Assembly (NCBI GenBank): GCA_031262585.1
Contig: JAISHK010000008.1
Span: 1 to 64,000, forward strand
Source: Endomicrobium sp.
GTDB lineage: Bacteria; Elusimicrobiota; Endomicrobiia; Endomicrobiales; Endomicrobiaceae
Reading direction: 5' to 3'
Length of the DNA: 64,000 nt
The position numbers and the translations under genes were made by a program. Of the stretch, positions 1 to 64,000 are shown piece after piece (within the stretch, counting starts at the first letter, position 1; each line of letters starts with the position of its first letter). The notes beneath the pieces are model-generated. The model saw nothing but the letters and a program-made list of their open reading frames with translations. It had not been told where the DNA came from and did not search any database.

Positions 1-143
1 TCATTCTCAGATATATTATTACCAGTCTTAATCCCAAATTTAACAACACTATCAGCAAAAACTATAAGATTTTTACCAGAGTCAAAAAACAATTTGACCA
101 TATTTTTTTTCAATTTCACTTTTTCTATTCTTTCAATTTTCAT
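1..143 (-). CDS. recX: RecX-like regulatory protein, N-terminal fragment cut by the window edge
   Basis: An open frame starts with ATG at 143 and runs off the left end of the window, giving about 47 residues. The readable part (starting MKIERIEKVK, then FFDSGKNLIVFADSVVKFGI) resembles the start of RecX, a modulator of RecA, where a short beta-strand segment on how the gene product responds to its substrate precedes the helical repeats. It begins only 7 bases after the stop of the upstream DUF362 gene, so it is probably the last or a later gene of the same minus-strand operon. It is too short to show the helical repeats that would confirm the family; the call rests on pattern similarity. Confidence 0.5.
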   Translation of the reverse strand, partial: MKIERIEKVKLKKNMVKLFFDSGKNLIVFADSVVKFGIKTGNNISEN

Positions 144-150
144 TTTATTA

Positions 151-1197
151 CTAGTAACTTATTAATTTATAGTTTCTGTTGCCCAATCCTAAACTTTCTG
201 CATACTCTAATTGAATCGTAGAGTCTATTTTTGGATAAAGTTCTTTAAAGAGATCTTTTCCAAAAATTTTATTTACTAAATCGTAACTTGCTTGATCAGC
301 TGCTACAGGATCGACACTAGCGACAATTCCTATATCTTCCATAAGAGGATTATTCCTTGACAAAGAAAAACAATCGCAATATTTACTTATATGATTTAAA
401 AAATTTATATACGAGCCTTTTTTATTTTTTAAAACACCTACTGCATACTCTACTATTTTCTCCTGAACTGATAGAGAACTTTCATTCCATTTCAAGCTAA
501 ACACCTCAAACGCACAACTTACCAAACACTGTCCACAGCCTGCACATTTTTTTTCATTCATAACTATTTTTTTATCTACAAGAAATAAAGCTTTCTGATA
601 ACAATGCTTAACACATTCACCACATCCCATACAACAGTGCGGATTTACTGTAGGTTTTGAAGAATGATGCATAGCATATTTACCAGCTTTACTACCGCAA
701 CCCATACCTATATTTTTTAAAGCTCCTCCAAAACCTGTTATTTCATGACCTTTAAAATGACTCATAAATATAAAACTATCGGCACTGTATATTCCTTGGG
801 CTATCATAACCGTTTTAAAGTGTTTTAAATTAACTTTCACCTCACTTTCCACATCCCCTCTTAGTCCATCAGCAATAATTACAGGACATCCACATTTTTC
901 AATCGTAAAGCCATGCTTATTCGCAATAAGATGATGATGATACGCATCAGATCTCCTGCCCACATAAATCGTGCTGGCATCTGTTAAAAAAGGAAAAGCA
1001 GTTTTTTCTTTAGCAATTTTTACAACAGAAGAAACATATTCAGGTTTAATATATCCTTTATTTCCTTCTTCACCAAAATGTATTTTTATTGCCAAGAAAT
1101 TTCTTGCTTTAACATGATTAAAAATTCTAGTAGCTTTCAAAAAATCATACAATTTATCTTTCTTACTCCAAGAAAGAAAATACACTTTTTCTGCCAT
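151..1197 (-). CDS. DUF362 domain protein with two 4Fe-4S ferredoxin motifs
   Basis: A 348-residue protein of the DUF362 family. The N-terminal two thirds carry the DUF362 core, including the stretch FKGHEITGFGGALKNIGMGC. It is followed by two ferredoxin-type cysteine clusters near residues 189-200 (CMGCGECVKHC) and 218-229 (CAGCGQCLVSC), each of the CxxCxxCxxxC form that binds a 4Fe-4S cluster. The precise reaction of this family is not established; an electron-transfer or redox role in the cytoplasm is inferred from the clusters. It lies between an RluA-type pseudouridine synthase (45 bases upstream) and the recX fragment (7 bases downstream), suggesting co-transcription. All eight cluster cysteines are present and the length is usual, so the gene looks intact. 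Confidence 0.85.
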   Translation of the reverse strand: MAEKVYFLSWSKKDKLYDFLKATRIFNHVKARNFLAIKIHFGEEGNKGYIKPEYVSSVVKIAKEKTAFPFLTDASTIYVGRRSDAYHHHLIANKHGFTIEKCGCPVIIADGLRGDVESEVKVNLKHFKTVMIAQGIYSADSFIFMSHFKGHEITGFGGALKNIGMGCGSKAGKYAMHHSSKPTVNPHCCMGCGECVKHCYQKALFLVDKKIVMNEKKCAGCGQCLVSCAFEVFSLKWNESSLSVQEKIVEYAVGVLKNKKGSYINFLNHISKYCDCFSLSRNNPLMEDIGIVASVDPVAADQASYDLVNKIFGKDLFKELYPKIDSTIQLEYAESLGLGNRNYKLISY

Positions 1198-1242
1198 TAG
1201 ACACTCCTATAAGCATTTTCAATAACACTTTATTAATATAAA

Positions 1243-1959
1243 TTATTTCCCATATTTACGAAGCTGCTTCAATGTAATTTCAAAATCTTTAGGTAAAGAG
1301 GCCGCAAAACTCTGTTCTTTACCTGTTTCACTCAATATTAAAGTTAAAGAAGCAATATGAAGTGTAAGCCTTTTAATAAGAGGTTTCTCAGTTTCACCAT
1401 TTTTCATCTTATAGTTACGTTTAAAAGATGATAAGAGTATAGGTTCAGATATGCCATACTCATTATCTATTGCAAGAGGATGTCCCAAACTCCACAAATG
1501 TATTCTTACCTGATGTTTTCTTCTTGTAACTGGCCAAACTTGAATTAAAGTATAACTTTTAAAACGCTCTAATACTTTAAAATTAGTTATTGACTCTTTG
1601 CCTCTTATATTAATAGAAACAGTTCCATCAGAAACTAAAATAGGCTTATTTATAGTTCCTTCATCTTTATCCAAAACACCTGACACTAAAGCAATATATT
1701 TTCTACAAATTTGCAAATTTTCAAACTGTATTCTTATATCCCGATACACTTGAAGACTTTTTGCGATAACTAAAACGCCAGTTACATCTTTATCAGTCTT
1801 TTGAACCACCCACAGTTTTTGATTTAACTGTCTTTCCAGTATTCCTACTACAGTTTCTTTCACATTAGTATGCTGATCTGGTATAACAAGTAATCCTGCA
1901 GGTTTATTTATAACTACAATATTTGTATCTTGATATAATATTTTTATTTCTTTGTTCAT
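1243..1959 (-). CDS. RluA-family RNA pseudouridine synthase with an altered HRLD motif
   Basis: A 238-residue RluA-type pseudouridine synthase, expected to isomerise uridine in rRNA or tRNA. The family core is visible: the start motif INKPAGLLV (residues 17-25), the catalytic-aspartate motif at 53-61, and the C-terminal RKHQVRIHLWSLGHPLAIDN that closes the active site. The usual HRLDxxTSG motif reads QKTDKDVTG here. The catalytic Asp (residue 56) is kept, but the preceding His, Arg and Leu are replaced. No S4 domain precedes the catalytic domain. It may have relaxed function or a specialised substrate. It is the first gene of a minus-strand group with the DUF362 gene and recX. RluA, RluC and RluD subtypes cannot be separated from the sequence alone. 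Confidence 0.85.
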   Translation of the reverse strand: MNKEIKILYQDTNIVVINKPAGLLVIPDQHTNVKETVVGILERQLNQKLWVVQKTDKDVTGVLVIAKSLQVYRDIRIQFENLQICRKYIALVSGVLDKDEGTINKPILVSDGTVSINIRGKESITNFKVLERFKSYTLIQVWPVTRRKHQVRIHLWSLGHPLAIDNEYGISEPILLSSFKRNYKMKNGETEKPLIKRLTLHIASLTLILSETGKEQSFAASLPKDFEITLKQLRKYGK

Positions 1960-2287
1960 AATTACCTATACAATTAACAAATATTTGATTAATAATACAC
2001 AATCAATACTAATATTATACTTAGTTAGTATAATAAAACTTATGGCAATTGACAACAACATAAGTAAAAAATTAAATATTAATTATCAAGATATCACTTC
2101 AATTCTTAGATAAACAAAGCAAGTAAATTTTAAATTTTACGATAAAAATAATTGAAATGCGTGATTAATTAAATAAAATGTGTAATTTACTTATATTATC
2201 TATTGATTATCTTATAAAAATTAACAAATACAATTGATAGCATATAAATATTTACAAACATTTATCATCAAATTTAAAAGAGTTAAA
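1960..2287. other. Divergent intergenic region between the RluA gene and the dead queC
   Basis: About 330 bases of very AT-rich sequence between the start of the minus-strand RluA-type gene and the plus-strand queC remnant. I see no open frame with recognisable protein similarity and no convincing sigma-70 promoter or hairpin. It presumably held divergent promoters for the two flanking units. Confidence 0.5.
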
Positions 2288-2897
2288 ATGAAATCACTTA
2301 GAAAAACAATAATTTTACTTTCAAGCGGATTAGATCTCATAACAGTTTCATATTATGCATTATCTAAAAGATATATATACAAACACTTAATATTTGATCA
2401 TAATCAGAAACATAAAAAAAATTAAGACAGCTATTAAAATCGCAAAAATAATTAATGTAAGATATTTTATTGTGAAAATAGATTCGACTTGTATCAATGA
2501 TTTAACAAATAAAAAAATACCTATTTACAAAACTATACCAAAAACAGTTTCTCCCATTTAATATTGTACACAAAAAACACTTTATTTTTATCTTATATGC
2601 AGTTTATAATGCACATGTAATTTTTATAAGTATAAAGCTATAAATTTTTCAAATTATCCAGACTATCAACTTGAATTTATAAAAACATATAATAATGTTC
2701 TAAAATTTCTTAAAACAAAAATAATCGTTCGCAACCCACTTTTTAAGTTAAATAAAACACAAATAATAAAATTGGGAATAAATTTAAAAGTTACTTGCAA
2801 AAATGCATGGACATGTTATAATGGTTATAAAAAGTCTTACATGAAATTTACAGATTCATGTAAACTTAGAACAAAAAAATTTAAAGAGGCACATTAA
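2288..2897 (+). pseudogene. queC: Decayed queC (7-cyano-7-deazaguanine synthase)
   Basis: QueC converts 7-carboxy-7-deazaguanine to preQ0 in queuosine synthesis. Translation from the ATG at 2288 gives MKSLRKTIILLSSGLDL, matching the QueC PP-loop start, but the usual SGGxDS ATP motif is changed to SSGLDL. A frameshift lies in the A-run near 2412-2420. After it, a single frame continues to the TAA at 2895-2897 with in-frame stops at 2559 and 2607. That frame still shows the family's C-terminal features: NYPDYQLEFIKTYNNVLKF, IKLGINLKV, and the zinc-ligand end with C, C and K.FKEAH. The remnant ends directly before queE at 2898, the usual queC-queE order. It cannot make a working enzyme. Confidence 0.85.
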
Positions 2898-3668
2898 ATG
2901 ATCACACCATTAATTAGTATTAAAGCACCTATTTATGATATTTTTTTTTCTTTTCAGGGAGAAGCTTTATATACAGGTCTTCCCCAGATATTTATCCGTT
3001 TCGCAGGATGTAATCTAAAATGCAATTATTGTGATACTTTGTATTCAACTATAATATCTAAAAAAGCAAAATATTTAACATGTAATAAAATTGTAAATAA
3101 AGTAATTTCAACATATATAAAAAATAAAGAAAATTTTACTGAAATTTTGACAAACACTTTTACTAAAAATCAAGCTTCTAAAAAACCATCTATTAGCATA
3201 ACTGGAGGCGAACCTTTATTACATGCAGATTATTTAGAAGTATTACTTCCTAAACTAAAGGAAAAAGGATTTAGTATTTACCTTGAAACTAACGGAACTA
3301 TGTTTAACAATTTAACTAAAATTATAAAGTTCTGTGACATAATTTCTATAGATTTTAAATTTAAGTCAGAATGTAAAAATAATTTTTGGAAAGAACATAA
3401 AAAATTTTTAAAAATTGCTTTAAGTAATTCTAAAAGTGAAACTTTCATTAAAAATGTCATAACTAAAAATACAAACATTTCAGAGATAAAAAAATCTGCT
3501 AAACTTATAAAGGGTATTTCAGATAAAATCCCTCTTATTTTACAACCTTCTATTAATAAAAATAGTCCTGCAATACAAAATCTTTATAAATTTTATTCCA
3601 TCGCAAAGAAAATAATTCCAAACGTTCATATTATGATACAAATGCATAAAATTTATAAAGTGAAATAA
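2898..3668 (+). CDS. queE: 7-carboxy-7-deazaguanine synthase (radical SAM)
   Basis: A 256-residue radical SAM enzyme that converts carboxy-tetrahydropterin to 7-carboxy-7-deazaguanine, the step before QueC. The N-terminus has the QueE substrate loop (FFSFQGEALYTGLPQIFIRF) and then the cluster motif CNLKCNYC (CxxxCxxC, near residues 38-45) followed by DT. ITGGEPLL (about residues 100-107) and the C-terminal QMHKIYKVK ending are also family features. The start ATG follows the stop of the queC remnant without a gap. The frame is intact, yet its partner upstream is dead, so the enzyme may be a leftover of a collapsing queuosine pathway or may feed a product that is exported or salvaged. Codon use is extremely AT-rich and it carries several lysine-rich insertions. 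Confidence 0.88.
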   Translation: MITPLISIKAPIYDIFFSFQGEALYTGLPQIFIRFAGCNLKCNYCDTLYSTIISKKAKYLTCNKIVNKVISTYIKNKENFTEILTNTFTKNQASKKPSISITGGEPLLHADYLEVLLPKLKEKGFSIYLETNGTMFNNLTKIIKFCDIISIDFKFKSECKNNFWKEHKKFLKIALSNSKSETFIKNVITKNTNISEIKKSAKLIKGISDKIPLILQPSINKNSPAIQNLYKFYSIAKKIIPNVHIMIQMHKIYKVK

Positions 3669-5018
3669 TATTTATAACTTATTATAAAGTTTTAAACTCA
3701 AATTTCATAACTTTCTTGCATTTTAAATCATACTTTTTATAAATATTTTACCCACCTCAGATTTTTATTCAATAAAATCTGCAGATACTAATCTTTATTG
3801 TTTTGCAAAAAACAAATTTCTAATATTTTAAAATAAATTATGAATGATTATAGGGAAGATTTTATCATTTTTTTTAAATCAAAAGATTATTACTATTTTA
3901 GATAATCTTTCAATAATGATTTATGAACAGTTTCGTATTTTAATTTCTATAATTTATATTTACTCTATCAAAAAATAAAGTAATGACAACGCATAAATCA
4001 TTTTTCTATGTTTACTTACTTGACTTGACGTAATTTATGTATTTTAATTAACAGAAAATTTACATTTATGCTAAATTTTGAAAATTTACTAGAATATCTG
4101 CAACTACCGATGTTGTTTTTTGTAATTGTATATTGACATTTTTTTCAACAGTAACATCTATTAATGATTAATTTTCTATAGCTTTTGTAAAATCTTTTTA
4201 GTTTAATTATGTTCTTCATACCTTATAAAAAATTATACCTTTTTAACTAAAATTTCTTGAAAAAATTTTAGCTTTAAAACATTTTTACAATTTTTATTTG
4301 CATAATTAAAAAGATTTTTCATGTTATATTTTTTTATCATTATTTATTATTTTTGATATATCTTTTATTGTCACCAATATCACTTAACTGAAAGTTCAAC
4401 TTATTAAGTACTTGCGCACATATTTTAAAGGATCCTCAAATTTTGTTGTTCAAAATATAAAAAAACATAACAAAAACATTTTCTAATTTTGTAAGTACAA
4501 CAGTTTTTATGTAATCTATTTTTAGTATTTGCATCTCTTTTATACAGTTTTATTCTTGCAATATAAACAATTAAAATTTTTATACTAAATATTTACTACT
4601 TTATTTACTTTTTTCAAAGTCGTAATTTTAAGATAATCTTTTTCCTCTCTTTTTCTTGTAGATTTCAAAATAGTTTTTTCTAAAATTAAGTTTCTTTGGA
4701 ATATTTTGCAATATGAATTTTAAAATTATTCTATTTTGTCTTTTTTAACATAACATCAATATTATCAAAATTTGCTTTTAAATTATTATCTAACAAATTT
4801 TTTTCCTCTAAAATTTGATGATATATTTATTTTTGAATCTTTTTGATTTTCATAAAATTGCTTTTCTTTTATATCTGGCAATTAAATTTGAAAAGAAATA
4901 TTATTTTGATTATCCTTGTTAGATTTATTATACCATGTTATTAGTTTTTTGAATTTTTGAGTTTGTTAAACTCATTTACGTTTTTCATATTCCGTAATTA
5001 ATAAAGTATTAATTTAGT
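3669..5018. other. 1.35 kb decayed AT-rich region, no intact gene
   Basis: No open frame in this stretch resembles a protein I know. On the minus strand short runs of plausible protein (for example near 4740-4810 and 4080-4180) are interrupted by many stops, which suggests one or more old minus-strand genes now beyond recognition. I see no tRNA, no terminator of convincing strength and no repeats. Confidence 0.6.
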
Positions 5019-6380
5019 TCAAGATATCCACTTTTCTAACATTTTAAGTACAATTTCTACCGAAACAGAAGGATCTTCAATCTGAATTTCTTCTATTTTA
5101 TTTTTGGCATTTTGTATCCATTTTCCAGCTGGTTTATTAAATATTTTCATTAACTTTTCCCCTGAAATTAATTCCGATTTAATATATAGCATATTTTTTG
5201 ATTTTAAATAATCTACTCTATTGCTCAGTTCAATAAGTTTTTTATTATTAGCATCATTTTCTATATAATATGCAAAAAAAAGTTCTTTTATTAAAGTAAA
5301 TTCATTACCACAATTTTTAATAAATCTACGAATTGCTATATCAGTCCAATTTTCAGAATACATTCTAATATATATACTATTTCGTATTATCAACAATACC
5401 TTTTGTATAAATTTTTTTGAATATTTAAGCCTTTTTAAAATAATTTCAATTTTAACAAATCCACTAATAATATTTTCACTAAAATAATTTTTATTGTTAC
5501 ATGCTTCATATTCTACTATACCATAAAGTAAGCCTGCCATTCTCAAAACTATATTATTTTTTACTCTATCTACAACTTTTAAACTGCAAGTAAATTCATT
5601 TAAAGATTCTTTGTTTTTTTTTAATTCTACAACTTCTGGAAGAATTTTTGATAGTAATCTAATATCATCTAACATTATAAACGCTTTTGAAGGATTGGGT
5701 TCAACTAATATTTTATTTATTTCATCCCTTATTCGCTCTTTTGAAACAATTTGTAGTCGTGTTACAGATGTTTTCATTGCAATATATGTAATATGTTCAA
5801 TATCAAAACCAAATTGCAAACATTGGCGTACAGCACGTAAAATTCTCAGAGGATCTTGTTTAAATATTATTTTAGCATTAAAAGGATCTGTTACTCTTAT
5901 TATTTTATTTTTAATATCATTAAGACCGTACGAGGTAAGGTCTAGAATTTTCATATCACTTAATCTCAAAAACAAAGCATTTATAGTAAAGTCACGTCTT
6001 AGTGCATCTTGTTCTAAAGAACCTACCTTTGTATATGGATTTCTTGAATTTAAATCATAATATTCCTTTCTTGGCATTATAAATTCTACTTCTACATTAT
6101 CCATAAACAGTTTAGCCGTGCCAAATTTTTCAAATACAACTGGCTTAGTGAGGTTATATTTACTCGCTAGAATTTTGGAAAAGTTTATGCCTGCTAATTG
6201 CAAATCTTTATTATCAGCTTTTGAGCAAATCATAATATCTAAATCTTTAGATTCTCTCTCAATAAATAAGTCTCTTACAAATCCACCCACAACATAAGCA
6301 TCAAAGCTGTTTTCTTTTGCTGTAATAGAAATTTTACCAATAATTGAAATATATTTTTGTGGTATAACCATATTTCTCAT
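5019..6380 (-). CDS. cca: CCA-adding enzyme / poly(A) polymerase family tRNA nucleotidyltransferase
   Basis: A 453-residue class II tRNA nucleotidyltransferase that adds CCA to tRNA 3' ends. The head domain has VVGGFVRD (residues 30-37), the metal-binding DLD (46-48), the RRDFTINAL motif (about 125-133) and the DPLRILRAVRQCLQFGF arginine motif. The six tRNAs in this window lack an encoded CCA, so this activity is needed. In many relatives an HD phosphohydrolase domain follows. Here the matching stretch reads LRMAGLLYGI, without the His-Asp pair, so that function appears lost. A good -10 box lies only 9 bases before the first ATG; a second ATG three codons in (MVIPQK) may be the true start. 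Confidence 0.88.
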   Translation of the reverse strand: MRNMVIPQKYISIIGKISITAKENSFDAYVVGGFVRDLFIERESKDLDIMICSKADNKDLQLAGINFSKILASKYNLTKPVVFEKFGTAKLFMDNVEVEFIMPRKEYYDLNSRNPYTKVGSLEQDALRRDFTINALFLRLSDMKILDLTSYGLNDIKNKIIRVTDPFNAKIIFKQDPLRILRAVRQCLQFGFDIEHITYIAMKTSVTRLQIVSKERIRDEINKILVEPNPSKAFIMLDDIRLLSKILPEVVELKKNKESLNEFTCSLKVVDRVKNNIVLRMAGLLYGIVEYEACNNKNYFSENIISGFVKIEIILKRLKYSKKFIQKVLLIIRNSIYIRMYSENWTDIAIRRFIKNCGNEFTLIKELFFAYYIENDANNKKLIELSNRVDYLKSKNMLYIKSELISGEKLMKIFNKPAGKWIQNAKNKIEEIQIEDPSVSVEIVLKMLEKWIS

Positions 6381-6389
6381 ATCTGTTTT

Positions 6390-6417
6390 ATTATAATATA
6401 AAAAAAACGTAAAACAA
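6390..6417 (-). promoter_or_regulatory. Candidate sigma-70 promoter of cca
   Basis: Reading the minus strand, TTGTTT (6412-6417) and TATAAT (6390-6395) are separated by 16 bases. The -10 box ends 9 bases before the first ATG of cca, so the transcript would start almost at the first codon (leaderless, or with a very short leader to the second ATG). AT-richness makes chance matches common. Confidence 0.45.
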
Positions 6418-8604
6418 TTTGTATTATATAATCGTTTTAATTTCTTTTTCTTTGCTCTTATATGAAATTATAACTCCATATCATCCTTATAATTATTTTT
6501 GTTACGCGATATTTAACTAAATTTAATATAAATTTCAGAAGTTTTTTATTTTATGTATACTCAAATTCAATTGCATCATCAAAAAAAATTTATTTTGACT
6601 TCAGCAAACAAAGATAACTTTTTGCCAATAAATTTATAAATAAAGTTTTCATTATTATGTCATAACTGAATTTTAAAATTTAATATCATCTAAATTAAGT
6701 TTACTAACTCGTATTCAATTAAATACAATTAATTTTTACATTTTTTGTCAAACTTAAGACTAAGTTTTTGCTTTGTCATACTCACTTTATATCCACATAA
6801 AAATCAATTCATTTTCTTCAAACTTAAGTAAACATCTTTCTTTTTTAAATGTTTCAACAAAAGCATTTTTTATTATATCACAACAATCTACTCTCTAAAA
6901 ACATATCTTCTGTTTTAATTCTCATATAAACACCTTTTTTATAATTTCCATTAATGGCATATTTAATCTCTTTTTGAGAAATCCATTTTAATTTTTAAAT
7001 TTTATTATATACATTTACTGCGTAGTCAAATTCGCTAAAATTTATATACTCTTTATCAAGATTTTTAAAAACTTTAATTTATATTTTTTAGTTTTAGACG
7101 CATTAATTTTTACATAAGCTTTATTTATTTTTTCTTTTCATTCAAAAACAATAAAACAATATCATTGCCAGTTTTTAAGTAGAAATACCAAACATAAGCA
7201 TCAAAACGATAATTATAAAAGATCTACTCATTAGGATACTTCTCCAGCGTTTTATTAGTTATAATCCTCTTAATATTTTTTAAAGAATTTTGTGCGACAA
7301 AAAAATTATTTATTGTGTCACAAGATTTTCAAAATCAGTTATAGACAATGAATTTATATCTGAATGTATGTATTTACACAATATCTGTCATTTCTAAATT
7401 ATAATGATCTAAAAACCTGATCTAAATATTTATAGTCTGTACTAAAATAAAAATATATTATCAACATTATTTTAGTTGCATCCTAGCAACTGAAATTACA
7501 ACAAAATAATATTAACTTTAAAAATTTTAGCAACATTCGCTGAAATATTTTTAGAAAGTTTCTATTAACCCAATAGCGTTGTTTATACTCAACAGTTTCA
7601 AAATACTCGACACTTCTTTTTGCACTTGTCCCTTTACTACAAAACAACATTTCTATCCTAAGAAAAATCCTTTTGCAGTATTTAAAAATCAGTAACAATT
7701 ACACACTAACAATTTGGTAATTCATTAAAACAAATTTGCTAAATGTTATATTATCATTTGTAAAACTTTTAAGTTTTTAACAAAAAAAGTTTTTAACTTA
7801 AAAATAATTAATAAGAGATAAGAGTTAAAATTTAAAACATTTTTAAAAGAAACACTTTTTGCAAGTTTAGTAGTTAATAAACAATTCGACACATTAAAAA
7901 ATTCCATTTTTTGAATCTCCTCTTGTGACTACAAAAACAAATCAACAAGAATATGTTTCTGCTCTATTACATATAAAACGCCTCGTGAGAAATTTCTCTA
8001 ATAAACTTTCGTAGATCAACACCAATATCTTTTAGTCTTTTTTCTTTGTTTATTATTTAACTCTACATCAAACACTAAAGTAAAAGAGTTATAAACTAAA
8101 AAACAATAAACAAATGAAAAATAACGCAAAAATTTCTTAATAAGAATCAATATTAACCATAATTGCAAATTCCAAATTAAAATATTTTTTATTTAAATTA
8201 CGAATTATTTCATTTTCATTATACTGATTTTTCAAAATAATTATAAAAGATTGAGCATTAATTCATCAATAATTGCATCTTCTTGTATCATTTTATTCCA
8301 TAAATGAATTGCCGAACAAGGAACGATCATTTATCTAAGGTAAATTTTTAATTCTTGATTTTAAAATTCATAAAATTCCACAATCGTATTAAGACCGATA
8401 CTATTTAATAAATTCAGATTTTTTATTCAAAAACAATTTTTCGTTTTAAAGCTTCTAATTCTAAATTTGAAATATGTATTTTCTCTTACTTAATTTTACT
8501 TATTATTAAATTATAGTAATTTAACAATTCTTTATACATTAAATACCAACTTAATTTTGTTTATCGCCTTATTTAAATAATATTCTGTTCATTCTTTATT
8601 TCAT
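6418..8604. other. 2.2 kb decayed AT-rich region between argH and cca
   Basis: No intact gene is recognised. Minus-strand translation shows short protein-like patches with many stops and frame changes, for example around 7130-7290 and 8160-8330. A 71-codon minus-strand open frame at 7483-7698 has no recognisable motif and no ribosome-binding site. The region is best read as the residue of one or more dead genes, originally on the minus strand. Confidence 0.55.
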
Positions 8605-9957
8605 TCATTTTAATTTTCGTTTGATATTTTTTATTTGACGCATAACAGCTTTTTTAGACGTTGCTCCATAAGAAGTTTTCGTATTAACAATATTTTTTAT
8701 ATCTAAATATTCAAATATATCTTTTTTAAATATAGGCGAAAATTTATTATATTCTTCCATAGAAAGTTCATTTAACATCTTAGATTTTTTTTTACAATAT
8801 AAAACGATATCTTTAATAAGTTTATGTGCTACTCTAAAAGGAATATCATTGTTTGCGAGATAATCTGCTAATTCAGTAGCTGCAATAAAACCCTTTTTAG
8901 TACTTCTTAAAGTTTTTTCTTTTAAAAATTTTAAACTATCTATCATTTCACTTATAACTTCAATACATAATTTTATATTATCTAAAGCATCAAAGACTGG
9001 AGGCTTATCTTCCTGTAAATCTCTATTATATGCAAGAGGAAGAGATTTTAAAATAGTAAGCATTGCAATTAAATCACCAAAAATTCTGCCTGATTTCCCT
9101 CTTATTACTTCAGCACAATCAGGATTGCGTTTTTGAGGCATCATTGATGAACCAGATGTGAATTTATCATCTATAGTTACATAATCAAACTCAGGATTCA
9201 TCCACAAAATTATTTCTTCACAAAGTCTGGTAAGGTGTAACGCTATTAAAGATACACAAAATACAAATTCTACTGCAAAATCTCTATCACTTACAGCGTC
9301 TAAAGAATTTTCACTTATATTTTTAAAATTTAAAATCTTTGCTACATATGACCTATCAACCTTAAAAGAAGTTCCAGACAAAGCGGCACTACCCAGTGGC
9401 AAAATATCAGTCCTTTTATAACAGTCATCAAGTCTCTCTTTATCTCTTTGCATCATCCAAGCGTAAGCAAGTAGATGATGTGCTGCTAAAATAGGTTGAG
9501 CAGGTTGCAAATGTGTAAATCCAGGCATTATAACATCAATATTTTTAGACGCTTTTTCAACAATTATTTTTTGAAAAGTAGTCAAAAGATTTTTTATTTT
9601 ATTAATTTCTTGCTTCAAATAAATTCTTAAATCAGTAGCAACTTGATCATTTCTACTTCTAGCTGTATGCATTTTACAACCAACAATTCCTATTCTACGT
9701 ATAAGTTCTTTCTCTATAGCATAATGTATATCTTCCTCTTCTGGAATTTTCCATTCCTTACTTAAATCTTTTAAAATTGACATTAAGCCAAAAATAATCT
9801 TTTTCCCGTCACTAGCACCTATAATACCGGTCTTTACAAGCATCTTAGTATGAGCTATAGAACCTGTAATATCTGATTCTATAAGTCTACCATCAAAAGA
9901 AAATGATCCAATAAACTTTTTTAAATTTTGCATTATATCCTCTAATATTTTTAGCAT
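8605..9957 (-). CDS. argH: Argininosuccinate lyase
   Basis: A 450-residue fumarase/aspartase-superfamily enzyme that splits argininosuccinate into arginine and fumarate, the last step of arginine synthesis. Visible motifs are SIAHTKML (near 33-40), HTARSRNDQVATDLR (about 98-112), TGFTHLQPAQP-type loop (PGFTHLQPAQP), and the family signature GSSMMPQKRNPD. The usual N-terminal WGGRF motif is not recognisable: the first 20 residues read MLKILEDIMQNLKKFIGSFS. The body is otherwise full length, so it is likely functional, with the true start uncertain (M1 or M9). It is the last gene of the lysS-lolC-lolD-ilvE-tamB-argH run, 69 bases after tamB. Confidence 0.93.
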   Translation of the reverse strand: MLKILEDIMQNLKKFIGSFSFDGRLIESDITGSIAHTKMLVKTGIIGASDGKKIIFGLMSILKDLSKEWKIPEEEDIHYAIEKELIRRIGIVGCKMHTARSRNDQVATDLRIYLKQEINKIKNLLTTFQKIIVEKASKNIDVIMPGFTHLQPAQPILAAHHLLAYAWMMQRDKERLDDCYKRTDILPLGSAALSGTSFKVDRSYVAKILNFKNISENSLDAVSDRDFAVEFVFCVSLIALHLTRLCEEIILWMNPEFDYVTIDDKFTSGSSMMPQKRNPDCAEVIRGKSGRIFGDLIAMLTILKSLPLAYNRDLQEDKPPVFDALDNIKLCIEVISEMIDSLKFLKEKTLRSTKKGFIAATELADYLANNDIPFRVAHKLIKDIVLYCKKKSKMLNELSMEEYNKFSPIFKKDIFEYLDIKNIVNTKTSYGATSKKAVMRQIKNIKRKLK

Positions 9958-10026
9958 TTTTCATACATATAATTAAAATAAATTTACACATTACACAGTT
10001 ATTAATTTTAAACTTATATTTCAATT

Positions 10027-13000
10027 TTAATTACTTTCATATCGCTTTTTTGTATGAGGGCCAAATCGAAATATATGTTGAAGCATAATCCTTCTATCTG
10101 GCTTGTACGATTTTTCATTATTGCTAAGTCCATAAACACCACTTAAAAATAAATTAGTCGTCAATTTATATTTCATTTCTAATTCATGCTGTAAACCAAG
10201 TTTTTTGTTAAATTCATCAAAAATTACAGAATAACCTAAAAGAAATTGATTTGTAAATTTTTTTTCTAATGAACATTTCGTACCTGATAAAAGATGAACA
10301 AAATATGAATTTTGTTCATTAGAAACAGGTTCATCCGTACAAACATATGAAATTCGGAAACTATCAACAAGTCCTATTTTACGCAAAACCGCTCTAGTAA
10401 TAGGCGTTACAAAAGTTTGCTCTAGTAAGTGCAAAACTTTTTGCCCTATAATAAAATCAATATCTCCTTCAAATCTCAATGAATTAAAATAATTATCTTG
10501 TGACGTACCTATTTTTTCAAAAACCTTATGATAATTCATATTAGGATTATCTTTTGAAGTAAATTTTATTGCATCTTTTTTAGATAAATCTTTTATATTA
10601 ACTCTGTTTATAAGTAATCTTATATTTTCAGATTCACAACCATGTTTTGAAGAAATAATAGTTTTTCCTTCAGCCGTTATAAAAACTTGATTATCATTTA
10701 TTATTTCTAATTTAGCATTCACTATATCAAAACCTACTCCAAAATAATCAAACCTTCCAGATGTTGTCTCAATAACACCGTTTACATTGATATTATTATA
10801 CTTACCATTTATACGTATTGAACCATTTATAAATGCTGAAACAAAAGAATTTTCAAATTTCGTATTATAAGCAGTTGCAAGTTCTAAATCAAACTCAGTA
10901 TTTTCCGGAATAAAAGATTTTTCATATCTATTAACACCAGGAAAAGTAAATCGAGTATTTTCAAGTATAATACGACCTGAAATTTTTGGTGCCAAAAATG
11001 ACCCCTTTATTTTTAAATCAAACCTTGGTTCTCCAAAAGAATAGTCTTTTAAAAAAGATTTCGTTCCCATGAAGTTTGACATAGGTAATTGATGAACTTC
11101 TAAAGGAATACCTTTCTCATCTGTAACAAGATTTATATCAATCTCTTTAAAACTAAAATTATTAAGTTTCATTTGACCATAAACATTCAATTGACCAGAT
11201 CCGGATTTTAAATTAAATTTATTTATTTTAATTAAATCTTCAATCATTGAAATTTCAACACACATATTTTTAATTTTACTAACATATTCCTTTGTCTCAA
11301 ATGCTCCATCAATGATTGATAAACTAGCATTATTATTAAGTTTTTCATAATTTCCACTTAAAATCCCTTTTAAAAAAGCTTTACCATCACTAGGCAAAAT
11401 ATAACCGTTTGACAAATACTTTAAAAAATTTAATTTATAATCATCAAATTTATAAAAAATATTTATAGGTTCTTTTCTCATTATAGGAGACAATTTTTTA
11501 TCAAACCAAAAAGGAAAATCTCCATCAAACAATATATGAATAGTATTTTTTTTAAAAATAGATGCTTTTTTTATATAAGCACGATTATTAAACAAGTTTA
11601 CTTCTATATCAAAATTGTCATAATGAATTTGTGCTAAACATCCTTTTGTTGAAAATAAAGATATATTACCTTTCGGATTATCAATTTTTCCGGATAAATT
11701 GGCCTTTATATTCACACTACCTTCTAAAATATTTGGCAAATTAAAAATATTAGTCATAAAACGCCAGTCAATATTTAAACTTTTCACTCCAATATTTACA
11801 AAATCTTCTGAAAAATCTGCATTTAAATCAAATAAAGTTTTATCCTTTGATATATTTAATCCTCTTATAGATATAATGTCTTTAAACATAATTAACCCTT
11901 TAATATTATACTTATTAGTACTATCAATATTAGAACAAAATTTTAAAATTTTATTGTTAATTTCATAATTAATTAAAGAAGAAACTAACTTATATTCATT
12001 TAGCCATAAATTACTAAAATCAACTATACCGTTGTAAATAAATCTTCCCTTTTGTTTTATCATTTCCCCAGATAAATTTATATTTCCAAAAATATCTATG
12101 GGACCTGCATGAACATTAATTAAAAATAAATTCAGTTCATACTTTTTACTTTTAATATTAAAAAAACCTTTATTTATTTTAATTTCACTATTTGAAATTT
12201 TAGCAGAAGTATCATTTATTACAATATTATTATTGTCAATTTCAATATTAGACTTGATATCATAAAGCTTTAAATTTTCTATATAAGCGGTATCTGCTTT
12301 TAAAAATATTTTTATTTTTTTTTCACCTTTCTTCATAAATAAACGTCCCGTTCCTGAAAAATTTCCAGTAAAAGGCAAATGAAAACCTATAAGCATATTT
12401 ACAAATTCTTCATTTAAATTATTAATCATTAAGAAAAATGTCTTGCAATTATCAAAATGTTTGCCCTGTAAAGAAATTTTTGTTCTATCTGAAATCAATA
12501 CAATTTTATTCACCTTAATTGTATTATCATCATATTCTAAAAGCGATGACAAAGAAAAAGTTTTATACGAACACTTACCATCTTTAATTACAGTTGAAAC
12601 TTTTATATTAGGACTACTCAATTTTCCAAAAAGTTTTATATGAGAATTTAAAAATCCAGATACTCTAGGATAAATGTCTTGTATATTAATATTTTTTAAA
12701 TTAAAGTTTCCTGATAATTTATTCCCTGCAAAATTCATAAATAAATAAGAATCATTTAATCCAGCATTTGATCTTATATTTGAAATTTTAAGCTTTTTAA
12801 TTGAAACTATAGCATCTGCAATAATATCTCCTAGTGACACATTAGCAATACTTGTTCCAGCGCTACGTATAACACCTTTAATCTCATTTTTTTTATCTAA
12901 ATGACCTTCAAATACTATATTCGTATTGATTGGAACTCCAGCTATTTTTAAGTTTTTTAAAGTAATATAAAGAGATGAAATAGGAATTTTATCCGTAAAC

Positions 13001-14700
13001 CCAATCAACCCCACCACATTGGCTATTATATCATTAAACTTATCTACTAACACAAAACGCTCAATATTTATCCTACATGGATTTATATTTCCTTTAATTT
13101 CAATTTTTTTAAACTCATTGTCATATAATTCACCATCAAAAGCTTTAATATCAAATTCTAATTCTAAGTTTTTTTCATACTTAATACGACCACTAGTTGT
13201 ACCCGAAATACTACTCTCACAATTATTACAAATATTAATAATATTAGTTATATTTAATCCAATAAATTTAAAATCAAACAAAGCTATCTTACCAGATCTA
13301 ATAACAGTATTCAATGCAATAGAATTATCATCTTTATAAAAATTTAGCACATACATATCTCTGGTTCGCATTATAGATCCAATCACATTTATAGCACGCA
13401 TATTAGGCATACAGAAATCTTTAAGTGCAAAATCAATTTGCCCAGAAAATTCATTTATAGAACCAAAAATGTTTATAATTCCCTTACAACCTTTCCTCAT
13501 AAAAGGTATATCAGACACACTAACATTATCTAAATGTGTTGAAACTGCACCTGTTTTTAAATTACCTTCAATAACACCGATATTTTTGTTCTTAATTAAA
13601 AGTTCTATTTTATACTTTCCACTTTTTTCATAAATAATCTCCATTTTTCTATCTAATCCATACAAACAAGACATTTTATAAATATTGTTATCATTTTTTA
13701 AGCCAAATATTTTAAAATTCAAATTTTTAAAATTTAAAAAAGATAAATTAGTCACATCAAATCTCATATTCACATTATTATTTCTACATTTAAAATCCAA
13801 TTTTAGATTTCCTTTAAAAGCACTATTAAGTTTTGAAATATCAACTTGTGATTCAATTTTAGTATCATTATTTAGTAAATGAATAAACTTAAAATTACCA
13901 AAATTACCTCTAAAATCTATATTACAATTTCCCGAAACTTGTGAAAATGAACATAATCCATCAAATTTAAATCCTTTATATAATAATTTTTCAACTGTAA
14001 TATTTTGATAAATATCTAAAGAAGAGAAATCAATTGTTCCAACTGCCCTTAAAAACATATTTATCTTATTTTTAGCTGTAAAAATAGATTTGGTAGTAAA
14101 AATATTTCCAGTTTGCCTTTCCATATTAGATTCTAATTTTATAGGCACATCGCTTGAAATATACACAATAGAATTCAAAGTGATATTATTACTACTTACA
14201 ACTATATTTGTATTTTCAATTTTTAAAAATTCTGAATTGTCAGTATTAAATCTTTTATTATTAATTTTAATTTTATCTATACAAATAAAAATTTTAGATT
14301 TTAGCATTTCAGCAAAAAATTTGCTTTTATTTCCTACTATAAACTTATAATCCTCTTTATTACTTATATAAAATTCAATATTTGAAATATATATATTACT
14401 TATAATGCCAAGCGGACGTGTAACATGTTTAAATAATTTTAAAGGATTTATCTTAAAGGTAATCTTATGAACTAAAAAAACATTTTCTTTTTTTAGATTA
14501 ATAAAAGTTATACTGAATGGAGAAACATAAAAATTATCAAATTTTATCTCAGTCCCTATTTTATTATATATATAATTTTGTATTATAGGTGAAAATATAT
14601 ATACTCTTATACAATATAAAAATATTATAAGTACAATAAAAAAAATAATTATATATTTCATATATTTTACAAATTTACGCATATCTATACATCTTAGCAA
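10027..14700 (-). CDS. tamB: TamB-like outer-membrane assembly / lipid-transport protein
   Basis: A 1557-residue protein of the TamB/AsmA-like superfamily. It has a single N-terminal membrane anchor (about residues 13-33, very hydrophobic) followed by a very long region of repeated short beta-strand patterns typical of the periplasm-spanning lipid-conducting groove. The conserved TamB (DUF490) C-terminal domain occupies roughly the last 400 residues and includes FDYFGVGFDIVNAKLEI and a final barrel-like segment ending HIFRFGPHTKKRYESN. It is expected to bridge the inner and outer membranes and help phospholipid transport or outer-membrane protein assembly. No BamA-family TamA partner is in the window. 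Despite the decay around, the whole 4.7 kb frame is unbroken, which argues for strong selection. It sits between ilvE and argH. Confidence 0.85.
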   Translation of the reverse strand: MLRCIDMRKFVKYMKYIIIFFIVLIIFLYCIRVYIFSPIIQNYIYNKIGTEIKFDNFYVSPFSITFINLKKENVFLVHKITFKINPLKLFKHVTRPLGIISNIYISNIEFYISNKEDYKFIVGNKSKFFAEMLKSKIFICIDKIKINNKRFNTDNSEFLKIENTNIVVSSNNITLNSIVYISSDVPIKLESNMERQTGNIFTTKSIFTAKNKINMFLRAVGTIDFSSLDIYQNITVEKLLYKGFKFDGLCSFSQVSGNCNIDFRGNFGNFKFIHLLNNDTKIESQVDISKLNSAFKGNLKLDFKCRNNNVNMRFDVTNLSFLNFKNLNFKIFGLKNDNNIYKMSCLYGLDRKMEIIYEKSGKYKIELLIKNKNIGVIEGNLKTGAVSTHLDNVSVSDIPFMRKGCKGIINIFGSINEFSGQIDFALKDFCMPNMRAINVIGSIMRTRDMYVLNFYKDDNSIALNTVIRSGKIALFDFKFIGLNITNIINICNNCESSISGTTSGRIKYEKNLELEFDIKAFDGELYDNEFKKIEIKGNINPCRINIERFVLVDKFNDIIANVVGLIGFTDKIPISSLYITLKNLKIAGVPINTNIVFEGHLDKKNEIKGVIRSAGTSIANVSLGDIIADAIVSIKKLKISNIRSNAGLNDSYLFMNFAGNKLSGNFNLKNINIQDIYPRVSGFLNSHIKLFGKLSSPNIKVSTVIKDGKCSYKTFSLSSLLEYDDNTIKVNKIVLISDRTKISLQGKHFDNCKTFFLMINNLNEEFVNMLIGFHLPFTGNFSGTGRLFMKKGEKKIKIFLKADTAYIENLKLYDIKSNIEIDNNNIVINDTSAKISNSEIKINKGFFNIKSKKYELNLFLINVHAGPIDIFGNINLSGEMIKQKGRFIYNGIVDFSNLWLNEYKLVSSLINYEINNKILKFCSNIDSTNKYNIKGLIMFKDIISIRGLNISKDKTLFDLNADFSEDFVNIGVKSLNIDWRFMTNIFNLPNILEGSVNIKANLSGKIDNPKGNISLFSTKGCLAQIHYDNFDIEVNLFNNRAYIKKASIFKKNTIHILFDGDFPFWFDKKLSPIMRKEPINIFYKFDDYKLNFLKYLSNGYILPSDGKAFLKGILSGNYEKLNNNASLSIIDGAFETKEYVSKIKNMCVEISMIEDLIKINKFNLKSGSGQLNVYGQMKLNNFSFKEIDINLVTDEKGIPLEVHQLPMSNFMGTKSFLKDYSFGEPRFDLKIKGSFLAPKISGRIILENTRFTFPGVNRYEKSFIPENTEFDLELATAYNTKFENSFVSAFINGSIRINGKYNNINVNGVIETTSGRFDYFGVGFDIVNAKLEIINDNQVFITAEGKTIISSKHGCESENIRLLINRVNIKDLSKKDAIKFTSKDNPNMNYHKVFEKIGTSQDNYFNSLRFEGDIDFIIGQKVLHLLEQTFVTPITRAVLRKIGLVDSFRISYVCTDEPVSNEQNSYFVHLLSGTKCSLEKKFTNQFLLGYSVIFDEFNKKLGLQHELEMKYKLTTNLFLSGVYGLSNNEKSYKPDRRIMLQHIFRFGPHTKKRYESN

Positions 14701-14768
14701 AACTCCTAAAATTGTATTAGATGCTTATTACGCTAAATTGTGAGGTATATTTTAAAAAGTTTAATATA

Positions 14769-15644
14769 CTATTTAATAGGTATTCCCGTTAATCTAGTAA
14801 GACTTTTGAATTCTTCTATTAATTTTAACGTAATTTTGCCTGGTTTACCATCTAAAATTTGTCTTGAATCAACAGCTATAACAGGGATTACTTCAGCAGC
14901 AGTACCTGTCAAAAAACATTCGTCTGCTGTATAAACATCATAAACACTAATACGTTCTTCTTTGACTGGGATTTTTAATTTATTTTTTGCAAGTTCTATA
15001 ACTGTATCTCTAGTTATGCCCATCAAAGCACCATCTGACGCTGAAGGAGTGTAAACGATATCATCTTTTACTAAAAAAATATTATCACTCGTACATTCAA
15101 CAACATAACCTTCGGCATTAAGCATTATCGCTTCCATAACACCACTCTTTGTTGCCTGCATTTTAGCAAGTATATTATTCAAATAATTAAGTGACTTAAC
15201 ATTAGGACTTAAAGAATCCTGTCTAATTCTTCTAATACAAGTTGTAATAACCTCCATCCCATTAATATAAAATTCTTCAGGATATAAAGAAACACTACTG
15301 GCAATAATTATTAATGACGGTGACATAGTACAATTTTTAGGATCAATACTTAAATCTCCACAACCTCTAGTAACTATAAGTCTTATATAAGCTTCTGAAA
15401 GTTTATTCGCCAAAAGAGTTTTAATAATAGCTTTTTCAATTTCTTTTTTTTGAATAGGAACTGCAAGATTTATAGCCTTCGCAGAAGACCACAACCTTTC
15501 TAAATGCTCTTTTAATCTAAAAACTCTTCCATTATATGCTCTTATTCCTTCAAAAATACCATCTCCGTATAACAAACCATGATCTAGTACGGAAATTTTC
15601 GCATTTTCCTTATCAACAAGTCTCCCATCAATATAAACTTTCAT
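14769..15644 (-). CDS. ilvE: Branched-chain amino acid aminotransferase
   Basis: A 291-residue class IV PLP aminotransferase that transfers the amino group between glutamate and branched-chain 2-oxo acids. The N-terminal VLDHGLLYGDGIFEGIRAY is a hallmark of the fold. The PLP lysine is K150 in SPNVKSLNYLNNILAK, and the phosphate-binding loop is near GALMGITRD with FLTGTAAEVIPV. Length is normal for the family. D-amino-acid aminotransferase and 4-amino-4-deoxychorismate lyase are the alternatives in this fold, but the motif set fits IlvE better. The start overlaps the end of lolD by 17 bases, showing translational coupling within the operon. Confidence 0.9.
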   Translation of the reverse strand: MKVYIDGRLVDKENAKISVLDHGLLYGDGIFEGIRAYNGRVFRLKEHLERLWSSAKAINLAVPIQKKEIEKAIIKTLLANKLSEAYIRLIVTRGCGDLSIDPKNCTMSPSLIIIASSVSLYPEEFYINGMEVITTCIRRIRQDSLSPNVKSLNYLNNILAKMQATKSGVMEAIMLNAEGYVVECTSDNIFLVKDDIVYTPSASDGALMGITRDTVIELAKNKLKIPVKEERISVYDVYTADECFLTGTAAEVIPVIAVDSRQILDGKPGKITLKLIEEFKSLTRLTGIPIK

Positions 15645-16314
15645 CGCATTCTCCTTCGATTATTTTCCCATCGAGCATTTTTATTACTTTATCAGCCTTT
15701 GCAGCGAGTTTTTCATTATGAGTAACAAAAATTAGCGTTGCTTTTAGTTCTGAAATACTTTCAAACAGTAAATCTTCTATCTCAATGCCAGTATTCGTAT
15801 CTAAATTACCTGTTGGCTCATCTGCAAAAACTATTTTAGGATTATTTATCAATGCCCTTGCAAGAGCTACCCTTTGCTGTTCACCACCTGACAATTCATT
15901 AATATAATGATCTTGTCTATGTATAAGTCCAATTTTTTTTAAAATATTTCTTGCATGCTCTAGCTTTATATTTCTTATACTCCATACAGGAATAAGAATA
16001 TTTTCCAAAACAGTAAAATCAGTCATGAGATAATGAAATTGGAACATAAAACCAATATTTTCTCGTCTCATAGAACATAGATACTTATCATTTTTTGAAA
16101 AACAGTCCACACCATTAATATAGACCTTCCCTATTGTTGGCTTATCCATAAGTCCTAATATATGAATTAAAGTGCTTTTACCCGCTCCAGATGGTCCGGT
16201 CAATGCTAACTTCTGACCTGATTTTATTCTTAGTTGTATATTTTTTAAAATTTCAATCTCTAAAAATTTCATTTTTTTATAACTTTTACTTAAATTTTTT
16301 ACTATTAAATTCAT
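15628..16314 (-). CDS. lolD: Lipoprotein-releasing ABC transporter ATPase
   Basis: A 228-residue ABC ATPase that powers release of lipoproteins from the inner membrane to the outer membrane carrier. Walker A is GPSGAGKST (near residue 40), the Q-loop follows, the signature is LSGGEQQRVALARAL, Walker B is IVFADEPTGNLD, and the switch histidine is in IFVTHNEKLA. The MacB/LolD/FtsE subfamily is shown by this motif set. Its neighbour lolC, 32 bases upstream, supplies the FtsX-type permease, so the pair forms a LolCDE-type complex. No lolA or lolB is seen in the window. Confidence 0.92.
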   Translation of the reverse strand: MNLIVKNLSKSYKKMKFLEIEILKNIQLRIKSGQKLALTGPSGAGKSTLIHILGLMDKPTIGKVYINGVDCFSKNDKYLCSMRRENIGFMFQFHYLMTDFTVLENILIPVWSIRNIKLEHARNILKKIGLIHRQDHYINELSGGEQQRVALARALINNPKIVFADEPTGNLDTNTGIEIEDLLFESISELKATLIFVTHNEKLAAKADKVIKMLDGKIIEGECDESLY

Positions 16315-16346
16315 TTTATATCTACCTGTACTTAATTACACTTTTA

Positions 16347-17579
16347 TTAATTATATTTTATCGCCTCAATAGGATCTAACTTTGAAACTCTGTACGCAGG
16401 ATAAATACCAGCTACCATTGTAATAATAAATGCACTAAAAACCACCATAAAAATATCTGTTGTAACTATTGACACAGGGAGCTTGTCCACATAGTAAACT
16501 CCTTTAGGCAATTTAAATATATCAAAATACTTCAACATAAAACTTACAGCAAGACCAAGGACAATTCCTAAAAAAATTCCAAACAGACCTACGATCATTC
16601 CTTCATAAAAAAATATTTTTGCAATAGAATTTTTTGAAAAACCAATAGCAGACATTATACCTATCTCTTTTAATTTCTGTATACTTAAAAGTAGAAGATT
16701 AGAAATAATATTAAATGCTGCAACAAGTATTATAAGTCCCAAAATAATAAACATCATTATCTTTTCTAACTTAAGTGCACAAAAAAGATTTTTATTCATT
16801 TCTATCCATGCTTTCGCTCTATAAGGATAATGCAAATCTTTTTGCAGATGCCAAGCTATATCGACAGCCTTTTCAAAATCCTTAGTATGCACGTCAAATC
16901 CTGTTATAGTGCCTTCTGGAATTGAAAATAAAGATTGACTTTCCTTTAAATCAATAAAACCCAAAGAAGAATCAAAATCATACATTCCAGAATGTATGAT
17001 AGCTGCAACATTAAATTTATATACTTTAGGAACACTGCCAAAATTGCTGGGAAACATTAAAATAACTTCATTCCCTTCATTCACAGATATACTTTTTGCA
17101 AGTTCATTGCCAAGAATTATTGATTTTTCACCAATTTCTTGACCATTAAAATTCATGCTTGATTTTAATATTTGTTTTGAAAGATTCAAAACTTTATTTT
17201 CTCTTTTATAGTCTATAGCTTTAGTTATTATTCCTGACGAAGATAACGATTTACTACTTCTTATAATTCCTTGCCTATATATAAACGGGGTAACTTCTAT
17301 GACAGTTTTAGTAGTCTTTATTTTCTCTTCTATCAGTCTATAATCCCCAAACAATTTCATATCAAACCTTGTAACAATTATATGAGGTTGAATTCCTAAA
17401 ATTTTACTTCTTATATCACTCTGAAATCCACTCATAATAGCAAGCGTTATGACAAGAGTCGATACTCCCAAAGTAATTCCACCTATTGCAATAAAAGTGG
17501 TAAATACAGAAAAAAAAGCTTTTTTCCTCGCTTTTAAATATCTTATTGCTATAAAAAGTTCTACAGACAATATATTCAT
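16347..17579 (-). CDS. lolC: Lipoprotein-releasing ABC transporter permease (LolC/LolE)
   Basis: A 410-residue inner-membrane permease. It has one N-terminal membrane helix (about 23-50, with GGITLGVSTLVITLAIMSGF), a large periplasmic domain, and three C-terminal helices in an FtsX-type domain ending AGIYPAYRVSKLDPIEAIKY, a strong LolC/E hallmark. As in many bacteria outside the enterics, a single permease may act as a homodimer in place of LolC plus LolE. It lies 9 bases after lysS and 32 bases before lolD, giving a compact operon. Confidence 0.92.
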   Translation of the reverse strand: MNILSVELFIAIRYLKARKKAFFSVFTTFIAIGGITLGVSTLVITLAIMSGFQSDIRSKILGIQPHIIVTRFDMKLFGDYRLIEEKIKTTKTVIEVTPFIYRQGIIRSSKSLSSSGIITKAIDYKRENKVLNLSKQILKSSMNFNGQEIGEKSIILGNELAKSISVNEGNEVILMFPSNFGSVPKVYKFNVAAIIHSGMYDFDSSLGFIDLKESQSLFSIPEGTITGFDVHTKDFEKAVDIAWHLQKDLHYPYRAKAWIEMNKNLFCALKLEKIMMFIILGLIILVAAFNIISNLLLLSIQKLKEIGIMSAIGFSKNSIAKIFFYEGMIVGLFGIFLGIVLGLAVSFMLKYFDIFKLPKGVYYVDKLPVSIVTTDIFMVVFSAFIITMVAGIYPAYRVSKLDPIEAIKYN

Positions 17580-17588
17580 AAAACTTAT

Positions 17589-19052
17589 TCACTCAGGTCT
17601 CATAACAGGAAATGTTATTACTTCTCTAATCGACTTAACTCCAATTAAAACCATCACTAATCTATCTATTCCTATACCTAAACCACCAGTAGGCGGAAGT
17701 CCTTGTTCTAAAGCAATAATAAAATCTTCATCATAAAGCATTATTTCATCATTTTTCTTTTTAAGTCCCACTTGTTGAGCAAATCTTATTCTTTGCAATT
17801 CAGGATCATTCAATTCTGAATAAGCATTACCTATTTCCATACCGTTTATATAAAGTTCAAATCTTTCTGCTATTTCAGGCTGATCAAATTTACCCTTTGC
17901 AAGAGGCGAATAAACCGCTGGATAATCTATAACGAAAGTAGGCTCTTTTAAATTAGGTAATATTCTCTCATTAAACAATTGCTCTAAAATCTTTTTATCT
18001 GTAACATTTTCATTTAAATTAAGATTCAAATGCTTTACTTTATCATACATTTCTCCACTTTCAACATATGGTAATAAATCCAGATTCGTATACTCCTTTA
18101 TTAAATCAAACATCCTAGCTTTTCTAAATTTTAAACTCAACGGAGAATTAACTTTTTCAGCAGCAGTTTTTACCAACATTTCAGCAAGAATCATCATATC
18201 ATTATAATCCGCATAGGCTTGATAAAGTTCCATCATAGTAAATTCAGGATTATGATTTTTATCTATTCCTTCATTTCTAAAATTCTTGCCTATCTCAAAA
18301 ATTTTATCCATCCCTCCAATAACAAGACGCTTCAAAAAAAGTTCAGGTGCAATTCGTAAGAATAAATCTATGTTCAAAGCATTATGATGTGTCATAAATG
18401 GTCTTGCAACTGCGCCACCCGCAAGAGATTGTAACACAGGAGTTTCTACCTCTACAAATTTAAGTTCTTCAAGTTTATGTCTTATAGCAGAAACTATCAT
18501 ACTTCTTTTTACAAATACATCTCTCACTTCACTATTAGAAATTAAATCAAGGTATCTTTGTCTATATCTTGTCTCCGTGTCTTTAAGTCCATGCCATTTT
18601 TCAGGAAGAGGTCTAAATGCTTTTGCAAGCATAATCCATTTTTCAGCCATTATGCTAATCTCACTTGTCTTCGTTCTAAATGGAATACCAACAACAGCAA
18701 TAATATCAGATAAATCGACCATATTTTTAAAAAGTTTATACTGCTCTGCTCCAACTTTGTCAGCACGAATATATATTTGAATTTTCGAATATCCATCTCT
18801 TATATCCAAAAAAACAGCTCTACCCATATTTCTACATGTCATAACTCTACCAGCAACCTTCACTTTTATATTTGCAATTTGTTCTTTTTTAAGATACTCA
18901 AATTCTTTTTGTATATCAACATTATTTTTATCTAAAAAACATTTCGCAGGGTAAGGATTTACACCAGCACTTACAAAATCTTTTGCTTTTTTTTTCCTTT
19001 GCTGAATTATTTGCTCAATAGGAGTTGTTTGTTTATTTTGCTCTAATTGCAC
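17589..19052 (-). CDS. lysS: Lysyl-tRNA synthetase, class II
   Basis: A 487-residue class IIb aminoacyl-tRNA synthetase charging tRNA-Lys. The N-terminal OB-fold anticodon-binding domain spans about residues 60-155 (VKVAGRVMTCRNMGRAVFLDIRD). The catalytic domain has motif 1 around VETPVLQSLAGGAVARPF, motif 2 with FRNEGIDKNHNPEFTMMELY, and motif 3 with GGLGIGIDRLVMVL. The start codon is GTG, chosen because a GGAG ribosome-binding site lies 7 bases before it. It leads the lysS-lolC-lolD-ilvE-tamB-argH run. Confidence 0.97.
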   Translation of the reverse strand: MQLEQNKQTTPIEQIIQQRKKKAKDFVSAGVNPYPAKCFLDKNNVDIQKEFEYLKKEQIANIKVKVAGRVMTCRNMGRAVFLDIRDGYSKIQIYIRADKVGAEQYKLFKNMVDLSDIIAVVGIPFRTKTSEISIMAEKWIMLAKAFRPLPEKWHGLKDTETRYRQRYLDLISNSEVRDVFVKRSMIVSAIRHKLEELKFVEVETPVLQSLAGGAVARPFMTHHNALNIDLFLRIAPELFLKRLVIGGMDKIFEIGKNFRNEGIDKNHNPEFTMMELYQAYADYNDMMILAEMLVKTAAEKVNSPLSLKFRKARMFDLIKEYTNLDLLPYVESGEMYDKVKHLNLNLNENVTDKKILEQLFNERILPNLKEPTFVIDYPAVYSPLAKGKFDQPEIAERFELYINGMEIGNAYSELNDPELQRIRFAQQVGLKKKNDEIMLYDEDFIIALEQGLPPTGGLGIGIDRLVMVLIGVKSIREVITFPVMRPE

Positions 19053-19195
19053 TTTTTTTCTCCATTTTACTATACTTTTAATATATCAAAACTCAATTAT
19101 CAAATACTTACAATTATACATGCAGGAAATCCACACATATAACTTAATTATTATGTAGATATGACTCGGATTGTACCATTTTTTGCTATGACAGT

Positions 19196-19240
19196 CAAAA
19201 AACTTAAATCATTTTTTATTAAAAAATCAATAAGTTTTTG
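19196..19240. other. Nested AT-rich hairpin upstream of lysS
   Basis: An outer inverted repeat (C-A-rich CTTA at 19196-19206 against TAAGTTTTTG at 19231-19240) encloses a second one (ATTTTTT/AAAAAAT). It lies about 145 bases upstream of the lysS start codon. It could be a leader structure on the minus strand or a bidirectional terminator remnant. In such AT-rich DNA chance pairing is possible. Confidence 0.3.
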
Positions 19241-21253
19241 CAAATAGATAATTTTTTACAACTATTTATATCAGAAGAAATTTTAAGGATTGAAATAGAA
19301 TTTTGCACAGACAACATACCACTCTAAATGTTTTAATGCTTTTAATGCTTTTATAATTTTAAAATATTATTTTCTTTAGCAAGATAAATATATCTAACTT
19401 AAAAAACACAAAAAAGTATGTACAGCTGCTTTACAATTATTAAAAAGGTTCATATTGTATTTTTTCTTAAACATAAAACCAAAAAACTTTTTTAAAAACG
19501 ATCCAATTTTAATCATTTTGATAAGTAATTTCATTTTTTCTATTTTTTATTCTTTTCGCTAAAATACTTAATATTTTTTGTTACAATTAATTATGAAGAA
19601 AAATATCATGTTTTTATTTTTTTACTATTTTTCATATATAGATTTTTTTATAGTTTACTTTCAAAAAATAAATTGGGAAATTTATGAACTCTAATTATAG
19701 AAAAGTTTGTATCTAAAATAAAAATTTTAACTTTATTTTTTAATAAAACTTTTTAAATTTTAGAGGATATAAATCTACTCACAATCATTGAAAATACTAT
19801 AAAAATAGAAATATCATCTTCTGCTTTATTCCTGACAAAAATACAAAGATTTCTTATACATAACGACACGAGCAAATGAAACATCAAAAAAATTTGACAT
19901 ATAGAATAATGATGCAACAAATTAAAAACAAAATCTTTACAAAAACTACTTAATAATAAAATCACGTTGTTTCAAAAACATTTAATTAATAACTGCACTC
20001 TATTTTATATAATTTCTATAAAAAAGACTCAAAAAATGTAAAAGTATGAAAAATAAAATATTTTACAATCGAATCTAAACTTTTTTATTATAATAATTCT
20101 TTGTTTTCTTTTTCTCCAAAAACTAATCTATACTAACGCCTTTCAATAGAACAAAGAAAGTATTAAAGAATGCTTCTTTAAAGGTCGAAATTGCATTTTT
20201 TTTGATATAGAAAAAGAATAAATCAATAAAAACTCTCGAAGGAAACAATAAAAACTTTAGTAAAATAATTGAATATTTAAAATAAGGATATATTAAAGCT
20301 ATTTTACATATTTATTTCATATTTTCAAATTCTTCTTTCAAAAAATAACATTTTATATATCCAACCATAATCCTGACCTAAATAAAATTCATTTTCTTCA
20401 CTATAACGAGCATATTTAACTTTAATTACTTTAGAAAAAGTATCAATTCTTACAATAAATGTATGCATATATATTCAAAACGCATATGATTTTTTTAAAA
20501 CGCGTGTGGATGGGACGGCAAAAACGACTCAAAAAGATTAGCTATCCTCTAAATCAAAAATAAAAAAATGTTGCTTATATACACAAATATTTTCTAGATC
20601 AATAATAAACTTTCAGGACAATATGCTATTTCAAATTTAATCCATACTCATCACTCTTAATGAATAAAACTGAGTTATTCTTATATTTAGGACTATAAAT
20701 AATATAAATACACTTAATTCCTGTTGAAAATTTACATGTAAAATTATAATTTAAAATTTCAATAATAGAAATATTATTTTAGAACTTACTATCCTATACA
20801 TATATTTAAAATCTATCACTAAAAATAATTTTCTAAGATACCTTAACATTTCTAATGAATTTATTCAAAAGTTTAGAAACAATTCAAATATCAGTGTAAA
20901 CTACACATCATATGACACAATGGTAAAATCTTTTTATTAAATTTGGCATTAACTTTTATATAAGAAAAAAAACTAAATTTTAAATCTAAAAAACTCTTTT
21001 CAAACTTTACAAAAGTTTGAAATATACAAAAAACTTGAAACTGAAACGAAAAGTTAGATATTTTAACTTTTAAATTTCAAAAATTAATTTATTTTTCTAT
21101 CATCACTAAGATTAGAAAATTGTATATATCATTCTTATTTTCCACTCAAAATTTACAAGTTTCATAAAATTGAATCACTTTACCAGCAACATTTACCATT
21201 CTAGCAAAATTTAAAAAATGCAGTCTCATTAGAAATTACCGTAAACACATCAC

Positions 21254-21289
21254 CAATAAAAAAAAGGCATTTTATTGATGATCTTTTTT
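21254..21289 (+). terminator. Rho-independent terminator-like hairpin in decayed DNA
   Basis: An 8-bp perfect stem (CAATAAAA at 21254-21261 and TTTTATTG at 21270-21277) is followed after six bases by seven Ts. No intact plus-strand gene precedes it, so it would be a leftover from a dead gene. The stem is AT-only apart from its base, so it is weak. Confidence 0.3.
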
Positions 21290-21480
21290 TAGATGTATTA
21301 TAAAAAGTGCTGTATTATAACATAAAAGTAAAACAACTTGATCTTGATCTTGTAAGATTAAAAAACTTACTTAAGTTTAGTTTTATCATTTAATAGATTA
21401 AAATCAATATTCTTAAATCATCCAACGTTGGATTTTAGCATTAAACCTAAAATACATCAAAGACACGACTCACTTAAGAC

Positions 21481-21819
21481 TCATCCGAAATCTTGCAACT
21501 GATTTTTTAAATTAAATATAAAAAACATATGTGGATTTTTAACAATCTCTGTTAAGCTTGTATCAATATCAGACAAATCATCACTCAAGTTTGCAAATAT
21601 ATTATTACTATTGACAAAATCTCGTTTATATTCGTATTGTTCTGGTTCTTGCGTGCTGATATTTATCAATAACCATACTAAATTTACCATTATAATACTT
21701 TCAATAACTAATTTTATAGTAATTTCTCTATTAGTTTTTAACTCATTTTTCATATCGCTTCTTTGTATTACTTTGTAGTATTTGTTTATAAATTTTCTGG
21801 TTTTCATTATAATTTTCAT
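21481..21819 (-). CDS. Hypothetical protein with one membrane segment, possibly a gene fragment
   Basis: A 112-codon open frame in the decayed zone. It encodes a basic N-terminus, one hydrophobic segment (about residues 34-50, LVIESIIMVNLVWLLIN) and an acidic C-terminal tail with LSDDLSDIDTSLTEIVKN. I do not recognise a family. No ribosome-binding site precedes the first ATG; an internal ATG at residue 23 (MKNELKTN) is an alternative start. Its mixed composition is more protein-like than that of neighbouring random frames, but it may be part of a larger dead gene. Confidence 0.3.
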   Translation of the reverse strand: MKIIMKTRKFINKYYKVIQRSDMKNELKTNREITIKLVIESIIMVNLVWLLINISTQEPEQYEYKRDFVNSNNIFANLSDDLSDIDTSLTEIVKNPHMFFIFNLKNQLQDFG

Positions 21820-22699
21820 TGACCAAAACTATTTAGTATCAATAAACAAAGAATTTTGAAGTTTGTCTTTTAACAAGCATTTGAAAATATATTATAATTT
21901 TTAGAATGAACTATACAAAATTAACAAATAAAAAATATTTTATTATACGATCTCAAAGACATATTTTTATAAAATTAATAACAATATGTTCGAATACAAC
22001 TTAAATATAGTTGAAAATATCAATAAAATCAAATGGATAAAAATTTTCATGAAAACTTTATGAGTTTTTTCAATATAAAATATCTTACACTACTCAACAA
22101 AATTGTTAAACGTTTTAAAATATCTACTATTGATGCTCTAGAATCAAGATCCACATCTAAAGTTCTCATAAAAAATTAAACTTAGTCTATTTTTATTTTA
22201 TAAGATATTCCTATTAAAGCTTTTATTATACCCTAACGAAATTTCAGATAAAATTTCTTTAACCACATTCGAAAAGATCTGTGTGATATTTTTACAGTTT
22301 TATCCCAAATAGTTAAAATCAAGCTCTGCTGCAAGAATAATTGAAATCAAATCGATATTATTAAAGAGCTGTTTTATTATATTAATATTCATAAGTGACA
22401 AAAAAAATAAATCCGCTTAATTTTATTGCATTAATTTTCAAGTTCTTGTATACTTTATCCATATTTTCAACATAAAGTAAAATTCTTTATATTTTATGTA
22501 AACTAAAATTCTCCAATACTGGCTGCACGATTTATTACAATAATTAGTGAAAAATAATTTTTATTTCTTTTCTCAACATATTTTGAATTTTCACAGCAAT
22601 CCTAACTTGTACAATATTTAAAAGCATCTAATATGCCATCGCAAAATAAATAAAATAAAGTTATACAAAATAATTATAGTTATTAAAAACCATCAAAAA

Positions 22700-22798
22700 T
22701 CAATCTCTGTTATTTTTCTTAGCATAAATAAACCAGCAAAGAACTCCAACGACTACAATAAAAAATACTACTAATGTAACAAACAAAAGTTTTACCAT
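22700..22798 (-). CDS. Possible 32-residue single-span membrane peptide or fragment
   Basis: A short frame (ATG at 22798, TGA at 22700) encodes a very hydrophobic helix (LLFVTLVVFFIVVVGVLCWF) followed by a basic tail. The sequence just upstream also reads as hydrophobic in the same region, so this could be the last helix of a decayed membrane protein rather than a real small gene. No ribosome-binding site is visible. Confidence 0.25.
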   Translation of the reverse strand: MVKLLFVTLVVFFIVVVGVLCWFIYAKKNNRD

Positions 22799-25092
22799 AT
22801 CAAGTTCAATTGTATAAGTTATAAATATAGTAAAAAGCATTAAAATTTACAACACAATCTAACATAAGTTCAAATTCCTTACTCTTAGTTTTTGAGAAGC
22901 ATTCATAAAAACCTTATCAAGCTCTAGGCAAAGATAATTTATTAATATAATTAACTTCAAATTTTAAAAAGTCATTTAGTTCATCTATAGCTATTAACAG
23001 AGTATTTGAAGAATTTATCCAGCCTATATTATTTTTTACAGTAATCAATACTTCTATAATATGTTTATCAAATAAGTGTCCATATTTATTATTAAATTTA
23101 TCTCCCATATACTAATCAAAACAAATATATAAAATGCATAAAATTAATAAAAAATATCATTTCCTTCACTAAAAGATTTCCTTATCCTGTATATTAATCC
23201 ATATTTTCAAAAACGCATTTTATAAATTCAACGATAATCCTTAATTATTATCATTTTCAAAAGATTTTTGAATAAATTAAAAATAGGTTGAATTTCATAT
23301 ATTTTGTCATATTCTGTTTTATTTAATACAGAAATATATAATATTTTTCAGTTCATTAGAATTAAAATGAACATAAATTACCGCCGCACAACAAATATAC
23401 AACTGAAGCGAATAAATTTAATACTATTGCTAAAAAATCTTCAATTTTACTTAAATCATAATAATTTAATTTTATTATATCTATATTCAAATTAACATTT
23501 GTAAACAATCTTAAACATTTTAATATTTCATAATCTGTTATTGGTTACTATATCATATATATCCTTAATCAAATTTTTCATTATGTAACTGATTCTATTA
23601 ATGAAACTCTTATCATCAATTCTTTAACTCAAATATAAATGTATACCTTTTTGAAAAGACTGCGTCTTTTTCATCTAAATAAGGTTTTCAAGAAACAAAC
23701 TTAACTACAATATCTTAATATTGTAATTTTAAAACTAACTATTTTTGTCATTAATCAATTTTAAATCTTTAACTTTTAAATCTTTTCCCCAACTGCAAGA
23801 CTCATAAACACATTCCTTATACACATAATAATTATACATTTAACGCAAATTGTACATTTTACACTTACTTCAAAACAAGATTTTCTATTAAGTCTTCCAT
23901 CTATTCCTGAAAAAATCGTTTTAATTCAAAACTAAACAATGAATAATCAAAAAAACGTCTAATATTATCATTTCTCTAATAACGTTTTCATTTTAATAGT
24001 TAAAATACTTAAATCACAATACAAAATTAGTCTGTCCAGTCTTAAAGTCACTACATAAACAATATTTTTTTAGATTGAGAAATTTAATATCGGTTTTAAT
24101 ATATAAAAATTTTAACCATATACTGAACTATAAAATTATATTTGTTACCATTTATCGTGTATATTGAATGTGTTATATATGTAAAGTATCATTAATTGCT
24201 CCGCTAAACTAAAAACATCGTTTTAAAATCAAATGTAACACTTTGCGAATAAGCATGACATTTTTATCATCATTAGGAATTGAAAATATATCATTGTTTA
24301 AATCTCTTGCCTCTAAAATAAAATTTACTCTACCATATTACCATATATAATATTAAAATCCCAAATCATAAAATGTATTAATTTCAGTTGTAATATCAAC
24401 AGTACTGTTTTATCCTTTATCATTAAAAAATTAAAAAATAAGCTCAATCCATAAATTCACAGTTAACAGCAACAACAAAATCTTTGGCAAACTATTAACA
24501 AAGATAATCACTCCTGTATTGTAATTAATGTTATAATTTTATCCTGCTACTAAAATTTAAAATCCCCATACATAAGAAAATCTTTTAACAAAATTTATAC
24601 TATTAATGCAAATAATATTATTTGATGTTATTGAAAATTATATTTAAATTAAGTTTTTTATAATCTATATACACTTTAACTGTTTTATTTTTTATTGACT
24701 TATTTTTATTGCTCTTAAAAGAGAATAATATTATAATTTAATATATAAAATTTATCTGCCATAGTTTTTTTCAAGTTGAATACTTATATTAAAACACTTT
24801 ATTTAATAAGCTTCAAAAATTACTTCCTGTATAAATTCTCTATCTTGTTCCTTATATAAATAAAGAAACATATTTTTTCTCAACTATATCGTTGTAATCA
24901 ATACTTATAATTAATCTATTTCATACTCCCTAAACTTTCATTTGAAATTCACAATTCATTTTAGAAGACGATACATTTTTACATTTATCATATTCTTCTT
25001 TATTACTATAGATACTTGAATTACACCTAAATTCTACTAATCTTAGTCCTAAAAAAATTAAAATTTAAAAGGAAGTTTTAACATAATAAGAA

Positions 25093-25163
25093 AAATTGAA
25101 ACTATGTTGAACTACTTTTTACTACATCAACAGAATCAATAGTTTCAATTTGTGTCTTTTTTT
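25093..25163 (+). terminator. Long perfect hairpin with trailing T-run
   Basis: A 13-bp perfect inverted repeat (AAATTGAAACTAT at 25093-25105, ATAGTTTCAATTT at 25139-25151) encloses a second 5-bp repeat (GTTGA/TCAAC), and seven Ts follow at 25157-25163. Such an extended pairing is unusual for the surrounding decayed DNA. It may be a terminator of a dead plus-strand gene, or a structured RNA or mobile-element end. Confidence 0.4.
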
Positions 25164-25600
25164 ATAAGGCTTAAAAATTGTTATTATTACCATCACGTTT
25201 TCCATCTAAATAATCTAATAACTCCAAAACTGCAATTTCTCACAAATCATGAAAAAAGTTTTTTTGATTTAGCACATATAATCTCGTGAAATATAATATC
25301 ATTAATATCACAAAACAAATTACAATCGTTAAACTGCTTTAAACCCTTTCTTTAACATTGACTAATATAGAATATTATTGCATGACATTCACACTTAAAA
25401 TCTATAACAGAAATAAACAATGAAAATTTTGAAACATTTTATCATGCATACAATTTTATATTATAAGCGCCTATAATAATTAGTATTAATATTTTCAACT
25501 TCTATATAAATTTTGATACAATTAAATATATATTTATAAAATTGTTATTGCTATACAATTTTACACAATTTATCTTTATAACAAATATTTTGATTAATTA

Positions 25601-26761
25601 ATGGCTTATATAATTATTATGAAAAAATTACATTCGTATATAATAAAAGAGTTTTTGAACTCTTTCTTCTTTGGAGTAATGGTTTTTTCTCTTTTGCTTA
25701 TTATAAATATAGTATTTGATATGGCTAATCTGTTAATTTCAAAAGGAGTTCCATTTTTTCTTATTTTCAAATTATTTATTTTTTATATTCCCAATATCTT
25801 AACACTTTCAATACCTATGGCTACACTTTTCGGAGTTTTATTAGTTTATGGAAGATTATCTTCAGATAATGAAATCACAGCAATGAAATCTTCAGGTTTA
25901 AAATATATGACATTAACAATACCAATAATAATTTTTATTTGTGTAATATCCATTTTTCTTTTATTTTTTAATCATTTTCTAGCACCATCAATAAATTATT
26001 ATCAAAAAAATATATTTGAAAAAATTATAACAAAAAGGCCTCTTGTTAAATTTAATGAAAAATCAATAACAAAACTTAAAGATTATAATATATACGTCAA
26101 TAAAGTAAAAAATATAAATAATACACTATTGGGGGTCAGTATATACAAATTTGAAAATAAAAATACTGATAATGACATTAAATCAACAAAAAAAAGGAAT
26201 ATTTTGCCTCAAAATGATGATGGAGCATGGCGTATATCAGCATCAGATGCAAAAGTTATAACACTAGAAAATGGTATACAATTTACACTTCATAAAGGAT
26301 ATTGGCAAAAAGCCAGCATTTCTGATATTAATAATATGTTACATATGACTTTTAAAACATACATTTTTTTTATTCCTTTAGAAAAAAATGAAAAAAGAAA
26401 AAATGTAACAATATCTCAAATAAAATCTCCAGAATTAATCAAAATCATTAAAACTAACAAAAAGCTAGGATTGCCAACTGAACCATATGAAGTAGATCTA
26501 TGGATTCGCTGGATTTTGGCTTTTGCCCCTATAGCTTTCGTATTAATCGCTTTACCTATAGGTATAATGTTACCTAAAAGTAGCAAAGCAAGAGGGCTTG
26601 TAATTAGTTTAGGAATTACTATAATTTATTATTCTTTACTTGTAGTCGCTATTAACTTAGGTGAAAAACATTATGCTCCAATAAGTGTTATAATGTGGAT
26701 CCCAAATTTTTTAATTGCAATAATTGGAATTTATTTATTAAAAAAAATGATAAAAAAATGA
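25601..26761 (+). CDS. lptF: LPS export ABC transporter permease LptF
   Basis: A 386-residue inner-membrane permease of the LptF/LptG (YjgP/YjgQ) family, which extracts lipopolysaccharide or a similar glycolipid for delivery to the outer membrane. It shows paired N-terminal helices (from about residue 20), the family stretch SIPMATLFGVLLVYGRLSSDNEITAMKSSG, a central periplasmic beta-jellyroll region (about 120-290) and two or three C-terminal helices. The ATG at 25619 (MKKLHSYIIKEFLNSFF) is the more usual family start than the first one at 25601. It leads a plus-strand operon and overlaps lptG by 4 bases (ATGA). The ATPase LptB is not in the window. Confidence 0.9.
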   Translation: MAYIIIMKKLHSYIIKEFLNSFFFGVMVFSLLLIINIVFDMANLLISKGVPFFLIFKLFIFYIPNILTLSIPMATLFGVLLVYGRLSSDNEITAMKSSGLKYMTLTIPIIIFICVISIFLLFFNHFLAPSINYYQKNIFEKIITKRPLVKFNEKSITKLKDYNIYVNKVKNINNTLLGVSIYKFENKNTDNDIKSTKKRNILPQNDDGAWRISASDAKVITLENGIQFTLHKGYWQKASISDINNMLHMTFKTYIFFIPLEKNEKRKNVTISQIKSPELIKIIKTNKKLGLPTEPYEVDLWIRWILAFAPIAFVLIALPIGIMLPKSSKARGLVISLGITIIYYSLLVVAINLGEKHYAPISVIMWIPNFLIAIIGIYLLKKMIKK

Positions 26762-27825
26762 CAAAAATTCTTTATAAATATATTATTAAAAGCTTTATAA
26801 AAGTATTTCCATTAATAACTGCTGCTCTTGCTTTAGTAATACTAATATCACAATTATTAGGACTATTAAATTTCTATATAGAGTATAAAGTTTCTTTTTA
26901 CTTGATAGTAATGCATTTACTTTCTAAACTTCCTGAGCGGCTTACACAATGTTTCCCTATAGCTACTCTTTTAACCATTTTATTCTCCATTGGAAACTTA
27001 ACAAAATACAATGAAATAACTGCTATTAAAGCTGCTGGAACAAACATTAATAAAATTATAATGTTACTTATTATAATCAGTTCTATTATAGGAATATGTG
27101 ATTTCGCTATTAGAGAATTTATTGTTCCAAAAACCAGTTCATACAATGAAAAAATAAAAAAAGAAAAAAGTTTAGCAAAAACTGATTTTTATAATCAAAT
27201 AATAGTTTTACCAAATAATATAAGAATGACTGTAGATCATTTAGATATACAAACAAATGTAATGAAAAACATAGTCATGGAAGAATATGATAGCAATTTT
27301 ATATTAAAATGTCTTATCTTAGCAGAAGAATTAAATTGGAAAAATAATTCTTGGGTTCTAAAAAATGGAATTTTGAGGAACTTCGATTCAGATTTCTGGA
27401 AAGAATTTTATTTTAAAGATTACAATCTCAATATACACATAACTCCGAAAGATTTAGCAATAAATGATGTGCGTTACTCAATTATGAATATTAGAACATT
27501 AAAAAAATATATAAAACGACTACAAATTTTTGGACAAAATACAGTAACAGCAAAAATAGCTTTAAATATACGTTTTGCATCTAGCTTCTGTCACATTATA
27601 ATTATGATGATAGGGCTTGCTCTTACAATGAATATCAGAGAAAAATTCAGCAAAATATTTATCTTTATACTTTTTTTTGTTATTGTATTTGCATACTTTG
27701 GAATACAAGCTATAACAAAATCTTTAGGAGAAAATTCAATGATACATCCATTTTTTGCTGCTTGGCTACCAAATATTATATTTTTAACCTTAGGCATTTA
27801 TCTTTTGATTAAACTAAAAAAATAA
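26758..27825 (+). CDS. lptG: LPS export ABC transporter permease LptG
   Basis: A 355-residue partner permease of LptF with the same architecture. It has N-terminal helices, the motif LTQCFPIATLLTILFSIGNLTKYNEITAIKAAG, a periplasmic domain and C-terminal helices ending FLTLGIYLLIKLKK. The start at 26758 is chosen because its ATG overlaps the lptF stop in an ATGA arrangement; a longer upstream reading of the frame would overlap lptF in another frame by 60 bases. It is followed after 15 bases by cbiM, with no terminator in between, so LPS export genes and the nickel genes are probably co-transcribed. Confidence 0.9.
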   Translation: MTKILYKYIIKSFIKVFPLITAALALVILISQLLGLLNFYIEYKVSFYLIVMHLLSKLPERLTQCFPIATLLTILFSIGNLTKYNEITAIKAAGTNINKIIMLLIIISSIIGICDFAIREFIVPKTSSYNEKIKKEKSLAKTDFYNQIIVLPNNIRMTVDHLDIQTNVMKNIVMEEYDSNFILKCLILAEELNWKNNSWVLKNGILRNFDSDFWKEFYFKDYNLNIHITPKDLAINDVRYSIMNIRTLKKYIKRLQIFGQNTVTAKIALNIRFASSFCHIIIMMIGLALTMNIREKFSKIFIFILFFVIVFAYFGIQAITKSLGENSMIHPFFAAWLPNIIFLTLGIYLLIKLKK

Positions 27826-27840
27826 TTACGGAGTTATATT

Positions 27841-28518
27841 ATGCATATACCAGATGGACTTTTAAACAATACTTTAGCTAACGGACTACTTGCTGGAACT
27901 ATAGGAATGTTTGGATACTATTTAAGTAAAATTTTTAAAACTGCAATCATTTTTACAGGCACAATAGTAGTTAATAACGGTACCAGATTTAAATTATTTG
28001 GATTATATAAAAATCCAGAAAAATATTTTCAAAAAATGACTATTATTGCATTATGGATATTTGCTTTTCAAATGTTAAATATACCTATAAACTCTACAAC
28101 ATCAGCACATTTAATTGGAGGAACTTTTGCAGCAGTATTAACAGGGCCCATTTCAGGATTTATAATACTATCTTATGTTTTAATTATTCAAGCTTTTTTT
28201 TTCTCAGATGGAGGAATAATAGCGCTTGGGGCGAATATATTCAATATGGCTTTTGTAGGCTCATTTCTATCGTATTACATATATAAAATGTTATATAATA
28301 AAGGCTATTATCTTGCAATTTTTTCAGCCTGCTTCTTTTCAATAATACTAGCAGCATTGTCGTGTTTAATTGAGCTTAAAATATCAAAAGTTATATCGCT
28401 GACAATGACATTCAAAAACATGATGCAAGTACACATTATCATAGCTTTACTAGAAAGTGTATTAACTTTACTTTTACTTAAAATATTTAAAAATCTTTAT
28501 GGAGATAATAATGAATAA
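27841..28518 (+). CDS. cbiM: CbiM/NikM-type nickel (or cobalt) ECF transporter substrate-binding component
   Basis: A 225-residue membrane protein with about six or seven helices. It begins MHIPDG, the conserved start of CbiM/NikM in which the N-terminal Met-His chelates the metal, and contains TSAHLIGGTFAAVLTGP, another family metal-site stretch. These proteins take up Ni2+ or Co2+ across the inner membrane. Nickel is favoured here because larB, larC and larE follow and need nickel. A GGAG site lies 7 bases before the ATG. No CbiQ (T-component) or CbiO (ATPase) gene is adjacent. No cobalamin riboswitch is possible in the 15-base gap. Confidence 0.88.
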   Translation: MHIPDGLLNNTLANGLLAGTIGMFGYYLSKIFKTAIIFTGTIVVNNGTRFKLFGLYKNPEKYFQKMTIIALWIFAFQMLNIPINSTTSAHLIGGTFAAVLTGPISGFIILSYVLIIQAFFFSDGGIIALGANIFNMAFVGSFLSYYIYKMLYNKGYYLAIFSACFFSIILAALSCLIELKISKVISLTMTFKNMMQVHIIIALLESVLTLLLLKIFKNLYGDNNE

Positions 28519-28786
28519 AAAGACTATTGCTATTTTAGTTCCAATATTTGTAGTTCTTATTGCAAGTTTATTCGCATCAAATTATCCAGATATCTTAGAA
28601 ATTTTAACCATAAATTACAATTTTGATAATAAAGCAAAAATTACACCTTTACTATTTACAAACTACTCTTTTCCATTTATCAATAATCAACATTTATCAA
28701 CATTTTGCTCTGGTATAACAGGTTTATTCATTTTGGATTTTTTACATAAAGTGATGAACAAAACAATTAAATTCTTTACAAATTGA
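28511..28786 (+). CDS. PDGLE-domain protein, CbiN/NikN-like partner of CbiM
   Basis: A 91-residue membrane protein with two helices (about residues 6-22 and near the C-terminus). The motif after the first helix reads ASNYPDILEI, matching the PDGLE domain that accompanies CbiM/NikM in metal uptake, although the defining Gly is replaced by Ile. YSFPFINNQHLSTFCSGITGL also fits the domain. The ATG at 28511 lies within the end of cbiM (8-base overlap) behind a GGAG. It is expected to work with CbiM as the small second subunit. Confidence 0.78.
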   Translation: MNKKTIAILVPIFVVLIASLFASNYPDILEILTINYNFDNKAKITPLLFTNYSFPFINNQHLSTFCSGITGLFILDFLHKVMNKTIKFFTN

Positions 28787-29562
28787 CTAACATGGATAAA
28801 GTAACAAGTAAAAAGCAAATTTTTGAATTATTGAAATCTGTAAGAAATAGAAAGATTTCACCTAAAAATGCTTTATCACGTTTACAAACATTTCCCTTCG
28901 AAGACTTTGGCTACGCTAATCTTGATTATCATAGAGAAATTCGTCAAGGAGTAGGGGAAATAATTTATGGACAAAATAAAACTCCATGTCAAATCAAAAA
29001 TATAATTTCCAATATGTTAAATAATGGATTAAAAAATATATTAATAACAAGAATATCGCAAAAAACAGCTGATTTTTTAAAAAAGCAAAAAATAGACTTA
29101 GAATATTATTCTATTGCTAATCTTGCTATAGTAAAACGTAATAAAAAAATAAAGCATACTGGTTTTATCATAGTTGCAGCAGCTGGAACAAGCGATATCA
29201 AGATATCTGAGGAAGCAGCAATTACTGCTGAAATATTAGGAAACAATGTTAAACGATTATACGATGTAGGTGTTGCTGGACTACACCGACTCCTAGCACA
29301 TTATGATATTATTATCAAAGCAAGAGTTATCGTAGCAGTTGCTGGGATGGAAGGGGCATTAGCATCTGTTATTGGAGGACTTGTTAGTTGCCCTGTTATA
29401 GCAGTACCTACAAGTATCGGATACGGCTCGAATTTTAATGGACTTTCAGCACTTCTAGCTATGCTTAATTCTTGTGCAAATGGAATTTCAGTTGTTAATA
29501 TTGATAATGGTTTCGGGGCTGGATTTATTGCTAGTCGTATAAATAAAATAGGACGCTCATAA
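28783..29562 (+). CDS. larB: Nickel-pincer cofactor biosynthesis protein LarB
   Basis: LarB carboxylates and hydrolyses nicotinic acid adenine dinucleotide, the first step in making the nickel-pincer nucleotide cofactor. Its C-terminal half resembles the AIR carboxylase PurE. The 259-residue frame shows the N-terminal LDYHREIRQGVGEIIYGQNKT, then AAGTSDIKISEEAAITAE, LYDVGVAGLHRLL, and the very conserved PVIAVPTSIGYGSNFNG and LAMLNSCANGISVVNIDNGF. The cysteine of NSC, an active-site residue of LarB, is kept. The start is TTG at 28783 (overlapping the previous stop) or ATG at 28792; I favour the ATG. The stop overlaps the larC start (TAATG). Confidence 0.93.
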   Translation: MTNMDKVTSKKQIFELLKSVRNRKISPKNALSRLQTFPFEDFGYANLDYHREIRQGVGEIIYGQNKTPCQIKNIISNMLNNGLKNILITRISQKTADFLKKQKIDLEYYSIANLAIVKRNKKIKHTGFIIVAAAGTSDIKISEEAAITAEILGNNVKRLYDVGVAGLHRLLAHYDIIIKARVIVAVAGMEGALASVIGGLVSCPVIAVPTSIGYGSNFNGLSALLAMLNSCANGISVVNIDNGFGAGFIASRINKIGRS

Positions 29563-30800
29563 TGAAAACTCTTTATATAGATTGCTCTATGGGAGCCGCT
29601 GGTGATATGATAATGGCAGCATTGTTTGAACTAATAGAAAATAAACAAGATTTTTTAAAACAAATAAATTCCTTAAACTTACCTAAATTTAAAGTACTTG
29701 CAAAATCTTGTACAAAACAAGGCGTTACAGGCACACGTATTATTGTAAATATTAATAATATAAAAGAAATATCAAAAGATGTAAATATCTCACGCAAACT
29801 CAAAAAAAATAATAATATACAAAAACAAACACATTTATTAAAACACTATCATACAAATTTCAATAAAATTGAAGATACTATCTCCAGTCTAAATCTCTCG
29901 AAAAAAATTAAAAATCACACTTTAAATATTTATAATATAATAGCACAAGCTGAATCTAAGGTACATGCAAAACCTATAAATAAAATTCATTTTCATGAAC
30001 TAGGAAATATTGATGCCATAATAGACATTATAGGCATATGTATGTTAATGGAAATTATAAAACCTCAAAAAATTATAGCATCACCAATAAATATGGGAAG
30101 CGGATTTGTAAAATGCAGTCATGGAATATTACCTGTACCAGTTCCCGCAACAACATCTATATTAACCAATATTCCCATTTACGCAAGTAATATTTCTGGT
30201 GAGCTATGTACACCAACTGGAGCAGCTGTTATAAAATATTTTGCAAAAGATTTTTTACAGATGCCTAATATTTGCATTCAAAAAATAGGTTATGGACTTG
30301 GTTCAAAAGATTTTAAAATTGCTAATTACCTTAGAATATTCCTAGGCAAAACCAAAACAACATACAATAGCAGTGAATACGTAGCACAATTACAATGTAA
30401 TTTAGATGACATGACAGGCGAAGCATTAGGATTTACCATAGACTTATTAATGTGCAATGGTGCTTTAGATGTTTTCATAATACCCGTTCAAATGAAAAAA
30501 AGTCGTCCAGGGTTTTTACTAACTTGTATATGCGAAAAAGATAAATCCGATTTTTTTGCACAATTAATATTTAATCATACAACTACATTTGGTATACGTA
30601 AAAGCATTTGTAATAGATATACTCTAAATCGCAAATTTTTTACATTAAAAACACCTTATGGTAAAATACGTTCAAAAATAGGTAAAGGCTATAATACAAA
30701 AAAACTTAAATTAGAATATAATGACATTGCAAAAATAGCTTTTTTAAATAATATGTCTTTTAATGAAGTCAGCGAAATTTTAAAAACGAGAAAAAAATGA
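29562..30800 (+). CDS. larC: Nickel-inserting pincer cofactor enzyme LarC, single full-length frame
   Basis: LarC is a CTP-dependent cyclometallase that inserts nickel into the pincer nucleotide. The 412-residue frame has the N-terminal LYIDCSMGAAGDMIMAAL, HFHELGNIDAIIDIIGI (about 143-159), the glycine-rich NMGSGFVKCSHGILPVPVPAT, and the C-terminal domain with LQCNLDDMTGEALGFTIDLL. In Lactobacillus the two domains are joined by programmed frameshifting between larC1 and larC2. Here they form one continuous frame, as in many other bacteria. The start overlaps the larB stop and the end overlaps larE by 4 bases (ATGA), so translation is coupled. Confidence 0.93.
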   Translation: MKTLYIDCSMGAAGDMIMAALFELIENKQDFLKQINSLNLPKFKVLAKSCTKQGVTGTRIIVNINNIKEISKDVNISRKLKKNNNIQKQTHLLKHYHTNFNKIEDTISSLNLSKKIKNHTLNIYNIIAQAESKVHAKPINKIHFHELGNIDAIIDIIGICMLMEIIKPQKIIASPINMGSGFVKCSHGILPVPVPATTSILTNIPIYASNISGELCTPTGAAVIKYFAKDFLQMPNICIQKIGYGLGSKDFKIANYLRIFLGKTKTTYNSSEYVAQLQCNLDDMTGEALGFTIDLLMCNGALDVFIIPVQMKKSRPGFLLTCICEKDKSDFFAQLIFNHTTTFGIRKSICNRYTLNRKFFTLKTPYGKIRSKIGKGYNTKKLKLEYNDIAKIAFLNNMSFNEVSEILKTRKK

Positions 30801-31624
30801 AATTATATCGAAAATATGAAACTTTAAAACAATATATTTTAACTTTAGACAAACTTATTATCGCATTTTCAGGAGGAGTAGATTCAACTTTTTTACTAAA
30901 AATAGCACATAACATACTAGGAAATAATATTATTGCTGTAACGGCAAAATCGTGTTCCTTTCCGCAACGTGAATTAAATGAAGCAATATTATTTTGTAAA
31001 AAAGAAAATATACGTCATATTATTTGCAAATCTAAAGGAATATACATCAGAAATTTTTTAAACAATCCTACAAACCGTTGTTATTTATGTAAAAAAGAAT
31101 TATTTTCAAAAATTTGGAGCATAGCTAAAGAAACTAATATAAAAAATATAGCTGAAGCCTCCAATTTTGACGACAACAACGATTATAGACCTGGATTAAA
31201 AGCTATATCAGAAGAAAATATAAAAAGTCCTCTAATGTATGCAAAACTTACTAAAAATGAAATAAGACAACTCTCAAAAGAATTACATTTACAAACTTGG
31301 AATAAACAATCTTTCGCATGCTTATTTTCACGTTTTCCATACAAAGAAAAAATTACATTAAAACACATATATATGATAGAAAAAGCAGAACAAATACTTA
31401 TAGATATGGGTTTCAAACAGATTAGAGTACGCTATCATAAAAATCTTGCAAGAATAGAAACTGATGAATTAGGTTTCAATATCCTTTTAAAGCATAATAA
31501 CAGAAAATTTATATATCAACAGTTTAAAAAAATAGGGTTTCTTTACGTCGCAATAGATATAATAGGATATAGAACAGGAAGTATGGACGAATCACTCAAT
31601 TTAATATCTGATATAGATAATTAA
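30797..31624 (+). CDS. larE: Sulfur transferase LarE for the nickel-pincer cofactor
   Basis: LarE is a PP-loop ATPase that activates the pyridinium dicarboxylate mononucleotide and adds sulfur to it. The 275-residue frame has the PP-loop SGGVDST (25-31), the RCYLCKKELF motif (C95 and C98) and FACLFSRFPY (C175), the last aligned by motif with the sacrificial cysteine of Lactobacillus LarE. Having all three cysteines could fit LarE forms that carry an iron-sulfur cluster and act catalytically, but that is inference. It ends the operon; a short weak inverted repeat follows without a clear T-run. Confidence 0.92.
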   Translation: MKLYRKYETLKQYILTLDKLIIAFSGGVDSTFLLKIAHNILGNNIIAVTAKSCSFPQRELNEAILFCKKENIRHIICKSKGIYIRNFLNNPTNRCYLCKKELFSKIWSIAKETNIKNIAEASNFDDNNDYRPGLKAISEENIKSPLMYAKLTKNEIRQLSKELHLQTWNKQSFACLFSRFPYKEKITLKHIYMIEKAEQILIDMGFKQIRVRYHKNLARIETDELGFNILLKHNNRKFIYQQFKKIGFLYVAIDIIGYRTGSMDESLNLISDIDN

Positions 31625-32413
31625 CTTTTAGTCAAAATAATACAAAAGTTTATCCTAATTCAATAATTCTATCAGTTTTCAGTAAATAAATTAAATTCCT
31701 TTGTTTTTATATTTTCAAACTTAAAGAAAGAAACAATAATATCTCAAATTGTTGTACATAACGTCATATTAATGACCACTATATTAGAATGTTATAATTA
31801 ATAATCTGTTTACTTTGTTCAATACCACACAACATTAGAGAAACAGTTGCTAGAACAGCAACTTAATTTAACTTAAGATTAATAAAGAATACAATTACAA
31901 AAAAGGTTATTTGTATTTTGTTAGCATTATTAATTTTATCAGGATGCAATAATCATTGATAAAAAGACTCATTTATAATGAAAAACAACAACACTAGCAT
32001 CAACTCACACGATTAATGAATTGAAAAATGAAAAACTCCACTAGAATAAAAAAAATAAAGTTCTAACTAAAGTAGTAAATTTTTTTATAATCTACATTTT
32101 GCTAAAATTGATATTGCTAAAATGCCACAAATATATTAAATTTAGCAATAATAACGAATCCATAAATGATAATTAACGATTATTGAAGTAACTATTAGTT
32201 TCATAATTGATTCGCAAAAATATCTTTGATTTCTAATTATTCAGTTTTAGAATTTAAAATTTACTACGTCCTACACGCATACAGCTTGTCCTTTTTTCCA
32301 TCAATAAAATTGATAACATTAAATTGACATTATTCATATTCACGATTTATTAAAGACAGGTTAAACAATTCTTAAGAAAATTAATAAAAAAACAACATTA
32401 AAATCAATTTATT
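31625..32413. other. 0.8 kb decayed region with a dead lipoprotein start
   Basis: Between the convergent larE and cobB there is no intact gene. The only readable item is the plus-strand lipoprotein signal-peptide remnant at 31885-31959. Its continuation past 31960 reads as lysine- and threonine-rich protein pieces with stops. No clear terminator is seen. Confidence 0.6.
31885..31959 (+). pseudogene. Remnant of a lipoprotein signal peptide
   Basis: The plus strand reads KNTITKKVICILLALL followed by ILSGCNN and a stop: a basic n-region, a hydrophobic core and a lipobox ending in Cys. There is no ATG at the start (ATA in its place) and a stop comes three codons after the lipobox Cys. It is the beginning of a dead outer-membrane or periplasmic lipoprotein gene of unknown kind. 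Confidence 0.5.
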
Positions 32414-33142
32414 CTAAAAACTGTTGATTATTTTATCCATAGCCTCACTAGCTTTCAAAGGAATAAATATATCCGTAATTTCTTTTGTAAAAGCGGATGA
32501 TTGTGGGTTGATTTCAATGATTGTAGCTTTATTACGTTTAGCATAAAAAGGTAAAGAAGCAGCTGGATATACAATTCCCATAGATCCTATTATAATAACA
32601 AGGTCACAATTTAAACAAGCTTTTAAAGACATGTTCATAGCGTATTCTGGTAGCATTTCGCCAAAAAATACAAAACCAGGTTTTAGTAAATTGTTACACA
32701 TTTTGCAACGAGGAGCATTTTTTAAATCAAAATCTTTGACGAAGTATTTATTACCATCTTGAAGACAATTTAATTTAGAAGCATTGCCATGTAACTTATA
32801 TACTATTTTACTTCCTGATTTTTCGTGAAGATCATCAATATTTTGTGTTATTATAGATCTAAGATACCCTTCTTTTTCCATTTTGGCAAGGACATTATGA
32901 GCCACATTTGGTTTTGCTTTAAACATTGCTTCATAAAATCCATCACAAAGCATATTCCACGTTTCTTTCGTATGTTTTGTAAAATAATTTATTTCAAAAA
33001 GTTTTTCTTCATATTTATTCCAAATACCTTTTTCACCACGAAAAGGAGCAATTCCGCTTTCTACGGAAATACCTGCACCAGTAAAAGCAACTATATATTT
33101 TGATTTTTTTAAAGCTACAATTGCTTTTTTAATACACTGCAC
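32414..33142 (-). CDS. cobB: Sir2-family NAD-dependent protein deacylase with a changed zinc site
   Basis: A 242-residue sirtuin that removes acyl groups from lysines using NAD. The Rossmann fold motif GAGISVESGI is at 22-31, TQNIDDLH at 99-106 and the catalytic His is H118 (YKLHGN). The zinc site normally has two CxxC pairs. Here the second pair is intact (C146, C149), but the first reads CLQD, so only C126 remains and residue 129 is Asp. GSMGIVYPAASLP and the C-terminal INPQ motif are normal. Asp might still bind zinc, or the module may be weakened. It stands alone on the minus strand, convergent with larE. Confidence 0.9.
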   Translation of the reverse strand: MQCIKKAIVALKKSKYIVAFTGAGISVESGIAPFRGEKGIWNKYEEKLFEINYFTKHTKETWNMLCDGFYEAMFKAKPNVAHNVLAKMEKEGYLRSIITQNIDDLHEKSGSKIVYKLHGNASKLNCLQDGNKYFVKDFDLKNAPRCKMCNNLLKPGFVFFGEMLPEYAMNMSLKACLNCDLVIIIGSMGIVYPAASLPFYAKRNKATIIEINPQSSAFTKEITDIFIPLKASEAMDKIINSF

Positions 33143-33321
33143 AAAAACTCCTAATAAATATCTTAGATTTTTTATCTAAACTTAATTATTTTATTGTAAT
33201 CAAACAAAGTCAAACAAGCTAAAATAATATTCTTTAAATAAAAGACATTTTAAGATAACTAACTTAACTATAATATAATTTATAGCAAATAGAACTGAAA
33301 TACAAAATCCTCATCAAAGCA

Positions 33322-33408
33322 CGGAGAGAGAGGGATTTGAACCCCCGATAGAGTTTCCTCTATAATAGTTTTCAAGACTATCGCCTTAAACCACTCAGCC
33401 ATCTCTCC
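33322..33408 (-). tRNA. tRNA-Ser (anticodon UGA)
   Basis: An 87-base sequence folds as a class II tRNA: 7-bp acceptor stem GGAGAGA/TCTCTCC, a GGTTCAAATCC T-arm, a long variable arm, and an anticodon loop CTTGAAA giving UGA. G is the discriminator base. No CCA is encoded. Confidence 0.95.
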
Positions 33409-33564
33409 ACAAAATATTGAAAAAGATTTTACAATATTATTATTTTTTATACAACTTTTTATACTAGTCAATATAACTTTGTAATTTTATAAAAAATAAC
33501 ATTAATTTTTTGTATTCCATCTAAATTTACTTTAAAAACATAATAACATTATTGAATATTTTTA

Positions 33565-34308
33565 CTATTTTCGTTTTTTAAATATTTCATGCAAAATAAT
33601 CGCAACTGCACATGAAACATTTAATGAAGATATTATATTTTTTTGAGGAATCGAGATTAAAAAATCACAAGATTTTTTTGTTAAATCATGTAATCCATAA
33701 CCTTCGCTCCCTACTATGATCACAAGAGGAAAAAAGAAATTTGTCTCTTCTAATGTTTTTCCACCATTTTCAGCACCCACTATCCAAAAATTATTTTCTT
33801 TCAATAAATTTATTGCTTGATTTACATTTGAAACTTTTGATATTGCAATATGTTCAACTGCTCCGGCCGAGGCTTTTGATACACTTTCATTTATACTAAC
33901 TGCTCTCCATTTAGGAATTATAACGCCATCAACTCCAAATATTACGCAATTCCTAATAATCGCTCCTAAATTATGAGGATCTTCTATACCATCTAAAATT
34001 ACAAGCAATGGTTTTATAGATCGCTTTGCTTTTTTTATCAAATCTAATAATTCAATATATTCAATACTAGAAATTTCTGCTACTAATCCTTGAGATTTTT
34101 TTGAGAATCTGTCCAATTTTTTAGGTGGTACGGTATGAACAGCTACACCTTTATGTTTTGCTATACTAATAATCTCTTTCACTACCGAACCTCTTGCAGT
34201 TTTAGATATAAACAGCTTATTTACTGATCGTTTACCTGCTTTAAGAAATTCTAAGACCGGATTGCGACCATAAACAATATTTTTAGCAATTTCTTTTTTA
34301 TTATACAT
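33565..34308 (-). CDS. rlmB: RlmB/TrmH-family 23S rRNA 2'-O-methyltransferase
   Basis: A 247-residue SPOUT methyltransferase, expected to 2'-O-methylate a guanosine of 23S rRNA. The N-terminal L30e-like substrate-binding domain starts with VYGRNPVLEFLKAGKRSVNKLF. The SPOUT motifs follow: LDGIEDPHNLGAIIRN (motif 1, with the catalytic Asn-Arg-Asn region), VGSEGYGLHDLTKKSCD (motif 2) and SSLNVSCAVAIILHEI (motif 3), which form the knotted SAM site. In most relatives motif 3 is preceded by IPM; here it reads ISIPQKN. RlmB fits best; TrmH-type relatives with other targets cannot be excluded. Confidence 0.88.
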   Translation of the reverse strand: MYNKKEIAKNIVYGRNPVLEFLKAGKRSVNKLFISKTARGSVVKEIISIAKHKGVAVHTVPPKKLDRFSKKSQGLVAEISSIEYIELLDLIKKAKRSIKPLLVILDGIEDPHNLGAIIRNCVIFGVDGVIIPKWRAVSINESVSKASAGAVEHIAISKVSNVNQAINLLKENNFWIVGAENGGKTLEETNFFFPLVIIVGSEGYGLHDLTKKSCDFLISIPQKNIISSLNVSCAVAIILHEIFKKRK

Positions 34309-37300
34309 TTACATCCTTTAATAGTTTCTATATTTATACATCTCTATCAATTATTTAATCTATTTTTACAAATAGAAGCAAGAGTCACAAACAGCCATGT
34401 TTACATACTACTCTCCACCAAAATCCAAAAGTCTCATTTGTGGTTACTTTACTTATTCTTTATTTTTTTAACTTAAGTGCCCTTTGATATGTTATGTTTC
34501 ATTTCATCAATAAAATGGGATATTTTCGAATCTTTACAAATAACAATAGTATCGATATTATTATGAAATTTTTTTAAAACTCTCTATAAACAAAACTCAA
34601 AAGGATAATACTTAAAATATTTTCGTATTTAGAATTCGTTTTGGGAAAAATGCTCTATATCCATTTAAAATCTCATAGCTTCTAACAAAAGCATCCATCA
34701 AAACATGTATCATATAACATCAATATCGCTATAACCGTCAAGTCATTTAACATTTTCTATTTTTCCATCTCCAAAACAAGATTTTTTCATTTTTTAAATC
34801 TGTGAACATCGTATTCAAAACCAATATACATTTATTTTCATCTTTTATTAAATAACTTTCATGCACAATATTTATATTATATCAAAGAAACTTTACAATA
34901 TAAATTTTTCTATTCTTGGTTATTCTTCATTATAATTGCTGTCAATTACATATTATAAATTTGTAAAATTAACATTTTTCTTAGATAGTTATTAGAATAT
35001 TATTACAATATTAAGAATCACATTTTATCATTTATATTCTCTGATTTCTTTATCCATCTCATGTCCACTAAATTCCATTTTATTTACACCATTACCTTTA
35101 TTCTCTGCACTCACTTTCTACTTATTTCTCCTTATATTTTAATATACTTACAACTTAATCTCAATATTTATTTGTGATTTTTTGTGAATTTTTGCATTTT
35201 TTTCTCTTTAATAATTATTTAAATTTGCATATAAGTTTTTATCAATCATTTTGATATTATACATTAACTATCCTTCTTTTATTGTATTTTCTTAGATAAG
35301 TTTAAATAAATTTCTATATCTTATATTCTTTTCTTGAGATTTTTTTATAATTTTATTATCAATGTTAGTGAAATTTTACTATAATTTATTTTATAGCTCT
35401 TCTTTAAATAGAGGAAATCAAAAACATTGAATTAGTAAATTATAAAAAACTAGAACCATTGTATTTTAGTTTACATATATAAGTTAAAAAATATTTAGAA
35501 TTTTAAAATTGAAGATCTAAAAAGTCACTTTATGTTGAATTTATGAGATTTTTTGGAGATATCACATACGCAATAATAAAACTGGATTTAAAATATTGAA
35601 TAAAACACTTTCAACAAACTTCAAAATAGATTGAAAATTATTTTGAATAAATGAAAACAAAGCTGACTTAAAATCCCAAAATGAAATTCTTGAATTTTTC
35701 TTGAGTATTTATAAAGTTATATAGTACTAATAATAAAATTGCAATAAAACTTATAGAACTACACAAATATAGAAGATTTACTAAAAAAATGTTATTAATA
35801 AAATAATTTAATAGACAAAATGACGATTAAAATCAAACAATTAACAATATACAGCATTACAAATATGCATAAAATTTAGATTATTACAAATAACAGTAAT
35901 GCTACAACAAAATTAAAATTTCTAATAAATTATTTAACTTATGTTGTAACAATGTCTTGATCTGAATATGGTGATAGATGCAACTTGCTAGATCTACACA
36001 AAGTTGAAATGACGCAAAAGTCTATATTTCTAACAATTTAAGTGTAGTATTATAGAATGTGCAAAATTGGTTTTAATAATAATTATATCACCACGAATTA
36101 AATTGTTATACTCAAGAGATTATACTCAAAAAAATATGGTTACACATTAAGAAATATTCGAAAATACCTACACAACCAATGACACATCAATCATTTATTT
36201 AGAATAACATCCTAGTGATTAAATATGCACTGATGACAATGTGTTTTTAGGTGTAGATTATTAAGTAAAGTAGAATATATACGCATGATTCATTTTATAT
36301 CTTAATTTTGTAAAAGAATGTACAAACTTATTAGATATAATTTTCCGAAAAACAAGTTTTGACAAAAAGTATTTATAGTGATTGCCAAAATCCTATTTTG
36401 TAAATTATAACTATGAAAGTGAGTGGATAGTTCTTGTACATGATTTCATAAATTTTTACCAACTGCCATTTTGCTTCCTTACAAGACCTTTTAGATAAAA
36501 GTAAAATAAATAATTAAAGCTGCATTATTTAATGAAGAAATAGGGTCGATTTAAGTTTGAAATCATTGTTGAAATAGATAAATTAGCATGAAAAATTTTA
36601 AAATATTATTATCAAAAGATTAGAATATAGAAATCATATAGATTCAACTGTAACGACAAATATAATTACAAATTGTCTTTAGCAAGAACTGATTATATTG
36701 CTATGTATAAAGAATTTGCGAAATATAGAACACCTTTTATCCTTATGAGAGGATAAAGAAAATAGAATTTGGAAAATCGATTTACTCAAATCAAAACAAA
36801 AAAAAGAAAAAGCATTAAATAGAAGAGTTGAAGTGTTTATAAACTTGTTTTAAAGTTATGTATTAAAAAGTCAATTTTTCGTCACAATTAGCATTATGTA
36901 AGTAATAAATACTTTATTCATCCATAATTATCTAACAAAAAATTATAGAGAATGTTTATCTTATGAAACTTACATAAAAATTGGAAATAGAATAAGATTA
37001 TTTTTTTCAATACTTCATCTATTCAAAAACTTTTGTTCTTTATTAATCTTTTTATACATATACTCAAAAACTAAACACGTCTGTGTAACTCATATTGCTT
37101 TTGAGAATCTTTGCCTTTTTACGTTTCATTTATTGTACTAAATAAAAAACTAAAGAAAGAAAATTTAAAGTTAACACGATGGAACAAAAATATAACTATT
37201 GCATCTAACTCTTAAATGAATTTAATATATTTATCTATTTCTCTAAGTTATTTACGATTCTAAAGATCTAATATGAAAAAAACTAAATTTTTTTAGGATT

Positions 37301-37606
37301 ATTATTTGTAATATACCTACTAAATTTTTAACTTTTCTTTTTTGAATTCTGTGCTAATTATATTGCTATACCTCATACCCATTAGAATATACTTCAATTT
37401 TTTTAAAAATTCACCTTAAAATTTTGTCTAAATGATCTTACTGATAATTTAAAAACACACACTCTTCTCTGTGTTCTTCTAAAACAGATACAATTTTATC
37501 TAGATTTTTTAATAATTGCTGAACTTTTACTATCCGAGTCTATATAGGGAGTTTCAAGTTTTTAATAAAATTTATCGCTCTTTATAAATGATCCTTAGAA
37601 ACCAAG
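34309..37606. other. 3.3 kb decayed region
   Basis: No intact gene is recognised. The plus strand between about 35400 and 36850 shows frequent short protein-like patches (for example near 36400-36480 and 36660-36740) broken by stops, suggesting one or more long dead plus-strand genes. I could not name them. No IS-like terminal repeats are seen. Confidence 0.55.
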
Positions 37607-37680
37607 CGCGCCCAAGAGGAGTTGAACCTCTAGCCTTTTGATTCGTAGTCAAATGCTCTATCCAATTAAGCTATGGGCGC
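37607..37680 (-). tRNA. tRNA-Arg (anticodon ACG)
   Basis: A 74-base cloverleaf with acceptor stem GCGCCCA/TGGGCGC, T-arm with GGTTCAACTCC, and anticodon loop CTACGAA (ACG, whose first A is normally deaminated to inosine to read CGN codons). No CCA is encoded. It lies 25 bases from tRNA-Glu, and the two are probably co-transcribed. Confidence 0.95.
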
Positions 37681-37705
37681 ACATAAATTAATCTAACTTA
37701 TAAAG

Positions 37706-37779
37706 CGCTGCCAACGGGATTTGAACCCGTGATCTTCGCCTTGAGAAAGCGACATCCTAAACCGCTAGACGATGGCAGC
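37706..37779 (-). tRNA. tRNA-Glu (anticodon CUC)
   Basis: A 74-base cloverleaf with acceptor stem GCTGCCA/TGGCAGC, D-arm with TAGCGGTTTAGGA and anticodon loop TTCTCAA (CUC). No CCA is encoded. It reads GAG; the UUC isoacceptor needed for GAA, the likely major Glu codon here, must be elsewhere. Confidence 0.93.
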
Positions 37780-38109
37780 AACATAAAAACTTCACAGAAT
37801 GCATCAACAGTTATTATATATAAAAATACGAGTATATTTCAATTATGCTGATACTACTTTCCACCAATGTACTTAATTCAACTCTTTATGTTGATTTTTA
37901 GCACGTTACTTATAACTTTAGCACAGATACAACATCTGATTATAACATTTTTGATTGTTCAATTTTACATAAAAATGTTAAATGAGTAGAATATAGCATG
38001 AATATTTTAAAGAAATATTTTTTAATTAATCAAAAATTTGAATATGAATTTATAATATTATAAAATTATGAACAATAAAATAAATTATATATAAAGATAT
38101 AAATTCTCT
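37780..38109. other. Gene-free gap between divergent tRNA genes
   Basis: About 330 AT-rich bases between tRNA-Glu (minus) and tRNA-Ser (plus). It must hold divergent tRNA promoters, but no box pair stands out clearly from the AT background. No open frame is seen. Confidence 0.5.
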
Positions 38110-38196
38110 GGAGAGATGGCCGAGTGGTTTAAAGCGCAGTCCTGGAAAGACTGTTTATCTGAAAGGGTAACTAGGGTTCGAATCCCTATCTCTCCA
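38110..38196 (+). tRNA. tRNA-Ser (anticodon GGA)
   Basis: An 87-base class II tRNA with acceptor stem GGAGAGA/TCTCTCC, the same as in the UGA isoacceptor, a long variable arm, T-arm with GGTTCGAATCC and anticodon loop CTGGAAA (GGA). The discriminator base reads A in place of the usual G for serine tRNAs. No CCA is encoded. Confidence 0.93.
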
Positions 38197-40625
38197 AGGT
38201 TAGGTGGTGTTGTGATTTAGTTTTTGATTAGTAATGAATAATTTAGATGTATCTTTCTTCAACATCTTCAAAAACATGTGTAATTTATTTACACGTTTAA
38301 AATTATTGTTAAAAAAATAGTTCTACTTTTTAAATTAATCTTGTTGTCCAACTATTAAATTCAATATTTTTATAGATTTAAAAAATGTCAAAAATGTATG
38401 TTTTATTTTTTAAATTAAATTTTAACTCCTTCAACATTTAGCTAAAGTTTTGTCTTTCTTAATATAACTTTCCTTTCTCTCAAATTATCATTAGATCAAT
38501 GTGTTTAACTATTTTGCATTCACCTGTTAGTTTACAACTTTCTTCCTTGAAATCTAAATTATTTCTTTTTACTACAAGTTCAACCCAATCGTGTTTTTAT
38601 ATTATTTGCCATAAGGGAAAATTTTCTAAATTCCATCGAATATAATCTAATCCAACTACTATCTTTTTGTGATATCTGTAGTATAGATGAGACAAGTTTA
38701 TCATATCTTTTAGGTTTTAATAATTATAAAGACTTTGTTTCTCTTATTTATAAATACTTCATTTTAAATTTATTTGAAATATAATTACTTATAATATACT
38801 ATATCTGTGACAATAATTTTATTAATATTAAAATAAGCAAGAACAATTCTTTTATTTTATATCAAAATTCACCACAAACTTTTCTAAGCCATATAATTTT
38901 TATACATTACAATTAGTAAACTCAGATATAATTTTAGATTTTTATCCTAATAATCTATATCAAATAAATCTATCTATATGAATAATCTGTATATGTTATT
39001 TTCACTAAATTATCATGAGTTTTGTCTTTAAAATCTACACAAATTATTTGTTTTTTCGTTGATATTCAGTTATTTTATAAGAACGTTTGTCAAATTATTG
39101 AAATGAAAAGTAAGGTTGTATTCATGTATAAGACCTTTTTTCTCAAAGTTCTTTATATTGAAATATACAATAAAAAATGATTAATATTAATATTGAATAA
39201 ATTTATATTGATGACCTTTACTTCTCAGATTTGCAAAATAAAAATAAAATGTTAGTAAATGAAAATTATCTAATTTTCTTTAAAAAGATGAAATAAATTT
39301 AATAATATATACCTGTCATATATATTACAATATTTTAATGTATTAATTGTTGTGTAATACCTCTTCATTACTTATTATATAATTATGATCTACTTAATTG
39401 GAATAATATCAAAATTTTATATACTTTTTAAAAATTCGTGTTTCCGTAAAGAAAATTTTCGCCATTATTTTTTACTGTTACTAAAAATCACATTAAATAC
39501 TTCTTTATAGTCTTAAGCATATTTTTTACCGTAGAATTTTTAGATCCCCTTTAATACATTCATGTAATTTCCATATTTTTGATTGCTAGTGTGGATTATG
39601 CAAAAGGAAAGACATATAAATGTAATTTTTCTGCTGTTTAATAATTTAACAAGACTTAAATTATCTAAATTAAAATATATATCATAAAATTCATAATATT
39701 CAATAGAGATAAAAACTCAAATTTTATTTATATAGTGTGCGTTTTATTTTATATATAAACTAGTACGTTAAAAAATACAGATTATTTATCTATCAAAGAA
39801 GCTACTAGTCTCTGACTTATTGATTATTTATGAAAAAGTAACGTCTTCAGAAAGTCACGTTACAAAGATAGAATATAATGGTTCCACTAAAATTTTAAAA
39901 CCTGAACTTTAAAAATATTATCATTTATTAAATAAGTCAAAAAACCATTTGATGAAAACTATGATACTTTAAATCGGAGCATTATTTTTTGATAACCTAA
40001 AAAAATCTGATACTATAAAGACAACTAAATAACAAAATAAATAATAATAAAATTATATTCTAAAGTAAAAACTTCAAAAGTTTTTGTACCTAATGAAATA
40101 AAACAAACAAAAAACACCAATACCCAAAAAATTCTATTTTAATTCTAAATTATGCAATGCGTTCAATAGATTATTAACTATGCTTTCAGATTTGCAATGC
40201 TTTTAGGAACATTCCGTTCAACAACTCCTTATTTTATATATTATTTTATTCAAAACATGATTAAATTTGCAAGCTAATGATATGATGACTATCTGTATAA
40301 AGGTGAATTTAAAGAATTTAAAATAACTTGTTAAAATAGACAGATAATATTTATTAAAAAACAAATAATTATACTCTGGTATGGTAGTTATTATGTTTAC
40401 TAAAGACTTTAAATTTGTTAAAAAATTTGAACGAATCTAGTTTAGATATTATGTATGTAAAACTCGCTCTTATAAACCAACCCAGATGCTTATAGTTTAT
40501 CCAGTCAAATAAACTACAAATGTCTTTCTGCTTAAACACATACATTTTATTCTACAGACAGAAAATAATCAATTATGAAAAAGACACATATCCCCTTATA
40601 CACTGTATATATTATGATATTTATA
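38197..40625. other. 2.4 kb decayed region
   Basis: Stop-dense, AT-rich sequence between tRNA-Ser(GGA) and ftsB with no open frame above about 60 codons that looks real. I see no recognisable protein remnant, tRNA or repeat. Confidence 0.55.
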
Positions 40626-40895
40626 TCAATCTTTAGACGAAAATCTATATTCTATTTCCGTAGGCAAACAAACACCCAACTCGCTACGAACCATTCTCTC
40701 TAAATAAGACGGCTCATTTTCAAGATAATATATTCTTTTTTTTAATAAATCATTTTGATATTGTGCATATTTTAAATCTGATTTTAATCTGTTCTGTTCA
40801 AAAAAACGCCTCACAAGCGTTCTATTACCGTCATTAAAAGTCAAAATTAATATGACAACTATAAAAATAATATAACGAATTTTTAATTTTTTCAT
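40626..40895 (-). CDS. ftsB: Septum formation initiator FtsB/DivIC-like protein
   Basis: An 89-residue bitopic membrane protein: short basic cytoplasmic start (MKKLKIRY), one helix (about 8-20), then a coiled coil (about 33-60, QNRLKSDLKYAQYQNDLLKK) and the family ending with ERMVRSELGVCLPTEIEYRF. It is expected to sit at the division septum with FtsL and FtsQ. Its position downstream of eno, 124 bases away, is the classic eno-ftsB order in many bacteria, which supports the call. Confidence 0.85.
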   Translation of the reverse strand: MKKLKIRYIIFIVVILILTFNDGNRTLVRRFFEQNRLKSDLKYAQYQNDLLKKRIYYLENEPSYLERMVRSELGVCLPTEIEYRFSSKD

Positions 40896-41019
40896 AAAAT
40901 ATATAACTGAATATACAAAATGCTTTTATCAAACTACAATACCCATATAAGCCAAACCAAGTTTAGTAATTTAACCCTGGTCTTATTATACCTATATTAT
41001 ATCTATATAATTCTATATT

Positions 41020-42324
41020 TTAGCATATACTTGAAAAAGCTTTTTTGCCTAAGTAACTTGCTTTACTACCTAATTTTTCTTCAATTCTTAAAAGTTGATT
41101 ATATTTACACATTCTATCTGTCCTTGATGCTGATCCAGTCTTAATTTGTCCTGTATTAAGAGCTACAGCTAAATCAGCAATAATATTATCCTCTGTTTCA
41201 CCAGAACGATGAGATATAATTGCTGTATATCCAGCTTTATACGCCATTTGAACAGCTGCTATAGTTTCTGATAAAGAACCTATTTGATTAACTTTTATAA
41301 GTATTGAATTCGCAATACCTTTATCTATTCCGGCTTTAAATATTTTTGTATTTGTAACAAAGAGATCATCTCCTACGAGTTGAACTTTAGATTTAAATTC
41401 CTCAGTTAGAACTTTCCATCCATCCCAATCTACCTCACTTAATCCATCTTCAATAGAGATAATAGGATATTCTGATAAAAGATTTTTATAAAAAGTTATC
41501 ATATCTTTTGAAGTTTTAATTTTATTTTCAACTTCACCATCAAGAGTATATTTATTATTCTTATAAAGTTCACTTGCGGCAACATCTAAAGCAAAAACTA
41601 TATCCTTGCCCACATCATATCCAGCAGATTTTACAGCTTCACATATAACTTCAAGTGCTTGTGCGTTAGACGTTAAATTCGGAGCAAATCCTCCTTCATC
41701 TCCAACACCAGTAGAATAACCTTTCTTATTTAAAACTTTTCTTAAACTATGAAAAACTTCGCATCCTATTCTTAAAGCTTGATGAAAATTCTCAGCATTT
41801 ATTGGAGCAATCATAAATTCTTGTAAATCAACATTATTATCTGCATGCTCACCACCATTAACAATATTCATCAGAGGAACTGGTAAAATGTATTTATCGT
41901 TTTTGAGATTATAAATTTCTCGCACGTATTCATATACAGGAAGTTTACTTGAATTTGCACCAGCTTTAGCACAAGCAAGAGATACTCCCAAAATAGCGTT
42001 TGCACCTAAACTGCTTTTAAAATCAGTGCCATCAAGTTTTATCATTACATTATCTATTTCCTGTTGTTTTGTTATATCAAAATCTATGAGTTTAGGCATG
42101 ATTACATTATTTATATTTGAAACTGCTTTTAAGACACCTTTACCATCAAACCTATTTTTATCGTCATCTCTAAGTTCTAGAGCTTCTCGTGAACCAGTTG
42201 AAGCGCCTGAAGGAACGGATGCACGTCCGAAAGATCCATCATTTAGTTCAACATCAACTTCAACTGTTGGATTTCCACGAGAATCAATAATTTCTCTTCC
42301 TAAAATCTTTACAATTCTTGCCAT
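41020..42324 (-). CDS. eno: Enolase
   Basis: A 434-residue enolase converting 2-phosphoglycerate to phosphoenolpyruvate. Motifs include the N-terminal [31 protein letters not shown], the metal site residues within [35 protein letters not shown], and the active-site Lys in LIKVNQIGS, followed by [17 protein letters not shown]. The start at 42324 is chosen because GGAGG precedes it by 7 bases; the longer frame from 42339 would overlap that ribosome-binding site. It follows the autotransporter gene by about 30 bases and precedes ftsB. Together with gap, pgk and pckG it covers lower glycolysis or gluconeogenesis. Confidence 0.97.
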
Positions 42325-42355
42325 ACTAAAAACCTCCATTAATTATTGTCATTTT

Positions 42356-44653
42356 TTAAGATTTTTTTCGTAATAACATCTCAAAAAATTTATTAGAAAA
42401 TTCCTTAGCTAACACATTATTATTTGAAATTACTTCAACCTTTATTTTATCATTTCCTATATCTTTTATAAAGATACCAACTTCAGTTGAATCTAAACAA
42501 TAATCATTAAAGCTCTTTGAAAAATCAAAAGCTATTATATATCCTTCTTTCAAATTCTTATGAGTGACTCTCGCACCAAAAATTCTAATTATTTCTAAAG
42601 TTCTATTAAAACATTCTCGCGTTGACATATCAAAAGTTTCATCGAAATATCCTTTTTTCTCATTTTTAAATTTTTTTATAGAAAAACCTATAAATCGTTC
42701 AAAATAGTCAACAAAATCAAATGAAATTTTTACCATACCAGTAAAACTTTTACGCAAACCTCCACTCCCTTGTAAATTTATACAAAAATCGCCATTCTTT
42801 CCTATAAAACCAATTTCAATTACACTAGTGTTACCTTTTAAATTAAGTGATTCAATACTTTTATCTGCAATACTTGCGTTAACAGTTCCATCAGATTCAT
42901 TTTCAATTGCATATCCACCACAAAAGTTAAATAATTTATTTAAATCATAGAATAATTTTATCCCTATACGAAACCTATTAGATTTTACATTAGCAAATTT
43001 GATTAGTCCATCATCAGGCAAAGAAACATCTTTGTCTGCAATATAAGTGGAAAAATATCTACAGTATGTATCAAGTCCAAATTTACCTACTAAATTACAT
43101 AAATAACCAATTCCAAAATGTGCACCATAATACAAAGAATCATACTTGTATTGTGCAATCATATCATCATTAGAACCGAGCATATAAGGACTTAAAAAAT
43201 GATTTTCTATTATACCGATACGCCAAGAAATATCACTGTATAATCCATTGTTAAAACTAAATCGTTCTAATAATCCACAGCCAATGCATCGATCATTTCC
43301 ATATCCTTCTATCGATGCAATAGTAGTATCTTCAAAGCTATCAAACGTATTATAATCTCCAAGACCATATTCACAAAACAAACTGGACATTAAGTAGCCA
43401 ATTTTCAAATTGATTTTTTTAACTATACCACCAAGAAACAAATTACTGTTCGTATTAAAATTTGCCTTTGATCTGTATTCATGTTTGTCATAAGAATATA
43501 TTCCAAAGCCTGCAATAGATGCTGAAGCATTTTGACTAACACTTTCTAATATTGTTGACAATTTGCAATTTGTTATAAAGTCAGTTCCACGATTTATAAA
43601 TGAAATAGCTTGAATATATCCTTCGGAAAAAGCTATTGTTTGTTTATTAAATTTCTCTTTTTTTACAATAATATTTAAAGTATTATGTTCTAAAGATATA
43701 TCACAATCGTAAAGAGTTGCAAAACCTTGCTTCAAAATAAATTTAGCTTCTCTCATTTTTCCCAAAAAGCCTGGATTACTTTCAATGAGAGTAATTTTAT
43801 TGCCTGGTATAAGTTTATCATAATTAATACTTCTATATACATTTATTATTGTGTCTTGAAGTTCTAACATTTTTGGTGTATTATCAATAGCAATATTAGA
43901 ACCATTATCAATTAAATAAACTTCTTGCCCTCCTCCATTAACTGTAAGCATTACATCACCTGATTTTAAGTTAGCAGGTAAATAAAAATTATAAATTTGA
44001 ATTTTACTGATGCCCTTAGTAACTATTAATCCAGATGTTTTAATATTTAAAGTATTACCTGTAAATGTATTATATTTATTGCATATTGTAGTTAATCCGC
44101 CGCAAATAAATTTAATATTTACATTCTTATTTGTTGAGATCGATATTTTGTTATTCATTGCAGGTCCTTCAATAATGCACGCTCCAAAAACAAGTACATC
44201 TTCTATTTTGCCGCCGTTTATTATTACTCTATTATTATTAGCTTTACCAATATCTATTTTTGCACCATAAACATTCTTAAAAATTTGGGCATTATTAATT
44301 ATAACAGTATTGTTTTCAGCTAATCCAACTACACCATTTTTATTTTTTGATACAGCACCAAAAATTTCACCATTTACTACACCGCCATTTATTGTAATAA
44401 TATTATCCTTTACAATTGTATTGGAAAATGACCCTATAATGTCACCATTAATACTTCCATCATTAATGTTCACCTTATTGCCTACTAAGCTACTATTAAT
44501 AGGAATTGCACCATCTTCACTTAATTTACCATTTCCATAAACGGTATGTCCTACATTATGATTTATATTAATAACCTGTCCTGCAAAAATTAAACTTGAA
44601 GAAAATGTAATTAAGACTATTAAAAAACTAATCATTCTACATCTAAAGTACAT
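42356..44653 (-). CDS. Autotransporter-type outer-membrane protein with an extra C-terminal domain
   Basis: A 765-residue protein. It starts with a signal peptide (about 1-24, ending SSLIFAG). Residues about 28-230 form a parallel beta-helix passenger with degenerate repeats such as NIITINGGVVNGEIFGA and NNRVIINGGKIEDVLVFGA. A linker follows, then a 12-strand-like autotransporter barrel from about 375 to 648, ending GMVKISFDFVDYF. Barrels of this family normally end the protein. Here about 115 further residues follow (650-765), with an alpha/beta pattern (STRECFNRTLEIIRIFGARV) that I do not recognise. An AAGGA ribosome-binding site precedes the ATG. Its function is unknown; host-facing adhesion is one guess. 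Confidence 0.7.
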   Translation of the reverse strand: MYFRCRMISFLIVLITFSSSLIFAGQVININHNVGHTVYGNGKLSEDGAIPINSSLVGNKVNINDGSINGDIIGSFSNTIVKDNIITINGGVVNGEIFGAVSKNKNGVVGLAENNTVIINNAQIFKNVYGAKIDIGKANNNRVIINGGKIEDVLVFGACIIEGPAMNNKISISTNKNVNIKFICGGLTTICNKYNTFTGNTLNIKTSGLIVTKGISKIQIYNFYLPANLKSGDVMLTVNGGGQEVYLIDNGSNIAIDNTPKMLELQDTIINVYRSINYDKLIPGNKITLIESNPGFLGKMREAKFILKQGFATLYDCDISLEHNTLNIIVKKEKFNKQTIAFSEGYIQAISFINRGTDFITNCKLSTILESVSQNASASIAGFGIYSYDKHEYRSKANFNTNSNLFLGGIVKKINLKIGYLMSSLFCEYGLGDYNTFDSFEDTTIASIEGYGNDRCIGCGLLERFSFNNGLYSDISWRIGIIENHFLSPYMLGSNDDMIAQYKYDSLYYGAHFGIGYLCNLVGKFGLDTYCRYFSTYIADKDVSLPDDGLIKFANVKSNRFRIGIKLFYDLNKLFNFCGGYAIENESDGTVNASIADKSIESLNLKGNTSVIEIGFIGKNGDFCINLQGSGGLRKSFTGMVKISFDFVDYFERFIGFSIKKFKNEKKGYFDETFDMSTRECFNRTLEIIRIFGARVTHKNLKEGYIIAFDFSKSFNDYCLDSTEVGIFIKDIGNDKIKVEVISNNNVLAKEFSNKFFEMLLRKKS

Positions 44654-44681
44654 TAAATATTCCTTTCAGTATAAACGACTA

Positions 44682-44746
44682 TTATAATTGTATTTCAAAA
44701 CATACAAGAAAATTCTATTATACAATTCTTAAATATTGTAAAACAA
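44682..44746 (-). promoter_or_regulatory. Candidate promoter(s) of the autotransporter gene
   Basis: Reading the minus strand, TTGTTT (44741-44746) and TATAAT (44717-44722) are 18 bases apart. A second TATAAT (44682-44687) lies nearer the gene with only a weak -35. Either could start the autotransporter-eno-ftsB transcript. AT-richness lowers confidence. Confidence 0.35.
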
Positions 44747-45563
44747 GAATATATTTTAATTTATACTTTGAAAAAGTTGGAACACACAATAAAAACATTC
44801 TTGATAATTTAAATTTAACAAGAACTTGCGCACTGTTAATAGAGTTTAATTTACAATTTATAAACTAAACTTACATTAAGAACTTCAATTAAGAAAAAGT
44901 TATTCATGAAGATAAAAAAACTTTATTAACTTATTTAAATTTACTGATACCTTTCTGTAAAAAACATAAAAATATTAATGAAACTGAAGATAACAACTTA
45001 TCTAAAAGTTCTAAAAACAATACAAAAATTCTCACTATATATCAATTTCAGTCAACAACAGATATCTGTTTCAAGTAACAGATAATACAAAAATTTCTGT
45101 TACACTCAATTTATCTTCTCAATAAAAAATTGAAAATGAAGGTAATTATCCAGTCTTTAACACACAGTAATTACAATATTGTTCCAGAAAGAGAACAACA
45201 TAAATGTCTTTAAAATTATTACAACTATTAAAATATATATTGTTTATATTAACAATCATTTTAGCTGGCTATAAATTATATCAATATCGTAAAATAGTAT
45301 TTTAAATAAATCGTTACCATAGAACTTTAAGAATTGTAGCATAAACAAATGATACAAATTTTAATGATAAAAATATATTAAGTAACAAAGATCGAAGTTT
45401 GATTATTAATAACATTTATAATAATTCTTTACCATAACAACTAGAAACATATGCAAAAAATTATAAATATACAACAAAAGAAATACTTATAAAATTGTTC
45501 TTTTTATAAGTACCAAAATTAACAATTATTATTTGTGTAACACTATATAAACAACCATATTTT
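44747..45563. other. 0.8 kb decayed region between divergent genes
   Basis: The plus strand carries protein-like debris with stops, including a 33-codon hydrophobic frame at 45204-45305 (MSLKLLQLLKYILFI and on) that may be the membrane end of a dead gene. No family could be named. The right edge holds the promoter of the antiporter gene. Confidence 0.5.
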
Positions 45564-45572
45564 TGTTATAAT
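45564..45572 (+). promoter_or_regulatory. Extended -10 promoter of the CPA2 antiporter gene
   Basis: TGTTATAAT (45564-45572) is a perfect extended -10 element (TG, one base, TATAAT), with only a weak -35 upstream. It lies 31 bases before the ATG, leaving a short leader that holds an AGGTGG ribosome-binding site at 45591-45596. Confidence 0.55.
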
Positions 45573-45603
45573 ATGCGCATTACAAAATTCAGGTGGTGTT
45601 TGA

Positions 45604-47376
45604 ATGCACGAATATCAATTATTAGGAATTATGGGTATAGGTTTTGCTCTTGCCTTAATGTTTGGTTTTATAACACAAAGACTTGGGTTCTCTTCTATTG
45701 TAGGATATCTTTTAGCAGGATTTTTAATAGGCCCTACATCTCCAGTATTTGTAGCAGATTATGGATTAGCATTTCAACTTTCTGAAGCCGGAGTTATTCT
45801 TTTGATGTTTGGTGTAGGATTACATTTAAAAATTGATGATCTTGTGGCAGTTAAAGGAGTAGCTATTCCTGGTGCAATTATACAAAGTGCCACTGCTACC
45901 GCTCTTGGAACATTGCTAGGTATTATGTTGGGAATAGATTTTAAAGCCTCTATTATATTAGGTTTGGGACTTTCAGTAGCAAGCACAGTTGTACTGTTAA
46001 GAGTTTTAGAAGACAATGACACATTAAATACAATACATGGCCATGTAGCAATAGGCTGGCTTATTGTAGAAGACATTTTAACGGTATTAATACTTGTTAT
46101 TTTACCAAGTCTTTCAGTTTTACTTTCTAGTTCAAGTAATGATGTAATAGGAAGTTTCGAAATATTCAAAGCAATAGGTATTGCTTTACTTCGTGTAATC
46201 GCACTTTGGATTCTAGTTATAAAAGGCGGAGGACGATTTGTACCTTGGTTATTATTAAAAGTTGTAAAAACACGTTCTCAAGAACTTTTTACACTTACAG
46301 TTTTATTCATAGCTTTTGCCACTGCAATTATAGCGGCTGTAGTATTTCAAACTTCGTTTGCTTTAGGAGCATTTTTAGGAGGATTGGTTGTTGGGAAAAG
46401 CAAAGTAAGTCATCAAGCTGGTGCTGATATTCTTCCACTTAGAGACGCTTTTGCCGTATTATTTTTTCTTGCTGTTGGCATGTTACTTGATTTAAAATTT
46501 GTAGTTGAATACCCTTTACTTATATGTACATGCATTGGAGTTGTTTTACTTGTTAAACCTTTAATAGCAATGCTTGTCGTTTTAGTTTTAGGATACTCAC
46601 CAAGGACTGCTCTTATAGTTGCTGCAGGACTTGCACAAGTTGGAGAATTTTCATTTATATTAGCTCAAGAGGCAAAACGTTTAAATTTGGCAGGAGATGT
46701 TATTTATAATTCCATAGTGGTTTGTGCCATTATATCAATAACATTAAATCCGTCGATTTTTAAAAAAGTTCCTGATATAGAACAGTTTCTTCGTTCTAAA
46801 AAAAAAATATGGCGAATTTTGAATTTTTTTGCTGACAAAAAAGGAAATAAAAATCAACAAATTGCAAAAAATTTACTCCCGATAGAAAAATGTCTTACTC
46901 AAAAAAACGCCATCGTTATAGGCTATGGACCTACTGGGAAACAAATTACAAAAGCATTAATAAAACAAAATGTAAAACCAATCATTATTGAAATAAACAT
47001 TGATACCGTTAATTCTTTAAGCACACAAGGACAGGCTGCAATATATGGAAATTCAACAAAAAAAGAAATTTTAGTTGAGGCAGGTATTAAATATGCAGAT
47101 TATTTAATTATTACAATACCTTCTTTAATAATAACAACAGAAACTGCTACACTTGCTTTCAGTTTAAACCCTAAAATACGTATACTTGTAAGAGCAAGAT
47201 TTTTAGATTATAAGGAAAGCTTAAATCAAATAGGAATATTTAAAATTGCCTTTGAAGAAGAAGAAGTTGCAAAAGCTTTAACCTCTTTACTGCTTGACGA
47301 TTTAGAACAACAAAGTTTGATTACTGCTGCTGCGGAAATCGCCCAGTCAGTTGATAAAAAACAAAACAATAATTGA
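45604..47376 (+). CDS. CPA2-family cation:proton antiporter with RCK_N domain
   Basis: A 590-residue inner-membrane transporter of the KefB/YbaL type. The first about 385 residues form 12 or so helices with the conserved RLGFSSIVGYLLAGFLIGP, LSEAGVILLMFGVGLHL, GLGLSVASTVVLLRVLED, FALGAFLGGLVVGKS and GLAQVGEFSFIL stretches. A cytoplasmic RCK_N Rossmann domain follows (about 435-550), starting with NAIVIGYGPTGKQI, the nucleotide-binding glycine motif. It likely exchanges K+ or Na+ for H+ and is gated by a nucleotide. YbaL relatives are closest by eye. A strong extended -10 promoter precedes it, and two tRNA genes follow. Confidence 0.9.
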   Translation: MHEYQLLGIMGIGFALALMFGFITQRLGFSSIVGYLLAGFLIGPTSPVFVADYGLAFQLSEAGVILLMFGVGLHLKIDDLVAVKGVAIPGAIIQSATATALGTLLGIMLGIDFKASIILGLGLSVASTVVLLRVLEDNDTLNTIHGHVAIGWLIVEDILTVLILVILPSLSVLLSSSSNDVIGSFEIFKAIGIALLRVIALWILVIKGGGRFVPWLLLKVVKTRSQELFTLTVLFIAFATAIIAAVVFQTSFALGAFLGGLVVGKSKVSHQAGADILPLRDAFAVLFFLAVGMLLDLKFVVEYPLLICTCIGVVLLVKPLIAMLVVLVLGYSPRTALIVAAGLAQVGEFSFILAQEAKRLNLAGDVIYNSIVVCAIISITLNPSIFKKVPDIEQFLRSKKKIWRILNFFADKKGNKNQQIAKNLLPIEKCLTQKNAIVIGYGPTGKQITKALIKQNVKPIIIEINIDTVNSLSTQGQAAIYGNSTKKEILVEAGIKYADYLIITIPSLIITTETATLAFSLNPKIRILVRARFLDYKESLNQIGIFKIAFEEEEVAKALTSLLLDDLEQQSLITAAAEIAQSVDKKQNNN

Positions 47377-47427
47377 CGTAATTATATGATTTTGCTACAA
47401 TGCTCAGTTAGCATTTGCTTTTATGAA

Positions 47428-47501
47428 GTCTCCGTAGCTCAACTGGATAGAGCAACTGCCTTCTAAGCAGTAGGTTACGTGTTCAACTCACGTCGGAGAC
47501 G
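47428..47501 (+). tRNA. tRNA-Arg (anticodon UCU)
   Basis: A 74-base cloverleaf with acceptor stem GTCTCCG/CGGAGAC, D-arm TAGCTCAACTGGATAGAGCA, anticodon loop CTTCTAA (UCU) and T-arm with GTTCAACTC. It reads AGA/AGG, the preferred arginine codons in AT-rich genomes. No CCA is encoded. It lies 51 bases after the antiporter gene. Confidence 0.95.
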
Positions 47502-47512
47502 TTTCCTTTGTT

Positions 47513-47587
47513 GGTGGTTGTAGCTCAATTGGTTAGAGCGTCGGTTTGTGAAGCCGAAGGCTGCGGGTTCAAGTCCCGTCAGCCACC
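47513..47587 (+). tRNA. tRNA-His (anticodon GUG)
   Basis: A cloverleaf with acceptor stem GTGGTTG/CAGCCAC, anticodon loop TTGTGAA (GUG) and T-arm GGTTCAAGTCC. The extra 5' G (47513) opposite the C discriminator (47587) is the identity feature of bacterial tRNA-His. No CCA is encoded. Confidence 0.95.
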
Positions 47588-50270
47588 CGTTTAAATGGAT
47601 TGATGATTATTAAATTTTTTAATTTTATCGTTATTATTTGTACCCATTCTAAAATCTTTCAAATCGCCCATTTCCGTGGTAAAAATACAAATTTCTTGAA
47701 ATAATTCCACCTGATCACACATTAATAGAAGTTATTAATTTTTTAACAGATTTTGCAAAAAATTTTCTATTCCCTTTTTGATGTTTTATAAATTCAGTTT
47801 TTTGCTTAAAAATTTTTTAATTTATCTTAATAGTTTGTTAATGTCTGTTTTTAAATTATTGATATTTTAGAACTACAGAAAGAAACAACTACTCTCTTTA
47901 AAGTATTCTTGAAATAAAACAATTTTTCACACTTTTAAAAGTTTTAGTAAAAAAAATATTCAACACAATTCAAGATATTTGATTCAAATCTTTAAAGAAT
48001 CTTATCACATTAACTTTGTTTATACCTTCAGGTTTATTTAATAGTTTAAGTACAATTAAAATCTATTTTTTAAAACTAAATGTTATTGAATGCTTATTTG
48101 CTTCAAAGTTTTGATTTTTACTCTTATTGAATTAACATAATGATTTTACGAAATTTTTGGAGCTTCAGTATCCTAATCTAATAAACACATAAGTTTATCT
48201 CGTTTTATTGACCTATATTATATAACAAATGATAATTAAATAAAAATTTTCGTTTTGTGAACTTACTTTTAAGATATTCAATAACTTTTTCTAATGTTAG
48301 TAATTTGAAAATAAGTCTATCTTTCTTAAAACTAGTAAAATACTATCTGTACAAATAGAGACTGTAAAAATTCCTTATTTGTCAATTAAAGAATAAAGTA
48401 TCTTCTAAATCAATTCTTCTCACGATAAAGAAAATATCATCACTAAATACTACTCTTCCATGTGTTTATTATATAACAACAGAACACCATTCTAATTATT
48501 AAACATTATAACCACTATATTCTAACAAATAAATAAGCACATTTAGTTTCTATTTACAATATTTCATTCAGTCATTTATCATACTGCACTGCTGTTATTT
48601 ACTTATTCTATTAATTTTAAGTCACTTTTTCATCAATTTGTAATTATAACACTACCAATAAATATAACGCATCCACTATCGCCTGTTACAGAATTACCAA
48701 TAAAAACATGTTCCCAAAATCAGAAATAGTTCATTCAATATTTTTGCTGACATTTTAAACAAATTTCACATTCTCTATATTTTATTAGTTTCTTGTTATG
48801 TTATATGCACTTAACCAACATCACACTACTACCAAACGATTGCATTGCTAACCTCTAGCACAAATGAAATGCAACTTCTAAATTTACTTTAAATAATGAT
48901 ACTTTTCTCTTTTGTGCAATTATATATATTTTATTCATATCAACTTCTATTCTTTCTAAATACTTTAAACTCACATAAGCCACATAAGTTCTACAAATCA
49001 GAACTGACGTCAACACAAACTTTTTGATTATAATATGAAAATACAATACCGTTATTCTATTTTTAGCACTCATAATATTTAAAATGCTTCATTTGTTATA
49101 TCATTTGCATCAAAAATTATGTTCTTAAATCTATACGATCACACGCACACTAACTTCAAGTTTAATATGTTACATTACCTCTACTAAAATCAGAACATAT
49201 TATTTATCAATACTGTTAAACAATGTATTTTCCATATTGCTAAATTTAACTTTTAACCGGATTTATATCAATAAATAAGCCTATATTGAATTCTAAAATT
49301 TATAATTTATACTTCCTACATATAGTTGATGATAAATAAGTGAACATATTACCTAATCTAGTTTATAAATTATAATAAACATAATCTCATGAATTTATAC
49401 TTCTCAACATTGCAATTGCTCCAAACTTATAAATTCTATTTTAATAGAGAGTACTATGCGGTATATCATTTACCTACACAAACATTTTACTTATAAAACT
49501 TACTTATCTTATCTCCTCGCTTGATTAAACATCCCTATATAAGAGCTTTACTATCATATAAAATAAAAAATCTACTTCTTGTTTATTTTTATAATTCTGT
49601 TGCCTATTATTTCTTATTTATCATTTTTAAATATCAAATTTACTTGTAATTGTTACAACTTCCCATCACCATACAAATATTTAAAATTATTTAAACTAAC
49701 TTCTTCCTTAAATTTTAATAAACTAGAATATAGTACTTATTTACATAGTCCTTGAGGGAGGCCGCCAAAACCCACTGTTATCACCGTAATTTTAACCCTC
49801 CATTACTACGTTTATTAATTTTTTGAACTCTGGCTTCAACTAAAACAGACTAAGAAAAAATATCGAATATATTGTGACATTCAATTAATAAATAAAATTA
49901 CTACTCAAAATACAGTTTTTTTTAAATTTATATACTATTACTCATTATATACTACTTTACTCAAGAAAAAACATTTTTTGAAATTTTAATCTTTTCAACA
50001 CTTTTAACAAAAGTCATTTTAAAAAAATTAGAATTACAATATTATAAACGATTAAGGATAATAAACTCTCAATATTTTCACCATGACATTCATCGCTACC
50101 ACCTAAAACAATTCTCATTATATCGACAACAAACAATGTCATCGAAGAAAATTGTCAAAGGAATGGTTATCTGTAAATTTAACCATTATATGTGAGAAGT
50201 AAAAATAACAAATATTAAAATTGCCTACTTTAATTTCAAAAACAAAACTAAATAAATTTAAAATTTAACA
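47588..50270. other. 2.7 kb decayed region
   Basis: No intact gene is recognised. A 72-codon minus-strand frame at 48855-49073 has no family features and no ribosome-binding site. A short GC-rich island at 49750-49786 stands out against the AT-rich background and is described under the findings. The rest is stop-dense and without repeats I can see. Confidence 0.55.
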
Positions 50271-52040
50271 TTAAATCCTAAACTTTTCTTTAAGTTTTGC
50301 AAGACAATTCCTTAATTCTATAGGTATTTTATCACCGAATTTAGAATAAAATTCCTCTATCATAACAATTTCCTTTCTCCAATCCTCTCTATCTACTCTA
50401 AATAATTTTTTTATCGTTTCTTTATCTATATTCAACTCATTTAAATCTATAGCTCCTTCTTCAGGGAATAATCCTATTTCAAATTCTTTAGCTCCCGTTT
50501 TTCCTTCAATTCTATCTATCATCCATTTTACAATTCTAAAATTTTCTCTATATCCAGGCCATAAAAATTTGTCATTCTCATCTTTTCTAAACCAGTTAAC
50601 CATAAATATTTTAGGAAGTTTCTTTGCTCTATTACCGACATTTAACCAATGCTGAAAATAGTCTCCCATATTGTATCCGCAAAAAGGAAGCATAGCCATT
50701 GGATCTCTTCTGATATTACCAATTTGTCCACTTGAAGCGGCAGTAGTTTCAGAACCTATTATAGAAGCTATAAAAACACCATTATTCCAATCTTTTGCTT
50801 CATAAACAAGTGGAATTGTACTTTTTCTACGTCCACCAAAAATTATTCCTGAAATAGGAACTCCATTTGGATTATCGTATTCATGAGAAAGGGTAGGGCA
50901 ATTATAAATTGAAACAGTAAATCTTGAATTAGGGTGAGCTGCTGACTTTCTGGAATTTTTATCATATTTTTGCCCTTGCCAATCAACTAAATTCTGTACT
51001 ATATTATCAGAAATACCTTCCCACCAAGGCGTATTATTGTCAGTATCTATAGCGGTATTTGTAAACAACGTTGGAAAAAAATTATTATTTTTTAAAGTTT
51101 GCATCATAACAGGATTTGTTTTAAATCCTGTGCCAGGAGCCACTCCAAAAAAACCAGTTTCGGGATTAATTGCATAAAGTTGTCCATCTTTACCAATATT
51201 AATCCAGGCTATGTCGTCACCCAAAGTCCAAATTTTATATCCTCTAGACCTAGGCTTCAAAAGAGCAAGATTTGTCTTCCCACATGCAGACGGAAAAGCA
51301 CCCAAAAAATATGTTATTTTACTATCAGGAGATTGAACACCTATTATTATCATATGTTCAGCAAGCCAACCTTCTTTATAACCTAAGTACGAACCTATTC
51401 TTAAAGAATAACATTTCTTACCGAGTAAAGCATTACCACCATATCCAGAACCAAAACTCATAACAAGATTTTCTTCTGGAAAATGCATAACAAATCTTCT
51501 ATTAGGATTTAAATCACCTATTGAATGTATTCCTCTAAAAAAGTCACAAGAATTGCCAATTCTTTCAACTGCCTGTTTACCAACTCTAGACATAATTCTC
51601 ATACTTAAAGCAACATACACTGAATCAGTAATTTGCACACAATTTTTTGCATATTTTGATTTAGGAGTTCCCATAACAAAAGGAATAACATACATAGTTC
51701 TTCCTTTCATTGCTCCTCTAAAAAAACCTGTCATTTTTTCTTTTGCTTCTTTAGGATTTATCCAGTTATTATTAGGTCCAGCTTCATCTTTATTAGCTGT
51801 ACATACAAAAGTTAAATGCTCTGTACGAGCAACATCATTTGGATTAGAACAGTGATAATATGAATTTGGATATTCTTTATTGTTTAGCTTTTTTAAAACA
51901 ACTCTTCCATCAACTTCAGATTTTTCTGCTATCGCCACTAGGTTTTCCGCTTCTTCTTGAGAACCATCCATTATATAAACCTGTGTAGGCTCAAAAAGTT
52001 CTTTCATTTCTTTTATAAACATTTCAACATGCGTAGACAT
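50271..52040 (-). CDS. pckG: Phosphoenolpyruvate carboxykinase (GTP)
   Basis: A 589-residue GTP-dependent PEPCK interconverting oxaloacetate and PEP. Family features include the N-terminal region ending YYHCSNPNDVARTEHLTF, the reactive-cysteine/P-loop FPSACGKTN, the DDIAWI metal-binding motif, PGTGFKTNP, and NWFRKDENDKFLWPGYREN near the C-terminus. The start at 52040 (MSTHVEMF) is chosen because AAGGAG lies 6-7 bases before it; the longer frame from 52067 would swallow that site. In fermentative gut bacteria this enzyme often runs toward oxaloacetate, making GTP while fixing CO2; the direction here is inference. Confidence 0.96.
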   Translation of the reverse strand: MSTHVEMFIKEMKELFEPTQVYIMDGSQEEAENLVAIAEKSEVDGRVVLKKLNNKEYPNSYYHCSNPNDVARTEHLTFVCTANKDEAGPNNNWINPKEAKEKMTGFFRGAMKGRTMYVIPFVMGTPKSKYAKNCVQITDSVYVALSMRIMSRVGKQAVERIGNSCDFFRGIHSIGDLNPNRRFVMHFPEENLVMSFGSGYGGNALLGKKCYSLRIGSYLGYKEGWLAEHMIIIGVQSPDSKITYFLGAFPSACGKTNLALLKPRSRGYKIWTLGDDIAWINIGKDGQLYAINPETGFFGVAPGTGFKTNPVMMQTLKNNNFFPTLFTNTAIDTDNNTPWWEGISDNIVQNLVDWQGQKYDKNSRKSAAHPNSRFTVSIYNCPTLSHEYDNPNGVPISGIIFGGRRKSTIPLVYEAKDWNNGVFIASIIGSETTAASSGQIGNIRRDPMAMLPFCGYNMGDYFQHWLNVGNRAKKLPKIFMVNWFRKDENDKFLWPGYRENFRIVKWMIDRIEGKTGAKEFEIGLFPEEGAIDLNELNIDKETIKKLFRVDREDWRKEIVMIEEFYSKFGDKIPIELRNCLAKLKEKFRI

Positions 52041-52219
52041 TCCTAACTCCTTCATAAACATTTTCACTATAAACTTATACTTTTATAAAAATACTCTTAA
52101 AAGAAAAACTTTTCCATATTTAAAAATTGTCAACTAAAACAAAATTCTTTACAAACTGCTTATTATTACAAACCAAAATACTAACAATTTAGATATGATT
52201 ATAATCATTATCTAGGAAT

Positions 52220-52732
52220 TTATGCCCAAATTATTTTTTCTTCATTATTTACCAAAATTTTCTTTGTAGCATATATGGAATCAATTATTTCTTTAGGCTG
52301 AAACCATAATTTGATTTCTCTTTCAGCATCTGAAATATCAGAAGAACAATGAACAACATTTTCATAAACACCTTTAGTTGTAATTCTTCCGTACGAACCT
52401 CTAATTGAGAGAGCATCAGCCTCTTCAGGATTCGTACTACCAACAATTTCCCTCATTTTTGAGATAGCATCTTTCCCTTGATAAACAAAAGCCAATACTC
52501 TATTCCAAGGTTCTCCATATATGTATCCTTGAATATAATCAACAAGTTCACTAAAAAAAGACTTATCCTTAAGCTGACAATAATGAGCCTCAGCTAACTC
52601 TCTACTTACTCTGACAACCTTTGCACCTATAATAATCATTTTTGCTTCAGAAAGTTTAGTTAAAATATTCCCAGTTAAAGATTTTTTAATTCCATCTGGT
52701 TTAATCAAAATTAAAAGTTGTTCAATTGTCAT
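52220..52732 (-). CDS. ndk: Nucleoside diphosphate kinase
   Basis: A 170-residue NDP kinase that equalises nucleotide triphosphate pools. The N-terminus is LLILIKPDGIKKSLTGNIL, and the active-site histidine lies in ENVVHCSSDISDAEREI, where the usual NxxHGSDS reads VVHCSSD. The core is normal, with a C-terminal extension of about 25 residues (STATKKILVNNEEK-type tail) and an insertion near residues 60-75 compared with the common 140-residue enzyme. Its start overlaps the pssA stop by 11 bases. GTP-type pckG follows. Confidence 0.88.
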   Translation of the reverse strand: MTIEQLLILIKPDGIKKSLTGNILTKLSEAKMIIIGAKVVRVSRELAEAHYCQLKDKSFFSELVDYIQGYIYGEPWNRVLAFVYQGKDAISKMREIVGSTNPEEADALSIRGSYGRITTKGVYENVVHCSSDISDAEREIKLWFQPKEIIDSIYATKKILVNNEEKIIWA

Positions 52733-53528
52733 TAATGTCTCCCTTACATAATCTCTTTTTTTTATTTAAAATTCTATAATATCTTGTCCATACACCAACT
52801 ATTCCGGATAAAGCATACAAACTAAAAAGTATAAAAATAATATTTTGTGGAAATGTTATAATAAGAAATATAAGAAGAATTAACAAAACTAAAAGTCTAA
52901 ACGCTTTAGGTTTTGAAAGTTTTATTTTTTTAAATGATGTATATGGAATATTTGAAACTTCAAGCAAGGATAAAATTACCATTATAATAGGCATTACTTT
53001 AAAAAACATCGGCATACTCTTTATCAAAATAGGGATTGTTTTAAACGTTAAAGAACTTCCGGGTTCTGCGATAAATAGTTCATAACTCAATACAAAAGAT
53101 ATTAAAAGTCCAGCCGAGGCGGGAGTTGGCAATCCAATAAAAAAATTATGATTTACTCTTTCTTGGCTCTGAACATTAAATTTTGCAAGTCTTAAAGCAC
53201 TACACAAAACAAAAAATATAGCAATTGCTGTACCTAATTTCCCCATAGAATTTAAAACAAGTTGATACATCATAACTGACGGGGCAATTCCAAAAGATAA
53301 TAAATCACTTAACGAATCCAGCTGAACTCCAAATTTACTAACTGTTTTTGTAAGCCTTGCTATTCTACCATCTACAATATCAAAAACCACAGAAAGTACA
53401 AGGAGCCATGCTGCCCTTGTAAAATACCCATCTATAGAAGACATTATAGACAAATAACCACAAGACATATTTCCACACGTAAAAAGACTTGGTAATATAT
53501 AAATGCCTTTTTTAAAATTTTCGCCCAT
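52722..53528 (-). CDS. pssA: CDP-diacylglycerol-serine O-phosphatidyltransferase
   Basis: A 268-residue integral membrane enzyme making phosphatidylserine from CDP-diacylglycerol and serine. The CDP-alcohol phosphotransferase signature is complete: DGRIAR, then G and two spaced Asp (about residues 53-75, DIVDGRIARLTKTVSKFGVQ then LDSLSD). Several further helices follow. It overlaps psd upstream by 17 bases and ndk downstream by 11 bases, so PS synthesis and decarboxylation are co-translated to give phosphatidylethanolamine. Confidence 0.94.
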   Translation of the reverse strand: MGENFKKGIYILPSLFTCGNMSCGYLSIMSSIDGYFTRAAWLLVLSVVFDIVDGRIARLTKTVSKFGVQLDSLSDLLSFGIAPSVMMYQLVLNSMGKLGTAIAIFFVLCSALRLAKFNVQSQERVNHNFFIGLPTPASAGLLISFVLSYELFIAEPGSSLTFKTIPILIKSMPMFFKVMPIIMVILSLLEVSNIPYTSFKKIKLSKPKAFRLLVLLILLIFLIITFPQNIIFILFSLYALSGIVGVWTRYYRILNKKKRLCKGDINDN

Positions 53529-54159
53529 AACTAGTCTCTTTATTATTCAAATTTGCAAAAATTGTCACGCCTGAAATAACTCTATCGCCTCGCTTTACTT
53601 TAATACTAATATTTTTAGGTAAATGTAAATCAACTTGGGAGCTAAATTTTATCATTCCTATTTTATCCCCTACATTTAAAACATCCCCAACTTTTACCCA
53701 CGTTACGCATCTCCTTGCAAGTATCCCAGCAATTTGCTTAACAATATATTGGCCATTTTTATTTTCTATAGTAATAATATTTTGCTCATTTAGCATATGA
53801 GCCTCAGAATCCATAGCTTTTAAAAATTTACCATTTTTATGTTCAATATTTATAACTTTACCACAAACAGGTGAGCGTTGCAAATGGACATCAAAAACCG
53901 ATAAAAACACTCTTATTACTTTTTCTTCCTCATTTTCACTTATTTCCAAAATTCTACCATTGCATGGCGATAAAACTAAACCATCACCCTTAGTTACATA
54001 TATCTTTGGATCTCTAAAAAAATATATACAAAATAATGAAATAACAACACACAAAATTCCAATTATATTTAACATTTTATTAAGTCTAAAAATAAGTAAC
54101 ATTAAGCCCAAAACAAGCGGAATTATAATAAACGGATACCCTTCTTTAACTATTTGCAT
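53512..54159 (-). CDS. psd: Phosphatidylserine decarboxylase with an SS in place of the GS self-cleavage site
   Basis: A 215-residue short-form (archaeal-type) pyruvoyl-dependent phosphatidylserine decarboxylase. It has two N-terminal membrane helices (about 9-48) and then FFRDPKIYV, SPCNGRILEI, FLSVFDVHLQRSPVCGKV and AGILARRCVTWV. Self-cleavage normally occurs in a GS pair (RFGSRVD). Here the stretch is KFSSQVDLHLP with S183-S184. The serine that becomes the pyruvoyl group is kept, while the preceding Gly is Ser. Whether processing still works is not known. It leads the psd-pssA-ndk set. Confidence 0.9.
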   Translation of the reverse strand: MQIVKEGYPFIIIPLVLGLMLLIFRLNKMLNIIGILCVVISLFCIYFFRDPKIYVTKGDGLVLSPCNGRILEISENEEEKVIRVFLSVFDVHLQRSPVCGKVINIEHKNGKFLKAMDSEAHMLNEQNIITIENKNGQYIVKQIAGILARRCVTWVKVGDVLNVGDKIGMIKFSSQVDLHLPKNISIKVKRGDRVISGVTIFANLNNKETSYGRKF

Positions 54160-54353
54160 AAATATTCCTTTAAATTAAAACTAAATATTTTTAATAAAGT
54201 TTTACTAAAAATTACAATCTTATACAAAAAAAATAAATTATAATTTATTAAAAATATATAACAAATCCTAAAAGCACAATATTTAAATTATTTCTTGCTG
54301 TATATATTTTAAAATCTTTTCTAAATTAATACAATATTATAATAAAATAATTA

Positions 54354-55253
54354 CTAATATTTTCTACTTATTATATAATCTGCAAATTGAATAAACATTT
54401 TAGATTTATTATTAAATATTGATATAGCTCTTTTAGCTTTTTTTATATGCTCACTTGCTTTTTTTTCAGCTTCAGCTTTTCCATATAAAGACATCGCTGT
54501 AAAAAGTTTATTATTTTTAATATCACTACCTTCTTTACCTAAAAGCTTTTTGTCAGCATATACGTCCAATATATCATCTATAATTTGGAACGCCATCCCT
54601 ACACCAATACCATAAACTTCAAGAGCTTTTAAACTTTCTTTATCTGCATTTGCTAAAACCGCTCCTATCTTCAAACTTGCAACTATTAGTGAGGCCGTTT
54701 TCCGTATTTGTATAAATTTTAATTTTCGTTGTAAAAATTGTTTATTTTTATTACGCCAAATATTTACCGCAAGAATATCTTCTGCTTGTCCTGCAATCAT
54801 ACCCTTATAACCGCTATAATTTGAAAGAATTTCTATCGCTTTATTTATATTTTTACTACTACTATTTGATTTTAAAATAAGATTAAAAGACTCAGTAAGA
54901 AGAGCATCACCACACAAAATGGCTACTACTTCATTAAACTTTTTATGATTAGTTGGCTGTCCTCTACGAATATCATCATTATCCATAGACGGTAAATCAT
55001 CATGTACTAAAGAGTAAGTATGTAAGTATTCCACAGAACAAGCAGCAGGAATCACGTCTTGAGCTTTTTTATTAAAAAGTTCGGCTGATAAAATGACCAA
55101 TATAGATCGTAATCTCTTCCCGCCAGCCAAAATACTATAACGCATACTTTGAGAAATAATAGAATTGTCTTTAGGTAAAAATTTTTTTAACGATAAATTA
55201 ACATATTCTGTTTTTTCTCTAAGATATTTTTTAAAAGCAGTTTCTTCTTGCAA
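54354..55253 (-). CDS. ispA: Short-chain trans-prenyl diphosphate synthase (farnesyl/geranylgeranyl type)
   Basis: A 299-residue polyprenyl synthase condensing isopentenyl diphosphate to farnesyl or geranylgeranyl diphosphate. The first aspartate-rich motif is DDLPSMDNDD with RRG following (about 85-98), and the second is DDILD in GMAFQIIDDILDVYADK. GGKRLRSILV marks the IPP-binding site. The insertion of two residues in the first motif (DDxxxxD) is the bacterial FPP-synthase type. In other bacteria xseB precedes ispA, and here a dead xseB lies immediately upstream, so operon order is conserved. Confidence 0.93.
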   Translation of the reverse strand: MQEETAFKKYLREKTEYVNLSLKKFLPKDNSIISQSMRYSILAGGKRLRSILVILSAELFNKKAQDVIPAACSVEYLHTYSLVHDDLPSMDNDDIRRGQPTNHKKFNEVVAILCGDALLTESFNLILKSNSSSKNINKAIEILSNYSGYKGMIAGQAEDILAVNIWRNKNKQFLQRKLKFIQIRKTASLIVASLKIGAVLANADKESLKALEVYGIGVGMAFQIIDDILDVYADKKLLGKEGSDIKNNKLFTAMSLYGKAEAEKKASEHIKKAKRAISIFNNKSKMFIQFADYIISRKY

Positions 55254-55257
55254 AATA

Positions 55258-55520
55258 TTACTCCTTAAAAAACTCTACCTGTTCAGGAGAAGTTATAATC
55301 TCAATTCTCTTTTTCGTCTTATTTAACTCAATGAACAAAATTTAACAAGATTGACTTCTTTTGCAAATAAAGACAACGCATCATCTAAATGAAAAACATT
55401 CTCCATTTTTAAGACTGTCGTCTCAAATCTTTGCAAAGCTTTTTCAAAATTAAGAGAGAAAATATTTTTATCCACTACATTATCATTAGAAATAATCTAA
55501 ATTTTCTCCATTTTAGTCAT
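55258..55520 (-). pseudogene. xseB: Decayed xseB (exodeoxyribonuclease VII small subunit)
   Basis: Reading the minus strand from the ATG at 55520, the first frame has a stop at codon 8, then reads NFEKALQRFETTVLKMENV, FHLDDALSLFAKEVNLVKFCS, the characteristic XseB coiled-coil core. A frameshift follows (near 55340), after which another frame continues KTKKRIEIITSPEQ-type residues to TAA at 55258. The start overlaps the end of the xseA remnant (ATGA). The product would be broken twice. Confidence 0.8.
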
Positions 55521-56700
55521 AATCTTTTATCAAATACTTTTAAATTACTAAAATCAAATTTTATTTTAACAATGCCTCAAATATTAATATTCCTTGAATC
55601 TTTAGAAATTTTATTATTAACATTAAAATAAACTAAAAACCTCTTTTAATAACAGATAAAGCGAGAGTATATTAAATTTATGAACAACATTTTTATCTTT
55701 TTCAAACTTTATCTTACATTTTTTCTGACATTACTTAAAAAACATTCCCAAATATCTTTCATACAAGAAACTTTTTCATTGTAAATCAAACAAAACTTCA
55801 AAATACTCTTAAGAATATAAACCTATTAAGTTTTTTAGTGCAAAAGCATCTAATGTAAAATTAATCATGTTAAAAAGCGAGATCTTTTAAAGTATCCTAC
55901 CTAAACGCACTTTCATATTATTTATTCTTCTTTAAACTATTTCCACAGCTGAAAAAGGCACTTGAGACACGACATCAGAACCAAAACCTGATATTATAAA
56001 ATCAATTTTACATCCTACCCAAGAAACAATTGATATTTTTGAATTAAAAATTACTCTTGTTACAAATTCCATATTAAAGCCCACAAATCTTCTATTGATT
56101 GCCGTTTTCAACAATAAAACATCTAAATTTTTATTATACATATTTAAATATTTTATAACTTCAGAAATTTACTTTCAGCTTTTATTCCATAAACCATTAC
56201 AGAATAATATATAAGAATCTCAAGATTAGTATCTAAACTACAATAAATACTACTTTAAAAATATCATACAATACTGACTCGTCGCAAGAAATAATCTTAT
56301 CTTATTTAAAACATCAGCACATCAAAAATATTTTTTTACATTTTTATCAAAAAAATCTTCAAACTTCATTTTTTTCAATTTCTCATAAGCTTTATAAAAG
56401 ACTTCCTTTACCATACTAATGCACAATATGACTAACTACCATTTGATAATCACTGTATTTAAAGTAATAACTATTAAAACCTTCATACCTTTTTCAGAAG
56501 TAAAACTTAAATTCATATTTTCTTTACGAAATATAATAACTTTTAATTGTACATTCTCATTTTTTACACAAAAATATATATACCCAAAATTATAAACTTT
56601 AAAACTCTCTCTAATTCACACTTCCAGATAAAAATCTTTCAAAACAAATTTTATTTTATTATCTATTCAAAGAACACTATAAAACAAGCCTAACATCATT
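55517..56700 (-). pseudogene. xseA: Decayed xseA (exodeoxyribonuclease VII large subunit)
   Basis: Several family blocks are still legible in changing frames. Near 56500-56610 the minus strand reads NFGYIYFCVKNENVQLK with VIIFRKENM, the OB-fold N-terminus. Near 56340-56410 comes FYKAYEKLKKMKFEDFF. At 55932-56141 a 69-codon frame reads VTRVIFNSKISIVSWVGC followed by DFIISGF and FSAVEIV, the catalytic-domain region that in working XseA has VGHExD; the His is now Cys. Many stops interrupt the gene. The start is approximate; the end near 55517 touches xseB. Confidence 0.8.
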
Positions 56701-56795
56701 GTTAATAAAGTCCTAAAACACACAAATACAATGTCTTACAAAAATAATTGTAACATTTTAATATCTCTTTATACTACTATTTTTCCTTTTCTTCT

Positions 56796-58352
56796 TTATT
56801 TTGCTATCTCTTGTGCACGAGTTTCACGAATAACAGTTATTTTAATTTGCCCTGGATATTCTAACTCTTGCTCAACTTTTTTAGCTATATCATGAGCTAA
56901 TATTTGCGATTGTTTATCATCAATAGAATCAGGTTCTACAAGTATTCTAACCTCTCTACCTGCCTGTATAGCATAAGCCATTGACACACCTTTAAATTCT
57001 TTAGCTATTTTTTCAAGTTTTTCAAGACGTTTAAGATAATGTTCTATTGACTCCATTCTTGCACCTGGTCTTGCGGCAGAAATTGCATCTGCTGCTGCTA
57101 CAACAAAAGCCTCAGGACTTGCAGGAGCTTCTATACCTTCATGATGCGATAAAATTGCATTTACCATTTTTGGTGATTCGCTATATTTTTCAGCTATATC
57201 TGCAGAAATCTGATGATGAGTTCCTTCAACATCATGATCAACCGCTTTTCCAATATCATGCAACAGTCCAGCCTTCTTACAAAACATTACATCTAAACCA
57301 AGTTCACCAGCTATAGCACCCGCAAGCCACGCAACTTCTAACGTATGTTTCAACTGATTTTGACCATAAGAAGTTCTATATTTCAACTTCCCAAGAAGTT
57401 TTATAATTTCAAGATTTAAACACGGAATACCAGTTTCAATTAAAGCTTGTTCTCCAATTTCTTTAAGATGCTGATCCATTTCTTTTTTTACTTTATCAAC
57501 AATTTCCTCAATTCGTGCAGGATGAATTCTCCCATCAGCAATTAACCTTTCTAATGCAATTTTTGCTATCTGCCTTCTAACACCATCAAAAGCTGAAATA
57601 GCAATTGCTTCAGGAGTATCGTCAACTATCACATCAACACCTGTAGCTTGCTCAAAAGCTCTTATATTTCTTCCTTCTCTTCCTATAATTCTACCTTTAA
57701 TTTCATCACTTGGTATCTGAACTGTAGAAGTTGTAATATCTGCAGTATGGTCTGCAGCTACACGTTGAATAGCAATAGATAAAATCTCTTTAGACTTTTT
57801 ACTGGCATTTTCACGAGTTTCTTGCTCCAATTTCTGGGCCAAAACTACAGCATCTTGTTTTGCTTCTTTTTCCATTTCATTTATAAGACTTCTTTTTGCC
57901 TCTTCTCTCGTTACTCCTGAAATTTTTTCAAGAATTTTTTTCTGCTCCTCTTTCATTTTATTTAGTTCAGAAAATTTTAAAGAAAGCATATGTTCTTTTG
58001 AAGAAATATCTTTTTCTTTTCCTACCAGATCTTTTTCTCTTTTATCAACAGTATCAATTTTACGATCTAAATTTTCCTCTCGTTGATTAATTTTATTCTC
58101 CATACTTTGAATAGACTGCTTCTTTTCTTTTATTTCATGTTCAAATTCCTTTCTTTCCTTATCAACTATTAATTTAGCTTCTAAAAGGGCTTCCTTTAAC
58201 TTTGTATCAGCTATCATTTTCGCTTCTTTTATAATTTGCTCTGAAATTTGTTCAGCTGATTTTATATTCAATTTTGAATAAATAAGATGTAAAATATATC
58301 CAAAGACTAAAGCAATAAAGGCGACTATAACAATCATCACAAAATTTTCCAT
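56796..58352 (-). CDS. rny: Ribonuclease Y
   Basis: A 518-residue membrane-anchored endoribonuclease that starts mRNA decay. It has one N-terminal helix (about 5-25), a long charged coiled coil (30-200), a KH domain ([21 protein letters not shown]) and an HD domain with [25 protein letters not shown] and ILSHHEG metal ligands. Length and motif order match the family exactly. It follows the formyl-THF cycloligase gene by 15 bases and precedes the xseA remnant. Confidence 0.97.
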
Positions 58353-58367
58353 ACTTTAGCTCCTTAA

Positions 58368-58970
58368 TTAAACTTGTATAATTCTCTTTTCAGTAATAAT
58401 CGTACCAACAGGCATATCGTATTTTTCTATCGGAAGTTTATCTATAATTTGAAAATCATAAGCAAGTCCCATAATTTTATTTATAGGCACATTTCTAAGC
58501 CATCTATCGTAAAAACCTTTACCATATCCTATTCTATAACCCAAAACATCAAAAACAATGCCTGGAACTAAAACTAAATCTATATCATCTTTAGCAACAA
58601 CATTGTTAATGTTATTTTTTATTTCAGGTTGTCTTACACCATAAGAAATACAATATGCATCTTCAAGTTTTGAAATTTTCACAGCTTGCATAACACTATC
58701 ATTACAATTATGTATAATTGGAACAACAACTTTCTTATTTTTAACAGCTGAATTTACCATAAGATCCGTTACAACTTCTGAACCAAAAGATAAATAAAAC
58801 ATAACGGTTTTTGCATGTACATATGCAAAAACTTCCTTTATTTTGGAAAAAATATCAACACTATACGATTTTGCTAAAACTGGATCAATACTATCTCTTA
58901 AAACCAAAAATTTACGTCTTATTTTTCTTTTTTCTGATTTCAAGTAATCGTTCACGAATTCTCTTTTCAT
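58368..58970 (-). CDS. ygfA: 5-formyltetrahydrofolate cyclo-ligase
   Basis: A 200-residue enzyme that converts 5-formyl-THF to methenyl-THF with ATP. The N-terminal substrate/ATP region is KRKIRRKFLVLRDSIDP, and the C-terminal hallmark is VPGIVFDVLGYRIGYGKGFYDR. The first ATG overlaps rarA by 59 bases; an internal TTG just before KSEKRKIRRK is an alternative start with less overlap. In enteric bacteria the homologue lies next to zapA and the 6S RNA gene. Here zapA is nearby too, with rarA inserted. Confidence 0.92.
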   Translation of the reverse strand: MKREFVNDYLKSEKRKIRRKFLVLRDSIDPVLAKSYSVDIFSKIKEVFAYVHAKTVMFYLSFGSEVVTDLMVNSAVKNKKVVVPIIHNCNDSVMQAVKISKLEDAYCISYGVRQPEIKNNINNVVAKDDIDLVLVPGIVFDVLGYRIGYGKGFYDRWLRNVPINKIMGLAYDFQIIDKLPIEKYDMPVGTIITEKRIIQV

Positions 58971-60231
58971 AACCTTCTTTTGTTGGAATATAAAATTCTA
59001 TTGGATCTGTCCAGTAATCTTGTTTTACATAATGCCCTTCAAAATCATGAGGATACTTATATCCCAATCCATGACCTAACTCTTTTCCATCTCGATTTAC
59101 ATCTTTTAAATGATTGGGGACCCTTCTTAACTTGCCATTTCTTACTTCAGATAAAGCCCTCTCAATAGCTAAATAAGAAGAGTTGGATTTAGGTGCACAA
59201 GCAACATAAATAGTAGCTTGGGTTAAGATAATTCTAGCTTCAGGCATTCCTATAAATTCAATCGCATTAAAAGCAGAAACAGCCAATGTCAAAGCCAAGG
59301 GATCTGCAACACCAACATCTTCAGAAGCACAAACTACAATCCTTCTTGCAATAAAACGAGGATCCTCACCAGCACTAAGCATTTTGGCTAACCAATAAAC
59401 ACTCGCATCTGGATCAGTACCTCTCATTGATTTAATAAACGCAGAGATATAATCATAATGAGCATCACCAAAACGATCATATAAAAAAGCTCTCTTTTGC
59501 ACTGATTCTTGGGCCACATTAATATCAAAATTCCTTATGCCATTTATATCACTTTTTGTTGAAAGTACACCTATTTCAAGCGCATTCAGAAGTTTTCTCG
59601 CATCTCCACACGAATGCAAGACTAAATGTTCTTTAGCCTCATCAGATATTTTAACATTATAGTTACCTAAACCTCTTTCTTTATTATTTAAAGACAAACT
59701 TAAAATTGACAAAAGAGCCTTTTGCGATAAAGGTTGAAACTCAAAAACTATACTTCTTGAAATTATTGCCGCATTAATATAAAAAAATGGATTTTCTGTT
59801 GTTATCCCTATTAAAGTAATCGTTCCCTTTTCAACATCAGAGAGTAACGCATCTTGTTGAGAACGATTAAAATGATGAATTTCATCAAGCATAAGAATAG
59901 TCTTTTTGCCTGACACCTCAATCCTTGATTTTGCTGCTTCTAATATTTTTCTTATATCAGCTATACCTACTGTAACAGCATTTACTTCCTCAAAATGTGT
60001 TTTCGTCATTGAAGCAATAATTTTCGCCAAAGCACTCTTCCCAGTGCCTGAAGGGCCAAAAAAAATTACAGAACCAAGACTATCAGTTTCTATGGAACGG
60101 CGCAAAAGTCTGCCAGGTCCTAAAATATCATCTTGACCCATAAATTCTTGTAGACTATACGGAGACATCCTTGCAGCTAACGGTTTGTTTTTACTACTTA
60201 TCATATTTTCAAGAAAATCTGTTTGTTTCAT
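58912..60231 (-). CDS. rarA: Replication-associated recombination protein A (AAA+ ATPase)
   Basis: A 439-residue clamp-loader-like AAA+ ATPase of the RarA/MgsA/WRNIP1 family that acts at stalled replication forks. The N-terminal region is PLAARMSPYSLQEFMGQDDILG, Walker A is FFGPSGTGKSALA, Walker B is LMLDEIHHFNRSQQDALL, sensor 1 is ITTENPFF, and the C-terminal tetramerisation domain contains MRGTDPDASVYWLAKML and RIVVCASEDVGVADPLAL. All expected motifs are present. Confidence 0.95.
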   Translation of the reverse strand: MKQTDFLENMISSKNKPLAARMSPYSLQEFMGQDDILGPGRLLRRSIETDSLGSVIFFGPSGTGKSALAKIIASMTKTHFEEVNAVTVGIADIRKILEAAKSRIEVSGKKTILMLDEIHHFNRSQQDALLSDVEKGTITLIGITTENPFFYINAAIISRSIVFEFQPLSQKALLSILSLSLNNKERGLGNYNVKISDEAKEHLVLHSCGDARKLLNALEIGVLSTKSDINGIRNFDINVAQESVQKRAFLYDRFGDAHYDYISAFIKSMRGTDPDASVYWLAKMLSAGEDPRFIARRIVVCASEDVGVADPLALTLAVSAFNAIEFIGMPEARIILTQATIYVACAPKSNSSYLAIERALSEVRNGKLRRVPNHLKDVNRDGKELGHGLGYKYPHDFEGHYVKQDYWTDPIEFYIPTKEGYEKRIRERLLEIRKKKNKT

Positions 60232-60405
60232 AAAAAATCCGCAACATCGCTAGATTTAATCAGTTTAAAAATTATTTTGAGCCCCAGTGATATAGACTCA
60301 ACTCAACAGCGTAATAACTCTACAGTTATTTTCTACAAAAAACTTATAAGAACAAAGTCGACTAAAACATCACCAACACCGTAGATTAAATTATTAAAAA
60401 ACATT
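60232..60405 (-). ncRNA. Candidate structured RNA between zapA and rarA (possible 6S RNA)
   Basis: The 174 bases are richer in G and C than decayed DNA elsewhere in the window and can fold on the minus strand as a long irregular hairpin. GGTGAT pairs with ATCACT, then an internal bubble, TCGACT pairs with AGTTGA, then an apical AATAACT/AGTTATT stem with a GTAG loop. In many bacteria ssrS (6S RNA) sits just downstream of zapA and upstream of the formyl-THF cycloligase gene, as here apart from rarA. I do not see a decisive 6S consensus, so the identity is uncertain. Confidence 0.3.
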
Positions 60406-60696
60406 CTAATTCGCATAACAAATTTCATCCAATTGTTTGATAAGATCTTTGATTTTTTTTTCATAATTATTTGAAATACTTTCTTGCGAATCTCTTATTT
60501 CAAGCAATTCTGCCGCTATTTTTACTGTTGTCAAAGCAGCTATCTTCTGCGTATCGGGAACATTGATATTTTCTTTTTTTACTTCCATCCATTGATCATT
60601 TACAAAATTTACCACTCTGTTAATACTTAATTCGTCTATATCCTCTATACTCAATTCTATACTTCTACCCATAATTTTTTCACATATCGTGGCCAT
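60406..60696 (-). CDS. zapA: Cell division protein ZapA
   Basis: A 96-residue FtsZ-ring stabiliser. The N-terminal beta-alpha region (MATICEKIMGRSIELSIEDI) is followed by helices with the family-like NDQWMEV and KIAALTTVKIAAELLEIRD and then a C-terminal coiled coil (about 70-92). It starts 2 bases after the end of the upstream coiled-coil gene, so the two are coupled. Confidence 0.75.
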   Translation of the reverse strand: MATICEKIMGRSIELSIEDIDELSINRVVNFVNDQWMEVKKENINVPDTQKIAALTTVKIAAELLEIRDSQESISNNYEKKIKDLIKQLDEICYAN

Positions 60697-60698
60697 AA

Positions 60699-60929
60699 TT
60701 ATGACACCTTTATTGTATCAATTTTTTTTATAATTCTTTCAATTTTTATAATAACCATTTCGATATTTTTCCGTAACACTAAGTACTCACTAAATTGTTT
60801 TCTATTACGCTCACTTTCTTTTCTTAAATATTCTACCTCAACTCGCAATTTATTATTCTCATCAGAAAGTTGTTTTAATTTTTCTACTGTTTTTTTAATT
60901 TTTAAAGTCAAAATTTCGATATTACCCAT
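60699..60929 (-). CDS. Small coiled-coil protein, ZapB-like
   Basis: A 76-residue protein that is almost entirely a heptad-like coiled coil (about residues 5-70) rich in Lys, Glu, Ile and Leu. It lies directly upstream of zapA. ZapB is a short coiled-coil division protein that interacts with ZapA; position, length and composition fit, but coiled coils carry little family signal, so the name is only suggested. Confidence 0.5.
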   Translation of the reverse strand: MGNIEILTLKIKKTVEKLKQLSDENNKLRVEVEYLRKESERNRKQFSEYLVLRKNIEMVIIKIERIIKKIDTIKVS

Positions 60930-61036
60930 ACTTTTATTTTATAATTTATTTCACAAACTTATTAATTAAACTAAAAATCCACACGCATAAAAAACTACCT
61001 ATAAATCCTATAAATTTAATTTAAAAAGCACGTAGT

Positions 61037-62290
61037 TTATTTCTTGTCTGGCAACACTACTATTCCAGGTAATTCTTTACCTTCAAGAAATTCTAATGAA
61101 GCACCACCACCAGTAGAAATATGATTAATTCTTTTATCTACACCAGCTTTTTCTACTGCCGCTACAGAATCACCACCACCCACAACTGACACAGTACCTT
61201 TTCCAGAGGCTTCAGCAACAAGTCGTGCAATACTAATCGTACCCTTAGCAAACTCATCTATTTCAAATATGCCCAAAGGACCATTCCATATTATAGTTTT
61301 TACAGATTTAATAACTTCCGCAAATTTTTCTATAGACTTAGGACCTATATCAACCCCCATAAATTTTTCGGGTATTGCTTCTTTATTAGTGATTTTGATT
61401 TCTGAATCTAATAAAACTCTCTTATCCTTAAAATCAATTTTATCCGTAATTATGTGATCAACAGGAAGTAAAAAACTAACCTTTTTCTTCTCAGCCACCC
61501 TAATAAGCTCCATAGCTAAACTAATCTTATCATTTTCAACTAAAGAAGAGCCCATATTTATTCCCTGTGATTTTAGAAAAGTATAAGCCATTGCACCGCC
61601 AATTATGATGGCATCAACTTTATTTAAAAGATTTTCTATAACATTTATCTTATCTGAAACCTTAGCGCCACCAAGAATTGCCAAAAAAGGCCTTACAGGC
61701 TTTTCCAAAACTTCTCCTAAAAACTTTAGCTCTTTTTCAACGAGCAAACCAACAACAGCATCTTGAACATACTTAACAACTCCAACAGTTGAAGCATGAG
61801 GTCTATGAACCGTTCCAAACGCATCTTGAACAAAAATTTCACCCATTGAAGCAAGTTCCTTAGCAAAATTATCCATCGCAACTCTATCTTTCTCCCCCTT
61901 TATATTTTTGCCTTCCTCTTCAGGATGAAATCTTAAATTTTCTAACAAAAGCACCTCGCCAAATTTTAAATCAGATGCTACTTTTTTTGATTGTAAACTT
62001 ATACAGTCTTTATCATTAACGAATTTTACGCTCCTTTTTAAAAGCATACTCAAATGTTCAGCAATCAATTTTAAACTAAGTTCCAACATAATCTTGCCTT
62101 TAGGTCGTCCCAAATGAGACATAAGTATTACTGCTGCATTATTTCTTAATAAATACTCTATTGTGGGAATAGTAGAGACTATTCTTTTATCATTTGTTAT
62201 TTTAAGATTTGCATCAATAGGAACATTATAATCAACTCTAACCAAAACTTTTTTCATATTTACATTAACATCTTTAAGCGTCTTTTTCAT
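61037..62290 (-). CDS. pgk: Phosphoglycerate kinase
   Basis: A 417-residue glycolytic kinase making ATP from 1,3-bisphosphoglycerate. The signature [11 protein letters not shown] (about 17-27), the arginine of [33 protein letters not shown] and the C-terminal [15 protein letters not shown] with [14 protein letters not shown] are all present. The ATG at 62290 is chosen because GGAG lies 8 bases before it; the ATG three codons upstream would be only 3 bases from the site. gap lies 134 bases upstream. Confidence 0.97.
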
Positions 62291-62424
62291 TACATACACT
62301 CCAAAATATTAAAAACTTTAGCAAACAAAACCTACATAGGCAAAACCATTAACTATTTTTATTAATTTTATCCTATAAAATAACAACCGTTAGCGTATAG
62401 AACCGCTTTAATTCTAACTCTTAG

Positions 62425-63483
<1,059 letters not shown>

Positions 63484-63508
63484 CTAAATATATTTATATG
63501 TTTAAAGA

Positions 63509-63537
63509 ATAATATAAAATTGAGGTACAATTGTCAA
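63509..63537 (-). promoter_or_regulatory. Sigma-70 promoter of the gap-pgk operon
   Basis: On the minus strand a perfect -35 TTGACA (63532-63537) is 17 bases from TATTAT (63509-63514), the best promoter match I found in the window. It lies about 75 bases upstream of the gap start codon, with GGAGG just before that codon. Confidence 0.7.
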
Positions 63538-64000
63538 ACACTTACAAAATTACTAATATCTTATTTTCACTAAAACACTTAATCTAATCCACTAGATCTC
63601 ATTTTAGTTCTTATATTTTTTTCATATACATTTATTTTTTTACTTTTTTAATAACTACCTTATAAAATACATAAATTTTTGATACTTATAAATTTAGTCA
63701 TACACTACATCACATCATTTCTAAACCTATATCTTCTATTTTTTCTTCTAGCTATCCCCCCATACTCACATTTTCTTTACCTCCAAATTCTTTACCACAG
63801 TTTACTTTCATTACTGGTTTTATTTTTCTATATTTTTTTATTCTTATTTGATATCACGTAGTTATTTTAATTTTCTACTACAGTAATTCGTTCTATCATA
63901 CTCCAGTTTACTTGCATTTACGCCTAAACATTTGTTATTCCTCTCCTTCCACTTTCATACAAATAATCTCTATTTTTAACTTAAGTCTTATTCTTTCTTA
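63538..64000. other. 0.46 kb of AT-rich sequence to the window edge
   Basis: No intact gene is recognised before the right edge. The plus-strand open frame of 60 codons here is low-complexity, hydrophobic and has no ribosome-binding site. The sequence is probably upstream intergenic or decayed DNA. Confidence 0.5.

Follow-up and report, generated by a model that had tools for sequence, protein, structure and literature searches.

Gene content at the left end of the contig

The window analysed here is a stretch of 64,000 nucleotides, bases 1–64000 of contig C10 in bin G000. The bin comprises 936,649 bases in 11 contigs and is estimated to be 83.5% complete and 1.15% contaminated. The source organism is probably an Endomicrobia-like symbiont, a bacterium living inside termite-gut protists. 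G+C content is mostly 25–30% in the stretches of G000 that were measured, with one contig end at 33.5%. An excerpt of PMC11257099 gives Endomicrobiellum genomes as about 1.13 Mb with 32.3% G+C. Among the named records listed, the nearest by QueE is Endomicrobium sp. Hs463_bin78, at 48% identity. Among the papers searched, none mentions both Endomicrobium and queuosine, and only one, on phages, came up for QueE without QueC.

The features of the left end of C10 are listed in Table 1. The names argH, murI, amiC, purH, tamB, larB/larE, and folE are our assumption from reading the sequences, without a family search.

Table 1. Features at the left end of contig C10, with positions in the window and comparison to contig C9.
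Feature	Position	Strand	Remarks
Left end of contig C10	1-11222	.	collinear with C9:203113-217881 (right end of C9)
DUF362 ferredoxin-type protein	151-1197	-	intact in both copies; dN/dS 0.176
RNA pseudouridylate synthase (RluD-like)	1243-1959	-	intact in both copies; dN/dS 0.177
Dead queC	2288-2897	+	several frameshifts, two TAA, PP-loop SSGLDLIT
Intact queE	2898-3668	+	256 aa; Cx3Cx2C and TGGEP kept; purifying selection
Remnants of an 803-aa TPR protein (intact on C9)	3685-4926	-	
tRNA nucleotidyltransferase (cca type)	5019-6380	-	intact in both copies; dN/dS 0.187
Remnants of an AsmA-like gene, a 342-aa TPR gene, a patatin gene, and an outer-membrane efflux gene (all intact on C9)	6474-8620	-	
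Argininosuccinate lyase (presumed name)	8605-9957	-	intact in both copies; dN/dS 0.163

The dead queC remains recognizable by homology. It matches the Pfam QueC model (PF06508) at positions 2409–2891 with an E value of 4.8e-19 and a score of 67.6 bits against a cut-off of 22, and both stop codons lie inside the match. Its frame is not open and its PP-loop is damaged, the corresponding motif of the intact queC on contig C9 being SGGLDSTT. Aligned to that C9 gene, the window copy differs by six deletions and two insertions, and several of these shift the frame. The deletions are 2 nucleotides after position 2418, 9 at 2503, 12 at 2586, and a single nucleotide at each of 2607, 2632, and 2894. The insertions are 2 nucleotides at 2560 and 3 at 2849. 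The initial annotation described this queC as broken by one frameshift, two in-frame stops, and a changed PP-loop; the gene is indeed broken, by more frameshifts than were then counted. Differences between the two copies are flat over the three codon positions (0.219, 0.184, and 0.199). Sequencing error was rejected as the source of the broken frame, given this evenness over codon positions and substitutions as dense as the indels suggest.

The queE immediately downstream had been read as open with all of its cluster cysteines, and it is. It is 86% identical to the queE on C9. Residues C38, C42, and C45, together with T102–P106, are invariant in a 12-row alignment and also belong to the strictly invariant columns used below. 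The best three of 11 solved-structure matches are the QueE entries 6nhl, 4njg, and 5tgs. Against the NCBIfam QueE models listed, both queE copies fall far under every curated cut-off (best score 80.7, cut-off 300). The C9 copy lies beside an intact queC and misses the cut-offs as well, so these models cover the lineage poorly. By synteny, motifs, and the best solved-structure matches, the ORF is putatively assigned to QueE. In both copies, about 12 extra residues lie between the cysteine motif and TGGEP, an extension that is absent from the other ten aligned QueE sequences of the genus.

Collinear contig ends and composition of the bin

A QueC family search of the bin identified an intact queC at C9:205542-206150, which is full-length and stop-free (E value 4.9e-71). 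It is followed by a second queE, and the rluD-like gene upstream likewise occurs twice in the bin. The blastn pieces shared by the two contigs are 70–88% identical and reach right up to both contig ends, the start of C10 and the end of C9. On C9, 0.94 of the collinear stretch is covered by open frames of 80 codons or more, versus 0.57 on C10. Between queE and argH (window positions 3669–8604), five genes that are intact on C9 survive on C10 only as remnants.

Contig ends across the bin were compared using about 15–20 kb at the ends of the seven larger contigs, with the four small contigs taken in full (C3 reads as N) and blastn pieces shorter than 150 nucleotides left out. Four pairs of ends overlap at 70–90% identity: C2 left with C9 left, C2 right with C4 left, C9 right with C10 left, and C10 right with C7 right. 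Three of the overlaps are flush at both contig ends. In the C2/C4 overlap, the match starts at base 2 of C4 but tails off some 1.8 kb short of the C2 end. Over the four junctions, dS is 0.32–0.49 in 16 of 18 gene pairs, counted after leaving out pairs with less than 55% identity, fewer than 90 residues, or dN/dS above 0.6. The two outlying pairs are an antisense frame inside queE (dS 0.24) and the gene at the very end of C10 (dS 1.86). In trees, the two queE copies are sisters, as are the two cca copies, each with 100/100 support. The sister branch lengths are 0.084 and 0.070 for queE and 0.10 and 0.11 for cca.

The contig ends thus overlap at strain-to-species divergence and at one common age. 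That the four overlaps share one age agrees with two sister populations and not with four separate duplications placed at contig ends. Most likely, bin G000 combines contigs of two sister populations into a mosaic, with the C9 queC belonging to the population other than that of the window; the contig-end gene pair at dS 1.86 is out of line with the other pairs. The earlier suggestion of a second queC elsewhere therefore holds in part: an intact copy is present in the bin, but it occupies the orthologous place on an overlapping contig and most likely stems from the sister population. If only two populations are involved, neighbours in the series C4-C2-C9-C10-C7 would alternate between them, leaving C2 and C10, about 310 kb, as the share of the window population.

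Two other readings of the duplicated ends were weighed. The presence of both copies in a bin with so little estimated contamination would suit a real duplication within one genome, the window copy being a decaying duplicate while the C9 queC serves the cell. It would take four contig-end duplications of similar age, as well as equal constraint on both copies of queE, rluD, cca, argH, and DUF362 despite their redundancy, which makes this reading very improbable. Alternatively, C10 itself could be chimeric, with sequence from a queC-dead population fused to that of a queE-intact population at a point between or close to these genes, or could contain a similar assembly fault. The mosaic bin and the occurrence of contigs from other populations in bins of the genus lend this some plausibility. 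As queE and the genes on either side of queC lie at similar synonymous distances from C9 (0.32–0.48), and the queE branch lengths are balanced, we consider a chimera distinctly unlikely.

Single Trichonympha cells contain homogeneous Endomicrobia populations that are distinct between host lineages, according to the excerpted text of PMC4356469. A gut sample with several hosts would yield mixtures of such populations. Bin G017 also looks mixed, as it contains two cca genes. Bin G018 likewise looks mixed: contig C52 (locus L085) carries pieces of dead queC and queE genes that closely resemble those of G014:C14, and an intact pair lies on G018:C20.

Selection and timing of the queC loss

Pairwise dN/dS between the window and C9 is 0.180 for queE, in the range of its neighbours rluD (0.177), DUF362 (0.176), cca (0.187), and argH (0.163). 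For queC, the same comparison yields 0.642 (bootstrap 0.43–1.00). Normally queC is no less constrained than queE: in five more distant pairs of relatives, which serve as a control, dN/dS is 0.107–0.143 for queC versus 0.139–0.260 for queE. For two very close relative pairs, queC and queE are both at 0.29–0.41.

Changes were also counted at strictly invariant columns, with 11 relatives as outgroups. There are 96 such columns in QueC and 73 in QueE. One QueC column and five QueE columns are changed in both copies and were set aside, which leaves 95 and 68, and the 22 of 218 queC codons touched by indels were dropped before counting. On the window branch, 32 of 95 QueC columns and 0 of 68 QueE columns are changed (Fisher, p = 2.4e-9). 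On the C9 branch, the corresponding counts are 2 of 95 and 0 of 68. When the shared changes are counted as window changes, the window figures become 33 of 96 versus 5 of 73 (p = 1.3e-5). Parsimony assigns 3 or 4 derived QueE residues to the window and 7 or 6 to C9, depending on the outgroup set, with 22 unassigned to either branch. Both copies have the five shared QueE changes and the extension between the cysteine motif and TGGEP, so these are not a mark of the queC loss.

A simple neutral model was applied with a window branch of 0.16–0.25 changes per site. The 95% intervals for the drift time of queC span 0.47 to 1.53 of the window branch. For queE, the upper bound on drift is 0.08–0.12 of that branch. 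Given the mosaic, these substitution patterns show that queC died early after the split and was outlived by a queE under selection.

The initial annotation had offered very recent loss of queC, with queE as yet unaffected, as one explanation. The fully open queE agrees with this. The flat codon-position differences, the dN/dS of 0.64 for queC against 0.18 for queE, the 32 changed conserved residues, and a drift of roughly half to all of the window branch for queC compared with at most 0.08–0.12 for queE all tell against it, and we judge it extremely improbable.

Remaining pathway genes in the genus

The genus is represented by 24 bins (G000–G023), of which the same 12 carry full-length queC and queE. 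Each of these 12 has one full-length queC only. Full-length tgt is present in 14 of the 24 bins, queA in 14, and queD in 19, and queF is present in 11, namely the 12 queC- and queE-bearing bins minus G000. Many bins are incomplete, so the absence of a pathway gene is weak evidence. Bin G020 has about 0.2 Mb in 4 contigs at an estimated 66% completeness, very small for the genus if the estimate holds.

The proposed search for the other pathway genes succeeded in G000 for queC (on C9), tgt (on C4), and queD (on C10); queF was found neither by the Pfam model nor by a QueF query from the genus. A hidden queF at C4:24383 was considered and rejected: the Pfam match is weak and the frame is presumably FolE. 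Both tgt and queA are found only on C4, a contig that may belong to the other population. A single TGT-family match was found in G000, and no DpdA-like second TGT. Presence and absence calls based on G000 as a whole blend the two populations: queC, tgt, and queA all occur in the bin, yet the window population may lack all three.

The queD gene is located at C10:152035-152382, and a copy cut by the contig end is present on C7. The two overlap over 102 residues with a dN/dS of 0.18. The motif CExxHGH is present in 20 of 20 QueD loci scanned, some of which are the same gene fetched twice. FolB had no match in 40 genomes, and 10 of 14 control genomes were positive. With CExxHGH present and FolB not found, this queD has the features of PTPS-I/III hybrid enzymes as characterized in excerpts of PMC5041015, where CExxHGH enzymes are able to serve both folate and queuosine; dual activity here is putative. 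The retention of queD is likely due to a folate role.

Salvage through QPTR/YhhQ was rejected, as PF02592 had no match in the 40 genomes searched, 9 of 14 control genomes being positive. Bin G013 contains tgt, queA, and queD without queC, queE, or queF. This gene set suggests salvage of a late precursor, though no QPTR transporter was found. Bin G014 contains queD plus remnants of queC, queE, tgt, and queF.

The locus shares with the canonical queD-queC-queE (preQ0) operon the same genes, the adjacency of queC and queE, the cysteine and TGGEP motifs of queE, and the ordinary intact pair on C9. It differs in that the window queC is dead and queD lies elsewhere. Queuosine genes also decay in intracellular Buchnera and Rickettsiales, where excerpts of PMC3890641 and PMC5615194 describe lost pathway genes, shrinking genomes, and tgt that is sometimes kept. 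Buchnera strains differ by a whole five-gene cluster in these excerpts, whereas here the gene of the earlier step outlives that of the later step.

Retention of queE without an adjacent queC

Our best explanation, held tentatively and at a little short of an even chance, combines the mosaic bin with an early loss of queC, continued retention of queE, and a QueC step supplied in trans. In population A, represented by C9, the queC-queE pair is intact. Population B, represented by the window contig, would have lost queC early after the split along with several neighbouring genes. Given the mosaic, the substitution patterns show that ordinary purifying selection has maintained queE in B. As the conserved QueE columns, including the cysteines and TGGEP, are all kept, B would probably still produce 7-carboxy-7-deazaguanine. 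The simplest reason for this to be worthwhile would be a QueC step performed in trans, most likely through a queC that has been relocated, duplicated, or acquired and lies in B's genome outside the bin. If QueC activity were gone from B, queE should drift, as it has in G014.

Several observations weigh against supply in trans. No second queC of the window population was seen in the bin, and G000 holds only part of its genome. With one queC in every queC-bearing bin, the presence of two would be unusual. QueF, present in the other 11 bins that carry queC and queE, was not found in G000, so de novo synthesis may break further on. Under the two-population reading, tgt and queA would both be the other population's. 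Should a second queC be found, the case would become one of ordinary relocation during genome decay.

If the window population truly lacks QueC, a selected QueE would imply an unknown use of its product. The initial annotation had raised such a different use, in which 7-carboxy-7-deazaguanine would be used, exported, or converted by another enzyme. It is rather unlikely that this explains the locus, and correspondingly unlikely that the QueE product serves a QueC-free purpose in the symbiont lineage, as an end product or exchanged metabolite and not only as a queuosine intermediate. The constraint on queE while queC drifted agrees with it. So does G017:C14 (locus L083), where an intact queE at positions 4042–4776 is preceded by two ATPase-like frames and by no remnant of queC; it may be a second such case, in a bin that also looks mixed, having two cca copies. 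Against it, we know of no enzyme other than QueC that uses 7-carboxy-7-deazaguanine, and the bin yielded a single TGT-family match. In G014 both queC and queE are dead, so the genus has no general requirement for QueE where QueC is missing. A precedent is Mycobacterium phage Bipper, which in the excerpted text of PMC6884629 lacks only queC among QueE-type pathway genes and for which modification with the QueC substrate is put forward as a possibility. Bipper has DpdA, unlike G000, in which a DpdA-like second TGT was not found.

QueE could instead moonlight, its chemistry no longer being needed. E. coli QueE regulates cell division independently of catalysis (PMC11142719, in excerpt), which is a precedent for a QueE of value apart from queuosine, and the extension of about 12 residues, missing from the other ten aligned QueE sequences, might be read in the same light. 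The C9 copy, whose neighbouring queC is intact, has the extension as well. In E. coli the second role is independent of catalysis, whereas the catalytic motifs of the window QueE are conserved; the 68 kept columns include the cysteines and TGGEP, whose conservation a non-catalytic role would not require. According to the same excerpt, QueE of B. subtilis and P. aeruginosa lacks the division role. Moonlighting is accordingly given a low probability. Because the conserved columns, including the cysteines and TGGEP, are kept, selection on QueE chemistry seems likelier than a purely structural second role.

Other regions of the window

An AIRC-domain protein, a nickel-insertion protein, and a PP-loop protein lie in a row at positions 28783–31624, which we take to resemble a LarB-LarC-LarE cluster. 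The last of these regions (30797–31624) gave a weak QueC profile match of 24.5 bits but, on account of its gene neighbours, is not taken as a QueC surrogate. Pieces at 34183–35313 are 78–85% identical to contig C6. Three long stretches, at 19053–25600, 34309–41019, and 47377–50270, each contain at most one open frame of at least 100 codons and probably represent further decayed genes.

Follow-up and report, generated by a model that had tools for sequence, protein, structure and literature searches.

Classical type Va autotransporters such as EspP, AIDA-I, NalP and EstA combine a signal peptide, a beta-helix-like passenger, a pore helix and a 12-stranded translocator. Autotransporter barrels normally form the end of the protein. 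OmpA/OprF-type proteins are built differently, as their 8-stranded barrel precedes a periplasmic globular domain, which leaves the last-strand signal internal. Here, we analysed a stretch of 64,000 nucleotides from an Endomicrobium genome (contig JAISHK010000008.1, positions 1 to 64,000; hereafter the window) that encodes a protein of 765 amino acids sharing traits with both groups (Table 1). It has the signal peptide, pore helix and 12-stranded translocator of a type Va autotransporter and a passenger that may be beta-helical, but its barrel does not end the polypeptide and is followed by a separate domain of 119 residues (hereafter the tail), and the passenger is gone in most relatives of this fusion. 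The layout of barrel and predicted periplasmic domain is that of OmpA/OprF-type proteins, but the barrel is a 12-stranded autotransporter barrel and the tail is not an OmpA domain. In all features that were tested with a conclusive result, the protein is thus a classical autotransporter, except that the barrel is not its end. The closest counterpart of the tail is a lipoprotein encoded beside eno and ftsB in other Endomicrobiaceae, which occupies the orthologous site and contains a homologous domain, but is lipid-anchored, about 140 amino acids long and without a barrel. Flpp3 and BamC are likewise periplasmic lipoprotein domains and weakly resemble the tail model in fold, but have no detectable sequence relation to the tail, and the E-values of these fold matches are at least 0.001. 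In these bacteria, which live inside termite-gut protists, a small lipid-anchored envelope protein has thus been joined at its own site to the C-terminus of an autotransporter, an unusual order of parts. Our literature search, which covered few subscription papers and included the combination of Endomicrobium and autotransporter, returned no earlier description of such a fusion.

Table 1 Features of the fused gene and its neighbours in the window.
Feature	Position	Strand	Basis
Whole fused gene, 765 codons and stop	42356..44653	-	open reading frame without internal stop
Residues 1-24, hydrophobic Sec-type signal peptide, cleavage after about A24, without lipobox	44582..44653	-	sequence by eye
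Residues 25-335, passenger, short strand repeats (N-N-x-V-x-I-N-G-G type), beta-helix-like	43649..44581	-	sequence by eye; homologues
Residues 336-646, autotransporter translocator (pore helix and 12-stranded barrel)	42716..43648	-	AlphaFold2; PDB matches
Residues 634-646, last barrel strand (GMVKISFDF at 639-647)	42716..42754	-	model; aligns with C-terminal end of tail-less paralogues
Residues 647-765, lipoprotein-derived tail domain, core beta-alpha-beta-beta-beta-beta-alpha	42359..42715	-	homologues; models
Enolase gene, 16 bp downstream of fused gene, synteny anchor	41020..42339	-	
ftsB/DivIC-type gene, synteny anchor	40626..40895	-	PF04977 E 5e-9

The host genome (G000) comprises 0.94 Mb. 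Other records of its genus are named Candidatus Endomicrobiellum or Endomicrobium and are mostly termite-gut assemblies; the genus has been reported to hold flagellate endosymbionts with ongoing genome erosion (PMC11257099).

The AlphaFold2 model of residues 336-765, based on 29 aligned relatives (mean pLDDT 84.8, pTM 0.69), consists of a pore helix and 12 strands followed by a separate alpha/beta domain. A Foldseek search with the barrel model returned autotransporter translocators first (EspP, EstA, AIDA-I, NalP and BrkA), with E-values down to 4e-13. PF03797 was matched by 12 of the 29 aligned barrels, while the window barrel itself had no Pfam match. Paralogues of the genus that lack the tail stop at a position corresponding to window residue ~647 (for example ...LLRISYLL-stop compared to ...MVKISFDF in the window), which indicates that the additional 119 conserved residues behind the last strand are real. 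The preliminary description, which had been made from the sequence of the window, proposed an autotransporter with an additional domain after its barrel, and the modelling bears this out; only the boundary, placed there at residue 650, lies about three residues too late, as the tail starts at 647. Additional barrel strands as an explanation for the tail are ruled out by two models, this one and one of the tail alone. The periplasmic position suggested for the tail is likewise supported, as the tail comes after the final strand of the barrel, whose end lies on the periplasmic side.

Homology and gene position identify the tail as the mature portion of a predicted lipoprotein sited upstream of eno-ftsB in termite-associated genera. 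A search with the tail profile gave matches in 68 of the 84 genomes from the order, but in no other genome of the phylum that was searched. We read stand-alone tails of about 140 residues at 39 loci, 13 of them in the same genus and 26 elsewhere in the order. All copies read outside the genus, and hence every outgroup genus read, were stand-alone (frames of 134-201 residues); copies in G078 (a frame of 281 aa at the edge of its contig), G080, G088 and G092 were left out of the reading. Within the genus, the 13 stand-alone copies compare with 20 in-place fusions, three copies with eroded barrels, one cut by a contig end (G056) and a second, relocated fusion copy in G051. Stand-alone and fused tails are for most copies ~50-65% identical within the genus. 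A fusion with a separate small protein, as had been considered before, is therefore supported.

A lipobox cysteine was present in 37 of the 39 stand-alone tails (35 detected automatically; those of G070 and G091, in which proline at -2 failed the pattern, by eye), nearly always just before an LDYPxRxxGYS-type motif. The following residue was Ser, Ala, Thr or Leu and never Asp. This would suit sorting to the outer membrane by the E. coli rule, which is not established for the phylum of Endomicrobium. The two exceptions are G059, with tyrosine instead of the cysteine, and G017, which has no cysteine; furthermore, the near-complete genome G057 kept eno-ftsB and lost the tail, so that both the anchor and the domain can be dispensable. 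In G059 (L099:2981-3412) the site reads LMSYTVLDYP, and this copy is possibly without a lipid anchor. Upstream of eno in G057 (L307) lies a frame ending in ...VGINLRF, like the terminus of an outer-membrane protein.

An open fused frame recurs in 20 genomes of the genus, each time at the orthologous site that precedes enolase and ftsB. Chance, an assembly error in the window and a read-through or frameshift artefact are thereby ruled out. Read-through had been named as a possible objection, and it is also contradicted by the tail being the most conserved part of the fused protein. Gene order is tail-(eno)-ftsB in nearly all loci of the termite lineage, fused or stand-alone, across genera. At the junction, S-F-D-F-V-D-Y-F-E-R-F of the window aligns with S-C-S-T-L-D-Y-P-V-R-V of the lipoprotein exactly at the lipobox, and the window protein carries barrel residues at that position. 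As the fusion point falls where the lipobox stood, the lipid anchor seems to have been replaced by the barrel. Enolase itself is split into two frames in G013 (L026:5960-7285), G005 (L027:2892-4025) and G054 (L096) and is absent beside the tail in others, which fits the reported breakdown of glycolysis.

In a barrel tree that included 12 tail-less paralogues, the 17 fused barrels all grouped in a single clade (support 100/98; 100% of bootstrap trees), with the nearest tail-less sister in G020. This indicates one fusion. A species tree was inferred from LysS and RNase Y, rpoB not having been found in many assemblies including the window genome. It placed every lipoprotein-only genome, all outgroup genera included, on one side of one branch; since the support of this branch was weak (47/38, and 41/37 without long rows), the single origin is argued mainly from the barrel tree. 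Judged by the species tree alone, two origins or a reversal may have occurred. Repeated independent fusions would be permitted by the tail tree alone (9 changes among four states, few columns), but were rejected as the barrel tree gives one origin. The assembly G051 contains both states (L091, L092), a lipoprotein at eno-ftsB and, in front of a dxr-like gene on a different contig, a fused copy; the barrel of this fused copy groups with those of G009, G012 and G050, due to either transfer or mis-binning. Very large OmpA-domain proteins in G008 and G058 were not matched by the barrel profile and were not counted as fusions.

Only the fusions in the window, G020 and G046 kept a passenger. That of the window is homologous to the G020 fusion passenger (34% identity, E 8e-39) and to passengers of tail-less paralogues. 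The other fusions consist of signal peptide, barrel and tail (~440-525 residues). In G011, G003 and G055 the barrel is mostly lost, while a signal-like N-terminus and the tail are kept in frame. In seven of eight fused pairs, dN/dS of the tail was 0.11-0.28 and below that of the upstream part; the pair G009/G012 gave 0.85 for the tail, a value from very few changes. The tail is under purifying selection.

We therefore regard it as probable that the protein is a periplasmic domain tethered to the outer membrane, namely an ancestral envelope lipoprotein that had its lipid anchor swapped for an autotransporter barrel in one fusion event. On the sequence evidence, an autotransporter comprising signal peptide, passenger and barrel took the place of the lipoprotein signal peptide and cysteine in one sub-clade of the genus. 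By the barrel tree this was a single event, and it was followed by passenger loss in most lineages and barrel loss in three, with conservation of the tail. The fused protein would be exported via Sec, and its barrel would enter the outer membrane by means of the last-strand signal, which is now internal. Internal signals are known to work: only 68% of the autotransporters in one survey had a beta-motif that was restricted to the last strand (PMC3419190), and OmpC has served to test such signals (PMC10945584). The tail would be left on the periplasmic face, where the lipid anchor formerly held it; the barrel would thus be its replacement anchor, and selection would mainly keep the tail and not the passenger. 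As for the role of the tail, the weak fold resemblance of its model to BamC and Flpp3 allows a guess that it might be a periplasmic adaptor in envelope maintenance or assembly.

Alternatively, the fusion could be a neutral by-product of genome erosion, in which a deletion joined two neighbours, the barrel is in the process of being lost and the function of the tail is unchanged by its new position. The genomes of the genus are eroding (PMC11257099), passengers were lost repeatedly, the barrel is gone in G011, G003 and G055 while the tail stays, and dN/dS of the barrel region exceeds that of the tail. However, the fused barrel stays open in 20 genomes across the sub-clade, and dN/dS of the upstream region is ~0.23-0.68 and thus below 1 in all eight fused pairs. 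This argues for maintenance of the barrel itself in most lineages and makes the neutral explanation unlikely.

Two further explanations assign a specific function to the tail. The tail-only model (58 relatives; pLDDT 84, pTM 0.77) found its best PDB matches in Flpp3 (E 1e-3 to 7e-3), KA1 domains and both BamC domains (E 3e-3 to 1.5e-2; TM ~0.45-0.63). The tail could therefore be a BamC-type accessory domain of the BAM machinery that aids barrel assembly and is tethered by the fusion to its substrate barrel; BamBCD are reported to be absent from all Endomicrobiaceae (PMC11257099), so that this role is vacant. Yet no fold match was below E 0.001, KA1 and other helix-grip-like folds scored equally, the tail family was found only within the order among the genomes of the phylum that were searched, and a profile search of PDB sequences with the tail yielded no BamC but only an unrelated hypothetical protein (E 0.036). 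We thus treat the weak resemblance of the model to BamC as a lead only, one that sequence profiles do not support, and consider this role of the tail improbable. More doubtful still is the extended scenario, in which a lineage-specific lipoprotein of BamC-like fold assumed some of the work of barrel assembly, BamBCD being absent from the family, and one clade exchanged its lipid anchor for a substrate-type barrel; if true, the fusion would be an outer-membrane protein that carries its own assembly or maintenance factor. The preliminary description had also suggested that the tail could bind peptidoglycan, in which case the fusion would tie the outer membrane to the wall as OmpA does. The passenger-less fusions are indeed laid out like OmpA, and in a related autotransporter (L053) an OmpA domain follows the barrel. 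The tail, however, had no match to OmpA (PF00691), LysM, SPOR or any other Pfam or NCBIfam domain, and the window genome retains a separate OmpA-domain protein of Pal size. Peptidoglycan binding is therefore unsupported and appears very improbable, the least likely of these readings.

If the lipid anchor was indeed replaced by the barrel, the locus represents a natural case of a lipid anchor giving way to a transmembrane barrel at a known position, and related genomes still preserve the ancestral, the fused and the eroded stage. It also suggests that a folded periplasmic domain can be accommodated after the final strand of an autotransporter barrel, a point of relevance to the reading of terminal and internal signals by BAM. 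Furthermore, it points to a conserved, uncharacterised envelope lipoprotein that is mostly kept by eroding endosymbiont genomes.

Other autotransporters of the genus also extend beyond their barrels. In L053:624-3410 (G022), an OmpA peptidoglycan-binding domain (PF00691, E 1e-18) comes after a barrel of the same family, which makes this another type of post-barrel fusion. The paralogues L046:350-3181 (G019) and L051:643-3573 (G004) carry a basic, lysine-rich and probably helical extension of ~65-80 residues after the barrel; L050, a close relative, ends at the barrel. The barrel of L044:759-3356 (G020) is near-identical to that of L055 and is followed by ~140 extra C-terminal residues, possibly due to a frame change rather than a domain. 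Together, these extensions indicate that post-barrel additions recur in the genus. Elsewhere in the window (10027-14700, minus strand), we found a gene for a TamB-type protein of 1557 amino acids (PF04357, E 6e-12), an outer-membrane assembly factor that could act on the fused barrel.
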